Virus record (IMG/VR): IMGVR_UViG_3300008997_000086
Coordinates: 1-40,416 of that record
DNA from: a virus
Reading direction: 5' to 3' (one strand)
Length of the DNA: 40,416 bases
Part shown: one piece after another, positions 1 through 40,416 of the stretch
Layout: each line of letters begins with the position of its first letter
How positions within the stretch are numbered: position 1 is the first letter of the stretch
Position numbers and translations under genes: made by a program
The notes under the pieces: model-generated
The model's input: the letters and a program-made list of their open reading frames with translations, nothing else
Told to the model about the DNA's origin: nothing
The model's database searches: none

Positions 1-119
1 GTCATATACTTAACTTCAACTTCACCTTTTGTCAAGGGATGTCCTTCTGGATAAAAATGTCCTTTTGAAGGCAAAGGTACAATTTCACTTGGAAATTTAG
101 GCTTTTCTTTCTTTGCCAT
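1..119 (-). CDS. Baseplate hub-type protein, N-terminal fragment (runs off window)
   Basis: The start codon is at 119 with an AAGGAG ribosome binding site a few bases upstream. The frame is open to the window edge, so only about 40 residues are visible. They begin MAKKEKPKFPSEIVPLPSKG and continue with a GHFYPEGHPL-type stretch and GEVEVKYMT. From memory, a PSEIVPLPSKG...YPEGHPL..GEVE.KYMT opening is typical of a family in marine T4-like phages that is usually annotated as a baseplate hub or hub-assembly protein. Its place just after the tail tube gene fits a tail role. The function is inferred from a short fragment only. It is separated from gp19 by a terminator, so it probably has its own promoter. 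Confidence 0.5.
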   Translation of the reverse strand, partial: MAKKEKPKFPSEIVPLPSKGHFYPEGHPLTKGEVEVKYM

Positions 120-265
120 AATTTCTCCTTAATCTATATATTTTGATTCATATAAAACTATTATAAAACTTCTTTTTAATAAGTATCTACTTACAAGTAA
201 AAACCATCAATAAATAAAAAGGGGAAGTCCACCACAAACTTCCCCCTATCCACCAATAAACTATT
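120..265 (-). promoter_or_regulatory. Spacer between tail tube gene and baseplate-type gene
   Basis: This 146-base spacer holds a terminator on its gp19 side (212-245) and a very AT-rich stretch before the next start. On the minus strand a TATAAT hexamer lies at 160-165, about 40 bases before the start codon at 119, and could be a -10 element. No convincing -35 box at normal spacing was found. The TATAAATATC motif seen at other junctions is absent here. Promoter activity is a guess from position and sequence. Confidence 0.25.
212..245 (-). terminator. Rho-independent terminator after tail tube gene
   Basis: On the minus strand an 8-bp perfect stem (GGGGAAGT / ACTTCCCC, arms 238-245 and 221-228) with a 9-base loop is followed directly by TTTTTATTTA. 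It starts about 20 bases after the gp19 stop. The other strand lacks a T run, so the terminator is directional. Confidence 0.85.
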
Positions 266-754
266 TTAGAATTGTAGTATAGCGTAATCGTAACGTAGAC
301 TCAATGTAATTTCGGCTGGGTCACTCGCAGACCAATCCAAATCATTGAAAGCCGCTGAAACAATGAATGCACCTTTAAGAGTCCATTCTTCTATTTTATC
401 ACCAACTGGCCCTAACATATTGATTGTGATATCCTTTTTATAGAAATCAGAATATCCATCACGTCCAGTTACAGACTCTTTGTGTAGTCTTACCCATTCC
501 ATTACAGCTTGAGCACCACTTGGTACTACAGGGTCATATAAGGTAATTTCAATTGGCTCCCACGAACCTTTACCTTTAACATATCTTTTTACATTTATAT
601 GATTAAGTTCAACTTCTTCAAACGTTATACTTGGTCTGTTTGCAGTTTTAATCAAATAAGATGGTATACCTTCAACATATAATATATAACGGTTCTTCGT
701 TTTCGGTTCAAACGGAGTGAACATTATTTCTGAAGGGTCGAGTAATTCAGCCAT
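266..754 (-). CDS. 19: Tail tube protein (T4 gp19-like)
   Basis: This 162-residue protein matches the T4 gp19 tail tube family in length (T4 gp19 is 163 residues) and pattern. It would stack as hexamer rings to form the inner tube through which DNA passes. Visible features are the N-terminal LLDPSEIMFTPFEPKTKNRY segment, a central ITLYDP...AVMEWVRLHKESVTGRDGYSD-type stretch, and a C-terminal segment with SAAFNDLDWSASDPAEITL, typical of gp19 homologues. It lies just downstream of the sheath gene, as in T4. A strong terminator follows it, and a terminator plus the TATAAATATC motif precede it, so it is probably transcribed as its own late unit. The start codon has a GGAG site upstream. Confidence 0.93.
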   Translation of the reverse strand: MAELLDPSEIMFTPFEPKTKNRYILYVEGIPSYLIKTANRPSITFEEVELNHINVKRYVKGKGSWEPIEITLYDPVVPSGAQAVMEWVRLHKESVTGRDGYSDFYKKDITINMLGPVGDKIEEWTLKGAFIVSAAFNDLDWSASDPAEITLSLRYDYAILQF

Positions 755-793
755 TTTCTTATCTCCAAATTATTAATTAATTTTTTACTTATA

Positions 794-803
794 TATAAAT
801 ATC
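794..803 (-). promoter_or_regulatory. TATAAATATC motif upstream of tail tube gene
   Basis: The plus strand reads TATAAATATC, so the coding strand reads GATATTTATATATAAG. It sits 40 bases before the gp19 start codon and follows the sheath terminator. See the finding on the motif set for the orientation puzzle. Confidence 0.4.
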
Positions 804-847
804 ACTAATTCATAAAAGTGATTAACCTATATCTCTATAATATCAAT

Positions 848-857
848 AATAAATATC
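848..857 (-). promoter_or_regulatory. AATAAATATC motif variant after sheath terminator
   Basis: The coding strand reads GATATTTATTATTGATAT, the same extended variant found before the gp13-like gene at 16133-16142. It lies about 94 bases before the gp19 start and directly after the sheath terminator. Confidence 0.35.
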
Positions 858-861
858 ACAC

Positions 862-891
862 AAACAAAAAACCCACCGATAGGTGGGTTTT
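862..891 (-). terminator. Rho-independent terminator after tail sheath gene
   Basis: A 7-bp GC-rich stem (ACCCACC 871-877 and GGTGGGT 882-888) closes on a GATA loop, extended by three A:T pairs. On the minus strand it ends in TTTTTTGTTTG. It lies about 22 bases after the sheath stop codon. The nearly symmetric A and T flanks mean it could work weakly in the other direction too. Confidence 0.9.
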
Positions 892-913
892 AAGTTTAAA
901 CTGACACGTTTAA

Positions 914-3295
914 TTACTCTGGAAATGTAGCTCCTGTTGGGAGTACAACGAAATCCAGAACAATAAATTCTGCAGTCCTCGTAGGTTGAATATAGATTTG
1001 TCCAACAAGACGATTTCTATCAACGACATCTGATGTGTTGTTAGTTTCGTCCATGACAACTCTAAATGCACTCAAACCACTATTAGCTTGTACTGAATCT
1101 AAGAACGGATTGACAATATTCAAGAAACGATTCCTTGTTCCAGCAGTATTCTGTTCGAACAATAGGTATCTTGAAGATGAAGCAATAAATTTCTTCAATC
1201 TAATTAACAATCTACGTACATTGACTCTATCCAATGCGGATGGTTTAGCTTGTAGTGTTTTCTGACCCCATACACAAACACCTTGACCTGGGAATGAAGC
1301 AATAGGATTAACCCTATCTTCATAAAGGTCGTCACGTTCTGCATGAGTTAGTCTGGTTTCAGCTTCGAGAACGGAAGTTAATCCACCTCTATTCAAACCA
1401 GCAGGTGCGAACCATTCGTGAGCTACTTGGTCGGTATATGCAATAACACCAGGTAGAACAACCGAAGGCGGAACCCATACTGGTAACGAAGTACCAGAAT
1501 CTACAATCTTAACCCAAGGATAATATACAGCTGCATAGTTAGTATCTAATGCAGATATACGATTTGTTATAGTAGAGATACTCTCACCATGTATGGAAGC
1601 ATCCATTACATAAAAAGCATCACCACGTTCTTCACACATATTCATAGCTCTTGAAGTAACTTTACTATGTAGACCATGTACAAGACCTGGTGTTACAAGT
1701 AAGTTAATATCGAACTCATCTGGGTTACTTACAGCATTAACAGCTTTCTTGTAAACTGTAGTTCCCATTGATGTAGCTGAAGAACAATCGAATCCCATAA
1801 CATTAGCTGAAGTAATATTAGCTCCAGTCTTTTTCAATGTAGCTGGATTCATTCCATCAAATCCGCCTTGAAAAGGTAGTGCAAATTTACGTTGACTAAT
1901 ATGTGAACCAGTCAATGTAATTTTAGCAGAACCAGTAGCATATCCATTAGCAAGTGAAGCAGAATTATGACCACTCATATTCTCCAAGGACATCGTAGCG
2001 TTATTACCAGTTCCAGCACCTGTTGGTACTGGTGCTAAGTAAGAAACGTTATCGTGAGCTTTAACATTATTGTTATATGTGTAATAATAGTTAAAGTCAA
2101 ATCCATAAGGAATAGTTGTATCAAATTCTTCAGTTTCACTTGTTTGTGATGTTACCAATTTAGCCGCGTCAACAATAGTAGTACCAGGTACTGTATTTGA
2201 TAACGCTGAGTGGCCCATTGGAACAACAGTCTTAGGTGCAAACTCAAGGTCTGAATAATCACTAATGTAGATATGGTTAGACATATTTGGCCAATCACCA
2301 TTGTAGGTAAGTTTACCATTTGTGTCTATTGTTACATATCTATCACCAATTACTCTTGGTAGGTAGTTAGTACTTGACTTATCAAAATTCAAGTTATGCC
2401 ATGATTCAAGTAATGAACCATCATCTACTTTATGTACTGCAAGTGAAAATGAACCATAATCTGAACCAGCAATACTACCAGCCGCTTTCACATTAGAAAT
2501 AACAACATAATTGTCATCATTTACATTAGAACCATGTGAACGAGTATTAACTTTAAATAGATTAAATCTAGCACTATTAATCATCTGTGATTGAACAGTA
2601 GGTGTCGAAGCATTACTATAGTTTGTACTTGAAAAATCTAAAGTAGCTACAGACGCAGAAATGTGTTCTGTACCTGCCCATGCAACAGTTGATTGTGCAT
2701 TTTTAAAGTTTTTATATAAGTAAACTGGAACGGAAGTACCACCAGCACCCGTAGAAGTTTGTGCATCATAGCTAAATAAATTCTCTATGTAATTAGCACT
2801 ACTTGTATTAAACGATACATTTACAGAATACGCAGAAACATCACTACCAGAAATTGATAGTGCTGAATCAGTTGTATTTATATCTCCACCAGTTATTGTT
2901 GTACCTGATAAATCACCTGTACCACTAACACCACCAGCGGATGGTGCGAGATAAGCAAGTGAATGTGAGACACCAGTAGCGGCGTCAGCACCAGATACGG
3001 CATATAAATGTATTACATCATTTGAATATCCGTCTTCTCCGAGAACTCTAACGATAGTAACCGTACCAGCACTCCGTAGATATTGTTCTACGGTATAAGG
3101 TGTATAAAAATCTTTCGTGACATCACCAAAAATATCCACAAACTCATTGAAATTTCGAACAATAGTCGGAACAAAAGCAGGCCCCTTAACGGTTGGCCCA
3201 ATAATTGCCGCTCCTATTTCACCAATAGCTTGTGGAAGAAATGAAAGGTCTTTTTCACGAGTAAATACACCAGGACTGACGATTCTCTCTGCCAT
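914..3295 (-). CDS. 18: Contractile tail sheath protein (T4 gp18-like)
   Basis: This 793-residue protein forms the contractile sheath around the tail tube. The N-terminus (AERIVSPGVFTREKDLSFLP, then IGAAIIGPTVKGPAFVPTIV) and the C-terminal 100 residues (NVRRLLIRLKKFIASSSRYLLF..., ending in a VVLPTGATFPE-type tail) are the two conserved ends of the gp18 family. It is longer than T4 gp18 (659 residues). The extra length lies in the Ser/Thr/Gly/Asn-rich middle (roughly residues 100-480), which should form surface-exposed domains. The start has an AGGAGA site nine bases upstream. A strong terminator follows the gene. Neighbours are a coiled-coil protein upstream and the tail tube downstream. Confidence 0.95.
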   Translation of the reverse strand: MAERIVSPGVFTREKDLSFLPQAIGEIGAAIIGPTVKGPAFVPTIVRNFNEFVDIFGDVTKDFYTPYTVEQYLRSAGTVTIVRVLGEDGYSNDVIHLYAVSGADAATGVSHSLAYLAPSAGGVSGTGDLSGTTITGGDINTTDSALSISGSDVSAYSVNVSFNTSSANYIENLFSYDAQTSTGAGGTSVPVYLYKNFKNAQSTVAWAGTEHISASVATLDFSSTNYSNASTPTVQSQMINSARFNLFKVNTRSHGSNVNDDNYVVISNVKAAGSIAGSDYGSFSLAVHKVDDGSLLESWHNLNFDKSSTNYLPRVIGDRYVTIDTNGKLTYNGDWPNMSNHIYISDYSDLEFAPKTVVPMGHSALSNTVPGTTIVDAAKLVTSQTSETEEFDTTIPYGFDFNYYYTYNNNVKAHDNVSYLAPVPTGAGTGNNATMSLENMSGHNSASLANGYATGSAKITLTGSHISQRKFALPFQGGFDGMNPATLKKTGANITSANVMGFDCSSATSMGTTVYKKAVNAVSNPDEFDINLLVTPGLVHGLHSKVTSRAMNMCEERGDAFYVMDASIHGESISTITNRISALDTNYAAVYYPWVKIVDSGTSLPVWVPPSVVLPGVIAYTDQVAHEWFAPAGLNRGGLTSVLEAETRLTHAERDDLYEDRVNPIASFPGQGVCVWGQKTLQAKPSALDRVNVRRLLIRLKKFIASSSRYLLFEQNTAGTRNRFLNIVNPFLDSVQANSGLSAFRVVMDETNNTSDVVDRNRLVGQIYIQPTRTAEFIVLDFVVLPTGATFPE

Positions 3296-3355
3296 TATAT
3301 TTCTCCTAATTAATTAGTTTTAATTTTACGCATGCGAATATATAACATATTCCTA

Positions 3356-3364
3356 TATAAATAG
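3356..3364 (-). promoter_or_regulatory. TATAAATAG motif upstream of sheath gene
   Basis: A variant with G in place of the usual final TC. It lies 61 bases before the sheath start codon, in the 96-base gap after the coiled-coil gene. The coding strand reads CTATTTATATAGGAATATG. Confidence 0.35.
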
Positions 3365-3391
3365 TCTGCTTAAATCTGAAACGATTGTTAG

Positions 3392-3694
3392 TTACTTAAT
3401 TGGTTCGGTTGGTTTATCTTGTTCTACGGGTGTAAATTTACCAGTAGTTGGGTCTAATGAACCAGGCCCATACTTTTTATTAAGTTGGTCAACAAGATTT
3501 TTTTCAGTTGCTTGAATATTAACATAATCAACTTCCATTTGAGTTTGTCTATCATCTAAAGTTTTCAATTGTTGTTCTAATAGAATCTTTTGAACTTTTA
3601 ATTGTCCAAACTCAATAGTCTTATTTTGATATGCTTGTTGTAACTCTTGTAATTGTTTCATTTCCTCTGCAGAAAATTGTATCGTGTCTGCCAT
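3392..3694 (-). CDS. Small coiled-coil protein between giant fibre and sheath genes
   Basis: This is a 100-residue protein of unknown function. Residues about 8-72 form a long Gln/Leu/Glu-rich heptad-like stretch (SAEEMKQLQELQQAYQNK, then KVQKILLEQQLKTLDDRQTQ), strongly suggestive of a parallel coiled coil. The last 28 residues are Pro/Gly/Thr-rich and probably unfolded. Similar short coiled-coil proteins occur near sheath genes of marine T4-like phages, where their role is not established. A trimeric linker or an assembly factor for the neighbouring fibre is possible but unsupported. An AAGGAG site lies upstream of the start, and the conserved AT motif lies 34 bases upstream. Confidence 0.75.
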   Translation of the reverse strand: MADTIQFSAEEMKQLQELQQAYQNKTIEFGQLKVQKILLEQQLKTLDDRQTQMEVDYVNIQATEKNLVDQLNKKYGPGSLDPTTGKFTPVEQDKPTEPIK

Positions 3695-3727
3695 TTATAT
3701 TCTCCTTATAACATTTAGATAACTAAA

Positions 3728-3737
3728 TATAAATATC
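3728..3737 (-). promoter_or_regulatory. TATAAATATC motif upstream of coiled-coil gene
   Basis: An exact copy of the ten-base motif, 34 bases before the start at 3694, in the 63-base gap after the giant fibre gene. The coding strand reads GATATTTATATTTAG. Confidence 0.4.
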
Positions 3738-3741
3738 TTAT

Positions 3742-3761
3742 ATAACTCCTAAACGAGTTAT
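3742..3761 (-). other. Short hairpin at the end of the giant fibre gene
   Basis: ATAACTC and GAGTTAT pair as a 7-bp stem with a 6-base loop. It overlaps the stop codon of the collagen-like fibre gene. On the minus strand it is not followed by a T run, so it is not a convincing terminator in the direction of the genes. It may slow exonucleases or be chance. Confidence 0.3.
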
Positions 3762-6700
3762 TTATTTTCTAATTCTGTTACTCTTTCTTCTAATTCTTTA
3801 ACAGCGTTAACTAATATCGGTATAACTTGTGATAAATTAAGACCTAAGAAACCTTCTCTATCAGTAAAAGTTATACCATGAGCATCTGAAGAAGTAACTT
3901 CTTGAGCGATAAATCCATAGTATGTTTTAGTATCAAGTGCATTATTTCTTGCATTACCTTCATCTGGTGTTTTCCATTTATATGTAACACCACGTAATCC
4001 TTTAATAGTATCAAGTGATTGTGATATTTCGAAAATATCTTTCTTTAGTCTTTCATCAGAAGAATGTAATTGTAATTTACCATTTTTATCCGCACCAACA
4101 TCAATAGCAGCACCAGTAGATAATGTACTAACATATACACCAAGTGTAGCACTCATACTAATTTGTTGATTAGTATCATTTACTTCTATATGTGTACCAT
4201 TACCATATCCTACCCAATCGTCATCACCAATGAATATAGTTCCCTCAGATTGTAATCTTGCGACCTCGTTAACATCATCAACAGATAAATAAGTACCAAG
4301 TGAGAATCCCTTTGCATCACCGATACTACCAACACCAACTGTAGATAATTCTATATTACCAACTGTATCAGACATACTAATGTATGTACTATTACCACTT
4401 CTTGCAAAATCACCAATTCTAAGTCCAGCCGAAGTGTCATAAGTAAATGTAGCTTCAGCTGTACCAGTTCCATCTCCATCCGAAGTTATAACTCTATTAT
4501 TAGCATCTGTAGCTAATGATATTACACCACTTGAACCACTACTTCCACTTGTTCCACCTGCACCAGTTGAACCTGTGTTACCTTGGTCTCCTTGAGCACC
4601 AACATCACCTTGGTTACCTTGGTTACCTTGGTATCCTTGGTCTCCTTGGTCACCTTGGTCTCCTTGATGTCCTTGGTCTCCTTGATGTCCTTGGTCTCCT
4701 TGGTCTCCTTTGGCACCAGTTGAACCTGAAGAACCACTTGTTCCACTTACAGTTGTACCACTTGAACCACTACTTCCACTTGAACCACTTGTTCCAGAAG
4801 TTCCACTACTTCCACTTGAACCAGATGAACCTGAAGAACCACTTGTTCCAGAAGAACCACTACTTCCACTTGAACCACTTGTTCCAGAAGAACCACTACT
4901 TCCACTTGAACCACTTGAACCTGAACTTCCACTCGAACCACTTGAACCACTACTTCCACTTGTTCCACCTGCACCAGTAGCACCTATGTCTCCTTGGTCT
5001 CCTTTGGCACCAACATCACCTTGGTTACCTTGGTTACCTTGGTATCCTTGGTCTCCTTGGTCACCTTGGTCACCTTGATAGCCTTGGTCTCCTTGATGTC
5101 CTTGGTATCCTTGGTCTCCTTGAGCACCAGATGAACCTGAAGAACCACTTGTTCCACTATTTCCACTTGAACCAGAACTTCCACTTGTTCCACTTACAGT
5201 TGTACCACTTGAACCACTTGAACCACTTGAACCTGAAGAACCACTACTTCCACTTGTTCCACTTACGGTTACACCACTTGAACCACTTGAACCAGAACTA
5301 CCAGAAGAACCAGAACTTCCACTTGTTCCACTATTTCCACTTGAACCAGATGAACCAGAACTACCAGAAGAACCTGAAGAACCACTACTTCCACTTGTTC
5401 CACTTGCACCAGTAGCACCTGTGTCTCCTTGGTCTCCTTTGGCACCAGTTGAACCAGTAGAACCTGTGTTACCTTGGTCACCTTGATAGCCTTGGTCTCC
5501 TTGATGTCCTTGGTCTCCTTGAGCACCAGTAGCACCAACATCGCCTTGGTCTCCTTGAGCACCAGTAGCACCAGTATCTCCGTCTACACCACTTGAACCA
5601 CTACTTCCACTTGTTCCACTTGAACCACTCGTTCCACTACTTCCACTTGAACCAGATGAACCTGAAGAACCACTTGTTCCATCCGTTCCACTTGAACCAC
5701 TCGTACCTGAGCTTCCACTTGAACCACTTGAACCACTTGTTCCATCAGTTCCAGAACTTCCACTTGTACCACTTGAACCAGAACTTCCACTTGAACCACT
5801 TGAACCAGATGAACCTGAAGAACCACTTGTTCCAGAACTTCCACTTGAACCACTTGTTCCAGAACTTCCACTTGTACCACTTGAACCTGAACTTCCACTC
5901 GAACCACTTGAACCACTTGTTCCATCAGTTCCACTTGAACCTGAAGAACCAGAAGAACCAGAAGAACCACTTGTTCCATCAGTTCCACTTGAACCACTCG
6001 TACCTGAGCTTCCACTTGTACCAGAAGAACCAGAAGAACCACTGCTTCCACTTGTTCCATCTGTACCAGAAGAACCACTTGTTCCACTTGAACCAGAAGA
6101 ACCAGAAGAACCACTGCTTCCACTACTTCCACTTGTTCCATCAGTACCTGACGTTCCAGAATCACCTTTATCACCAGTTCTAGCAAAAGTAATTACAACG
6201 TCCTCTCCTCCGCTAAATGGATTAGAAGCTGATGAATCTACAGGACTTACTGTAACATCAAAGTAACCAGTAAGGTCTGATAAACTTGAAATTGTCCACA
6301 ATATAAATTGAGAAGTATCAGTTTTATTTGAAATCTTTACATGACCTTTTATAGTAGATGTTGAATCATCAATAGTTTGTAAGTAAGATGATATGTCATT
6401 AGCATTCTCATCAGTATCACAAATGTATATACCCGTAGACGCATTTTGTGTAGCATTATCTAATCTTAAATCACCAGCACCTGGATTTGCGTTTGTAGTA
6501 TTTGATTCAAAGGTATAGTAGAATGAAGCTCCACCGAAATTTCCGTCTACACCACTTGAACCAGATGTTCCACTTGAACCACTTGTTCCACTTGAACCAG
6601 ATGTACCACTTGAACCACTTGAACCAGAAGAACCACTTGAACCACTACTTCCACTTGAACCTGATGAACCAGAAGTTCCACTTGAACCAGATGTACCACT

Positions 6701-9700
6701 TGAACCACTTGAACCAGAACTTCCACTTGTTCCATCAGTACCACTCGAACCACTACTTCCACTTGAACCACTTGAACCAGAAGAACCACTTGTTCCGTCT
6801 GTACCACTTGAACCAGAAGAACCACTTGAACCACTGGAACCAGAACTTCCACTTGTGCCACTTACACCAGATGAACCAGAACTTCCAGAAGAACCACTTG
6901 AACCACTTGTTCCATCAGTTCCAGATGTACCATCCGTTCCACTTGAACCACTGGAACCAGAACTTCCACTTGTTCCACTTGTACCAGAAGAACCAGAACT
7001 TCCAGAAGAACCACTACTTCCACTTGTTCCGTCTGTACCACTTGTTCCACTTGAACCAGAACTACCAGAAGAACCACTTGTTCCGTCTACACCAGAAGTT
7101 CCATCAGTTCCACTTGAACCACTTGTTCCAGAAGAACCACTTGAACCACTTGTTCCAGAAGAACCAGAAGAACCACTTGTTCCATCTACACCACTTGTTC
7201 CGTCTGTACCAGAACTTCCAGAAGAACCACTTGAACCACTTGTTCCGTCTGTACCACTTGTTCCACTTGAACCACTTGAACCAGAACTTCCACTTGTTCC
7301 ATCAGTACCACTCGAACCACTTGTTCCAGAAGAACCACTACTTCCACTTGAACCAGATGTACCACTCGAACCACTTGTTCCAGCAACACCTGGAGCTCCT
7401 TCTAAATTTATTTCCCACGAAGTATATGTACCACTACCAGTATGAGATGTAGAATCAACACTAAAACTTCCATTACCACTATTATACGCCGTTACTTCAC
7501 CAACAAATTTATTACTATTATCATACGCTATCAGTGCAGATTGACCAGTAGTCCATGATAATCCAGTACCAATTGTTATTGTTACCGAAGTTGGATGTGA
7601 TGTTGGTATTGTAGTACTCGTAGAAGACGTTGTAGAGAATTTATCAGATACACCACTTGTTCCGTCTGTACCAGAACTTCCAGAAGAACCACTTGAACCA
7701 GATGAACCAGATGAACCACTTGTTCCATCCGTTCCACTTGAACCACTTGTTCCAGAAGAACCACTACTTCCACTTGAACCACTTGAACCAGATGAACCAG
7801 AAGTTCCACTACTTCCACTTGAACCACTTGTTCCATCAGTTCCAGATGTACCATCTGTACCAGAAGTTCCATCAGTACCACTTGACCCAGAAGAACCACT
7901 TGTTCCATCAGTACCACTTGTTCCACTCGAACCACTTGACCCAGAAGAACCACTTGTTCCATCAGTACCACTTGTTCCACTTGAACCAGAAGAACCACTG
8001 CTTCCACTTGTACCATCAGTTCCACTTGAACCAGAACTACCAGAAGAACCTGACGAACCACTTGTTCCATCTTCTCCTTTATCACCAGTTCTAGCGAAAG
8101 TTACGAGTATATCATCTCCATCTGCAAAAGGTGTAGCTTCATTCGAATCCACAACAGATATTGTAATATCAAAATAACCAGTTTCTTCTGATAAAGATGA
8201 TATTGTAGCTAATATAAATTTACTTGTATCAAATTTTTTCGATATTTTTACATGACCTTTTATAGTACTTGTGGAATCATCTATTGTACGTAGATAACTT
8301 TGAATATCCGTACCATCTATATCATTATCATCTATATAGATTCCTGTAGCACTATTTTGTGTAGCATTATCTAATCTTAACTTACCGCTACCAGGGTCGG
8401 AATTAGTTGTAGTAGTACTAAAGTCATATAGAAAACTTGCTCCACCAAAGTTTCCATCTTGTCCACTTGAACCAGAAGAACCACTTGAACCTGACGAACC
8501 ACTACTTCCACTTGTTCCATCAGTTCCACTTGAACCAGAAGAACCACTTGACCCAGATGAACCAGAAGAGCCACTTGTTCCGTCTGTACCACTTGTTCCA
8601 TCAGTACCACTTGTTCCACTTGAACCACTTGAACCAGAAGAACCACTTGTTCCGTCTGTACCACTCGAACCAGATGTTCCGCTCGAACCACTTGAACCTG
8701 ACGAACCAGATGTTCCATCCGTTCCACTCGAACCACTTGTTCCACTTGAACCACTTGAACCAGAAGAACCACTTGTACCACTGGAACCAGAAGAACCACT
8801 TGTTCCACTTGTTCCGTCTGTTCCACTACTTCCACTTGAACCTGACGAACCACTACTTCCACTTGTTCCATCAGTTCCAGATGTACCATCTGTACCAGAA
8901 GAACCACTACTTCCACTTGAACCACTTGAACCACTCGTTCCATCAGTTCCAGAACTTCCACTTGAACCACTTGTTCCATCAGTTCCAGATGTACCATCTG
9001 TACCACTTGAACCTGAAGAACCACTACTTCCACTTGTTCCATCAGTTCCAGATGTTCCACTACTTCCACTTGAACCACTTGAACCACTCGTTCCATCAGT
9101 TCCAGAACTTCCACTTGAACCACTTGTTCCGTCTGTACCACTTGAACCAGAAGAACCAGAACTTCCACTTGTTCCTGCAGGCCCCTCAACACCACCAAGA
9201 TTAAATTCCCACGATGCATATGTACCACTACCAGTATTAGATGTAGAAGCTAATTCTATTACACCTGTACCACTATTATATGAATTTACTGTACCTTGAA
9301 ATTTGTTACTATTATCTTTTGCTACAAGAGCTGTTTGACCAATCGTCCATTGTAGACCAGTTCCTATAGTTAATGTGACTGTAGTTGGGTGTGATGTTGG
9401 TATAGCCGTACTTGTTGAAGATGTAGTTTCGTACGCATCACCAGTTAATCCACTTGAACCACTTGAACCACTGCTTCCACTTGAACCTGACGAACCACTG
9501 CTTCCACTTGTACCATCTGTTCCACTTGTTCCGTCTGTTCCACTTGTTCCATCTGTTCCAGAACTTCCACTTGAGCCACTTGAACCACTTGTGCCACTTG
9601 AACCAGAAGAACCAGATGTACCATCAGTTCCACTTGTTCCATCAGTTCCACTTGTTCCATCAGTTCCACTCGAACCACTTGACCCAGAAGAACCACTTGT

Positions 9701-11602
9701 TCCATCTGTTCCACTTGAACCACTTGAACCACTTGAACCAGAAGAACCACTTGTTCCATCTGTTCCACTTGAACCAGAACTTCCAGAAGAACCACTTGTA
9801 CCATCAGTTCCATCAGTTCCACTTGTTCCAGCGGCACCTGTATCACCTTTATCACCAGTTCTAGCAAAGGTTACAATTAAATCATCATCATTTGCGAATG
9901 GTGAAGCAGTATTACCAGATACATGAGCAACAGTAACTTGAAAATAACCAGTTTCTTCTGATAAAGCTGATATAGTAAATAATAAAAATACATCAGTATT
10001 AAATTTTTTCGATATTTTTACATGACCTTTTATAGTAGATGTACTATCATCTATTGTACGTAGATAACTTTGAATATCTGTAGAATCTTTGTCACTATCA
10101 TCTATCGCGATTATGGTAGCAGAAGATTGTGTAGAATGATTAAGTCTTAACGCACCAGTTCCAGGGTCTTGCATCGTAGTAGCTGTAGCAAAATCATATT
10201 CAAATGAAGCACCACCAAAGTTTCCATCTTGTCCACTTGAACCAGAAGAACCACTTGTTCCATCAGTTCCACTTGTTCCATCAGTTCCACTACTTCCACT
10301 TGAACCTGACGAACCACTTGAACCACTTGACCCAGAAGAACCACTTGTTCCGTCTGTTCCACTTGAACCACTTGAACCACTTGAACCTGAAGAACCACTA
10401 CTTCCACTTGTTCCATCTGTTCCACTTGAACCAGAAGAACCACTTGTTCCATCAGTTCCACTTGAACCTGAAGAACCAGAAGAACCAGAAGAACCACTTG
10501 TTCCATCTGTACCACTTGTTCCGTCTGTTCCAGAACTTCCACTTGAACCACTTGAACCACTTGTTCCGTCTGTACCACTTGAACCACTTGTTCCACTTGA
10601 ACCTGAAGAACCAGAAGAACCACTACTTCCACTTGTTCCATCAGTTCCAGATGTACCATCGTCACCAGCTACACCTTCTAAATTTACAGACCATGACGCA
10701 ATAGTACCAGTACCAGTATTAGATATACTTTCACCAACCATTACTCCAGTACCAGAATTGTAACTGGTAACATCCATTAAAAATTGTTTTGTTGCATCAC
10801 CCGTTTTAGCTACAAGAGCATTTTGACCAGTACTCCAAGCTAAACCTGTACCAACCGTTATTGTTACTGTAGTTGGATGTGATGTTGGTATTGCTATACT
10901 TGTACTCGATGTTGTTACAAAAGTATCAGAAATACCACTGGTACCATCAGTTCCATCTGTTCCACTTGTTCCAGAAGAACCACTACTTCCACTTGAACCA
11001 CTTGAACCTGATGAACCAGAAGTTCCACTTGACCCAGAAGAACCACTTGTTCCATCAGTTCCAGATGTACCATCCGTTCCACTTGAACCACTGGAACCAG
11101 AAGAACCACTTGTTCCAGAAGAACCACTACTTCCACTTGAACCACTTGAACCACTTGAACCTGACGTTCCATCTGTACCAGAAGTTCCATCAGTTCCACT
11201 CGAACCACTTGAACCACTTGTTCCATCAGTTCCACTCGAACCACTTGTTCCACTTGTTCCGTCTGTACCAGAACTTCCAGAAGACCCAGAAGAACCACTT
11301 GTTCCATCTACACCACTTGTTCCATCTGTACCACTTGAACCACTTGTTCCATCAGTTCCACTTGACCCAGAACTGCCAGAAGTTCCATCAATTCCACTTG
11401 AGCCTGACGAGCCAGAACTTCCACTTGTTCCGTCTGTTCCAGACGTACCATCAGTTCCAGATGTACCATCTGTACCACTTGAACCAGAAGAACCACTTGA
11501 GCCAGATGAACCTGACGAACCACTTGAACCAGAACTTCCACTTGTTCCAGATAACGCGGCTATCGCATCTTCGTCTATTTGCTTTTTTTCTAATAATGCC
11601 AT
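3758..11602 (-). CDS. Giant collagen-like tail fibre with peptidase S74 C-terminus
   Basis: This 2614-residue protein is mostly Gly-X-Y triplets (GTS, GSS, GTD), the collagen-like pattern that folds as a triple helix. Two globular modules alternate three times. Module A, about 92 residues, starts with TTSSTS.aIPTSHPTTVT and is near residues 222-314, 717-808 and 1316-1408. Module B, about 130 residues, runs from NFGGASF to FARTGDKG and is near 456-589, 1048-1177 and 1683-1817. Residues about 2006-2355 include GDQG/GYQG/GHQG triplets. After 2362 comes a fibre-tip region, then an S74 chaperone domain from S2515 (SDERLKKDI), expected to trimerise the tip and cut itself off there. The N-terminal 17 residues are not collagen-like and probably attach to the virion. 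It is probably a receptor-binding fibre or baseplate appendage. The start lacks a strong ribosome binding site. Confidence 0.92.
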   Translation of the reverse strand: MALLEKKQIDEDAIAALSGTSGSSGSSGSSGSSGSSGSSGSSGTDGTSGTDGTSGTDGTSGSSGSSGSSGIDGTSGSSGSSGTDGTSGSSGTDGTSGVDGTSGSSGSSGSSGTDGTSGTSGSSGTDGTSGSSGSSGTDGTSGTDGTSGSSGSSGSSGSSGSSGTSGSSGSSGSSGTDGTSGTDGTSGSSGSSGTSGSSGSSGSSGSSGSSGTSGTDGTDGTSGISDTFVTTSSTSIAIPTSHPTTVTITVGTGLAWSTGQNALVAKTGDATKQFLMDVTSYNSGTGVMVGESISNTGTGTIASWSVNLEGVAGDDGTSGTDGTSGSSGSSGSSGSSGTSGSSGTDGTSGSSGSSGSSGTDGTSGTDGTSGSSGSSGSSGSSGTDGTSGSSGSSGTDGTSGSSGSSGSSGSSGSSGTDGTSGSSGSSGSSGSSGSSGSSGTDGTSGTDGTSGSSGSSGQDGNFGGASFEYDFATATTMQDPGTGALRLNHSTQSSATIIAIDDSDKDSTDIQSYLRTIDDSTSTIKGHVKISKKFNTDVFLLFTISALSEETGYFQVTVAHVSGNTASPFANDDDLIVTFARTGDKGDTGAAGTSGTDGTDGTSGSSGSSGSSGTDGTSGSSGSSGSSGSSGTDGTSGSSGSSGSSGTDGTSGTDGTSGTDGTSGSSGSSGTSGSSGSSGSSGTDGTSGTDGTSGTDGTSGSSGSSGSSGSSGSSGSSGLTGDAYETTSSTSTAIPTSHPTTVTLTIGTGLQWTIGQTALVAKDNSNKFQGTVNSYNSGTGVIELASTSNTGSGTYASWEFNLGGVEGPAGTSGSSGSSGSSGTDGTSGSSGSSGTDGTSGSSGSSGSSGTSGTDGTSGSSGSSGSSGTDGTSGTDGTSGSSGSSGTDGTSGSSGSSGSSGSSGTDGTSGTDGTSGSSGSSGSSGSSGTDGTSGTSGSSGSSGTSGSSGSSGSSGTSGSSGTDGTSGSSGSSGSSGTSGSSGTDGTSGSSGSSGSSGTSGTDGTSGTDGTSGSSGSSGSSGSSGSSGTDGTSGSSGSSGSSGSSGSSGQDGNFGGASFLYDFSTTTTNSDPGSGKLRLDNATQNSATGIYIDDNDIDGTDIQSYLRTIDDSTSTIKGHVKISKKFDTSKFILATISSLSEETGYFDITISVVDSNEATPFADGDDILVTFARTGDKGEDGTSGSSGSSGSSGSSGTDGTSGSSGSSGSSGTSGTDGTSGSSGSSGSSGTSGTDGTSGSSGSSGTDGTSGTDGTSGTDGTSGSSGSSGTSGSSGSSGSSGSSGSSGTSGSSGTDGTSGSSGSSGSSGSSGSSGTDGTSGVSDKFSTTSSTSTTIPTSHPTSVTITIGTGLSWTTGQSALIAYDNSNKFVGEVTAYNSGNGSFSVDSTSHTGSGTYTSWEINLEGAPGVAGTSGSSGTSGSSGSSGSSGTSGSSGTDGTSGSSGSSGSSGTSGTDGTSGSSGSSGSSGTDGTSGVDGTSGSSGSSGTSGSSGSSGTSGSSGTDGTSGVDGTSGSSGSSGSSGTSGTDGTSGSSGSSGSSGSSGTSGTSGSSGSSGSSGTDGTSGTDGTSGSSGSSGSSGSSGVSGTSGSSGSSGSSGSSGSSGTDGTSGSSGSSGSSGSSGSSGTDGTSGSSGSSGSSGTSGSSGTSGSSGSSGSSGSSGSSGSSGSSGTSGSSGTSGSSGTSGSSGVDGNFGGASFYYTFESNTTNANPGAGDLRLDNATQNASTGIYICDTDENANDISSYLQTIDDSTSTIKGHVKISNKTDTSQFILWTISSLSDLTGYFDVTVSPVDSSASNPFSGGEDVVITFARTGDKGDSGTSGTDGTSGSSGSSGSSGSSGSSGTSGSSGTDGTSGSSGSSGSSGTSGSSGTSGSSGTDGTSGSSGSSGSSGSSGTDGTSGSSGSSGSSGSSGTSGSSGTSGSSGSSGTSGSSGSSGSSGSSGSSGSSGTSGSSGTDGTSGSSGSSGSSGTSGSSGTDGTSGSSGSSGSSGSSGTSGSSGTSGSSGSSGVDGDTGATGAQGDQGDVGATGAQGDQGHQGDQGYQGDQGNTGSTGSTGAKGDQGDTGATGASGTSGSSGSSGSSGSSGSSGSSGNSGTSGSSGSSGSSGSSGSSGVTVSGTSGSSGSSGSSGSSGSSGTTVSGTSGSSGSSGNSGTSGSSGSSGAQGDQGYQGHQGDQGYQGDQGDQGDQGYQGNQGNQGDVGAKGDQGDIGATGAGGTSGSSGSSGSSGSSGSSGSSGSSGSSGTSGSSGSSGSSGTSGSSGSSGSSGSSGTSGTSGSSGSSGSSGTTVSGTSGSSGSTGAKGDQGDQGHQGDQGHQGDQGDQGDQGYQGNQGNQGDVGAQGDQGNTGSTGAGGTSGSSGSSGVISLATDANNRVITSDGDGTGTAEATFTYDTSAGLRIGDFARSGNSTYISMSDTVGNIELSTVGVGSIGDAKGFSLGTYLSVDDVNEVARLQSEGTIFIGDDDWVGYGNGTHIEVNDTNQQISMSATLGVYVSTLSTGAAIDVGADKNGKLQLHSSDERLKKDIFEISQSLDTIKGLRGVTYKWKTPDEGNARNNALDTKTYYGFIAQEVTSSDAHGITFTDREGFLGLNLSQVIPILVNAVKELEERVTELENK
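4147..4216 (-). repeat. 70-base segment identical to 37437-37506 (fibre tip region)
   Basis: The partner of the segment in the S74 fibre copy 1. It lies just before the S74 domain of the giant fibre, so recombination here could swap chaperone and tip modules between fibre genes. Confidence 0.85.
4530..11560 (-). repeat. Collagen-like Gly-X-Y coding repeat tract
   Basis: Nine-base units such as GGT-TCA-AGT and GGA-ACA-AGT variants (plus strand ccacttgaacca, ccacttgttcca) recur hundreds of times, broken by six non-repetitive windows at about 10660-10936, 9835-10234, 9176-9451, 8071-8459, 7379-7654 and 6152-6552. Synonymous third-base changes are scattered through the units, so the tract is not a recently expanded perfect repeat. 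It remains prone to recombination and to short-read misassembly, so its exact length should be treated with care. Confidence 0.9.
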
Positions 11603-11622
11603 ATTTTATTCCAAATCTTAAC

Positions 11623-11632
11623 TATAAATATC
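11623..11632 (-). promoter_or_regulatory. TATAAATATC motif upstream of giant fibre gene
   Basis: An exact motif copy 21 bases before the giant fibre start. It overlaps the last base of the TAG stop codon of the preceding gene by one position. The coding strand reads GATATTTATAGTTAAG. Confidence 0.4.
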
Positions 11633-12585
11633 TAAACATTAAATTTACCATGTGCAACTATCTCATCATCTGCATCAAATTCCATCTCTAAACTACTACT
11701 ATCTATGTATAACTTAAAATTTGAATCTTCTTGTCTTATTGTACAAGCATAATGTTCAATATATTGACCATTGATAAAAAATATAAAATCTTGTAAATTT
11801 GTCTGTTCCATTCCACTTGGTGCAGACGCCGTAACCGCTGTAAATGACGCGGTTGATGGAGCAGTAACCAAATTAGCTTGATATGTACCCTTTGTTCTAA
11901 TATAATGAAATAAAGACTCGGATACATATGTCATTGATACTGCCGCACTTCCAGTTGTAGGTGTACCTGGTAAACCAAGTGGTTCACCACCTTCAAAAGT
12001 TAAATTAGCATCTGTTAACATAGTAGAAGAAGACATATTAGTTTGTGTAGCTCCAAGAAACTCAGAACCTGTAGCTCCACCTATTGTTTGTAACGTACCA
12101 GTTCCATTATCAACCATCCACTTCACTTCTGATTCATTCCATAATATTCTAGCATCAGTTGCACCATTACGACCAACTTTCAATCCAGCATCAGCTCCGG
12201 CTAACGCTGTAGAACCACTATAATTTAAATCAAGTATTGGGTCTTCTACTCTAAAAGTTTCTGTGTTTTGTATTGATTGACTTCCCTCAACAATCAAATC
12301 ACCATAAATTTTAACACTACCACTATCATAACCATCTACGAGTAACTGTATAGCTGGGTCTTCTAATGAATTTTTAATTATATTATTATATAATTTAACA
12401 TATCCTGCTGATAATGTATTTCCAGTACCAACATCTAAACTACCAGTTCCAAGTAGGTTCAGACCAACCTGGCCCCATTGTAATGTTGGTAATCCAGTAT
12501 CAGAACTTGTTAATTCTGATGATTGTAAAATCCTACTTTGTGAAGTAGGTGGTTTTAATTGTCGTAACGGGTCTATGAGTGGCAT
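11632..12585 (-). CDS. Tail fibre-like structural protein
   Basis: This is a 317-residue protein of no firmly known function. Residues about 90-140 contain GDLIVEGSQSIQNTETF followed by VEDPILDLN, a beta-rich motif common in proximal parts of T4-type tail fibres. The rest is Gly/Ser/Thr-rich, and the C-terminal 60 residues (QDFIFFINGQYIEHYACTI) look like a compact beta domain with a GQYIEH-type turn found in appendage proteins. It lies between two paralogous structural proteins and the giant collagen fibre, so it may be the adaptor linking that fibre to the tail. The start abuts the preceding stop, and its ribosome binding site lies inside the preceding gene. Confidence 0.7.
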   Translation of the reverse strand: MPLIDPLRQLKPPTSQSRILQSSELTSSDTGLPTLQWGQVGLNLLGTGSLDVGTGNTLSAGYVKLYNNIIKNSLEDPAIQLLVDGYDSGSVKIYGDLIVEGSQSIQNTETFRVEDPILDLNYSGSTALAGADAGLKVGRNGATDARILWNESEVKWMVDNGTGTLQTIGGATGSEFLGATQTNMSSSTMLTDANLTFEGGEPLGLPGTPTTGSAAVSMTYVSESLFHYIRTKGTYQANLVTAPSTASFTAVTASAPSGMEQTNLQDFIFFINGQYIEHYACTIRQEDSNFKLYIDSSSLEMEFDADDEIVAHGKFNV

Positions 12586-13140
12586 CTAACTTGTCTCCTG
12601 TTGATATTTTAGAGAAATTGTATCTTCGTCATTTAAATCTATTCCTAACAATACTCTATCTCCAGCTATTTTATTGGTATCTTCAACGTATAGCTTTTTA
12701 ATTCTTATTTTCTTATAAGTAGAATCTAAATAAGCTTCTACTTTATTTGTGTTACTTTGGTCTGTAGAACCAGACATAGTTCTCAAATCATATCCATTAA
12801 CTCTGACCTTCAAAGTTCCACTTTTAATTTTTCTTTTATCACCTAATTGAGTTGGATGAAATTCTTGATATTCAGAAGTAGATGATGTCATATGTTGTAA
12901 TCCAAAATTTTCTTGAATTGTCCACATACTATCTACAAACTCACGACTACAAATATCGGTAGAATACTCTGGACTTCCCTTAACAAGATTCATACTAAAT
13001 CCATTCTCTCTACCAGCGTTATCATGAAATTTTAAAACATCAGAACCAAACGTAGATTCGGAAATTGGTGTTAAAAAATCACGCGTTGTTCCTATATATC
13101 CTTCTACTTGTCTAATAGCTCCATTACGTATTCCAGCCAT
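12586..13140 (-). CDS. Virion structural protein, paralogue of the 13141-13635 protein
   Basis: This 184-residue protein is probably a tail or neck appendage component. Its C-terminal half aligns with that of its upstream neighbour: IKSGTLKVRVNGYDL against IKNGTIECNVNGVNM, RIKKLYVEDTNKI against CVRKLYTNGNGM, and SLKYQQE against NISYQQE at the end. The N-terminal half differs, so the pair shares a C-terminal beta domain with different N-terminal parts. The N-terminus MAGIRNGAIRQVEGYIGTTR is not recognised. It abuts the next gene without a gap, and the codons for its final QQE supply the AGGAG for that gene. Confidence 0.75.
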   Translation of the reverse strand: MAGIRNGAIRQVEGYIGTTRDFLTPISESTFGSDVLKFHDNAGRENGFSMNLVKGSPEYSTDICSREFVDSMWTIQENFGLQHMTSSTSEYQEFHPTQLGDKRKIKSGTLKVRVNGYDLRTMSGSTDQSNTNKVEAYLDSTYKKIRIKKLYVEDTNKIAGDRVLLGIDLNDEDTISLKYQQETS

Positions 13141-13635
13141 TTAAATCTTCTCCTGTTGATAAGATATATTTACCAAATCGCCACTATCAAGATTCATTCC
13201 ATTTCCATTAGTATATAATTTTCTAACACATACTTGTGTTGCTGAAGCACTCATATAAAAATCAATACCACCACTATTTATTTGGTCTGTATTTGATATC
13301 ATATTAACTCCATTGACATTACACTCTATCGTACCATTTTTAATTTTATATCCACTATCTATAGTTACATTAAAAACTTGAGAATTAGTAGATGCATCTA
13401 TTGATGATGAACCATTACCATTGAAATGATTTTGTACTCTATAGTAGTTTGTACCAACATAATTCAAATTTACCAAATCACTACCACTTACTTGCGAGCC
13501 ATCACCTCTCATAATAAATATCGTAGTTCCACCAAAAGTATTAGTAAATTCCAAATCTGTAGCTTGGTTTCCAGTTTGTGTTTCAGCTATTCGTATAAAA
13601 TCAGATACTCCGCCGAGTTGTTTATTAATTGACAT
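13141..13635 (-). CDS. Virion structural protein, paralogue of the 12586-13140 protein
   Basis: This 164-residue protein has a shared C-terminal domain of about 75 residues (NGTIECNVNGVNM to SYQQEKI) and a different N-terminal part rich in Asn, Thr and Gly. The stretch TNTFGGTTIFIMRGDGSQ suggests beta structure. No enzyme motif is visible. It follows the gp15-like gene with only a short gap and precedes two further fibre-like genes, suggesting a role in tail decoration or fibre attachment. The start has a GGAGAA site. Confidence 0.75.
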   Translation of the reverse strand: MSINKQLGGVSDFIRIAETQTGNQATDLEFTNTFGGTTIFIMRGDGSQVSGSDLVNLNYVGTNYYRVQNHFNGNGSSSIDASTNSQVFNVTIDSGYKIKNGTIECNVNGVNMISNTDQINSGGIDFYMSASATQVCVRKLYTNGNGMNLDSGDLVNISYQQEKI

Positions 13636-13644
13636 TAAATTCTC

Positions 13645-14433
13645 CTACTCGATGACTTCTGTCATTGTCACTGCTTTTGGTGTAAAATATTTTCTTGTTA
13701 GTATAGCTTTATTAATACTATCTGGTACTAAATATCCTTTAACAGTTAAACTAAAGGTACTTCTAACAATTCTTTCTCTATCTGCTAATTCTGTAGCATC
13801 CTCGTATGAGTCTATATTGACCCTAAATTTAAACTTTCCTGGTTCTCCCCAATATGAACCTTCAGACCAGTTAACCTTTTCTATTATTTCATTCATATGT
13901 TCAGTATAACTTGTCCATACAATAACATCATATGTCAATATCATATAATCAGGCATCGCAACTGAATGGTATTGTCTTGCTGGTTTAAGTCCATGTACTA
14001 CTGAAAATTTATCATACCTATTTTCTTTACTATATTGTCTTTCGAAGTGATAAAATAATTGTGGATTGTTAGCATCCATTTTATCTACTGCTAAACTATC
14101 ATCTTTAGTTACACTTGTTCTTTTAAATGTTATTACTGGAAGAATAACTTGTTTTCTATTGTCTCTTATAACACCATCAACTTGAGCTGACTTCCACCTT
14201 TCTGCATTTGAATAAAGAACAGGAACTCTAGCTCGTTCTCCATTCTCATCAATAGTAGGTTTTATAACATCGGAAAAATAATACATAATAGCCGCATCAA
14301 CATCCATCAAACTAACACTTAAATCATTAGCTACATCCTTTTTTCTCGATAATTGTGTACCTCTATTCGCAGTTGGGCCCATACCTCTTTGTTTTTCTTG
14401 TACCTTTGGTATCGGTCTAAATCTTCCAGCCAT
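13645..14433 (-). CDS. 15: Tail completion / sheath stabiliser (T4 gp15-like)
   Basis: This 262-residue protein is close in length to T4 gp15 (272), which forms the hexameric ring that closes the tail and joins it to the head. Matching features are an early VPVLYSNAERWKSAQ segment (compare VPITYASKEHF in T4), a VILPVITFKR strand, then YDVIVWTSYTEHMNEIIEK (compare ELSIFTRYEDDMFQIVEQ), and a late RERIVRSTFSLTVKGYLVP (compare RRRIEWSLTFEVNGWMYPP). The start codon overlaps the preceding gp14-like stop region and has an AGGAGAA site. The order 13-14-15 is the same as in T4. Confidence 0.78.
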   Translation of the reverse strand: MAGRFRPIPKVQEKQRGMGPTANRGTQLSRKKDVANDLSVSLMDVDAAIMYYFSDVIKPTIDENGERARVPVLYSNAERWKSAQVDGVIRDNRKQVILPVITFKRTSVTKDDSLAVDKMDANNPQLFYHFERQYSKENRYDKFSVVHGLKPARQYHSVAMPDYMILTYDVIVWTSYTEHMNEIIEKVNWSEGSYWGEPGKFKFRVNIDSYEDATELADRERIVRSTFSLTVKGYLVPDSINKAILTRKYFTPKAVTMTEVIE

Positions 14434-14918
14434 TATATTCTCCTAACCCTTTCAATTTGTAATGTAGATGACCTAATTATATGTGCAGTACAATTAACCG
14501 ACCAATTTTGGTCATATTGTCCACCTATTAATTGGTTTTCATTAATACCATTAATTTCAAAGTGTGCATAATTCCACTCTACTATATCACCCAATTCTGG
14601 AACTAATTTCAAATCTGTCAATGTCTCTCTTAACATAAAAAATGTAGCATCTTGTAATGCATCAGCACCAAATTCATCTAAATTAAAATCTATATCCCCA
14701 CTTTCAATCATACAAGCAAATTCAACACCAGGTTTGTAAATTTTACCACCAGTAGATTCACCATACAAATTAGTAGACGTATGTTCTGCAGAAACTTTAA
14801 AGAGTTTTATTGTTTGATTTATTATACCATCTTTACTTAGACGTAAATCACCAACTAACTCTTTATTAAAAGTTTCAAAAGTCCTTAAATCATTTGCCGA
14901 ATTAAATCTTCCTGCCAT
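14433..14918 (-). CDS. 14: Neck protein (T4 gp14-like)
   Basis: This 161-residue protein is shorter than T4 gp14 (256). A patch near residues 107-140, PELGDIVEWNYAHFEINGIN followed by QLIGGQYDQNW, resembles the T4 gp14 stretch with GDLIYFP...FEINWVEP...LGQ. Together with its position between gp13-like and gp15-like genes this supports a neck (head-tail connector) role. It shares the MAGRF start with the next protein, which may be chance. The shortfall in length suggests a reduced or divergent version. It overlaps the next gene's start by one base. Confidence 0.55.
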   Translation of the reverse strand: MAGRFNSANDLRTFETFNKELVGDLRLSKDGIINQTIKLFKVSAEHTSTNLYGESTGGKIYKPGVEFACMIESGDIDFNLDEFGADALQDATFFMLRETLTDLKLVPELGDIVEWNYAHFEINGINENQLIGGQYDQNWSVNCTAHIIRSSTLQIERVRRI

Positions 14919-14922
14919 AACT

Positions 14923-16092
14923 CTATCCTATATAAATACTTAATGGAACTTTTTTCAAAATCTCTTGTGTCGCTTCAGCTTCAGCCGCTTCTTCCTGCAT
15001 TATCTCATCACCACCAGAAGAATCTAACATTTCTCTTAATTGTTCAACAAGAGTATTCTTTTCATCCGTAGCTTCTGAACGTAAAGTATCACCATCCAAT
15101 GTTGTTTCCGCACCTGGAATTGGTATAGTACCATATTTACTTCTTATAATTCCCAATAACTCTTTACATAGAGCTAATGTGTATTTTCTAATCCATTGTT
15201 TACCTGGGTCGTTAATATCTTTATAAGACATATTATCATATCGAATATTTGAGAAATCAGATTGTACTGCAGTCTGACCACCAGATGTATATTCATCTGT
15301 GACTTCATTTGATAATGTTTTCCACCTATCATCTTTTCTGATATATTGAAAATACATCTTAAATGTAGATGTAGGTATTGGAAAAACTCTCAATTTATTA
15401 TTAATTAATTCAAATGAATATGCCGATTTTCTTATTTGGTCATTAAATTCTATTGCTTGCATCTTTAATATATCAGCATAAACAGGCATTAATGTAAATT
15501 GAACACCAGGTGAATATTCACCCCAACCAAATGAATCAATAACATTATCAGTACCTTGTCCAGTTCCAGCATAAGGGTCAAAGTATCTCGAAACAGCTGG
15601 TGTAGCTTCATGAAATACTCTTTTAATCTCTATTGGTGAACTACTTTCAGAAACAATTGCCCAACTATCTAAATCGTAAGTTTGTTGACTAGCTGATGTT
15701 TCTATATACCCAGTTTTCCAATCAACTGAACCACCAACTCCAACTTCTGCTCCATATGCTTCTGATATAGTTATAGCTCTTCCTAAATCGGATACCACCG
15801 TATGTGTAAAATTAGAAGATGTTGGGGCTCCTTGTAATTTAAGAATATTTTCTCTTATATTAAATTGATTTACAATAGAAGAATATTCTGTTACCGCTTC
15901 CTCAAAACAAGCATACATTTGTGTACCTTGTAATTCCACGTCCATAATGGGATATCCAAGTCTTTTAGCACACCACTCTGCAGTTTGCACAGAATGAGTT
16001 ACATAAGTCACATCACTGGTATAAAAACCAAATGGAACATCTGTCGCGTCTGTATATGAACCACTTCCTGGCCATATTGGTTGAGTTGCCAT
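14923..16092 (-). CDS. 13: Neck protein (T4 gp13-like)
   Basis: This 389-residue protein is somewhat longer than T4 gp13 (309). Helical N-terminal segments (HSVQTAEWCAKRLGYPIMDV, then QMYACFEEAVTEYSSIVNQF) are typical of proteins annotated as neck proteins in marine T4-like phages. Residues about 290-345 include a WIRKYTLALCKELLGIIRSK helix, and the C-terminal 60 residues are Glu-rich. The identification leans on gene order (before gp14-like and gp15-like) as well as sequence. An AGGAGA site lies just upstream of the start, and the AT motif lies 41 bases upstream, so this may be the first gene of a neck-fibre operon. Confidence 0.6.
   Translation of the reverse strand: MATQPIWPGSGSYTDATDVPFGFYTSDVTYVTHSVQTAEWCAKRLGYPIMDVELQGTQMYACFEEAVTEYSSIVNQFNIRENILKLQGAPTSSNFTHTVVSDLGRAITISEAYGAEVGVGGSVDWKTGYIETSASQQTYDLDSWAIVSESSSPIEIKRVFHEATPAVSRYFDPYAGTGQGTDNVIDSFGWGEYSPGVQFTLMPVYADILKMQAIEFNDQIRKSAYSFELINNKLRVFPIPTSTFKMYFQYIRKDDRWKTLSNEVTDEYTSGGQTAVQSDFSNIRYDNMSYKDINDPGKQWIRKYTLALCKELLGIIRSKYGTIPIPGAETTLDGDTLRSEATDEKNTLVEQLREMLDSSGGDEIMQEEAAEAEATQEILKKVPLSIYIG
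14931..14940 (-). promoter_or_regulatory. TATAAATACT motif upstream of gp14-like gene
   Basis: A partial match (TATAAATA core) 13 bases before the start at 14918, inside the last codons of the gp13-like gene. Because it lies in coding sequence, chance is more likely here than at the intergenic copies. Confidence 0.25.
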
Positions 16093-16132
16093 ATTGTTCT
16101 CCTAATTTAATAAATGTACATTTTATATCAAT

Positions 16133-16142
16133 AATAAATATC
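16133..16142 (-). promoter_or_regulatory. AATAAATATC motif upstream of gp13-like gene
   Basis: The coding strand reads GATATTTATTATTGATATAA, matching the variant at 848-857 over 18 bases. It lies 41 bases before the gp13-like start and just after the HNH gene. Confidence 0.4.
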
Positions 16143-16168
16143 TTGCTATAAAAAAAGGGATAATATGT

Positions 16169-16594
16169 CTATAAAGAATTTTGAAAAAGATTTAAAGCTT
16201 CTCTTTTATCTCTTACTTCAATTCCATTAACTTGAAAACTTTTGCGTCCTGAATTATATAGAATATGTGGTATCTCTTTACCAATCATTATTCTATTATC
16301 CATATTTTTTTGTGGTGTAACCACTCTTAAATTAGATAAATTAGCATTTTCTCTATTTCTATCAATATGGTCTACTACCATTCCATTAGGTATCTCACCA
16401 TAAAAGGTTTCTGCAACTAATCTATGAACTGATTCTGTTAGTTGTACACCTTTTTCTAATCTTAGATTTAATCTTGGATATCCACATCTATCTAATCGAG
16501 TTCTCATAACTCGTTTAGTTTTAATATTACGCACATTTCCTCTATCAGAAATTTCATATCGTTTAAATTTTGGATGTTGTTTGTATGTTTCCAT
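16169..16594 (-). CDS. HNH homing endonuclease
   Basis: This 141-residue protein starts at METYKQ. A longer reading from 16633 would run through the gp23 terminator and is less likely. An N-terminal NUMOD4-like segment (FKRYEISDRGNVRNIKTKRV) is followed by the HNH core: VHRLVAETFYG, then VVDHIDRNRENANLSNLRVV with the central DH and the N...N pattern, and TPQKNMDN. Such free-standing enzymes cut DNA and spread into phages lacking them. It sits between the major capsid gene and the neck genes, a typical homing position next to a conserved gene. No good ribosome binding site is seen, and the TATAAATATA motif lies four bases before the start. Confidence 0.88.
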   Translation of the reverse strand: METYKQHPKFKRYEISDRGNVRNIKTKRVMRTRLDRCGYPRLNLRLEKGVQLTESVHRLVAETFYGEIPNGMVVDHIDRNRENANLSNLRVVTPQKNMDNRIMIGKEIPHILYNSGRKSFQVNGIEVRDKREALNLFQNSL

Positions 16595-16597
16595 ACA

Positions 16598-16607
16598 TAT
16601 AAATATA
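16598..16607 (-). promoter_or_regulatory. TATAAATATA motif abutting HNH gene start
   Basis: The motif lies four bases before the chosen start and after the gp23 terminator. If it marks a transcription start, the HNH message would be leaderless or start further downstream. Confidence 0.3.
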
Positions 16608-16616
16608 ACATAGTAC

Positions 16617-16650
16617 AAAAAAAGGGTAACCAAATAAATGATTACCCCTT
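16617..16650 (-). terminator. Rho-independent terminator after major capsid gene
   Basis: The minus strand has GGGTAA pairing with TTACCC (16642-16647 with 16624-16629) across a 12-base loop, followed by seven T residues. It lies about 35 bases after the gp23 stop codon. A-rich sequence on the far side means it could also act on plus-strand transcripts. Confidence 0.8.
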
Positions 16651-16682
16651 TTTATTTCATCAGTTCTAAATACTAACTACGA

Positions 16683-18293
16683 TTAAACGTAATTAACATC
16701 AGCAACGATAACTTTACCATAGAACTCAGGTCTTACGATTTTCTTCGCATAACGAGTCATAACACCTTTTCTTGGCGTAAAGTTTGTTGGGTCATAGACC
16801 AACGGAGTCATGATAAGTGGTACATACGGAGCGTATACAGCACCAGTTTCTAAGAAATTACTTCCTCTGAAACCAACAAGTATTACGTTCTCGTGCATGT
16901 ATGGATTCTTGTAGACCGTAAAACGGTTGTTCAATAGTCCAACTTTTTGAACACCCATTGCGAATGAACTATTAGCAGCATTACCATCTGAATCAGATGC
17001 ATATCCAGGGATAGACTCAATGATAGTAGCAACTTCAGGACTTACGACCATAAAGTTAGCTCCACCACGTAGAGTCTTCTGATGAATAGCATTAGATACA
17101 GCTTGTATCTTATTACCGAGAGTCTGGAACCAAGTTCCTTTTACATAAGCTGATGCATTAGCAGATGATTCTGCGAAAAGAGCGGTAGAAGAATTATACT
17201 CATATCCTACTCTAGCAGACCAACGTTCTGTTTTAGCATTAGCATTACCCATCAACATATCAAGGATTTCCAAATCAATTTCCATTGAAATGTACTCAGA
17301 TAACATTGCAGTTAACTCAGCTTCTGCGTCAACAGAATGATAAGCGTTAAGGTCTTGAGCTAACTCAGGAGTCCATACAGCTTTCAATTTACGAGTTTTT
17401 GCAACAATCGGAATAGATTTCATTTGGATATCTATTTCTGGAATACCAATATCCGTTGCTGGTTCGGTTGGTGAAGAATCTTCAAAATCACCACGAGTAA
17501 CATCGGTTGGTGCTTTGTGATACTTCACATAGATATTTCCATCAACTTCGTACGCACCAGAAGTCTTTACAACAAAGTTCCAGTTTGAACCATCCCAACT
17601 TGAGTAAGCAGGATAGTAGTCAGCGATAGCCGCGGTTGATGAACCAGAAATTTCAAAAGCTCTAACGCCATCGAAATCTGGATTTGTCATACCATCGTCC
17701 GCAAGAGCGACAGTAACTTTTCTCAGGTTATCAAGAGAAGAACTCAAAGATGGTTCGAAATCAACATCACCCCATACAACAGAAGCTGAACTATAGCTTG
17801 TTATTGTTGCAACAGATTCGTTGATTGAATATCCAAATTTACCTGCCCCATATAGACCACCAGAAGCGTCAGCATCAGAACCAGAAGTGTTACCATGAAC
17901 ATCTGAGTTTTGAGTGTGACCTGGTTGTGCGGTACCATATTTGAAATCAAGGTAAAAAATAAGTCCTGAAGGAAGGTTCATTGGCTGAACAGATACGAAA
18001 TCTTGTGCAGCTAATTCACCAAAAATCCTACGTACCAAAGGAAGAGCAACACCACTCCACTCTTCAGAGTTAGCAGTTGTGCTTGTTTTAGAAGACTCAT
18101 CAATTAACTGACGAGCTTGGTTTTCCAAAAGAGTAGCCATACTCATGACTTTAGTTTCGGAATCTATTCCTTCGAGTAATCCAGTGGGCTCCCACTTTCC
18201 TACTAACTTACGAGTTTCCTCTAACCGTTCCTGATATGGATTATAGCCATCCATAAGGCCTTCAATAGATTTTAAATTACTATTTTTAGACAT
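16683..18293 (-). CDS. 23: Major capsid protein (T4 gp23-like)
   Basis: This 536-residue protein (T4 gp23 has 521) forms the hexamers of the head. The first 66 residues look like the pro-peptide, ending LIDE|SS at E66|S67, which fits the gp21 rule [L/I]-x-E|[A/G/S] and falls almost where T4 gp23 is cut (E65). The mature part begins just before EEWSGVALPLVRRIFGEL, a hallmark of the family, and ends in PLVYDPTNFTPRKGVMTRYA and PEFYGKVIVAD. The gene has an AGGAGA site, follows the gp22 scaffold gene and ends in a strong terminator. Expression should be very high in late infection. Confidence 0.97.
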   Translation of the reverse strand: MSKNSNLKSIEGLMDGYNPYQERLEETRKLVGKWEPTGLLEGIDSETKVMSMATLLENQARQLIDESSKTSTTANSEEWSGVALPLVRRIFGELAAQDFVSVQPMNLPSGLIFYLDFKYGTAQPGHTQNSDVHGNTSGSDADASGGLYGAGKFGYSINESVATITSYSSASVVWGDVDFEPSLSSSLDNLRKVTVALADDGMTNPDFDGVRAFEISGSSTAAIADYYPAYSSWDGSNWNFVVKTSGAYEVDGNIYVKYHKAPTDVTRGDFEDSSPTEPATDIGIPEIDIQMKSIPIVAKTRKLKAVWTPELAQDLNAYHSVDAEAELTAMLSEYISMEIDLEILDMLMGNANAKTERWSARVGYEYNSSTALFAESSANASAYVKGTWFQTLGNKIQAVSNAIHQKTLRGGANFMVVSPEVATIIESIPGYASDSDGNAANSSFAMGVQKVGLLNNRFTVYKNPYMHENVILVGFRGSNFLETGAVYAPYVPLIMTPLVYDPTNFTPRKGVMTRYAKKIVRPEFYGKVIVADVNYV

Positions 18294-18317
18294 TTAATTT
18301 CTCCTAAACGGTTGTTA

Positions 18318-19367
18318 TTAAAGAATTTTAGCTAGTTTCTGAAATCTGTTCTTCAACTCAGAACCTTCAGCCAAAACTTCTTTAGTTTCGGTTTTAGGTT
18401 TTGTAGAAGCAACAGCTTTAGAAGCTGAACCTTTGTTCTCATTTACAGATTTTTTAGCAGAAGAACCAAACGATTCAGCTATAGTTGAAAATACCAACTT
18501 AACTTCACGTAGATTCTTTGCTCTATCAAACTGCTCAATGACTTTAATTTTCTGTTCATTAGTCATAGAATGATTCCTGAACAACTTGTTAGTAAACAAG
18601 AGTTTAGCATTGAGTAGATTGACCTCATTTAATTTAGACCGTAGATACTTAACTACTTCGCGATGTTCTCCAAGTTCAGATTTAAGTTGAGTAATTTCAT
18701 CCACTTCTTCTTCCTCTTCTTCCTCTTCTTCTTGTAGAGCTTTCAACACTTCTTCAAGGTCAAGTTCCTCTTCCATATCCTCTTCACCCTCTTCATCAGC
18801 TGGTGCTTCGGCATCTAAATCTAAATCACCTTCATCATTAGCAGGTTCAGGCATGAACTCAGAATCATCAGCAGCGATGTCAACTGGTGCATCACCAAGG
18901 TCAACTTCGTCTTCTTCTTCAGGTGAAGCGAATTCATCTTCCTCTTCCTCTTCAGTCAGGTCTGATTCTAATTCTCTCAGAACTGCTTCAAGGTCAAGGT
19001 CGTCATCTTCTTCATCACCTGCTTCTTCTTCATCACCTTCTTCAGCTTCTGGTTCTTCTTCGGCTTCTTCAGCTTCTTCTTCACCAGCTTCTTCAGCTTC
19101 TTCTTCTGCACCTTCTTCAGCATCTATTTCAGCTTCATCTTCTACAGCGTCTTCAGCTTCTGCTTCTTCTTCTTCAGCTTCTTCGTCTTCTTCATCATAA
19201 AATTCATCATCTTCTAATTCGTCTTCGACTTCATTCTGAATCTTTTGTGAAAGCATTTGATTTAGTCTTGGAGTAAAGGCTTCTTGTAAAGCTACTTTGG
19301 CGTTTTCCAACGCGGTCTCACGAACTGCTTTTGCATCTGCGATTGCATTTTTCAAAAGGTCGTCCAT
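18318..19367 (-). CDS. 22: Prohead core scaffold protein (T4 gp22-like)
   Basis: This 349-residue protein forms the internal scaffold removed by the protease before DNA packaging. Residues about 50-220 are extremely acidic, with long Glu/Asp runs and almost no hydrophobic residues. The N-terminus is helical and ends in LQE|AFTPRL, with a predicted cut at E29|A30. The C-terminal third is the conserved part: a helix with LLNAKLLFTNKLFRNHSMTN and EQKIKVIEQFDRAKNLREVK. Both ends are typical of marine gp22 homologues. The acidic block is longer than in T4 gp22 (269 residues), probably by repeat growth of GAA/GAT codons. A TTTGGAG site precedes the start, and an unusual hairpin-rich leader lies upstream. 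Confidence 0.9.
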   Translation of the reverse strand: MDDLLKNAIADAKAVRETALENAKVALQEAFTPRLNQMLSQKIQNEVEDELEDDEFYDEEDEEAEEEEAEAEDAVEDEAEIDAEEGAEEEAEEAGEEEAEEAEEEPEAEEGDEEEAGDEEDDDLDLEAVLRELESDLTEEEEEDEFASPEEEDEVDLGDAPVDIAADDSEFMPEPANDEGDLDLDAEAPADEEGEEDMEEELDLEEVLKALQEEEEEEEEEVDEITQLKSELGEHREVVKYLRSKLNEVNLLNAKLLFTNKLFRNHSMTNEQKIKVIEQFDRAKNLREVKLVFSTIAESFGSSAKKSVNENKGSASKAVASTKPKTETKEVLAEGSELKNRFQKLAKIL

Positions 19368-19392
19368 TTTAATTCTCCAAATTAAAGGATTC

Positions 19393-19472
19393 TATTGTTA
19401 TTTAGGAACAATAATACTGAACTATCTTCAGTACACCATATCAGGACTTACCAGGCATGGTAAAATGGTGTA
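19393..19472 (-). other. Hairpin-rich leader upstream of scaffold gene
   Basis: Four perfect inverted repeats fill 80 bases. Arms on the plus strand are TACACCAT/ATGGTGTA (19432-19439 with 19465-19472), enclosing TTACCA/TGGTAA (19448-19453 with 19458-19463, loop GGCA); then TACTGAA/TTCAGTA (19415-19421 with 19427-19433); then TATTGTT/AACAATA (19393-19399 with 19407-19413). None is followed by a proper T run. If transcription starts at the motif at 19484-19493, all stems fall in the gp22 leader. A regulatory RNA or protein-binding operator is plausible; the function is unknown. Confidence 0.6.
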
Positions 19473-19483
19473 TTTGATTTTTA

Positions 19484-19493
19484 TATAAATATC
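19484..19493 (-). promoter_or_regulatory. TATAAATATC motif before structured leader of gp22
   Basis: An exact copy 117 bases before the gp22 start and just before the hairpin cluster, about 30 bases after the bS21 stop. This is the largest spacing among the motif copies, because the structured leader lies between motif and gene. Confidence 0.4.
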
Positions 19494-19523
19494 AGCTAAA
19501 AAAGTAAAACGTTCAAACCCCCT

Positions 19524-19730
19524 TCAGGTTTTTTCCCGTTCCATTCTTAACTTATCATATTTAATTCTAAGTTTTGCCTTAGATTTTTTGAGTCTTTTTA
19601 TATGAGAAGGCTTCTTATAGAACTCCCTTTCTCTCAATTCGAGTAATAACCCAGACTCTTTTACTTTTTTCTTAAACTTTCGTAGAGCGAACTCTATCTT
19701 ATTATCTCTTACATCTACCTTTATTGCCAT
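19524..19730 (-). CDS. rpsU: Ribosomal protein bS21 homologue (phage-encoded)
   Basis: This 68-residue basic protein matches small-subunit ribosomal protein bS21 along its whole length: IEFALRKFKKKVKESGLLLE (bacterial form: [20 protein letters not shown]), REREFYKKPSHIKR (RRREFYEKPT.ERK) and a Lys/Arg-rich C-terminal helix. bS21 sits near the 3' end of 16S rRNA, by the anti-Shine-Dalgarno sequence, and helps start translation. It exchanges readily on ribosomes, and bS21 is among the ribosomal proteins most often found in tailed-phage genomes, including Pelagibacter phages. Placement just before the scaffold and capsid genes suggests late expression and a bias toward phage messages; that role is inferred. 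Confidence 0.92.
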   Translation of the reverse strand: MAIKVDVRDNKIEFALRKFKKKVKESGLLLELREREFYKKPSHIKRLKKSKAKLRIKYDKLRMEREKT

Positions 19731-19751
19731 ATAAAACCTACTTTTCTTTTT

Positions 19752-20072
19752 TTAACTAAGTTCGTAATCTCCATAGTCATCTGATAGTTTCATTTTTAGT
19801 GCATCAGCTAAATCTTCGAGTGACGTATGAAAATTCTCATCATCATCTGTTCTCATTCCAGCTGTTATTTTAAAACCAACAACGTTTTTACCCTCAATGT
19901 CTGCTAACATACCTTGTTTCGTACCATCTAAGTAAAATACCTTACCTTTCATCTTACCAAACTTTTTAAGTTTACTAATTGGTATTTCTTTTCCTAAAAA
20001 TATATCAGTTGATTCTGATAATTGTGTTTTGAATAATCTTTCGTAATTTTCTTTTAAAAAATGTTTTGTCAT
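19752..20072 (-). CDS. Small protein with predicted head-targeting leader
   Basis: This is a 106-residue protein with no recognised fold. The N-terminal 20 residues (KHFLKENYERLFKTQLSE) form a probable amphipathic helix ending L-S-E|S at E20|S21, a gp21-type cleavage site. The remaining 86 residues contain KLKKFGKMKGKVFYLDGTKQ and GKNVVGFKITAGM, suggesting a small beta domain, and end in an acidic DDYGDYELS tail. It starts at the stop of the preceding gene (one-base overlap) and precedes bS21. An internal head protein is the best guess. Confidence 0.6.
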   Translation of the reverse strand: MTKHFLKENYERLFKTQLSESTDIFLGKEIPISKLKKFGKMKGKVFYLDGTKQGMLADIEGKNVVGFKITAGMRTDDDENFHTSLEDLADALKMKLSDDYGDYELS

Positions 20073-20725
20073 TATGAATTTTTCCAGTTTTTATCTACCC
20101 AATTAAAGAAATCTTTCTTATCTTCATCACTAAGTTCATCTGGTGAATCAACACCAAACTTCTTCATAGCCGCTTGAAAGAATTTCTGATATGCTTCTTT
20201 GTCACCACTCTCTGGTTTATCTAAGTCTTTTACATCAGCTTCACTTAAAGTATTAGAATCCTCTATTTCGTAATATCTACTTAAAATGTTACCCATATCT
20301 TCATAAAGAGTTTCCATTCTACGTTGCATTAAATTTGATTCTTTCGCAGCTTTAACAAATTGAGTAGCTAAACCACCAAGTTCTTTCATATTTCGTTTTA
20401 CCGACACTCTATCAAACCAATCATCAGTTTCATTCATAGTATGAATCTTTGCAGACTCAACAATTTCTGATAGTTTAAGAGCTATGTCTTTTAAATTTGT
20501 TTCTCTATAAATATCTTTACCTATATGACCATAATTCTTAACGTCTTCAAGAAAACGATTAACATTAATAGTTGCTTCTGATTCAGACCAAGACTCTGGG
20601 TTTCCTTCCTTGACCAAGGACGATAATTTAATACCAGAACCACGAACTTCGTCATTCACCTTAAATGGCTTTCCAGTGACTACACCACCTGCCATAAAAA
20701 ATTCTTTTAATACTTTCTTTTTCAT
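20072..20725 (-). CDS. Hypothetical helical protein in head gene cluster
   Basis: I start this at MKKKVLKEF (20725), which has an AGGGG site eight bases upstream. A longer reading from 20785 would overlap the preceding gene. The 217-residue product is mostly helical. Residues about 40-150 carry SWSESEATINVNRFLEDVKN and helices with KLSEIVESAKIHTMNETDDW, and the C-terminal 45 residues look like a small helical domain (EAYQKFFQAAMKKFGVDSPD, ending FFNWVDKNWKNS). It lacks a clear gp21 site near its start. Function is unknown, though its setting among head genes suggests a core or chaperone role. Confidence 0.65.
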   Translation of the reverse strand: MKKKVLKEFFMAGGVVTGKPFKVNDEVRGSGIKLSSLVKEGNPESWSESEATINVNRFLEDVKNYGHIGKDIYRETNLKDIALKLSEIVESAKIHTMNETDDWFDRVSVKRNMKELGGLATQFVKAAKESNLMQRRMETLYEDMGNILSRYYEIEDSNTLSEADVKDLDKPESGDKEAYQKFFQAAMKKFGVDSPDELSDEDKKDFFNWVDKNWKNS

Positions 20726-20735
20726 TGTAAATCCC

Positions 20736-21449
20736 CTATTTTTTGGGTTGTTCTTTTCCTTCTTCACCCTTTGGGTCAGTACCAACTGACTTGGCTCGTT
20801 TTAATCTCTCATCTCTTTTGGCTTGTATATCAGACCGAACATTATTCATCTTATTTTCATCATTATTGAACGCCGCCGTAACAAATTCCCACTTTAATGA
20901 GTATTCTTCTTTTCTTATTTCTAAATCTTCTATTAAATTTTGTAATGCAACATAATTTTTATCACCAGCTTTTGTTTGTGATTGTAATGCACCCAATCTT
21001 TTTATCTCATCATCTATTGCTTTATTATATGTAGCTTTAGCATTAGATTGGTTATTGATATATGTTGCAGAAACTTTAGTGTATCCAACTCTACCACCAG
21101 TTGCACGTCTTTCTTGGTCTTCTTTACCCCTAATAGCCGCTAAACTATCTATATTAGCACTAACAGATTTTGTTTTAGTTTGTTGTTTCTGATATTTGGA
21201 TTTAGGTACAATAAATTTATCACCACTCAACAAAGCTTGATGTCTCCATCCATCTATATCAGAACTTGTTATTCCTTTCGAAACCTTGGTTGCTAAGTCA
21301 AATAAACCTTTATCTTGTTTTCTTTGACCTGTTTCACCACCAGCTACTTTAGAGTAATCTTGAACGGGATGACCACCTTTGGAAACTGGTGCTTCCATAA
21401 GTTCACGAATACATTCTTTAATTATTTTTCTAATATCAGTTTGGTTCAT
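20736..21449 (-). CDS. Putative internal head protein, paralogue of the 21463-22845 product
   Basis: I choose the start at 21449 (MNQTDIRKII), which has AAAGG upstream and avoids overlap with the previous gene; a longer reading reaches 21596. The 237-residue protein begins with an amphipathic helix ending E-L-M-E|A (E19|A20), a gp21-type site. The body (residues about 45-230) aligns with the upstream paralogue: DGWRHQALLSGDKFIVPKSK with DAWRTDALTDKRAIIGKSK, then VSATYINNQSNAKATYNKAI with VSASYINQKSAAKSAYNSAI, then KRAKSVGTDP with KRAKSVGEDP. It is Lys/Arg- and Gln-rich and helical, as expected for a DNA-associated internal protein. This pair looks like a tandem duplication. Confidence 0.7.
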   Translation of the reverse strand: MNQTDIRKIIKECIRELMEAPVSKGGHPVQDYSKVAGGETGQRKQDKGLFDLATKVSKGITSSDIDGWRHQALLSGDKFIVPKSKYQKQQTKTKSVSANIDSLAAIRGKEDQERRATGGRVGYTKVSATYINNQSNAKATYNKAIDDEIKRLGALQSQTKAGDKNYVALQNLIEDLEIRKEEYSLKWEFVTAAFNNDENKMNNVRSDIQAKRDERLKRAKSVGTDPKGEEGKEQPKK

Positions 21450-21462
21450 TATTTTTTTACCT

Positions 21463-22845
21463 TTATTTTGATGGTTGCCAGAAGCCGTCTCGCATTGATT
21501 CGGCAGGTGGTATATTAGACCACATCCATTCATGGTCTCTTGCTCCTTTAGGTATGGTAGCTTGATAAGTTTGTTTTCCATCGGTAACTTTATCACCTTC
21601 TCTCACTTTGATACCTCTTTCCCATTCTTGAGTTCTTCCACCGATAGACCCGGCCGGGTCTTCTCCGACAGACTTAGCTCTCTTCTTTATTGTATCTCTT
21701 TTAGATTCTATATTTGTACGAGCGTTATTCATAGCAGTTGTATTACCATTATAAGCCGCTGTCGCGAAATCCCATCTTAATGCATATTCTTCTTTTTTAT
21801 ATCCTAAATCATCAATTAAATTTTGTATAGCTACATAAGTTTTTTCAATTGTCTGACCACCACCTTTTATATAAGCAGCTTGAAGAGTTTGTAGAGCCGT
21901 AATCTCAGCATTTATTGCCGAGTTATAAGCACTTTTAGCAGCAGACTTTTGGTTGATGTAAGAAGCACTCACCTTCATTTTAGCACCACCTAATGCGGTT
22001 GACCTTCCACCTTGGGATTTTCTTTTAACATCATCAGACGCACGTATTGAAGCTAGATTGTCAAGTGTACCACTAACAGCTTTTTGTTTAGTTCCTCTAC
22101 CACCTGGAGTTCTTGTACCTTGGTATTTAGATTTTCCGATAATTGCTCTCTTATCAGTTAATGCATCCGTTCTCCAAGCATCAATTTTACCTAAGTTCTG
22201 ACCTTTTATTATAGACGCTAGTGCAGAAGCTTTAGTAGTTCTAAACGATTTTCTTGACCCAACATTTCCACCTTTCCAACCTCTTTCTGAACCTGCTCTT
22301 TCACCAGCATCACCACCTAATGAAGTATAAGACCGTAATGTATATCCACCTTTAGATATTCCACCAGGTAGAGCTGGTGAAGCCCCACCAGCAGATTTGG
22401 AACCAGGAGCTTTACCTTTTCCTTCTAAAATTTCACCTATCATTTGTTTTATCATATATTTAAATTGAGATTTTTTCATTTTACTTTCTCCAAAAATTTG
22501 TTTATAATTATTATCTGGATTTATATATTTAATTCCAGCTCCACTTTGTTGTGTACTATCAACTTTATGTTTTTTCATCTTTGATGGAACACTTGTCATT
22601 CCATTTCCAATTTGTTTTTCAAGAACTTCTTCTTCATAGTCTTCATATACACTCTTAATTCTTTTAGGTTTTATTGCACTACCTTGTACTTTTGCTTTAG
22701 CTTTTTCTTCTACTTCATTAGCCAATTTAGCATTTTTGTTTGGGAAGTATCCTCTTCCATCAAACTTATCACCCTTTTTACCAGAAAAACTATTGGCTTC
22801 TTTAGAAACTTGAACCAACGTCTTCCATTTTTTAGACTTTTCCAT
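21463..22845 (-). CDS. Putative internal head protein with 122-residue N-terminal extension
   Basis: The open frame gives 460 residues. The start at 22845 has no ribosome binding site; instead the AT motif abuts it. An internal ATG at 22479 (residue 123, MKKSQFKYMIKQMIGEILE) has GGAG eight bases upstream and would give a 338-residue protein whose leader ends I-L-E|G (E19|G20), exactly like its paralogue downstream. So this may be two products, or a fusion of a short gene (residues 1-121, Lys/Glu-rich, helical) to the head protein. The body is the paralogous domain (DAWRTDALTDK to KRAKSVGEDPAG). The last 45 residues (EGDKVTDGKQTYQATIPKGA, then WMWSNIPPAESM) form a small extra beta domain resembling a carbohydrate-binding fold, absent in the paralogue. 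Confidence 0.65.
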   Translation of the reverse strand: MEKSKKWKTLVQVSKEANSFSGKKGDKFDGRGYFPNKNAKLANEVEEKAKAKVQGSAIKPKRIKSVYEDYEEEVLEKQIGNGMTSVPSKMKKHKVDSTQQSGAGIKYINPDNNYKQIFGESKMKKSQFKYMIKQMIGEILEGKGKAPGSKSAGGASPALPGGISKGGYTLRSYTSLGGDAGERAGSERGWKGGNVGSRKSFRTTKASALASIIKGQNLGKIDAWRTDALTDKRAIIGKSKYQGTRTPGGRGTKQKAVSGTLDNLASIRASDDVKRKSQGGRSTALGGAKMKVSASYINQKSAAKSAYNSAINAEITALQTLQAAYIKGGGQTIEKTYVAIQNLIDDLGYKKEEYALRWDFATAAYNGNTTAMNNARTNIESKRDTIKKRAKSVGEDPAGSIGGRTQEWERGIKVREGDKVTDGKQTYQATIPKGARDHEWMWSNIPPAESMRDGFWQPSK

Positions 22846-22849
22846 TATA

Positions 22850-22859
22850 TATAAATATT
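22850..22859 (-). promoter_or_regulatory. TATAAATATT motif abutting the 460-residue frame
   Basis: The motif lies five bases before the ATG at 22845, in a gap of only 21 bases. If it marks a transcription start, the main start of translation is more likely the internal ATG at 22479. Confidence 0.35.
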
Positions 22860-22866
22860 AGATTAC

Positions 22867-23646
22867 TTAAAAAAGTCTTCGTTCATAGTATAAAGTCTTT
22901 TGTGTTTGTTTCCAACCACCAACTGTATCACCTTTTCTATTTCTAAAATACCAAATACCAGGTTTGGTTAAATCGTCAACAACTGATTTCCACTTGACTT
23001 TTAATTGTTTTAACATCTTTTTAGCATCTTTTAAAGATGGTATATTGATTATAAATTTCTTTGGCATATTCTTATCCATTGGTTTAGACGGGCCTCCACC
23101 TCCGAACCAACTTGATGTACCTCTACCCCAAGCTTCAAGAAATAATGGGTCTGGTATCTCCAAAAACTCATAAACAATATTACGAACATCACTTGGAAAT
23201 CGTGTATCTTGTCCAAAAGATTCAATATTACTTCTAAATACAGTTGCAGAATCACCAGTACCCAAATTTAAAGCATTTATAACAATCTCATCCTTATCTT
23301 TATGTAATAAAACTGTATATAAAGAATTATATGTGTGACCACCACCATCATCTCTTTTAAAAAATGTTCTACCAATGACAACATATGATTTATCATAACC
23401 AGATTGTTGAATAGTGTTAGATACATCTCCGGCAACACTACCAACAAAGTCACCACCAACTACAGCCCCAGTATCAGCTTCTAATAGTATTTCTTTTACT
23501 ATCTTTTCTACTTCTGAACGCATCCTTTTGGATATCTCTATAGCTTTTAATTGTTTCAACGCTTTTTCCTTTGAATCATGTGTTCCAAGTCGTTTCCCGC
23601 CTTTTTTAGGATAGACTGCCCACTTACTACCAATCTTTTTAATCAT
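22867..23646 (-). CDS. Hypothetical protein with LGTHDSKEKA motif and gp21-type site
   Basis: This 259-residue protein begins with a short beta module, SKWAVYPKKGGKRLGTHDSK followed by EKALKQLKAIE, a widespread phage motif in which a K-x-LGTH loop leads into a helix. It is followed by a helix (RMRSEVEKIVKEILLE) ending L-L-E|A at E56|A57, a gp21-like site. After that comes a domain of about 200 residues with YVVIGRTFFKRDDGGGHTYN and a C-terminal LDDAKKML-like helix plus GIWYFRNRKGDTVGGWKQTQ. No enzyme motif is recognised. It overlaps the previous stop by four bases (ATGA), so translation is coupled. Confidence 0.65.
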   Translation of the reverse strand: MIKKIGSKWAVYPKKGGKRLGTHDSKEKALKQLKAIEISKRMRSEVEKIVKEILLEADTGAVVGGDFVGSVAGDVSNTIQQSGYDKSYVVIGRTFFKRDDGGGHTYNSLYTVLLHKDKDEIVINALNLGTGDSATVFRSNIESFGQDTRFPSDVRNIVYEFLEIPDPLFLEAWGRGTSSWFGGGGPSKPMDKNMPKKFIINIPSLKDAKKMLKQLKVKWKSVVDDLTKPGIWYFRNRKGDTVGGWKQTQKTLYYERRLF

Positions 23647-24431
23647 TTTCTTTTCAATTTTTTATTTGGTGAATATCTACGAAAACCATCTCTAACTTTT
23701 CTCCATAACATTTTCATAAAAGGTCTTTCACCCTCATGTGTTCTATTTAATGGACCAGTATCAATTCCTCTTACAATATCCATAGCATCATATCTACCAC
23801 CCTTTACACCATCCATCATTATTTTAATTATTTGTTGAGATGCTTTACCTAAAATTTTTGACATTTTCGTAATATCTTGATTTAAAATTTGTTGTGCTTC
23901 TGGTGAACTAAAAGCCGCTTCATTTATGGATTCAAGTGATAACCAACCTTTTTCATTAGCTAAATGCCAAGTTTCTTTTGTAAATCGTTCTTTTCTATTA
24001 CCTGGTGCTACAAACAAATAACTTGTTCCTGATGGGTCACCTTTTACTTTATGTCCTACTGATATATCTTTTAATGTGTATAATCTACGAGGGTCATTTT
24101 GAAATCTTATTTTAAGTCTGTTAATATCTTTCTTTTGTGGAAGAAGTGTTGTTTTGAATTTACCTTCATTTACGGATTCGTTATATCTTTTATCACTTAA
24201 CATATCCTTCATTAACTTTGATTTGGCAATTATGTAATCCAATTCTGTTTCTATAACATCATCATTTTTTTGTTGGATACCTTTTACTAAATCTTTTACT
24301 GAACCTGCAAGATATCTTGCTTGACCTTTTAATTCAGCAAATCCTTGTTTACTCAAATCTTCCTTTACTTGAAATGGTGGTCTATCTTTATCAGTATAAA
24401 CTTTACCTTGAACTATATCTTTTAATTTCAT
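23643..24431 (-). CDS. Hypothetical protein of head gene cluster
   Basis: This 262-residue protein is of unknown function. The N-terminus MKLKDIVQGKVYTDKDRPPF does not look like the neighbouring leaders. Residues about 30-80 are helical (ELKGQARYLAGSVKDLVKGI). A beta stretch with RRLYTLKDISVGHKVKGDPS and SYLFVAPGNRKERF follows. SLESINE|AAFSS in the second half fits the gp21 rule internally. The C-terminus is strongly basic (RKVRDGFRRYSPNKKLKRK), suggesting DNA contact. Its start overlaps the stop of the small Cys gene as TAATG. A head-internal or core role is inferred from context. Confidence 0.6.
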   Translation of the reverse strand: MKLKDIVQGKVYTDKDRPPFQVKEDLSKQGFAELKGQARYLAGSVKDLVKGIQQKNDDVIETELDYIIAKSKLMKDMLSDKRYNESVNEGKFKTTLLPQKKDINRLKIRFQNDPRRLYTLKDISVGHKVKGDPSGTSYLFVAPGNRKERFTKETWHLANEKGWLSLESINEAAFSSPEAQQILNQDITKMSKILGKASQQIIKIMMDGVKGGRYDAMDIVRGIDTGPLNRTHEGERPFMKMLWRKVRDGFRRYSPNKKLKRK

Positions 24432-24604
24432 TAATCTCTCTTGTAAGGAACTACTTTATTTAAAAATTCTTTTCTTTTAGTACATCCACCACATTCTTTA
24501 ATTGTACCACGAGATACTGTATTGATAGCTCGTGCAATTGTATCACCGAGACCTCTATCAATTTTTTTTATAGCATTATTTTCTTTATTTGTAAAATTTT
24601 TCAT
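24431..24604 (-). CDS. Small Cys-motif protein (57 residues)
   Basis: This short gene fits exactly between its neighbours: it starts two bases after the stop of the 195-residue gene and its stop overlaps the next start as TAATG. The product begins MKNFTNKENNAIKKIDRGLG, has a helix with DTIARAINTVSRG, and ends with KECGGCTKRKEFLNKVVPYK. The C-G-G-C-x-K-R-K-E-x-L-N-K-x-x-P-Y pattern recurs in short proteins of many phages, where its role is unknown. Two cysteines alone could bind a metal only as a dimer, or form a disulphide. Confidence 0.75.
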   Translation of the reverse strand: MKNFTNKENNAIKKIDRGLGDTIARAINTVSRGTIKECGGCTKRKEFLNKVVPYKRD

Positions 24605-24605
24605 T

Positions 24606-25193
24606 TTATAGATTCATACTTTGTCGTTTTTTCATAGACTTCGCTCGTTTCTTTAAAATCTTACCCATTTTAGCTTTCATAGCCTTTGCACGTTTTCTAG
24701 CGGCTTTTTTTCCAATTTTTACATCTTTAGCAGTCTGTTTTTTACATTTTCTTCCACTACTATCTACTTTAAATCCTGGTGGACATTGTAATTTTTTAAC
24801 TCTTTTACCCTTTTTAATTTTTATAACCCATTGTCCAACTTCTGTTAAACTTTCATCCTTTGAAACTACATCAACGTCAAATTGATATTCTTCTTTGACG
24901 TACTTCTTTATAAATTTGTAATTTTTTATAAGTAATCTAGCATTCTCATCTAAATCTTCAAACGCATTACGAACAACTTCTTGGTTTAATTCATTTTCTT
25001 CTGGTGTTTTTTTAGGGTCATCAGGTTTCATGATGAAATCCATATACTTTGGCATATTAGTTAAGGTAGGAATAAGATTTTGTGCCGCACCAGTCATTCC
25101 AGCAATCAAACCTTCAAGAGTTTCATCTCCATCACCCTCATTTAATTGTTCAATTCGGAAATTCTTCCATTTTTTCCACATATTATGATTCAT
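24606..25193 (-). CDS. Basic-tailed putative internal head protein
   Basis: In this 195-residue protein the first 19 residues (KKWKNFRIEQLNE) end L-N-E|G at E19|G20, matching the gp21 rule. Residues 20-125 are mixed helical. Residues about 125-195 are extremely basic, with repeated Lys/Arg/Ala helices (KKAARKRAKAMKAKMGKILK), much like histone tails or T4 internal proteins that bind DNA. Inside it lies CPPGFKVDSSGRKC (residues 137-150), a Cys-Pro-Pro-Gly loop that recalls small disulphide or EGF-like modules and is unexpected here. The gene directly follows the protease gene. Confidence 0.65.
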   Translation of the reverse strand: MNHNMWKKWKNFRIEQLNEGDGDETLEGLIAGMTGAAQNLIPTLTNMPKYMDFIMKPDDPKKTPEENELNQEVVRNAFEDLDENARLLIKNYKFIKKYVKEEYQFDVDVVSKDESLTEVGQWVIKIKKGKRVKKLQCPPGFKVDSSGRKCKKQTAKDVKIGKKAARKRAKAMKAKMGKILKKRAKSMKKRQSMNL

Positions 25194-25195
25194 AT

Positions 25196-25816
25196 TTAAA
25201 TACCACTTAATATATCAGAAATTATAGATTCGGTTTTACACCACTTATCACAAATAGTTCCATCTTCCCTTACATCTTCTCTATTAACACTTTCGTTCAT
25301 TGGATGCATAAACGCACCATGTGTAGATGGATTGGATACGAAATCAAAAGCTATCAATTCAAAGTCTTTTTGTACTTCTACTGTATCATCATCTTTACTT
25401 TCTGATACTGAACCCATACCGCGGGAAGAAATACCAAGTTTAATACCAGCTTTAAATAGTTCTTTTAATATATTTCCAGCAGGTGTTGTTAAAACTTCAA
25501 TCTTACCAAGTAGATTGTCTCCTTCCCACCACATATCTCTTACATTGTGAGAAACATTCTTTAAATTAACAACCGAAGACTCTGGATGGTCAAGTTCTCC
25601 CATCGCTCGAGCTTCCTTTACAAATTCTTTTGTATATTTTGTAGATTCTCTCATTAAAATCTCTTTTGGATATACTCTTCCATTTTGATTCTTTGAGTTA
25701 GCTCTTTGTAGTACACCACTAACAATCAATTTACCAGAATTATCTGTAATTGATTCGTTTATATGTTGTGATGATACTTCAAAAAGTAAAGTATCTATTA
25801 AAAGTGATTTCGTCAT
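25196..25816 (-). CDS. 21: Prohead core maturation protease (T4 gp21-like)
   Basis: This 206-residue serine protease (T4 gp21 has 212) activates inside the prohead and cuts scaffold, capsid and internal proteins after [L/I]-x-E. Recognisable blocks are the GVLQRANSKNQNGRVYPKE strand, the catalytic His in GELDHPES (H77), and the catalytic Ser region KLGISSRGMGS (S130/S131). A late ELIAFDFVSNPSTHGAFM follows. Its own N-terminus contains HINE|S at E21|S22, consistent with self-removal of a leader. It lies between core-type genes and precedes bS21, scaffold and capsid in the same direction. Confidence 0.93.
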   Translation of the reverse strand: MTKSLLIDTLLFEVSSQHINESITDNSGKLIVSGVLQRANSKNQNGRVYPKEILMRESTKYTKEFVKEARAMGELDHPESSVVNLKNVSHNVRDMWWEGDNLLGKIEVLTTPAGNILKELFKAGIKLGISSRGMGSVSESKDDDTVEVQKDFELIAFDFVSNPSTHGAFMHPMNESVNREDVREDGTICDKWCKTESIISDILSGI

Positions 25817-25827
25817 TTTCTAACTCC

Positions 25828-26442
25828 TTATTTCATAAAATCAAATTCTTTATTATTAAATTGAGTTTCAAACTCTTCGGCATAATCTTTTGCCAACACT
25901 AACCTATCCTTCTTAGTAAACATATCACGAGCACTACCTCCGTAATTTTTAGCATATGATTTAGCACCATCGTCAACTAAGTATTTAAAAGCTTTAACAG
26001 CTAATTTAGGATTAAATTTATTCCTTTTCTTAAATTTAGATAAATTTTTAAGAATAGGTATATATCTTGACTTATAAATTTTAGCATCATTATCAATAAA
26101 CAATCTTAATTCTCTAGCTTCGTCTGATAGTCTCTCCTTTAATATACCACTTCTGTCTAACTTCTTTAATTCTTCATAAACCATTTGTTTTAAAGTAATT
26201 ATAGACTCATTTTTCTTCTTTTCATCAATTTTCTGAAGTAAGAATCCTTTTGCAAGTTTTTTCTCTCTTACAAATTCGGTATCTCCGTATTTTCTTCTTA
26301 GAGTAACGGGTAATTCTACATTACCACCATGATTGATAAAATGAGCAACTCTTTTTGCATCAACTTTATAAATTTTTCTCCACTTATTTTCTGGAAGATT
26401 GTTTAACCAACGATGTACTTCTTTTATTTTAAATCGTTTCAA
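25828..26442 (-). CDS. Conserved helical protein upstream of protease
   Basis: This 204-residue protein is of unknown function. Residues about 125-190 contain ELRLFIDNDAKIYKSRYIPI, LKNLSKFKKRNKFNPKLAVK and FKYLVDDGAKSYAKNYGGSA. This I-x-N-D-x-x-[I/L]-Y...PI..NL.KK pattern with a following helix appears in many short phage proteins without known function. The N-terminal half is basic (KRFKIKEVHRWLNNLPENKW). There is no gp21-type site near its start. Place and charge suggest a prohead core component, comparable to T4 gp67 or gp68 in position only. Confidence 0.65.
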   Translation of the reverse strand: MKRFKIKEVHRWLNNLPENKWRKIYKVDAKRVAHFINHGGNVELPVTLRRKYGDTEFVREKKLAKGFLLQKIDEKKKNESIITLKQMVYEELKKLDRSGILKERLSDEARELRLFIDNDAKIYKSRYIPILKNLSKFKKRNKFNPKLAVKAFKYLVDDGAKSYAKNYGGSARDMFTKKDRLVLAKDYAEEFETQFNNKEFDFMK

Positions 26443-26444
26443 AG

Positions 26445-26645
26445 TTAACTCCTACTTTTAAGAATTTCTTCTCTCATTTCATTCAATGATTTTATCAACC
26501 CATCAAGAAATTTTAAAGTTTCCACTTTACTTGGTTCTTGACCTCTAACTTTAGTTTTTTCAATGACCCATCTTCTTTTTAATTTAAATAAACTTCTTAA
26601 TCTATTCAAAAAAGTGGGGCCATTACTATCCCACTGTATCGGCAT
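26445..26645 (-). CDS. Small basic protein in head cluster
   Basis: This 66-residue helical protein (FLNRLRSLFKLKRRWVIEKT, then FLDGLIKSLNEMREEILKSR) has no recognised family. Its start lies seven bases after the previous stop and has no good ribosome binding site, so it probably depends on translational coupling. Its stop is two bases before the next start. Position between portal and protease fits the small core genes of T4 (67 and 68), but there is no sequence proof. Confidence 0.6.
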   Translation of the reverse strand: MPIQWDSNGPTFLNRLRSLFKLKRRWVIEKTKVRGQEPSKVETLKFLDGLIKSLNEMREEILKSRS

Positions 26646-26652
26646 AATAGAT

Positions 26653-26895
26653 TCAAGAAACTCTTCTCAAATTTGGGTCAATAGCCAACATATATCCTAA
26701 GACTGTTGGTTGTTTATGACCACCACCATATCCAGCTTTCTTCTTTTTCTTCTTCTTACTTACCCAATATGGTGTTGTTGGTGGCCCTTCCCCACCATCT
26801 ATGTTAGCAGAAACTGATGCTTCATCTAAAACATCAAGTATCATCTGCTTCAACAACTCTTTAAGTTGTTGTTCCTTAGTTTTTTGTGATGACAT
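26653..26895 (-). CDS. Small protein with head-targeting leader
   Basis: In this 80-residue protein the first 25 residues (KEQQLKELLKQMILDVLDE) form a clear amphipathic helix ending L-D-E|A at E25|A26. The rest is Gly/Pro-rich with a Lys run (about seven lysines near residues 47-53) and then GYGGGHKQPTVLGYMLAIDP. After cleavage a 55-residue basic peptide would remain, like the small internal peptides of T4 heads. It overlaps the end of the previous gene by 20 bases. Confidence 0.65.
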   Translation of the reverse strand: MSSQKTKEQQLKELLKQMILDVLDEASVSANIDGGEGPPTTPYWVSKKKKKKKAGYGGGHKQPTVLGYMLAIDPNLRRVS

Positions 26896-27751
26896 TCTTT
26901 ACTTCTTTAACTAATTCATAGTATCTCATCAAATTAACAACATCGTCATCTCTAACAATTTTATGATTTGTCATATTCTTAGTTAATTTGGTAGCTTCTT
27001 TTAATTTAATGGTTGTAACTTTATCATCAACATTTTTCAACATTGATTTTAGTTCTTTTGTCAATTTATCAACTTCACTATTAATAAATTCTCTTAAAGA
27101 ATTAGTATTAGAAACATTTTCTATATATTTTTTCAATAAAGCTTTTTGTTGTTCATTTAAAGATGAATATTTTGAATTAAACTTATCAACTAATATACTA
27201 TAAGATAACAATCTCATATCTTTTTCTTGTTGTTTATAAGTTTCAATAATTTTATTGGTCTTTACATTCGTTTCAATCTTTTTATTAATAATATGTTCTA
27301 TTATTTCAAACCTACTTTTAACCTCATCGGTTGGGTCATTCTTATGTATCTCTGTTGTGTATCCAAAAACTTTATATATAGAAGCCAAAAGTTTATAATT
27401 TGGTATACGAGAACTAAAAAATTCTGAAATGTCGTATGTATCTTTTATATCTTTAATAAGATTGTACTTTTCTTCTCGTAATTTCTTATTAGATAATTTT
27501 TGTCTGGACTTTATTACAGCTTCGACCATTTTTTCAGCTTTATATTCAGTTGGAAATTTTTGAGTAATAATAACATTATAAAGTTGCAACTCTTTCCCCA
27601 ATTCTGTATTTTCTTTGAAATACTTTTTTAACATCGCTACTGCATGTGACTTTTTACTATTATTAATAATGTCTGCAGTTACTTGTCTGGAAAGTAACTC
27701 AAATAATATTCCAGTATTTTTAATTTTTAAATGTTTTATGAATGAACTCAT
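26876..27751 (-). CDS. Helical prohead-core-type protein after portal
   Basis: This 291-residue protein is almost entirely helical and rich in Lys, Glu, Asn and Ile. The start SSFIKHLKIKNTGILFELLS and the stretch NKKLREEKYNLIKDIKDTYD are typical of a family found right after the portal gene in marine T4-like phages, with no experimental role known to me. A coiled-coil stretch (residues about 205-250, SEVDKLTKELKSMLKNVDDK) suggests self-assembly. A core or scaffold-associated role is inferred from context. The AT motif lies 40 bases before the start. Confidence 0.6.
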   Translation of the reverse strand: MSSFIKHLKIKNTGILFELLSRQVTADIINNSKKSHAVAMLKKYFKENTELGKELQLYNVIITQKFPTEYKAEKMVEAVIKSRQKLSNKKLREEKYNLIKDIKDTYDISEFFSSRIPNYKLLASIYKVFGYTTEIHKNDPTDEVKSRFEIIEHIINKKIETNVKTNKIIETYKQQEKDMRLLSYSILVDKFNSKYSSLNEQQKALLKKYIENVSNTNSLREFINSEVDKLTKELKSMLKNVDDKVTTIKLKEATKLTKNMTNHKIVRDDDVVNLMRYYELVKEVKNVITKN

Positions 27752-27790
27752 GTTAATTACTCCATTAAATTTTTTATACTATGATACAAT

Positions 27791-27800
27791 TATAAATATT
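27791..27800 (-). promoter_or_regulatory. TATAAATATT motif between portal and core-type gene
   Basis: The copy lies 40 bases before the start at 27751, in the 57-base gap after the portal gene, the only sizeable gap between 29632 and 19730 besides the motif-free short joins. Confidence 0.4.
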
Positions 27801-27808
27801 AAAGTATT

Positions 27809-29632
27809 TTATTTATCGTTATTATCTAAAGTATCTTTTACTTCACGTTTATACTCTTCATCTAAAGCAGTGGTTTCTTTCAATAATTGTAAACCACTAT
27901 TTCCCAGTGACTTTTTTAGTTTATCTAAATGTGCTAAAGCTAAAGTACTAGCTCCCTTCTTCATATCGTGTGCACCAAGTGGGTCTCTTCCTCTAGCCGA
28001 ACCATCTTTGCCAAATTTTGGTGGTCTCTTTGGCCTACCAGCACCTTCCCATCCACCTTCTGGACTTCCACCTTCTGGCCCAAGTTCTGTTCCTGTTCTA
28101 GCCATACTATCACCAAAATCATCTTCACCAAAATCATCCTCACCTGAACTACCTTCCGCTGCTGGGTCTGCACCTTCTTGTTCAATTGACTCGTATCTGA
28201 ACATTCTTTTTTGGTCATCAACTAATTGTTCTCTTACCTTTTTCTTTTCTTGAGCTGTAAATCCAAAAATTTCATCATACATAAATTCAGTTGGTAACAA
28301 CTTATTATCTTTCATATTAGCCGCTAAATCTATTTTTGTAGACCACAATTCAAGTTTTTCTTGTTCATATATCATTGATGGATTAGTTAGACCCAACTCA
28401 AAATTTACAAGGTCTGCATCTTGGTAACCTTGTGCATATAAATGAATTATACCAATTTTAGTTAACTCACTAACAACAATTCTTTGTACTCTTTCAATAG
28501 TACGAGCAAACCTAACGTCTTCAGCGGCCAAAGTTGCTTTCGCATTAACCTCTTCTTCATATCCCAAGAAAGCTTTCGGTATCTTTAGTGCGGCCAACAT
28601 TTTGTTTCTTAAATATTCGATATCTTCCACAGCTTCAAATGTCAATCCAGCGGCCGTATCAATCTCCGTACCACTATCACCACCACGAACTGGTAAGAAA
28701 AAATCTTCTGTTATATTTTGGACATTATACTTTAAATTGTAATCACCAGTATCTTTATCAATAACTGGAGCTTTCTTCATTTTATTAATGATTCGTTGCA
28801 TATAGTTATCAACTTCATTTGGTGGTATGTTTCCAATATCAATCTTGAATATTCTCTTTTCTGGTGCTCTCATGATACGATGTATTAACATAGCGTCTTC
28901 CATAAGAATTAATTGTTTCCAAGATTTACGAGCTCCTTCAATCATAGACTTTCCATATGGTATCATATTACTATCGGATAATAATCTAAAGTGAGCTACT
29001 TCATAATTTTCTAATTCATTATTGTTTGGATTCATTCTAACTGTATGTCTATCTTGTCCATTTTCAATAATGAATTTTACATAATAAGGATTCTCTGGGT
29101 CATCACCCTCTGAACGTGTAACATCATATGCAGATAGTGGAACTACATTTGTAACTCCATATTTCTCATGAATATCCAACTTCAAAAAGAAATCACCATA
29201 TTTACACATATTACGAATCCATGGCCATAAATTAAATTCTATATTCAAAACATCATAATAAAGATTGTGTAAAATATCATGTATATTATCCGAATCTGAA
29301 CGTATATTTAATATCTCACCATATTCAGACCTCATCGTTGATTCGTCTGCGTATATATCAAGTGCAGATGATAAAATGGAATCATTATCCATTGATTCAT
29401 AGTCTTGAAATAAACCAACTCGTTGTGAAGATGCTAATGTGTTATTTTTTGTACCCCAACCCATTGGTGACATATTGTTATACAACTTAGTAAACCTATC
29501 TGTCATATCTTGGTTTATAGCTTGTACCCTATTGGTGTCAGCTACTTTTAAAGTTCTCCCCCCTGCATGCCTAACAATGACATTTGTGGAAAATAATCTT
29601 TTTAATCTAGCTCTTAAACTTTTATCGGCCAT
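27809..29632 (-). CDS. 20: Portal vertex protein (T4 gp20-like)
   Basis: This 607-residue protein (T4 gp20 has 524) forms the dodecameric ring through which DNA enters and leaves the head. Family marks include SILSSALDIYADESTMRSEY near residue 85, YPKSMIEG-like GKSMIEGARKSWKQLILMED, RAPEKRIFKIDIGNIPPNEV, and the conserved clip-stem stretch LKIPKAFLGYEEEVNAKATL followed by EDVRFARTIERVQR. The last 110 residues are extra and acidic, then Gly/Pro-rich (GEDDFGEDDFGD, then GGSPEGGWEGAGRP), probably flexible inside the head or prohead. It follows the terminase gene by 13 bases, with a GAAGAGGA site. Confidence 0.95.
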   Translation of the reverse strand: MADKSLRARLKRLFSTNVIVRHAGGRTLKVADTNRVQAINQDMTDRFTKLYNNMSPMGWGTKNNTLASSQRVGLFQDYESMDNDSILSSALDIYADESTMRSEYGEILNIRSDSDNIHDILHNLYYDVLNIEFNLWPWIRNMCKYGDFFLKLDIHEKYGVTNVVPLSAYDVTRSEGDDPENPYYVKFIIENGQDRHTVRMNPNNNELENYEVAHFRLLSDSNMIPYGKSMIEGARKSWKQLILMEDAMLIHRIMRAPEKRIFKIDIGNIPPNEVDNYMQRIINKMKKAPVIDKDTGDYNLKYNVQNITEDFFLPVRGGDSGTEIDTAAGLTFEAVEDIEYLRNKMLAALKIPKAFLGYEEEVNAKATLAAEDVRFARTIERVQRIVVSELTKIGIIHLYAQGYQDADLVNFELGLTNPSMIYEQEKLELWSTKIDLAANMKDNKLLPTEFMYDEIFGFTAQEKKKVREQLVDDQKRMFRYESIEQEGADPAAEGSSGEDDFGEDDFGDSMARTGTELGPEGGSPEGGWEGAGRPKRPPKFGKDGSARGRDPLGAHDMKKGASTLALAHLDKLKKSLGNSGLQLLKETTALDEEYKREVKDTLDNNDK

Positions 29633-29645
29633 TTTATCCTCTTCC

Positions 29646-31223
29646 TTATATTAACCATTCTAATGATTCTTTACCATCACCAACATCCATTTGCCAACTA
29701 TCGTTTTTATTGACATCTTCGGTATCATAAACACCTTGATGGGATTGAAAATAATCGAATGAACGTTTTGTAAGTTCTATACCTTCTGCTCTCAATCTTA
29801 GAGCCGTATCTCTAACCCACAAACCTATAGCTAAACTCATAACAAGGTCATCATTGTACCCTACCATAGCTTCAGCTCTACTATTCTTATATATAAATAC
29901 AAACAACTCATCAATTAATCGTTGTGAATTAACGCTTACTGACTTTTCTCTGAAATATTCCTCTAATTTAGCAATAACAAGTGGTCTTGTCTTTGCTGTC
30001 ATACTAAATCCTGGAACCATGTTCCTATCTTGACTTCTATATCTATTTGTCAATTGTTTTGCTGTATCTACATACATTAAATCTTTTGATGTATAAAATA
30101 AATTCGGATATTCTGAATCTATTATGGTTTGTATAGCAGACCAACCAATATTATTGTTTTCCACAATTAATAATGCTTTATTATACTCTGTAGCAACACT
30201 TACACACATATTACCAAAATCTTTAGTTCCAATTTTACCTTTATATTCTGCTACTTGTTTCATTGACTCTACATCAATCACATGAAACGCTGAAAAGTCT
30301 GTACCATCTCCTCTACTAACATCAGCACTTAACACATAATCTTTAGAATAATCTGGATATTCCCATATCCACATATTAGAATCAAATCCTCTTCTTTCAA
30401 TTGGTTCTTTTACAAAATTTTCTCTATAATCTTCTATTATAAGACCATCAATTACAGTTTGACCAGAAGTTATAAAACTACAATCACACTCTTGAGCGGC
30501 TAACGATGGCCCTAATAATAAATCTTGTTTACTTCTCCACTCTTCTCCTCTTTCTGGGTGTATTGTCCAATGTAATTTTATAAAGTTCCATCCATTTATC
30601 CCATCTTCGGCATCCATCCAAGTTCTATGAAACCAATTACCAACACCATTTGGTGTAGATAGTGCAATACATTGACCACCCGTAGATAGTGTTTGTGATG
30701 CGGCAGCCCATATTGTATCAATCTTGTCTATAAATGCAGCTTCATCAAGAACTAATAGAGATAGTGCTTCTGAACGACCAGCTTCTTCCGAACTTGCTAC
30801 AGCTTTAATTTGTGAACCATTTTTATATCTCAAAGATAATTTGTTATCTTCAACACAACTTTGTTTTAACCAAGATGGTAAATTAGCATGCATAACACGA
30901 ACTTTTGTTACAAGATTTTTAGCAGTATCTTGTTTTGTAGCAATAACAAGAATATTTTTATCTTGATGAAATGTCATTAACCAAAGTGAATATCCAGCTG
31001 TTAATGTTGATATACCCAACTGACGTGCTTTTAAAATAACACTAAGTCTATTATCTTTAAAGTCCTCCAATGTTTTTTCTTGAAAATCCCATAATTGAAA
31101 TGGTATTTTGCCTTTAATTGGATGCTGTATCATACAATACTTCTTTAAAAAGTATACTGGGTCTTTGGCACACTTGACGTATTCAGACCTAACTAATTGT
31201 TTTAAGTCTTGTTTATCACTCAT
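29646..31223 (-). CDS. 17: Terminase large subunit (T4 gp17-like)
   Basis: This 525-residue motor protein packages DNA and cuts concatemers. The ATPase half shows the Q-motif region PFQLWDFQEKTL (41-52), Walker A KARQLGIST (65-73), and Walker B LSLLVLDEAAFID with D160 and E161, then ALSTPNGVGNWF. The nuclease half shows VLSADVSRGDGTDFSAFHVI (first acidic residue D301), IVENNNIGW and a late NDDLVMSLAIG with the acidic pair. All catalytic residues seem intact. It is shorter than T4 gp17 (610), mostly at the ends. The start codon overlaps the stop of the preceding small gene. Confidence 0.96.
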   Translation of the reverse strand: MSDKQDLKQLVRSEYVKCAKDPVYFLKKYCMIQHPIKGKIPFQLWDFQEKTLEDFKDNRLSVILKARQLGISTLTAGYSLWLMTFHQDKNILVIATKQDTAKNLVTKVRVMHANLPSWLKQSCVEDNKLSLRYKNGSQIKAVASSEEAGRSEALSLLVLDEAAFIDKIDTIWAAASQTLSTGGQCIALSTPNGVGNWFHRTWMDAEDGINGWNFIKLHWTIHPERGEEWRSKQDLLLGPSLAAQECDCSFITSGQTVIDGLIIEDYRENFVKEPIERRGFDSNMWIWEYPDYSKDYVLSADVSRGDGTDFSAFHVIDVESMKQVAEYKGKIGTKDFGNMCVSVATEYNKALLIVENNNIGWSAIQTIIDSEYPNLFYTSKDLMYVDTAKQLTNRYRSQDRNMVPGFSMTAKTRPLVIAKLEEYFREKSVSVNSQRLIDELFVFIYKNSRAEAMVGYNDDLVMSLAIGLWVRDTALRLRAEGIELTKRSFDYFQSHQGVYDTEDVNKNDSWQMDVGDGKESLEWLI

Positions 31224-31444
31224 TATGCTACTGAACTTGAATACATTGTCTGTACTTTACGTAAATAAGTTTCTGTTTGTGAAATTAAAGATGCGTCACT
31301 ACCACTTGCATTCAAATTAACAATTTCTGTTTGTAATGAATCTGCAATAGTTGATAGGTACGTAGGATTTCTAAGATTTCCTCTCTTATTATCACTAAGA
31401 GTTTGTATCTTTGTCTTTAACTCTGTAATTGAACTTACAGCCAT
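31223..31444 (-). CDS. Small helical protein before terminase
   Basis: This 73-residue protein has the pattern ITELKTKIQTLSDNKRGNLR, then ADSLQTEIVNLNASG and SLISQTETYLRKVQTM, giving two or three helices. No known family is recognised. It lies between the zinc-ribbon protein and the large terminase and shares its stop region with the terminase start. Either it or the zinc-ribbon protein occupies the usual place of the small terminase subunit, but it is much shorter than T4 gp16 (164 residues) and no DNA-binding motif is evident. Confidence 0.65.
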   Translation of the reverse strand: MAVSSITELKTKIQTLSDNKRGNLRNPTYLSTIADSLQTEIVNLNASGSDASLISQTETYLRKVQTMYSSSVA

Positions 31445-31445
31445 G

Positions 31446-32006
31446 TTAGTTCTCCTTAGTTTCTATTTTAGATAGTTCTAAATCTATCTTTTCTAATAAT
31501 TCTTTATAATGTCCTATAGCTTCATCGGCTTGTTCTATAATTTTTTCTTTATTAACATCCCATTTTTCTTTTTCAACGGAATGTCCATCAGGATTAATTT
31601 GATTATAAAATGTAACATCTCCTTGATTCTTCCATTCAGTAACATTTTGTAATTGTTCTTCTACAAAAGAACGTTGATTTAATAAAACTTTCTTTTTAGC
31701 CCATTCGTGATATGTTCCTTCAATACGAAGTTTATTTTCAATTACAACTTGACAATCAAAACAATGTCCAAATAATCTCCACATTTTATCGTCTAATTTT
31801 TTCTTCATTACCTTATCACATTCTGGACAAAACCAAGGTACTCGTGCTTCTGCCATAATATCAGTTAAATGACTCTTCTGGTCACCCTTTTTCTTTTTCT
31901 TGATATCTGACATACTTACAAATATTCTTTTTTCTGGTGTACCACCATCTAAAATACTTTGTAACGCTCTGTTTTGTCTTTCTGACTCTTTACTATATCC
32001 TGCCAT
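31446..32006 (-). CDS. Zinc-ribbon protein upstream of terminase
   Basis: This 186-residue protein carries a CxxC...CxxC pair (C60-P-E-C63 and C82-F-D-C85) with KKLDDKMWRLFGH between them, a typical zinc ribbon. It is followed by VVIENKLRIEGTYHEWAKKK and a Lys/Glu-rich C-terminal coiled coil (residues about 150-186). The N-terminus is basic. Similar proteins occur near the terminase in marine T4-like phages without known role. Possible roles are terminase partner, DNA-end recognition or late transcription factor; none is shown. It sits seven bases after the 885-residue gene and one base before the small gene. Confidence 0.7.
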   Translation of the reverse strand: MAGYSKESERQNRALQSILDGGTPEKRIFVSMSDIKKKKKGDQKSHLTDIMAEARVPWFCPECDKVMKKKLDDKMWRLFGHCFDCQVVIENKLRIEGTYHEWAKKKVLLNQRSFVEEQLQNVTEWKNQGDVTFYNQINPDGHSVEKEKWDVNKEKIIEQADEAIGHYKELLEKIDLELSKIETKEN

Positions 32007-32013
32007 AATTATC

Positions 32014-34671
32014 CTATATGTACTTTAATAAACCTAAAATTTGATTAACTGGAGCAAAAGTACCAGTATATTTGTATAACTTACCATTAAAAGTAAATGT
32101 TATACCTTCTGTTGATGTTATAGTACCAAATCCACCTATTGATTCTAATCTCTTTAATTGTTTTTCTAATTTTTTTATCAAATTTAAATCACCACTACTT
32201 TGAACTGCTTTTATAGTGTCTTCTAAATCCTTTTTGATTTTTTGAGCTCCTTCGTCTGGGTTAGCGGTCAACAATTGTGTCATATTTAACATTATCTCTG
32301 TGCCAAGTCCTAAGAACAAGTCTTCCCAAGGTGTAATATTTTCTTTAAATTTTGCTTTATGGTCTTCTTTATCAGTAGTTAAAACCCAATCTAAAAATTT
32401 TGGAAATTTTTTCATATCCTTTTTAATTTGTGGAATCTTATATGACTTATCAAAGAATGCCCACCTTTTAACTAATCTAATAAACATACTTTCTGGTAAT
32501 TTAGTCTTAGTTCTCTTTAAAGCTTTGTTAATATACTCTGTCCAAAAAGCTTGATGATAGTCACCCAACGTGTTATTAGGTTTTAACTTATATTTTTTCT
32601 GTAAAGTGTTTAATTTACCAATATAGAATTTTTTACGATTTGAAAAGTCCTTTACTTTTGGTAATTCTACAACTGGTGGATATTCTATTTTATATTGAGT
32701 TTGTACATCCTTGTTAACTTGTTTAATCATACCAGTTAACATTCTTGCAAATTGAGAATAGTCACCTATTGCATTTCCTTTATCGTCATATTGAAGTACA
32801 CCATGAAATATCAATAATGATTTCTCATATGGAATCACATTTGCTGTTTTTGGATAGATAATTTCCAAAGACATAAATTGTTCACCCTCTTTAAAAATTT
32901 TATCTCTTTGTTTATCACTAATAGCACCTATAGCATCTTCTAAATCTCTCATAGCTCCTGCAAAAGCTTTGTGTAAATCACCTCTACCTGCAAACATCTT
33001 ACTAATACCATTCGTAGTTAACGCACTAGCACCCTTATTCATCAAATGACCTTTGTTTCTAGCCGCTATAAGTTTACCATTTCTCCAACTTATCATTATA
33101 TTCTGACCATCTGTCTTTTCTGTAGCTGGTTTTTCTTTACTAAGATTACCTTGTAGTGTATTAGTAATCATTGTTCTGAAATCTCTGAATGTTAAATTAT
33201 TATCATCAAATGGATGTGCTAAATGTCCATATGCTCCACCTTCTGTCATTAACCTTTTTACATCATCTACAATATCAATTCTTTCTTTTAATGGTTTTTC
33301 TTTTGGAAACTTTCTTTTCAACAATACGTTTAATGATTTTATAGCACTTTTATCATCCGAATGTAATCCTACATCAACATTATTTATAGAAACTGGTGTA
33401 TCAATTATAGCAGTATATCTATATTTACTACCACCCGCTTTTTTCTTTTTAAGTTTTACAGATTCTTTTAATTTAGCTTTCTTACCTTTAGTTCCTTTAT
33501 AAGACCATGTGGCTTTACCTTTACCATATTCTTCTGTTGGTTTTTGGGATATCTCAAGTCCTTTACCATCTTTATGCATCCATTTAAGTATTTCCCAACC
33601 AAGTCTTTCTGATATGCTTGTTAATCTTTCTAAATAATCCTTCGAGGCGTGTTTACTACCTGGTATAGAACCAACTCTTCCAAACGTAACATTAGATATT
33701 GGGTCATCAATCATAGTAAAATCCATGTCAGGGTCTAAAACTTCTGGTTCTTTATCTTTTATCATAAATTCAACAACAGACCAACCAGTTTTTTGCATAA
33801 ACCAAGGTACTGCATCTTTAGCTACTCTATAATAGTCTGAAAAATTTCTATAAAATGTTCCTGGCCCATCATCTGGTGCTCCACCACCTGCATTAGCACC
33901 ACGTTTGGAATTGGTAGTTAAAGTAGTAGAAGATTCTTGTATCATTTTTGGTACATCATTGTCAACACAAAAATTAGCTACAATTTCCTTAGTCAAAAGT
34001 ATACCATTTGGTCGCTTATGGTCGAACATCAATCTGTTCGTAATAAATTCATACATTGAGTTATCAAACTTACCGAAAATAACCTTAAATAATTTTTTCT
34101 TTTTCTTGTCATCTATATCTGGGGAACTTAAAAGTTTTCTAACTTGTGTTCCACTTATATTAGAACCACCCACCTTTAACTTAAAGGTTGGTACTATATA
34201 AATATACCCGTTATCTTCAAAACCCTTCAATTTTGTTACATCGCCAGTATATGGTTTAAAATATTTACCACCAAGTCTTTGACCATCCTTTTCACCCAAA
34301 CCAACTGCGACGGCCGTGTGTTCTTTATCGTATTTGGACAAGATATTAATTGGTGCATAAACATTTTTTTCTTGTACTATTTGATTTTTTCTGATATTAT
34401 ACATCTTACTAATAATTTTTTGTTTCTCTTTAAAATTAAAAGGATGTCTATCACCACCACTTACATTAGATGTAGCTATAAAAGTATCCTTAGCACCAAA
34501 CTCTTTTTGCATTTCTTTAAAAGTATTAAAATGTCCTGCGTGAAATGGTTGAAATCTACCAACATAAACACCAACAATTCTGTTTATACCTTTAGGGTCA
34601 GCACCATGTACCTTGGATTCTCCAAGAGTATCACTAACAATAGATTCTACGAGTTTTTTCATTCCCTTCAT
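32014..34671 (-). CDS. Nucleotidyltransferase-ligase fusion, predicted head-packaged
   Basis: This 885-residue protein has several parts. Residues 1-18 form a helical leader ending L-G-E|S (E18|S19). Residues about 30-215 are an HxGH nucleotidyltransferase: VGRFQPFHAGHF (37-48) and ISGTQVRKLL (172-181), the NMN-adenylyltransferase or cytidylyltransferase pattern. Residues 250-470 are unassigned. Residues about 480-885 look like a covalent nucleotidyltransferase (RNA/DNA ligase superfamily): motif I KTDG (K519), AARNKGHL, MSLEIIYP (about 600-607), then EGIT (E855) and KLYK (864-867), which could be motifs IV and V separated by a long helical insert. I infer NAD or nucleotide-related chemistry plus end-joining or adenylylation. 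No close named homologue is known to me. It overlaps the kinase-like gene by four bases. Confidence 0.75.
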   Translation of the reverse strand: MKGMKKLVESIVSDTLGESKVHGADPKGINRIVGVYVGRFQPFHAGHFNTFKEMQKEFGAKDTFIATSNVSGGDRHPFNFKEKQKIISKMYNIRKNQIVQEKNVYAPINILSKYDKEHTAVAVGLGEKDGQRLGGKYFKPYTGDVTKLKGFEDNGYIYIVPTFKLKVGGSNISGTQVRKLLSSPDIDDKKKKKLFKVIFGKFDNSMYEFITNRLMFDHKRPNGILLTKEIVANFCVDNDVPKMIQESSTTLTTNSKRGANAGGGAPDDGPGTFYRNFSDYYRVAKDAVPWFMQKTGWSVVEFMIKDKEPEVLDPDMDFTMIDDPISNVTFGRVGSIPGSKHASKDYLERLTSISERLGWEILKWMHKDGKGLEISQKPTEEYGKGKATWSYKGTKGKKAKLKESVKLKKKKAGGSKYRYTAIIDTPVSINNVDVGLHSDDKSAIKSLNVLLKRKFPKEKPLKERIDIVDDVKRLMTEGGAYGHLAHPFDDNNLTFRDFRTMITNTLQGNLSKEKPATEKTDGQNIMISWRNGKLIAARNKGHLMNKGASALTTNGISKMFAGRGDLHKAFAGAMRDLEDAIGAISDKQRDKIFKEGEQFMSLEIIYPKTANVIPYEKSLLIFHGVLQYDDKGNAIGDYSQFARMLTGMIKQVNKDVQTQYKIEYPPVVELPKVKDFSNRKKFYIGKLNTLQKKYKLKPNNTLGDYHQAFWTEYINKALKRTKTKLPESMFIRLVKRWAFFDKSYKIPQIKKDMKKFPKFLDWVLTTDKEDHKAKFKENITPWEDLFLGLGTEIMLNMTQLLTANPDEGAQKIKKDLEDTIKAVQSSGDLNLIKKLEKQLKRLESIGGFGTITSTEGITFTFNGKLYKYTGTFAPVNQILGLLKYI

Positions 34672-35546
34672 TTTCTATCCCTAAGTTTATCAAGTTTTCT
34701 TTTAATAGAATATCGTTTATCTTCTAATTTTTTCCAAACACCCTTAATTGGTGATGTTCCGGCTGGAAACCATTTAAAATACATTAATCTATCAACTAAA
34801 CCACTATCATTTTTACCTTCTTTAGCATATACTTTATATGCACCACTCATCAATTTAGCATAGTTTTCAATAATCTTAGCACCAACACCTCTACCAACGT
34901 TTTTCTCTCTCCACTTATCTCTTGCAACAGCTAATTCTGAATTTATTTCCAAATATACAATAATATTATGATAACCTTCTTCACGAGTTTGTTTCAATCT
35001 ACGTAAAATCTTTGGTGGTTTAGACGCTACTGTGTCTATTACAAGAAGTTTACCAGCCTTATGTACTTTAGTTTTAAACAAATCCTTTTCATATTCTTTA
35101 GCTATATCTCTGATATCAAAGAACGATGCATAAAATGGTTTATACAATAGTTTATAAAAATTATTACTACCTTTATCTTTATTCTGTAACCACCAATTAA
35201 AATCAAAAGGAAATGTAACTATTTTACCACGATTTGATGTATATGCCGAATTACCAACAAATTCACCAAATCCCCGTTCACTACTACGTTCTTCATCTGG
35301 TGCTACTTTCAACAAGTGTTGGTAGTGTAACATAGCAGTATCATATTGTAAAGCCATAACTTGTGAATCAGAATTAGTTACATTATATCCAGTAAATCCT
35401 GGTATGTAACTTGAACCCTCATTATTAATCCAAGTAGACTTACCAGCCGCAGGTAAACCCATCAGAACAACACAAAGTTTTCCTGTATCTTCAAGAAACT
35501 CACGAAGTTCTGATTTTATCATTTCCTTTAAGATTTTTTTGTTCAT
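34668..35546 (-). CDS. P-loop kinase-like protein (zeta-toxin / polynucleotide kinase type)
   Basis: In this 292-residue protein the leader MNKKILKEMIKSELREFLE ends just before the P-loop, GLPAAGKST (30-38), so removal at E19|D20 would leave the kinase core whole. D at the cut position is less typical than A, G or S. A strand with LLVIDTVASKPPKILRRLK and a lid-like region (LAVARDKWREKNVGRGVGAK followed by IIENYAKLMSGAY) resemble zeta-toxin and polynucleotide-kinase folds, which phosphorylate sugars, nucleotides or nucleic-acid ends. The substrate is not evident. It lies between lysozyme and the ligase-like fusion with overlapping stops and starts, so the three are probably one operon. Kinase and ligase pairs often work in nucleic-acid repair. 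Confidence 0.7.
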   Translation of the reverse strand: MNKKILKEMIKSELREFLEDTGKLCVVLMGLPAAGKSTWINNEGSSYIPGFTGYNVTNSDSQVMALQYDTAMLHYQHLLKVAPDEERSSERGFGEFVGNSAYTSNRGKIVTFPFDFNWWLQNKDKGSNNFYKLLYKPFYASFFDIRDIAKEYEKDLFKTKVHKAGKLLVIDTVASKPPKILRRLKQTREEGYHNIIVYLEINSELAVARDKWREKNVGRGVGAKIIENYAKLMSGAYKVYAKEGKNDSGLVDRLMYFKWFPAGTSPIKGVWKKLEDKRYSIKRKLDKLRDRK

Positions 35547-36022
35547 TATACTTCCAATGCTCTTCTAAACCAACCAAAGTAAAATTTTTCTAAATCTGGT
35601 TTTCTTGTTACTAAATCCGCATAGTATTTAACACGATACGCTCTAACTCTATCCAACTCAACACCTTTCATAGCCGCTATTGTTTTTGGCCCCATTCCAC
35701 CATCTACCTTTAAACCAGCACCTTTAGCGTTAGCCGCTCGTTGCATAATCTTTACAGCTCTTCCTCTACCTTGATTTACACACATATCAAAATAAATGTG
35801 ACGTAAATCTTCTGATAAAGATTCTACTTTATTTCTATCCCAATAGTGTTCCTTGTAGATTTCTATTGCACCTTCTTTTGTAAGGTTCTTTATATCTACA
35901 TCTGGGTGACTTCTTTTAGCAACACCAAAATTAGTTTCACCACCTGGGTCTTTAGGGTCATTTACATAACCGCCTTCGTGGTGTAAAACCACCTCTATTA
36001 TTTCTTCGAATTTTATTAACAT
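35546..36022 (-). CDS. Peptidoglycan-degrading lysozyme (GH108-type)
   Basis: This 158-residue protein has the family mark H-H-E-G-G-Y-V-N-D-P-x-D-P-G-G-x-T-N-F-G-V near the start, with E16 as the probable catalytic residue. Residues about 95-120 (GLKVDGGMGPKTIAAMKG) match the peptidoglycan-binding part usually joined to GH108 domains. No signal peptide or membrane segment is seen, so release would need a holin or, if it is virion-bound, use at entry. An AGGAG site lies eight bases before the start. It begins the operon with the kinase and ligase-like fusion, and its stop overlaps the kinase start. Confidence 0.92.
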   Translation of the reverse strand: MLIKFEEIIEVVLHHEGGYVNDPKDPGGETNFGVAKRSHPDVDIKNLTKEGAIEIYKEHYWDRNKVESLSEDLRHIYFDMCVNQGRGRAVKIMQRAANAKGAGLKVDGGMGPKTIAAMKGVELDRVRAYRVKYYADLVTRKPDLEKFYFGWFRRALEV

Positions 36023-36051
36023 TTCGTGACTCCTGATGTTATTTTCCTATA

Positions 36052-36061
36052 TATAAATATC
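36052..36061 (-). promoter_or_regulatory. TATAAATATC motif upstream of lysozyme gene
   Basis: An exact copy 30 bases before the lysozyme start, filling the 40-base gap after the fibre genes. The coding strand reads GATATTTATATATAGG, then a purine-rich stretch and the AGGAG site. Confidence 0.45.
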
Positions 36062-36062
36062 A

Positions 36063-37055
36063 TCAACAAAACTTATCGAGTCTTTCTTTAAGGTTCTCGA
36101 TTTGATTTTGTCGTTCTTTTACAGCTTCAATTAAACAAGGTATTATTTTAGTATAATTTATACCATAAACACCATCCTTTTGGACAACCACTTCTGGTAT
36201 TATATCCTTTACCTCTTGTGCAATCATACCTACTCTTTTTCCATGTCCTTGTTCATCTTTAAACTCTTCTCTCCACTCAAAATTTACACCTCTTAATTTA
36301 TTAATTTTATCAAGTGATTTTGTAAGTGGTTCTATATTTTCTTTTAGCCTAAAATCGGAAACCGCGTTTATTAGTTTACCATTTGCATCAGCATTTAAAT
36401 CCAAACTACTACCAGCAAGTCCACTAACAATAAAACCAAGTGCATTACTACAACTAATTTGTTGGTTATTATCATTTATTTCCATATGAGTTTGTGTTCC
36501 AAATCCGACCCAATCATCATCACCAATAAACGTAGTACCTTCTTGTTGAACTCTTATTACCTCATTTACATCATCACAAGTAACATAAGTACCATTGGAG
36601 TTGCCAACATTATCTCCCAATGATACAAATCCAATTGAATTTAAAGCAACTTGACCACCTGTATCAGACATACTAATAAAAGTATTATTACCATTTCCAC
36701 CCGTATCACCTACTCCAAAATCTTTTCTTGCCGTATTAAAGAAAAACTCATCATCTGCTCCAAATGAACCACCATCATTCCATATAACAGCATATTGACT
36801 ACCACTTACACTTTGTACAGCAGCTAAAAATTGTTCCCACGAACCATCTTTATTCTTCATTTGCATAGTACCACTATTATTTCTAATACCATATCCATCG
36901 CTACCAGTTACACCACCACCATTAAGATATGAATATTTGGATACTGATATATTATCATACGCCGTTGTACCAGTTAAACAATCATATAAATCAGACAACA
37001 TTGTATTAGTAAATGTTGCTCCAGAAGTTATTCCAGTTTTACTTAAATCAGCCAT
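36063..37055 (-). CDS. Tail fibre protein with peptidase S74 domain (copy 2)
   Basis: This 330-residue protein starts ADLSKTGITSGATFTNTMLS, nearly as its upstream neighbour, and shares LYDCLTGTTAYDN. The middle is a beta-rich shaft with YSYLNGGGVTGSDGYG and FISMSDTGGQ, and residues about 150-230 contain the shared TFIGDDDWVGFGTQTHMEIN stretch. The S74 chaperone domain begins at S233 (SDFRLKENIEPL), with IAQEVKDIIPEVV in the middle, and ends in a helix (AVKERQNQIENLKERLDK). The Ser-Lys pair expected for self-cleavage is present. It is a probable receptor-binding or short tail fibre, made by tandem duplication with copy 1. Confidence 0.88.
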   Translation of the reverse strand: MADLSKTGITSGATFTNTMLSDLYDCLTGTTAYDNISVSKYSYLNGGGVTGSDGYGIRNNSGTMQMKNKDGSWEQFLAAVQSVSGSQYAVIWNDGGSFGADDEFFFNTARKDFGVGDTGGNGNNTFISMSDTGGQVALNSIGFVSLGDNVGNSNGTYVTCDDVNEVIRVQQEGTTFIGDDDWVGFGTQTHMEINDNNQQISCSNALGFIVSGLAGSSLDLNADANGKLINAVSDFRLKENIEPLTKSLDKINKLRGVNFEWREEFKDEQGHGKRVGMIAQEVKDIIPEVVVQKDGVYGINYTKIIPCLIEAVKERQNQIENLKERLDKFC

Positions 37056-38064
37056 TATTTTCCAACTTATCTAATCTTTTCATTAATTCATCTATTTGTG
37101 GTTGTTGTTCTTTTATAGCTTCAACCAATACGGCTACTAATGGGCTATAATTCATACCATACACACCTTCTTTATCTTGAAACACAACTTCTGGTACATA
37201 TTTTTCAACTTCTTGTGCAATAAAACCTATACTTTTTCCAGCACCTCGTGTTTCTTTATCTTTCCATTCAAACTTTACACCATCTAAATTTAAAACTTTA
37301 TTAAGTGGATTTTCAATTGGTTCTATATTTTCTTTTAATCTAAAATCAGATACGTGTAGTTGTAATTTACCAGTAGCATCAGTTCCCACGTCAATAGCAG
37401 TACCAGTTGATAGATTACTAATAATAGTACCATTACTAGCACTCATACTAATTTGTTGATTAGTATCATTTACTTCTATATGTGTACCATTACCATATCC
37501 TACCCAGTCATCATCACCAATGAATGTAGAACCCTCGCATTGTATACGTATAATTTCATTTACATCATCAACGGATATATAAGTACCAAGAGAAAAACCA
37601 GGATAATCTCCACCCCAGAATAGACCTGTAGATTGACATGCTATATTACCTTGTGAATCCGACATACTAATATATGTATTATTTCCACTTCCTGCTAAAT
37701 CCCCACATCTGAATACTTTACCACTATCGTCATATGTAAAACTTGTTGATGAATCAAGACCACTCGAACCATCATTAATTTGTATATGATTGTTACTACC
37801 TGCTACAGTTAATGTTGAACCACCACCACCTGTTGCTATACCTGCCCAACCTCCACCATTATTTTTAAATTCTATAGTACCACTATTATTTCTAAGACCA
37901 TATCCACCAGACCCAGCAGTACCACCTGCGTTCAAATATTCAAATTTAGCTATTTGAATATTATCAAACGCTGTTGTACCAGTTAGACAATCATATAAAT
38001 TAGTTATATGTGTTGGTGTTATTGAATAACCACTCGTTATTCCAGTTTTACTTAAATTGGCCAT
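37048..38064 (-). CDS. Tail fibre protein with peptidase S74 domain (copy 1)
   Basis: This 338-residue paralogue of the next gene overlaps it by eight bases. N-terminal ANLSKTGITSGYSITPTHIT and LYDCLTGTTAFDN are probably the attachment part. A Gly-rich linker (GGGWAGIATGGGGS) leads to the shaft. Residues about 130-235 are almost the same as the tip region of the giant collagen fibre, including 70 identical bases. The S74 domain begins at S239 (SDFRLKENIEPI) and includes IGFIAQEVEKYVPEVVF. The C-terminal helix is EQQPQIDELMKRLDKLENNG. The start overlaps the previous stop by one base, so translation is coupled. Confidence 0.9.
   Translation of the reverse strand: MANLSKTGITSGYSITPTHITNLYDCLTGTTAFDNIQIAKFEYLNAGGTAGSGGYGLRNNSGTIEFKNNGGGWAGIATGGGGSTLTVAGSNNHIQINDGSSGLDSSTSFTYDDSGKVFRCGDLAGSGNNTYISMSDSQGNIACQSTGLFWGGDYPGFSLGTYISVDDVNEIIRIQCEGSTFIGDDDWVGYGNGTHIEVNDTNQQISMSASNGTIISNLSTGTAIDVGTDATGKLQLHVSDFRLKENIEPIENPLNKVLNLDGVKFEWKDKETRGAGKSIGFIAQEVEKYVPEVVFQDKEGVYGMNYSPLVAVLVEAIKEQQPQIDELMKRLDKLENNG
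37437..37506 (-). repeat. 70-base segment identical to 4147-4216 (fibre tip region)
   Basis: Seventy bases match without a change the segment at 4147-4216 inside the giant fibre gene, and similarity continues with a few differences on both sides. Both encode the GYGNGTHIEVNDTNQQISMS stretch in the same orientation. Identity at synonymous sites points to recent exchange. Confidence 0.85.
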
Positions 38065-39257
38065 TAATTATTCTCTCTATCTATTATAACACCTTTAAAA
38101 TTATCTACAGCTACTTTATCTTTTCTTGTACCAATACAAAGTATATTATACTCACCATCATTTTCAACTTCTATATCAATTTGTGTTTGATTTTCATTAA
38201 CTTTACCATATCCTCTACCAAAATGTTTTATCGGATTAACCCATACCATACTATTTTCATTTAAAAATCTATAATAATCTGGTAAATCTAAACTATTAGA
38301 ACCACTAAATAAATTTTCCGACCAGCGATATAAATTATCACCACAAGTAGGCGATTCAACAAACGAATGTTGTAAATAATATTCAGATGCACTTACTGGA
38401 TTTGGATGTTTAATTTTAAATGTACCAGAACCTTTACTAAGTGCAGTACTAATATTTAATGACCCAGAAACAGAAACAACACCATATGTGATACCTTGAG
38501 TACCACCTTCTGAACCAGACGCTGGTATTAATAAAATAGAACCCCCTTGTTCGCCTCCCCCCTCGGTTACGGTTGGTGCCGCTTGGATAATAACATTTCC
38601 TGGGTCATCTATTGCAGATTCTCTACCAATTACCAAATCTTGAGTTTCATCTATTGTTACTAAATCGTTAGTCGAAATAACATTTGATTCAACTGAATTT
38701 GCAACAATATCATTTGTATTTATGTTACCACCTCGTACTTCTAACCCACTCGCGTCCATATTAATATAGTTATCACCAGTATTATATATTAAAATACCAT
38801 CTTGTGACGCATGTACTTGTGGTTTATTTGCTGTTAATTTAAAATTATCAAGATACATACGCTTATGAATGCTATACGCTGGGGCCCCAACTACAGACAT
38901 TGACGATGTTACTTGTATACTAGCCGTTGTCCACGTTGACACAGAAGTTCCACCAGTAAAATCTGTGTCACCATCTTCGGATGGAACTTGTGCCGTATAA
39001 CTAAACTTCTTCCAATCTCCACCTAAAGAAAAAGTTTGATGTACGCCTGTAGCTCTCTTCCCAATAATACAAGTCCACTCATTTGTACTATCATGACTAA
39101 GATAAAGATTTACTTTTGGAGAAAAACCAGGTGCATTTCTCTTACCAAAAAAAGATAAATTTGCCGATTCTCCTGGTTCCATTGGTGTTTTATTACTCGT
39201 ACCATCAAGTATTGTATCATTTCTTAAATAATGATATACAGTATTTGTTGTAGCCAT
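38064..39257 (-). CDS. Appendage / tail fibre-type structural protein
   Basis: In this 397-residue protein residues about 15-130 form a jelly-roll-like region (SANLSFFGKRNAPGFSPKVN to SYSAQ-like FSYTAQVPSEDG), resembling carbohydrate-binding beta sandwiches. The middle (residues 145-270) is a repetitive fibre shaft (NINTNDIVANSVESNVISTN). The C-terminal part has GTFKIKHPNPVSASEYYLQH followed by SFVESPTCGDNLYRW, a motif well known from cyanophage and marine phage fibres (FKI-HP...YLxHSFVESP). It follows the SET-type gene, whose last codons carry its AGGAG site. It lacks an S74 domain, so it may pair with the S74 fibres downstream or act as their adaptor. Confidence 0.75.
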   Translation of the reverse strand: MATTNTVYHYLRNDTILDGTSNKTPMEPGESANLSFFGKRNAPGFSPKVNLYLSHDSTNEWTCIIGKRATGVHQTFSLGGDWKKFSYTAQVPSEDGDTDFTGGTSVSTWTTASIQVTSSMSVVGAPAYSIHKRMYLDNFKLTANKPQVHASQDGILIYNTGDNYINMDASGLEVRGGNINTNDIVANSVESNVISTNDLVTIDETQDLVIGRESAIDDPGNVIIQAAPTVTEGGGEQGGSILLIPASGSEGGTQGITYGVVSVSGSLNISTALSKGSGTFKIKHPNPVSASEYYLQHSFVESPTCGDNLYRWSENLFSGSNSLDLPDYYRFLNENSMVWVNPIKHFGRGYGKVNENQTQIDIEVENDGEYNILCIGTRKDKVAVDNFKGVIIDRENN

Positions 39258-39263
39258 TTATTT

Positions 39264-39646
39264 TTACTCCTTATTATACCAAGATAAAATTTCTTGGTCT
39301 TTTTTTATATTTTTTACACTTTCAAAAATAAAAATATTATCTTCTTCACTCGTGTAGTAATTTACCATTCTATCTTCAACTTTTCTGCACTATTGTACAA
39401 TGACGCGTAACCAAATAAAAAGGCTCTAAAACTATGTGGTGGTTTAGGTCTATCATCACCTTTACTTTTTGGCCAATAGTAAGTGTATTTACTATCTACG
39501 TTATCAATATCTTTCGATGAAAGTTTGGTGTAATAACACTCTTCTAATATTTCTCCAGTCATTATATCCTTTTTAGCAAAAACTCCATATCCATGTACTT
39601 TAGATTTTCTAATTTCTATTTCATTTCTATACAAAATATTTTTCAT
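39264..39646 (-). pseudogene. SET-domain protein, broken by a one-base frame change
   Basis: The frame from 39646 gives 94 residues and stops at 39362: residues 12-33 carry RKSKVHGYGVFAKKDIMTGE, a typical SET start (H-G-x-G-V-F-A), and residues 76-86 carry FLFGYASLYN. After the A4 run at 39381-39384 the -1 frame continues the domain (VNYYTSEEDNIFIFESVKNI, KKDQEILSWYNKE) to a stop at 39264. One added A would join both parts into a 127-residue protein. The usual NH pair of SET domains is YNS here. SET proteins methylate lysines. It could be a real decay, a sequencing error in the A run, or a programmed -1 shift (AAG slipping to AAA). Confidence 0.7.
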
Positions 39647-39648
39647 AA

Positions 39649-40416
39649 TTACGCGCCAATACCACCACCTCCTGCATCAATGTCAAGTCTAAATGTAACT
39701 CCATATGAACCTTCATATGTTGATTCTGTAGAGCCCGTTACTTTGGCAAACACGCCCACTCCAGACCAATCTAAAGTCCACCCAGTTGCTGTTCTTGGGT
39801 CAGTTCCAGTTCCAGTTTCAAAATCACCATTACTTAATCTATCAAAAAAACTTGCAGACACTACTCCTGGCTCATCTATCATAAAATAACCAAATCTTGC
39901 AACATATTGTTTGGTAGAACTATCTTGTATATAAAATGAACCAGATGTTGTAGCTAATCCTATTTCTTGTGAAGCCGATGTTTGTGTAATACCCCCCGTT
40001 TCAATGTTCCACCCACCAATATCCCCGGCACTCGATGAAACTGTTCCTGCCATTGTAACATCACCAGTTTTAGATAAATGAAAGTTACTTGAACTTATCT
40101 CAATTGTACCACCACTATCTGGTGAACCACTAATAAACTGACCACCAGTACCAGTCTTTCCTTTTCCTAACATAAAACCAGATGAACTCATTATAAGAGT
40201 TTCAGTACTATGATTATATTGTATTCTACCCCCGTCTGAGTTACCAAGTAATAAACTACCAAGTCCACTTACATAAAATCCCTTTTGTCTATTAGAAGCA
40301 CCCACGCCCTCCCAATCTGTAGGAGGCGTACTACCTAATGATATAACACCATTATTACTACTACTGATTATTATATTAGCAGTATTTAAATTAAACGCTT
40401 CTGTTTGTATATTAAA
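39649..40416 (-). CDS. Fibre or appendage structural protein, C-terminal part (runs off window)
   Basis: The frame is open to the right edge: codons upstream of the GTG at 40305 continue without stop and read FNIQTEAFNLNTANIIISSS, so the true start lies beyond 40416. At least 255 residues are visible. Beta-rich and Gly/Ser-rich shaft repeats dominate (GFMLGKGKTGTGGQFISGSP, then ISSSNFHLSKTGDVTMAGTV). Near the end SASFFDRLSNGDFETGTGTD followed by GWTLDWSGVGVF looks like the start of a carbohydrate-binding beta sandwich (the N-G-D-F-E-T-G...W pattern). It then stops soon after RLDIDAGGGGIGA, which is short for such a domain, and the gene downstream (38064-39257) begins with a similar sandwich-like part. 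This may be the trace of an earlier, longer gene. Confidence 0.75.
   Translation of the reverse strand, partial: FNIQTEAFNLNTANIIISSSNNGVISLGSTPPTDWEGVGASNRQKGFYVSGLGSLLLGNSDGGRIQYNHSTETLIMSSSGFMLGKGKTGTGGQFISGSPDSGGTIEISSSNFHLSKTGDVTMAGTVSSSAGDIGGWNIETGGITQTSASQEIGLATTSGSFYIQDSSTKQYVARFGYFMIDEPGVVSASFFDRLSNGDFETGTGTDPRTATGWTLDWSGVGVFAKVTGSTESTYEGSYGVTFRLDIDAGGGGIGA

Follow-up and report, generated by a model that had tools for sequence, protein, structure and literature searches.

Comparative evidence for a two-hairpin RNA leader, a candidate translational operator, at the capsid operon of an aquatic phage group

Introduction

The coat-protein operator hairpin of MS2-type RNA phages lies at the replicase start and has a known ligand. 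In phages T4 and RB69, an mRNA hairpin with the conserved loop UAAC controls DNA polymerase (gene 43) and is bound by gp43, and the leader of T4 gene 32 forms a pseudoknot operator bound by gp32 (PMC3014915). A different strategy is used in Flavobacterium, where rpsU is autoregulated by ribosomes lacking bS21 and a single mRNA is set apart by its Shine-Dalgarno (SD) sequence (PMC9976891). Phages can also encode bS21 near their capsid genes, as described by Chen et al. 2022 (PMC9723584), who take the view that the phage protein still blocks the anti-SD.

Here we describe the spacer between a bS21 gene and the capsid operon in a viral DNA stretch of 40,416 nucleotides (IMG/VR record IMGVR_UViG_3300008997_000086), referred to below as the window. 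Like the MS2-type operator, this spacer has a hairpin near a translation start in which stem pairs can change and loop letters do not, but it belongs to a dsDNA phage and a capsid operon, and its ligand is putative. It shares with the gene 43 operator a hairpin upstream of a start codon, conserved loop letters, and a presumed link to the ribosome-binding site; in contrast to that single UAAC hairpin, it has two hairpins, an AAU|A loop, and a putative ligand, and it always stands at the gene preceding that for the major capsid protein rather than at a DNA polymerase gene. As with the gene 32 operator, we are dealing with a structured phage mRNA leader that may govern translation initiation, as its counterpart does in T4, but a non-exhaustive look at the leader found no pseudoknot. 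The parallel to Flavobacterium rpsU is SD-dependent control, here presumptive, of one mRNA where most lack SDs, with bS21 nearby. Unlike rpsU, which has an extended SD before bS21 and no hairpins, the window bS21 gene has no SD, and the leader also occurs without phage bS21.

The leader is apparently an uncatalogued RNA element. No Rfam 15 family reached its gathering score in the window, and leaders from seven loci gave no match at E values up to 1. We found no published description in the open-access literature, where absence is no proof of novelty, and a term search of Chen et al. 2022 (PMC9723584) brought up no mention of it. No catalogue entry for a structured RNA at the capsid operon came to light for these phages, a large aquatic group for which about 185 distinct leaders are now available.

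Results

The minus strand is the coding strand for all genes at this locus, and the order of transcription is bS21 (19524..19730; PF01165), a 156-nt spacer, the gene in the scaffold (gp22) position (18318..19367), and the major capsid gene gp23 (16683..18293; PF07068, E value of 1.7e-76). The gp22-position gene is named by position only; its acidic product has no match in Pfam or PHROG, and it lies directly before gp23. Because the genes are on the minus strand, the relevant RNA is that of the minus strand, and a plus-strand reading was ruled out, as genes and promoter motif both lie on the minus strand. Directly after the capsid gene is a minus-strand gene for an HNH endonuclease with a NUMOD4 motif (16169-16633; PF13392, E value of 7.4e-19; PF07463, E value of 7.9e-9), likely a homing endonuclease; a TATATTTATA motif of its own precedes this gene.

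By capsid protein, the closest records are Microcystis phage Mel-JY01, Flavobacterium phage immuto, and an uncultured 484-kb phage (54 to 57% identity). The H3 motif described below was also found in two GTDB assemblies, one of them a Flavobacteriales MAG in which the contig carries the same phage genes. Given these nearest phage records and the MAG contig, phages of this large group probably infect Bacteroidota, although the host assignment is not certain.

Four perfect stems of 6 to 8 bp, one of them nested, had been noted in the spacer in a preliminary description, and all four are present. In mRNA order, the first is the outer stem of hairpin H1 (19432..19472), in which TACACCAT at 19432-19439 pairs with 19465-19472 (8 bp). 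Nested within it is an inner stem (19448..19463; TTACCA at 19448-19453 with 19458-19463, 6 bp). It is followed by the TACTGAA stem (19415..19433; 19415-19421 with 19427-19433, 7 bp) and by hairpin H3 (19393..19413; TATTGTT at 19393-19399 with 19407-19413, 7 bp), which has the mRNA loop CCTAAAT. The outer H1 and TACTGAA stems do share positions 19432-19433, as described earlier, but the competition that this overlap had suggested is a peculiarity of the window, since the TACTGAA stem is not conserved. That stem is missing from the nearest relatives (L010 and L012) and was ruled out as a conserved part of the structure.

The earlier view that these stems are not terminators agrees with our scans, which found no terminator-like site on the coding strand of the leader and no G+C-rich stem with a U run behind it, the mark of an intrinsic terminator or attenuator. 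One weak terminator-like match (19312-19328, plus strand) lies within the coding region, outside the leader. The folding energy of the full 156-nt spacer was not unusual relative to chance (z of -0.76 on the minus strand and -1.13 on the plus strand), whereas the segment from the start of H1 to the UCC described below was unusual (z of about -3.1 in the window and a mean of -3.3 over 30 homologues). The decisive support for the outer H1 stem and H3 as predicted RNA structures is comparative evidence.

Searches of IMG/VR with bS21 and gp23 yielded 144 loci with 79 distinct leaders, and the capsid proteins of immuto and Mel-JY01, used as queries, added 160 loci and 106 distinct leaders. In total, about 185 distinct homologous leaders in four groups were assembled from IMG/VR and phage records. 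They have a common layout: a TATTTATA-like motif, 8 to 15 nt, H1, 16 to 23 nt, H3 (about 20 nt), a UCC usually 5 nt farther on, an SD where one is present, and the start codon (AUG) of the gene that precedes the major capsid gene. H1 and H3 are the two hairpins conserved across the family, and H1 often has a nested inner stem. Five leaders (L076, L088, L097, L104, and L114) have insertions of 40 to 80 nt between UCC and SD, some with extra hairpins, and their H3-UCC spacing is unchanged. Relatives with the same genes and unrelated, unstructured spacers, a pattern that the preliminary description had set against a conserved structure, were not seen within this phage group. The leader was ruled out in classical T4-like phages, in which the spacer before the scaffold gene is too short (about 30 nt in phage T6 and about 48 nt in cyanophage S-IOM18).

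Covariation was measured in alignments made by sequence only, with the structure imposed afterwards and three clades aligned independently; the leader counts that follow are inflated by relatedness within clades. Among 56 leaders of the window clade, 98.5% of cells were paired and 9/15 pairs had two-sided changes, for a score of 0.359 versus 0.126 in shuffled alignments. The outer H1 stem in these leaders had 97.1% of cells paired and two-sided changes in six of its eight pairs, and H3 was 100% paired. The immuto clade (24 leaders) had 97.3% of cells paired, two-sided changes in 11/14 pairs, and a score of 0.575 versus 0.223 shuffled. For the third clade (50 leaders), the values were 89.7%, 12/14 pairs, and 0.459 versus 0.190; its H3 was 100% paired, and its H1 only 78.6%, with misalignment visible.

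The test across clades was restricted to H3 because a joint alignment of H1 over all clades mis-registers. In 79 diverse leaders, all 474 of 474 H3 cells were standard pairs and all 6 pairs covaried (score of 0.714 versus 0.194 shuffled), and control versions with slid partners scored at most 0.153. On the sense strand, the H3 cells included nine G-U combinations and not one A-C, the bias that pairing at the mRNA level would produce. Of 40 window-clade leaders in which the H1 loop is long, 35 had an inner stem of at least 4 bp (13.8 expected by shuffling); this stem is missing in some sub-clades. The compensatory changes that were to be looked for in homologous leaders of related phages are thus present in both H1 and H3, as expected of a conserved cis-regulatory RNA leader. 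From this comparison, we regard it as very nearly certain that the leader is a conserved RNA structure kept by natural selection.

In almost all leaders, AAU forms the end of the H3 loop and A is the first letter of the 3' arm, while the stem letters vary widely; loop detection required AATA, and the sequence-only alignments give the same loop. Such constancy of the loop above a stem that is free to vary is what we would expect of a protein-binding hairpin. Two or more separate hairpins with an H3-type loop occur in 24/73 leaders of the third clade and never in shuffled versions. In some third-clade leaders (e.g., L239, L243, and L263), the same loop is found on H1 and H3 (NNNAAU closed by U-A), making them two copies of one hairpin type. 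The two same-loop hairpins may be two protein sites.

A covariance model found one strong copy of the element per contig, in every case at the gene preceding the major capsid gene; second matches were weak, at chance level only, and further copies were rejected. An exact-pattern scan of IMG/VR that was independent of protein searches gave 80 readable matches, and all 78 that could be assessed led to the conserved start of the gp22-position gene, on the same strand and 14 to 87 nt farther on. Such constant association with one same-strand downstream gene is characteristic of conserved cis-regulatory RNA leaders.

Upstream of H1 in the window is a late-promoter-like motif, GATATTTATA (19484..19493, minus strand), which reads differently from the T4 late-promoter consensus TATAAATA. 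The TATTTATA motif has 13 sites on the coding strand of the window versus 2 on the other strand, and 159 versus 24 in related loci, which partly overlap. The 13 minus-strand sites of the window include 802, 3735, 11630, 19491, and 36059. The motif stands 8 to 15 nt before H1 in 56/56 leaders, and its distance to the start codon is 30 to 50 nt at several other genes and about 126 nt at the gp22-position gene. Judged by its placement and strand bias, it is probably a phage late promoter. The earlier proposal that the promoter-like motif and the gp22-position gene are separated by a compact, structured leader RNA is borne out.

The gp22-position gene of the window has the SD GGAG (19375..19378, minus strand), and a UCC able to pair with it lies at 19387..19389 (pairing probability of about 0.5). 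UCC was found between H3 and the SD in 117/142 SD-bearing leaders, versus 18.9 expected by shuffling, in a tally that mis-windows a few leaders. Leaders of the immuto clade have no SD, and only 3/20 of them have UCC. One sub-clade without UCC (L014 and L019-L034) has CUC or CCUC instead, likewise complementary to its own SD. The leader of Mel-JY01 is also among the SD-bearing ones that have no UCC. That UCC is kept with the SD and mostly absent without it points to SD sequestration. The pairing comprises 3 to 5 bp only and is about half formed in the window; being weak, it would need help, e.g., from a protein bound to H3. H1 and H3 persist in clades that have no SD, so the hairpins must serve some further purpose for which SD masking is not needed.

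The bS21 gene lies directly upstream in 74/79 window-clade leaders. It is nonetheless a neighbor of the leader rather than a required part: the immuto genome has no recognizable bS21 gene, bS21 is absent from the fetched stretches of its clade, and both hairpins are intact and covarying there. This rules out dependence of the leader on phage bS21, and the link to the nearby bS21 gene that had been suggested earlier does not hold for such phages.

SD use at other genes was tallied over loci L001-L309, as the SD core before ORFs of at least 130 amino acids except gp22, with starts assigned by longest ORF, kinship ignored, and bS21 absence judged on short stretches. With bS21, the SD core was found at 266/384 ORFs in the window clade and 95/135 in the third clade; at loci without bS21, it was found at 17/159 in the third clade and 3/95 in the immuto clade. 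A fourth, small clade without bS21 had a loose SD core at 11/31 and a 5-base SD at 2/42. By these counts, SD use appears to track phage bS21: bS21-encoding phages of the group use SDs, and those without it mostly do not. This pattern sits uneasily with the anti-SD blocking argued for by Chen et al. 2022 (PMC9723584). Where third-clade loci lack bS21 (e.g., L193-L225), the gp22-position gene has the SD core in 28/36 cases versus 17/159 for other ORFs, and the SD that it keeps resembles the exceptional SD of host rpsU.

Discussion

Three roles were offered for this spacer in the preliminary description, namely, translational operator, stability element, and small RNA, and the conserved UCC near the SD favors the first. 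On present evidence, the spacer is rather more probably than otherwise a cis-acting translational operator at the 5' end of the scaffold/capsid mRNA, with translational control as its chief role. A phage late promoter would start the mRNA at a predicted site a few nucleotides before H1, which would cap the 5' end; about 20 nt after H1, H3 would present its conserved loop with AAU at the end, and in most clades the short UCC able to pair with the SD comes next. A putative RNA-binding protein of phage or host would probably recognize H3, and perhaps H1, and could either shift the UCC:SD pairing or block ribosome access. The state of infection would thereby presumably determine how strongly the capsid operon is translated.

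We speculate that the two-hairpin RNA belongs to a so far undescribed family of translational operators in phages, in which a putative protein reads the RNA and ribosome access to the capsid operon is gated, within a strategy by which bS21-encoding Bacteroidota phages remodel host ribosomes for SD use on late mRNAs; this wider reading is tentative, and we consider it rather doubtful.

Alternatively, the leader could be mainly an mRNA stability element, in which 5'-terminal H1 together with H3 prevents 5'-end-dependent decay and thereby prolongs the life of the structural message in greatest demand. The position of H1 near the predicted 5' end at fixed spacing, the much shorter leaders at other promoter sites in the window, and the retention of both hairpins in SD-less clades are consistent with this idea. 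Stability alone leaves unexplained the invariant H3 loop, the fixed H1-H3 spacing, and the SD-linked UCC, and we judge it unlikely as the main role, although it may be an additional function of the leader. If the leader were instead processed or terminated into a separate trans-acting small RNA, its compact, stable, and promoter-proximal structure would be accounted for, but no terminator-like site was found in it, conservation continues through the UCC toward the SD, and it is always attached to the same gene; such an origin seems very improbable.

A further alternative is an operator specific to bS21, with the phage or host protein binding the leader and coupling ribosome state to capsid synthesis. 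This fits the frequent upstream position of bS21 in the window clade, the way in which SD use tracks bS21 in the phage group, and the regulation by Flavobacterium bS21 of its own SD-bearing mRNA (PMC9976891). Against it stand immuto and its clade, in which the hairpins persist and covary with no bS21 detected in the genome or in the fetched stretches, respectively; an operator specific to bS21 is therefore quite improbable, with host bS21 a possible partner. Least plausible of all is action as DNA, through protein-binding sites or cruciforms, although perfect inverted repeats read identically on both DNA strands. The letters of the stems are free to change while pairing is kept, unlike those of a DNA operator, the G-U cells of H3 are not matched by A-C cells, and placement is fixed between promoter motif and start codon, so that we find this explanation hardly credible.

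If the leader is an operator, head-protein synthesis in a dsDNA phage group would be under posttranscriptional control. One carrier of the leader, Flavobacterium phage immuto, is an isolate whose host strain is named (Flavobacterium sp. LMO8), which makes the function testable. SD use tied to phage bS21 would, in turn, allow a direct test of why phages carry bS21.

A hairpin in Rhodothermus phage RM378 (L149, 1760-1860) gives no match to the covariance model and is possibly a distant relative of the leader. It follows an AT-rich motif and precedes the gene before the capsid gene, and a sigma-factor gene lies nearby.

What the first reader, a model, noticed from the sequence alone, without database searches (positions are those of the whole stretch)
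32014..34671. Undescribed fusion: HxGH nucleotidyltransferase joined to a ligase-superfamily-like domain
One 885-residue chain has GRFQPFHAGHF and ISGTQVR (adenylyl- or cytidylyltransferase) and, far downstream, KTDG, SLEIIYP, EGIT and KLYK in the order of ligase motifs I, IIIa, IV and V. Ligases are activated by ATP or NAD, and NMN adenylyltransferases make NAD, so the two halves might work on linked cofactors, or both might modify nucleic acid or protein by adenylylation. A distance of over 300 residues between K519 and the putative motif IV is unusual and may mean a large insert. With a predicted head-targeting leader it might act at once after DNA entry, for example to mend DNA or tRNA breaks made by host defences or to restore NAD.
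Basis: partly seen in the sequence, partly recalled or inferred. Interest (0 to 1): 0.82.

Follow-up and report, generated by a model that had tools for sequence, protein, structure and literature searches.

The report
Head-packaged phage RNA-repair polyprotein (predicted)
A group of T4-like, mostly marine bacterial viruses encodes one long protein that strings together nucleotide-handling enzymes, including a new kind of RNA-ligase domain, apparently built to be packed in the virus head, cut apart there by the virus's own protease and injected with its DNA, perhaps to mend RNA that the host breaks in defence.

Summary
ORF 32014-34671(-) encodes 885 aa: a leader, an NMNAT-like HxGH nucleotidyltransferase, an unnamed 'DDGP' module and a C-terminal domain with ligase motifs. 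K519, D521, G522, R538, E603, E855, G856 and K867 are invariant in 227 relatives. The AlphaFold model of residues 474-885 (pLDDT 86) matches RNA ligases first in Foldseek (best E=1.2e-3, prob 0.99); VIA lists only ligases and capping enzymes, RNA ligases leading (Z up to 8.2). The long motif spacing is a roughly 210-residue helical insert. Relatives (at least 593 viral stretches) are modular proteins of up to about 1,760 aa that add a PNK-like kinase, CCA-adding enzyme, HD domain and others upstream. Leaders and linkers carry the T4 prohead-protease motif [LI]xE at 2.25 times expectation, modules at 0.67; control proteins lie near 1. Terminase is the near neighbour in 226 of 231 loci, and the window encodes the protease. 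Best explanation: a polyprotein packaged in the head, cut by the gp21 homologue and injected to repair tRNA or other RNA. Packaging, cleavage and RNA substrate are inferred. The closest concept is polyvalent proteins; I found no description of this version.

The parts
32014..34671 (-). 885-aa polyprotein ORF (including stop)
   Evidence: 80 nearest relatives kept, at least 593 related stretches
34618..34671 (-). N-terminal leader, residues 1-18 (MKGMKKLVESIVSDTLGE|SKV), capsid-targeting-like, ends in LxE
   Evidence: all full-length relatives examined carry [LI]xE in the leader
34030..34587 (-). HxGH nucleotidyltransferase module, residues 29-214 (NMNAT-like)
34531..34560 (-). GRFQPFHAGH active-site motif, residues 38-47
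33934..33942 (-). IQE246|SST candidate prohead-protease site in the linker before the DDGP module
   Evidence: 35 of 36 relatives have [LI]xE in this linker
33568..33876 (-). DDGP module, residues 266-368, function unknown
33253..33567 (-). linker 369-473 with LKE403 and LKE463 candidate sites; many relatives have LxE directly before GGAYGHL (here MTE477)
32017..33252 (-). ligase-fold adenylyltransferase domain, residues 474-885
33115..33117 (-). codon of K519, predicted lysyl-AMP nucleophile (motif I KTDG)
   Evidence: invariant in 227 domains; register with catalytic Lys of solved ligases
32113..32754 (-). helical insert, about residues 640-853, between motifs IIIa and IV
   Evidence: secondary structure of the model
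32071..32109 (-). motifs IV-V, residues 855-867 (EGITFTFNGKLYK)
   Evidence: E855, G856, K867 invariant
34668..35546 (-). separate P-loop kinase ORF with its own leader; a divergent relative of the kinase module fused to the ligase protein in other phages
25196..25816 (-). gp21-type prohead protease (candidate processing enzyme)
   Evidence: phrog_207 E=4.5e-56
29646..31223 (-). terminase large subunit, conserved neighbour downstream
16683..18293 (-). major capsid protein with LLE|GI near its N-terminus

Best explanation
The gene encodes an internal head protein of a T4-like myovirus, probably expressed late with the head genes. The N-terminal leader targets it to the prohead core. The phage's gp21-type protease then cuts after [LI]xE in the leader and between modules, releasing an NMNAT-like nucleotidyltransferase, a module of unknown role and an ATP-dependent RNA-ligase-type enzyme. 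These enter the cell with the DNA. There the ligase, with a PNK-like kinase (a separate leader-bearing gene here, fused in many relatives) and in some relatives a CCA-adding enzyme, HD domain or Polbeta-like NTase, heals and reseals tRNA or other RNA cut by host defence nucleases. The HxGH domain probably makes NAD or another adenylylated product in support. Shown: homology, architecture, invariant catalytic residues, fold match, site distribution, synteny. Inferred: packaging, cleavage, injection, RNA as substrate, biological role.
For: Ligase: catalytic residues invariant in 227 domains. Model pLDDT 86, pTM 0.79. Foldseek pdb: the first 29 rows are all polynucleotide ligases, nearly all RNA ligases, best E=1.2e-3, prob 0.99. 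Polyprotein: modular architectures. [LI]xE in linkers 291 vs 129 expected, in modules 126 vs 188; no control pattern shows that contrast. Nine diverse representatives: 59 vs 32 shuffled, z 5.4. Controls: terL 1.23, portal 0.77, 186-aa neighbour 1.06. A standalone ligase domain begins MKFLKSYEEFLNENLILE|GG. Site and leader logic of T4: PMC9026906. RNA theme: PolyA_pol/CCA E=1e-29, tRNA nucleotidyltransferase phrog_2244 2e-62 and kinase to polynucleotide kinase phrog_505 1.7e-8. terL downstream in 226 of 231 loci.
Against: No virion proteomics or cleavage data exist here. No Foldseek pdb hit reaches E<=0.001, and VIA Z of 8 is middling by the tool's own yardstick. Profile-profile comparison with T4 Rnl2 is insignificant, although it aligns motif I (prob 0.9%, E=0.06). 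E.[LI] is also enriched in linkers (z 4-6), so part of the LxE signal may be amphipathic-helix composition. The ligase lacks a C-terminal domain after motif V. The kinase could be a zeta-type sugar kinase or NadR-like. Some extra modules (retropepsin-like, TIKI/ChaN-like, NTN-like) do not fit RNA repair.
Confidence: 0.55

Rival explanations
1. A polyvalent head-packaged protein in which the ligase-fold domain adenylylates a protein or small molecule, or modifies DNA or RNA ends, rather than sealing RNA; the modules serve several counter-defence jobs.
For: Module variety beyond RNA repair: retropepsin-like and Polbeta-like in L149, TIKI/ChaN-like in L132, NTN-like in L037. The ligase lacks a C-terminal nucleic-acid-binding domain. 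Immuto phage has a different multi-domain protein near terL.
Against: RNA ligases lead the fold ranking ahead of DNA ligases and capping enzymes. PNK-like modules recur in many relatives and CCA-adding and HD modules in several.
Confidence: 0.2
2. NAD-salvage protein: kinase plus HxGH domain form a NadR-like pathway, and the ligase domain uses or protects NAD, countering host NADase defences.
For: Closest solved relatives of the HxGH domain are NMN adenylyltransferases. Kinase next to HxGH recalls NadR. Serratia phage BF has an NMNAT-like gene beside NAMPT and Sir2.
Against: The kinase scores as AAA_33/zeta/polynucleotide kinase, not ribosylnicotinamide kinase. No NadV or Nudix was found near the gene in the window. 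Ligase and CCA modules stay unexplained. 47 of 144 family members with the motif replace HxGH by GxHH.
Confidence: 0.08
3. An ordinary late cytoplasmic multidomain enzyme, not packaged or cleaved; the [LI]xE pattern reflects acidic amphipathic linkers.
For: E.[LI] is also enriched in linkers. Homologues are annotated simply as cytidyltransferase.
Against: [LI]xE is depleted inside modules and near 1 in controls. Every leader examined carries it. Separate kinase ORFs carry the same kind of leader ending IIE|GV or LNE|GV. Head-gene synteny.
Confidence: 0.17

Closest known systems
Polyvalent proteins of phages and conjugative elements (Iyer et al. 2017, PMC5512222)
   Same: Long, modular, variable domain strings, thought to be injected with DNA and to counter host defence; share zeta-like kinase and Polbeta NTase domains
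   Different: The passages read describe release by peptidases embedded in the chain and mention RNA ligases only as not associating with the 2H domains. Here candidate sites match the trans-acting gp21-type protease and the conserved C-terminal module is ligase-like.
T4 internal head proteins Alt and IPI-III (PMC9026906)
   Same: N-terminal targeting leader cut after L/I-X-E by gp21; Alt is an injected enzyme
   Different: The T4 proteins, as described there, carry one mature unit; here several enzymatic modules are separated by candidate sites
ATP-dependent RNA ligases (Naegleria Rnl, T4 Rnl1/Rnl2, archaeal Rnl, fungal Trl1)
   Same: Motifs I, III, IV, V and core fold
   Different: Roughly 210-aa helical insert before motif IV, very short IV-V spacing, no C-terminal domain after motif V, no detectable sequence-profile match
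Phage NadM/NadR NMN adenylyltransferases (PMC9503650)
   Same: HxGH domain; kinase next to it as in NadR
   Different: Joined to ligase and RNA-type modules; no Nudix; kinase of another family
T4 Pnkp/Rnl1 and jumbo-phage RNA repair sets (PMC7824862)
   Same: Kinase, ligase, CCA enzyme, HD and Polbeta components
   Different: Described there as separate genes or small fusions; here one polypeptide with a leader

Membership tests
Covalent nucleotidyltransferase (ligase) superfamily | Motif I KxDG, motif III E, motif IV EG, motif V K conserved | tested here: met
   invariant in 227 domains
Covalent nucleotidyltransferase (ligase) superfamily | Adenylyltransferase fold with the motif I Lys in register | tested here: met
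ATP-dependent RNA ligase (Rnl1/Rnl2/archaeal) | Sequence match to a known RNA-ligase family | tested here: not met
   no Pfam, PHROG, NCBIfam or PDB sequence match; hhalign with Rnl2 prob 0.9%
ATP-dependent RNA ligase (Rnl1/Rnl2/archaeal) | Lysyl-AMP formation and RNA sealing | not testable with these tools
   needs biochemistry
NMN adenylyltransferase (HxGH) | HxGH and SGTxxR motifs and NMNAT similarity | tested here: met
   for the window protein
NMN adenylyltransferase (HxGH) | Curated NMNAT equivalog score | tested here: not met
   all NCBIfam NMNAT equivalog cutoffs missed by far
NMN adenylyltransferase (HxGH) | NMN as substrate | not testable with these tools
   needs biochemistry
T4-type internal head protein | N-terminal leader ending in L/I-X-E | tested here: met
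   LGE18 in the window protein; all leaders
T4-type internal head protein | Present and cleaved in the virion | not testable with these tools
   no proteomics available
Polyvalent protein | Multiple disparate effector or enzymatic domains in one chain, variable between relatives | tested here: met
Polyvalent protein | Embedded peptidase releasing domains (a common, not universal, feature) | tested here: not met
   no peptidase domain found in the window protein; one relative (L149) has a retropepsin-like domain

The most novel reading that the evidence does not exclude
A viral polyprotein strategy in T4-like phages: a whole RNA-repair kit (kinase, nucleotidyltransferases, a new RNA-ligase family) made as one chain, loaded into the head, cut into separate enzymes by the prohead protease and injected so that repair precedes phage gene expression.
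Probability: 0.45. Interest if true: 0.88.

Novelty: new variant of a known kind. Interest (0 to 1): 0.72.

Why it matters
Host anticodon nucleases act soon after infection, and T4 makes its repair enzymes from its own genes after entry; delivering repair enzymes ready-made would be a pre-emptive counter-defence. It would add a divergent RNA-ligase family with an unusual insert, show a prohead protease acting as a polyprotein processor, and suggest a role for proteins now called 'cytidyltransferase' in hundreds of viral contigs. It is directly testable in one cultivated phage (Mel-JY01) and by simple biochemistry.

Tried and rejected
Sequence searches of the ligase profile against the PDB gave at best ribosomal eS6 (E about 1e-3) in the Lys-rich helical insert, judged compositional because fold and motifs do not agree. 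Mre11_2nd and OSCP Pfam hits are below cutoff and rejected. A first model (30 sequences, pLDDT 75) gave weaker matches; the second used 42 more diverse sequences. hhalign to T4 Rnl2 was uninformative apart from motif I register. A scan with the jumbo-phage L152 domain found no relatives. The bacterial genome scan found one partial MAG contig, read as a viral contig in the bin. Immuto phage gene 183 was checked as a cultivated relative: no ligase domain. Literature searches found no description of this protein; only open-licence PMC papers are held. DNA ligases and capping enzymes appear lower in the fold list and are not excluded as function.

Full report
The ORF and its motifs are as described. 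Window 32014-34671 on the minus strand is an intact 885-codon ORF in a region that runs endolysin, P-loop kinase, this protein, a 186-aa protein, a 73-aa ORF, terminase, portal, gp21-type protease, scaffold and major capsid protein. The window is a 40,416-base IMG/VR virus record. Nearest cultivated relatives by terminase are Microcystis phage Mel-JY01 and Flavobacterium phage immuto.

The N-terminal module is an HxGH nucleotidyltransferase. Pfam CTP_transf_like passes its cutoff, and a profile of the module finds archaeal and bacterial NMN adenylyltransferases in the PDB at 7e-5. It does not reach any NMNAT equivalog cutoff. About a third of relatives with a recognisable motif (47 of 144) carry GPHH-type variants in place of HxGH.

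The C-terminal module is a ligase-fold enzyme. Across 227 complete domains, K519, D521, G522, R538, N539, E603, E855, G856, K867, T869 and G870 are invariant, including in domains only about 35-37% identical. A model from 42 relatives has pLDDT 85.8 and pTM 0.79. Foldseek against the PDB ranks Palaeococcus RNA ligase first (E=1.2e-3, prob 0.99), and the first 29 rows are all polynucleotide ligases. VIA-align gives Z 8.2 to Naegleria RNA ligase over 185 residues at 4.3 A, and all 50 rows shown are RNA ligases, DNA ligases or capping enzymes. These Z values are middling by the tool's own note; the weight comes from the uniform superfamily, coverage of both ends of the model and agreement with the invariant residues. 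In the earlier, poorer model the first aligned pairs already placed K519 on the catalytic lysines named in the titles of 5tt6 (K99) and 6vte (K170), and on K92 in the Palaeococcus entry 8uch. The chain ends soon after motif V, so no C-terminal domain of the usual kind is present. By sequence alone the domain is not detectably a member of a known RNA-ligase family.

The protein is one form of a modular family. At least 593 viral stretches encode relatives. In 38 full-length relatives the core HxGH-DDGP-ligase is kept, except Mel-JY01 (HxGH-ligase) and a jumbo phage (ligase alone), while upstream modules vary: a P-loop kinase (PNK-like by PHROG 505, 1.7e-8), a CCA-adding type nucleotidyltransferase (phrog_2244, 2e-62), an HD domain, a small SH-like module, Lys-rich modules, a ParB-like domain, and in single cases retropepsin-like, Polbeta-like, TIKI/ChaN-like and NTN-like segments, the last two weak. 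The kinase is fused in 68 collected profile matches and is a separate upstream ORF in others, with its own leader. In the window it is separate and divergent, and its reading frame overlaps the polyprotein by 4 bases.

The linkers look like prohead-protease sites. T4 gp21 cuts after L/I-X-E, and internal head proteins carry short N-terminal targeting leaders (PMC9026906). Here [LI]xE occurs 291 times in linkers and leaders against 129 expected from composition, and 126 against 188 inside modules; eleven control patterns show no such contrast. With only nine diverse representatives the count is 59 against 32 in shuffles, z 5.4. The same statistic in terminase, portal and the 186-aa neighbour is 1.23, 0.77 and 1.06. 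One caution is that E.[LI] is also raised in linkers. Many relatives have the site exactly before the ligase (LLE|GGAYGHL), and the standalone jumbo-phage ligase starts with MKFLKSYEEFLNENLILE|GG, a T4-like leader. Terminase lies just downstream in 226 of 231 loci, many of them redundant.

Mechanism. The most economical reading is a head-packaged polyprotein cut by the gp21 homologue and injected with the DNA, delivering kinase, ligase and nucleotide-adding enzymes to repair RNA broken by host defence nucleases. Modules, motifs, fold, site distribution and synteny are shown; packaging, cleavage, injection and RNA as substrate are inferred.

Comparison. Polyvalent proteins (PMC5512222) are the closest concept; the passages read there describe release by embedded peptidases and no ligase-bearing version. 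A jumbo-phage survey describes the same repair enzymes as separate genes (PMC7824862). I found no paper describing this protein, within an open-licence library that lacks many journals.

Noticed in passing
window 3758-11602 (-): A 2614-aa ORF is dominated by SGSSGTSG-like tandem repeats with 9-base periodicity, adjacent to tail sheath; probably a giant fibre-like structural protein.
   Followed up: no
window 31446-32006 (-): A 186-aa protein with a CxxC...CxxC pattern lies between the ligase polyprotein and terminase in nearly all loci (227 of 231); a candidate small terminase or packaging factor.
   Followed up: partly
window 19752-20072, 20736-21596, 22867-23646, 26653-26895 (-): Several small head-region ORFs also begin with basic amphipathic leaders followed by LxE, as if this phage packages many internal proteins.
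   Followed up: partly
L267:109-2832: Flavobacterium phage immuto gene 183, upstream of terminase, is a different multi-domain protein: Polbeta NTase-like start, HxGH-like motif and two HExxH-like peptidase motifs.
   Followed up: partly
L149:2500-3828: One relative inserts a retropepsin-like domain (NCBIfam RloA3, 2e-6) and a Polbeta-like nucleotidyltransferase between the DDGP and ligase modules.
   Followed up: partly
L266:1408-2745: A 446-aa hypothetical protein of Pseudomonas phage Deifobo aligns with motifs I to III of the ligase profile (hhalign E=3e-5), suggesting the family reaches PA5oct-like jumbo phages.
   Followed up: partly
relatives with GPHH (for example L132, L149): 47 of 144 family members with a recognisable motif replace the first His of HxGH with Gly (GPHH/GLHH/GIHH), which may change or abolish activity.
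   Followed up: no
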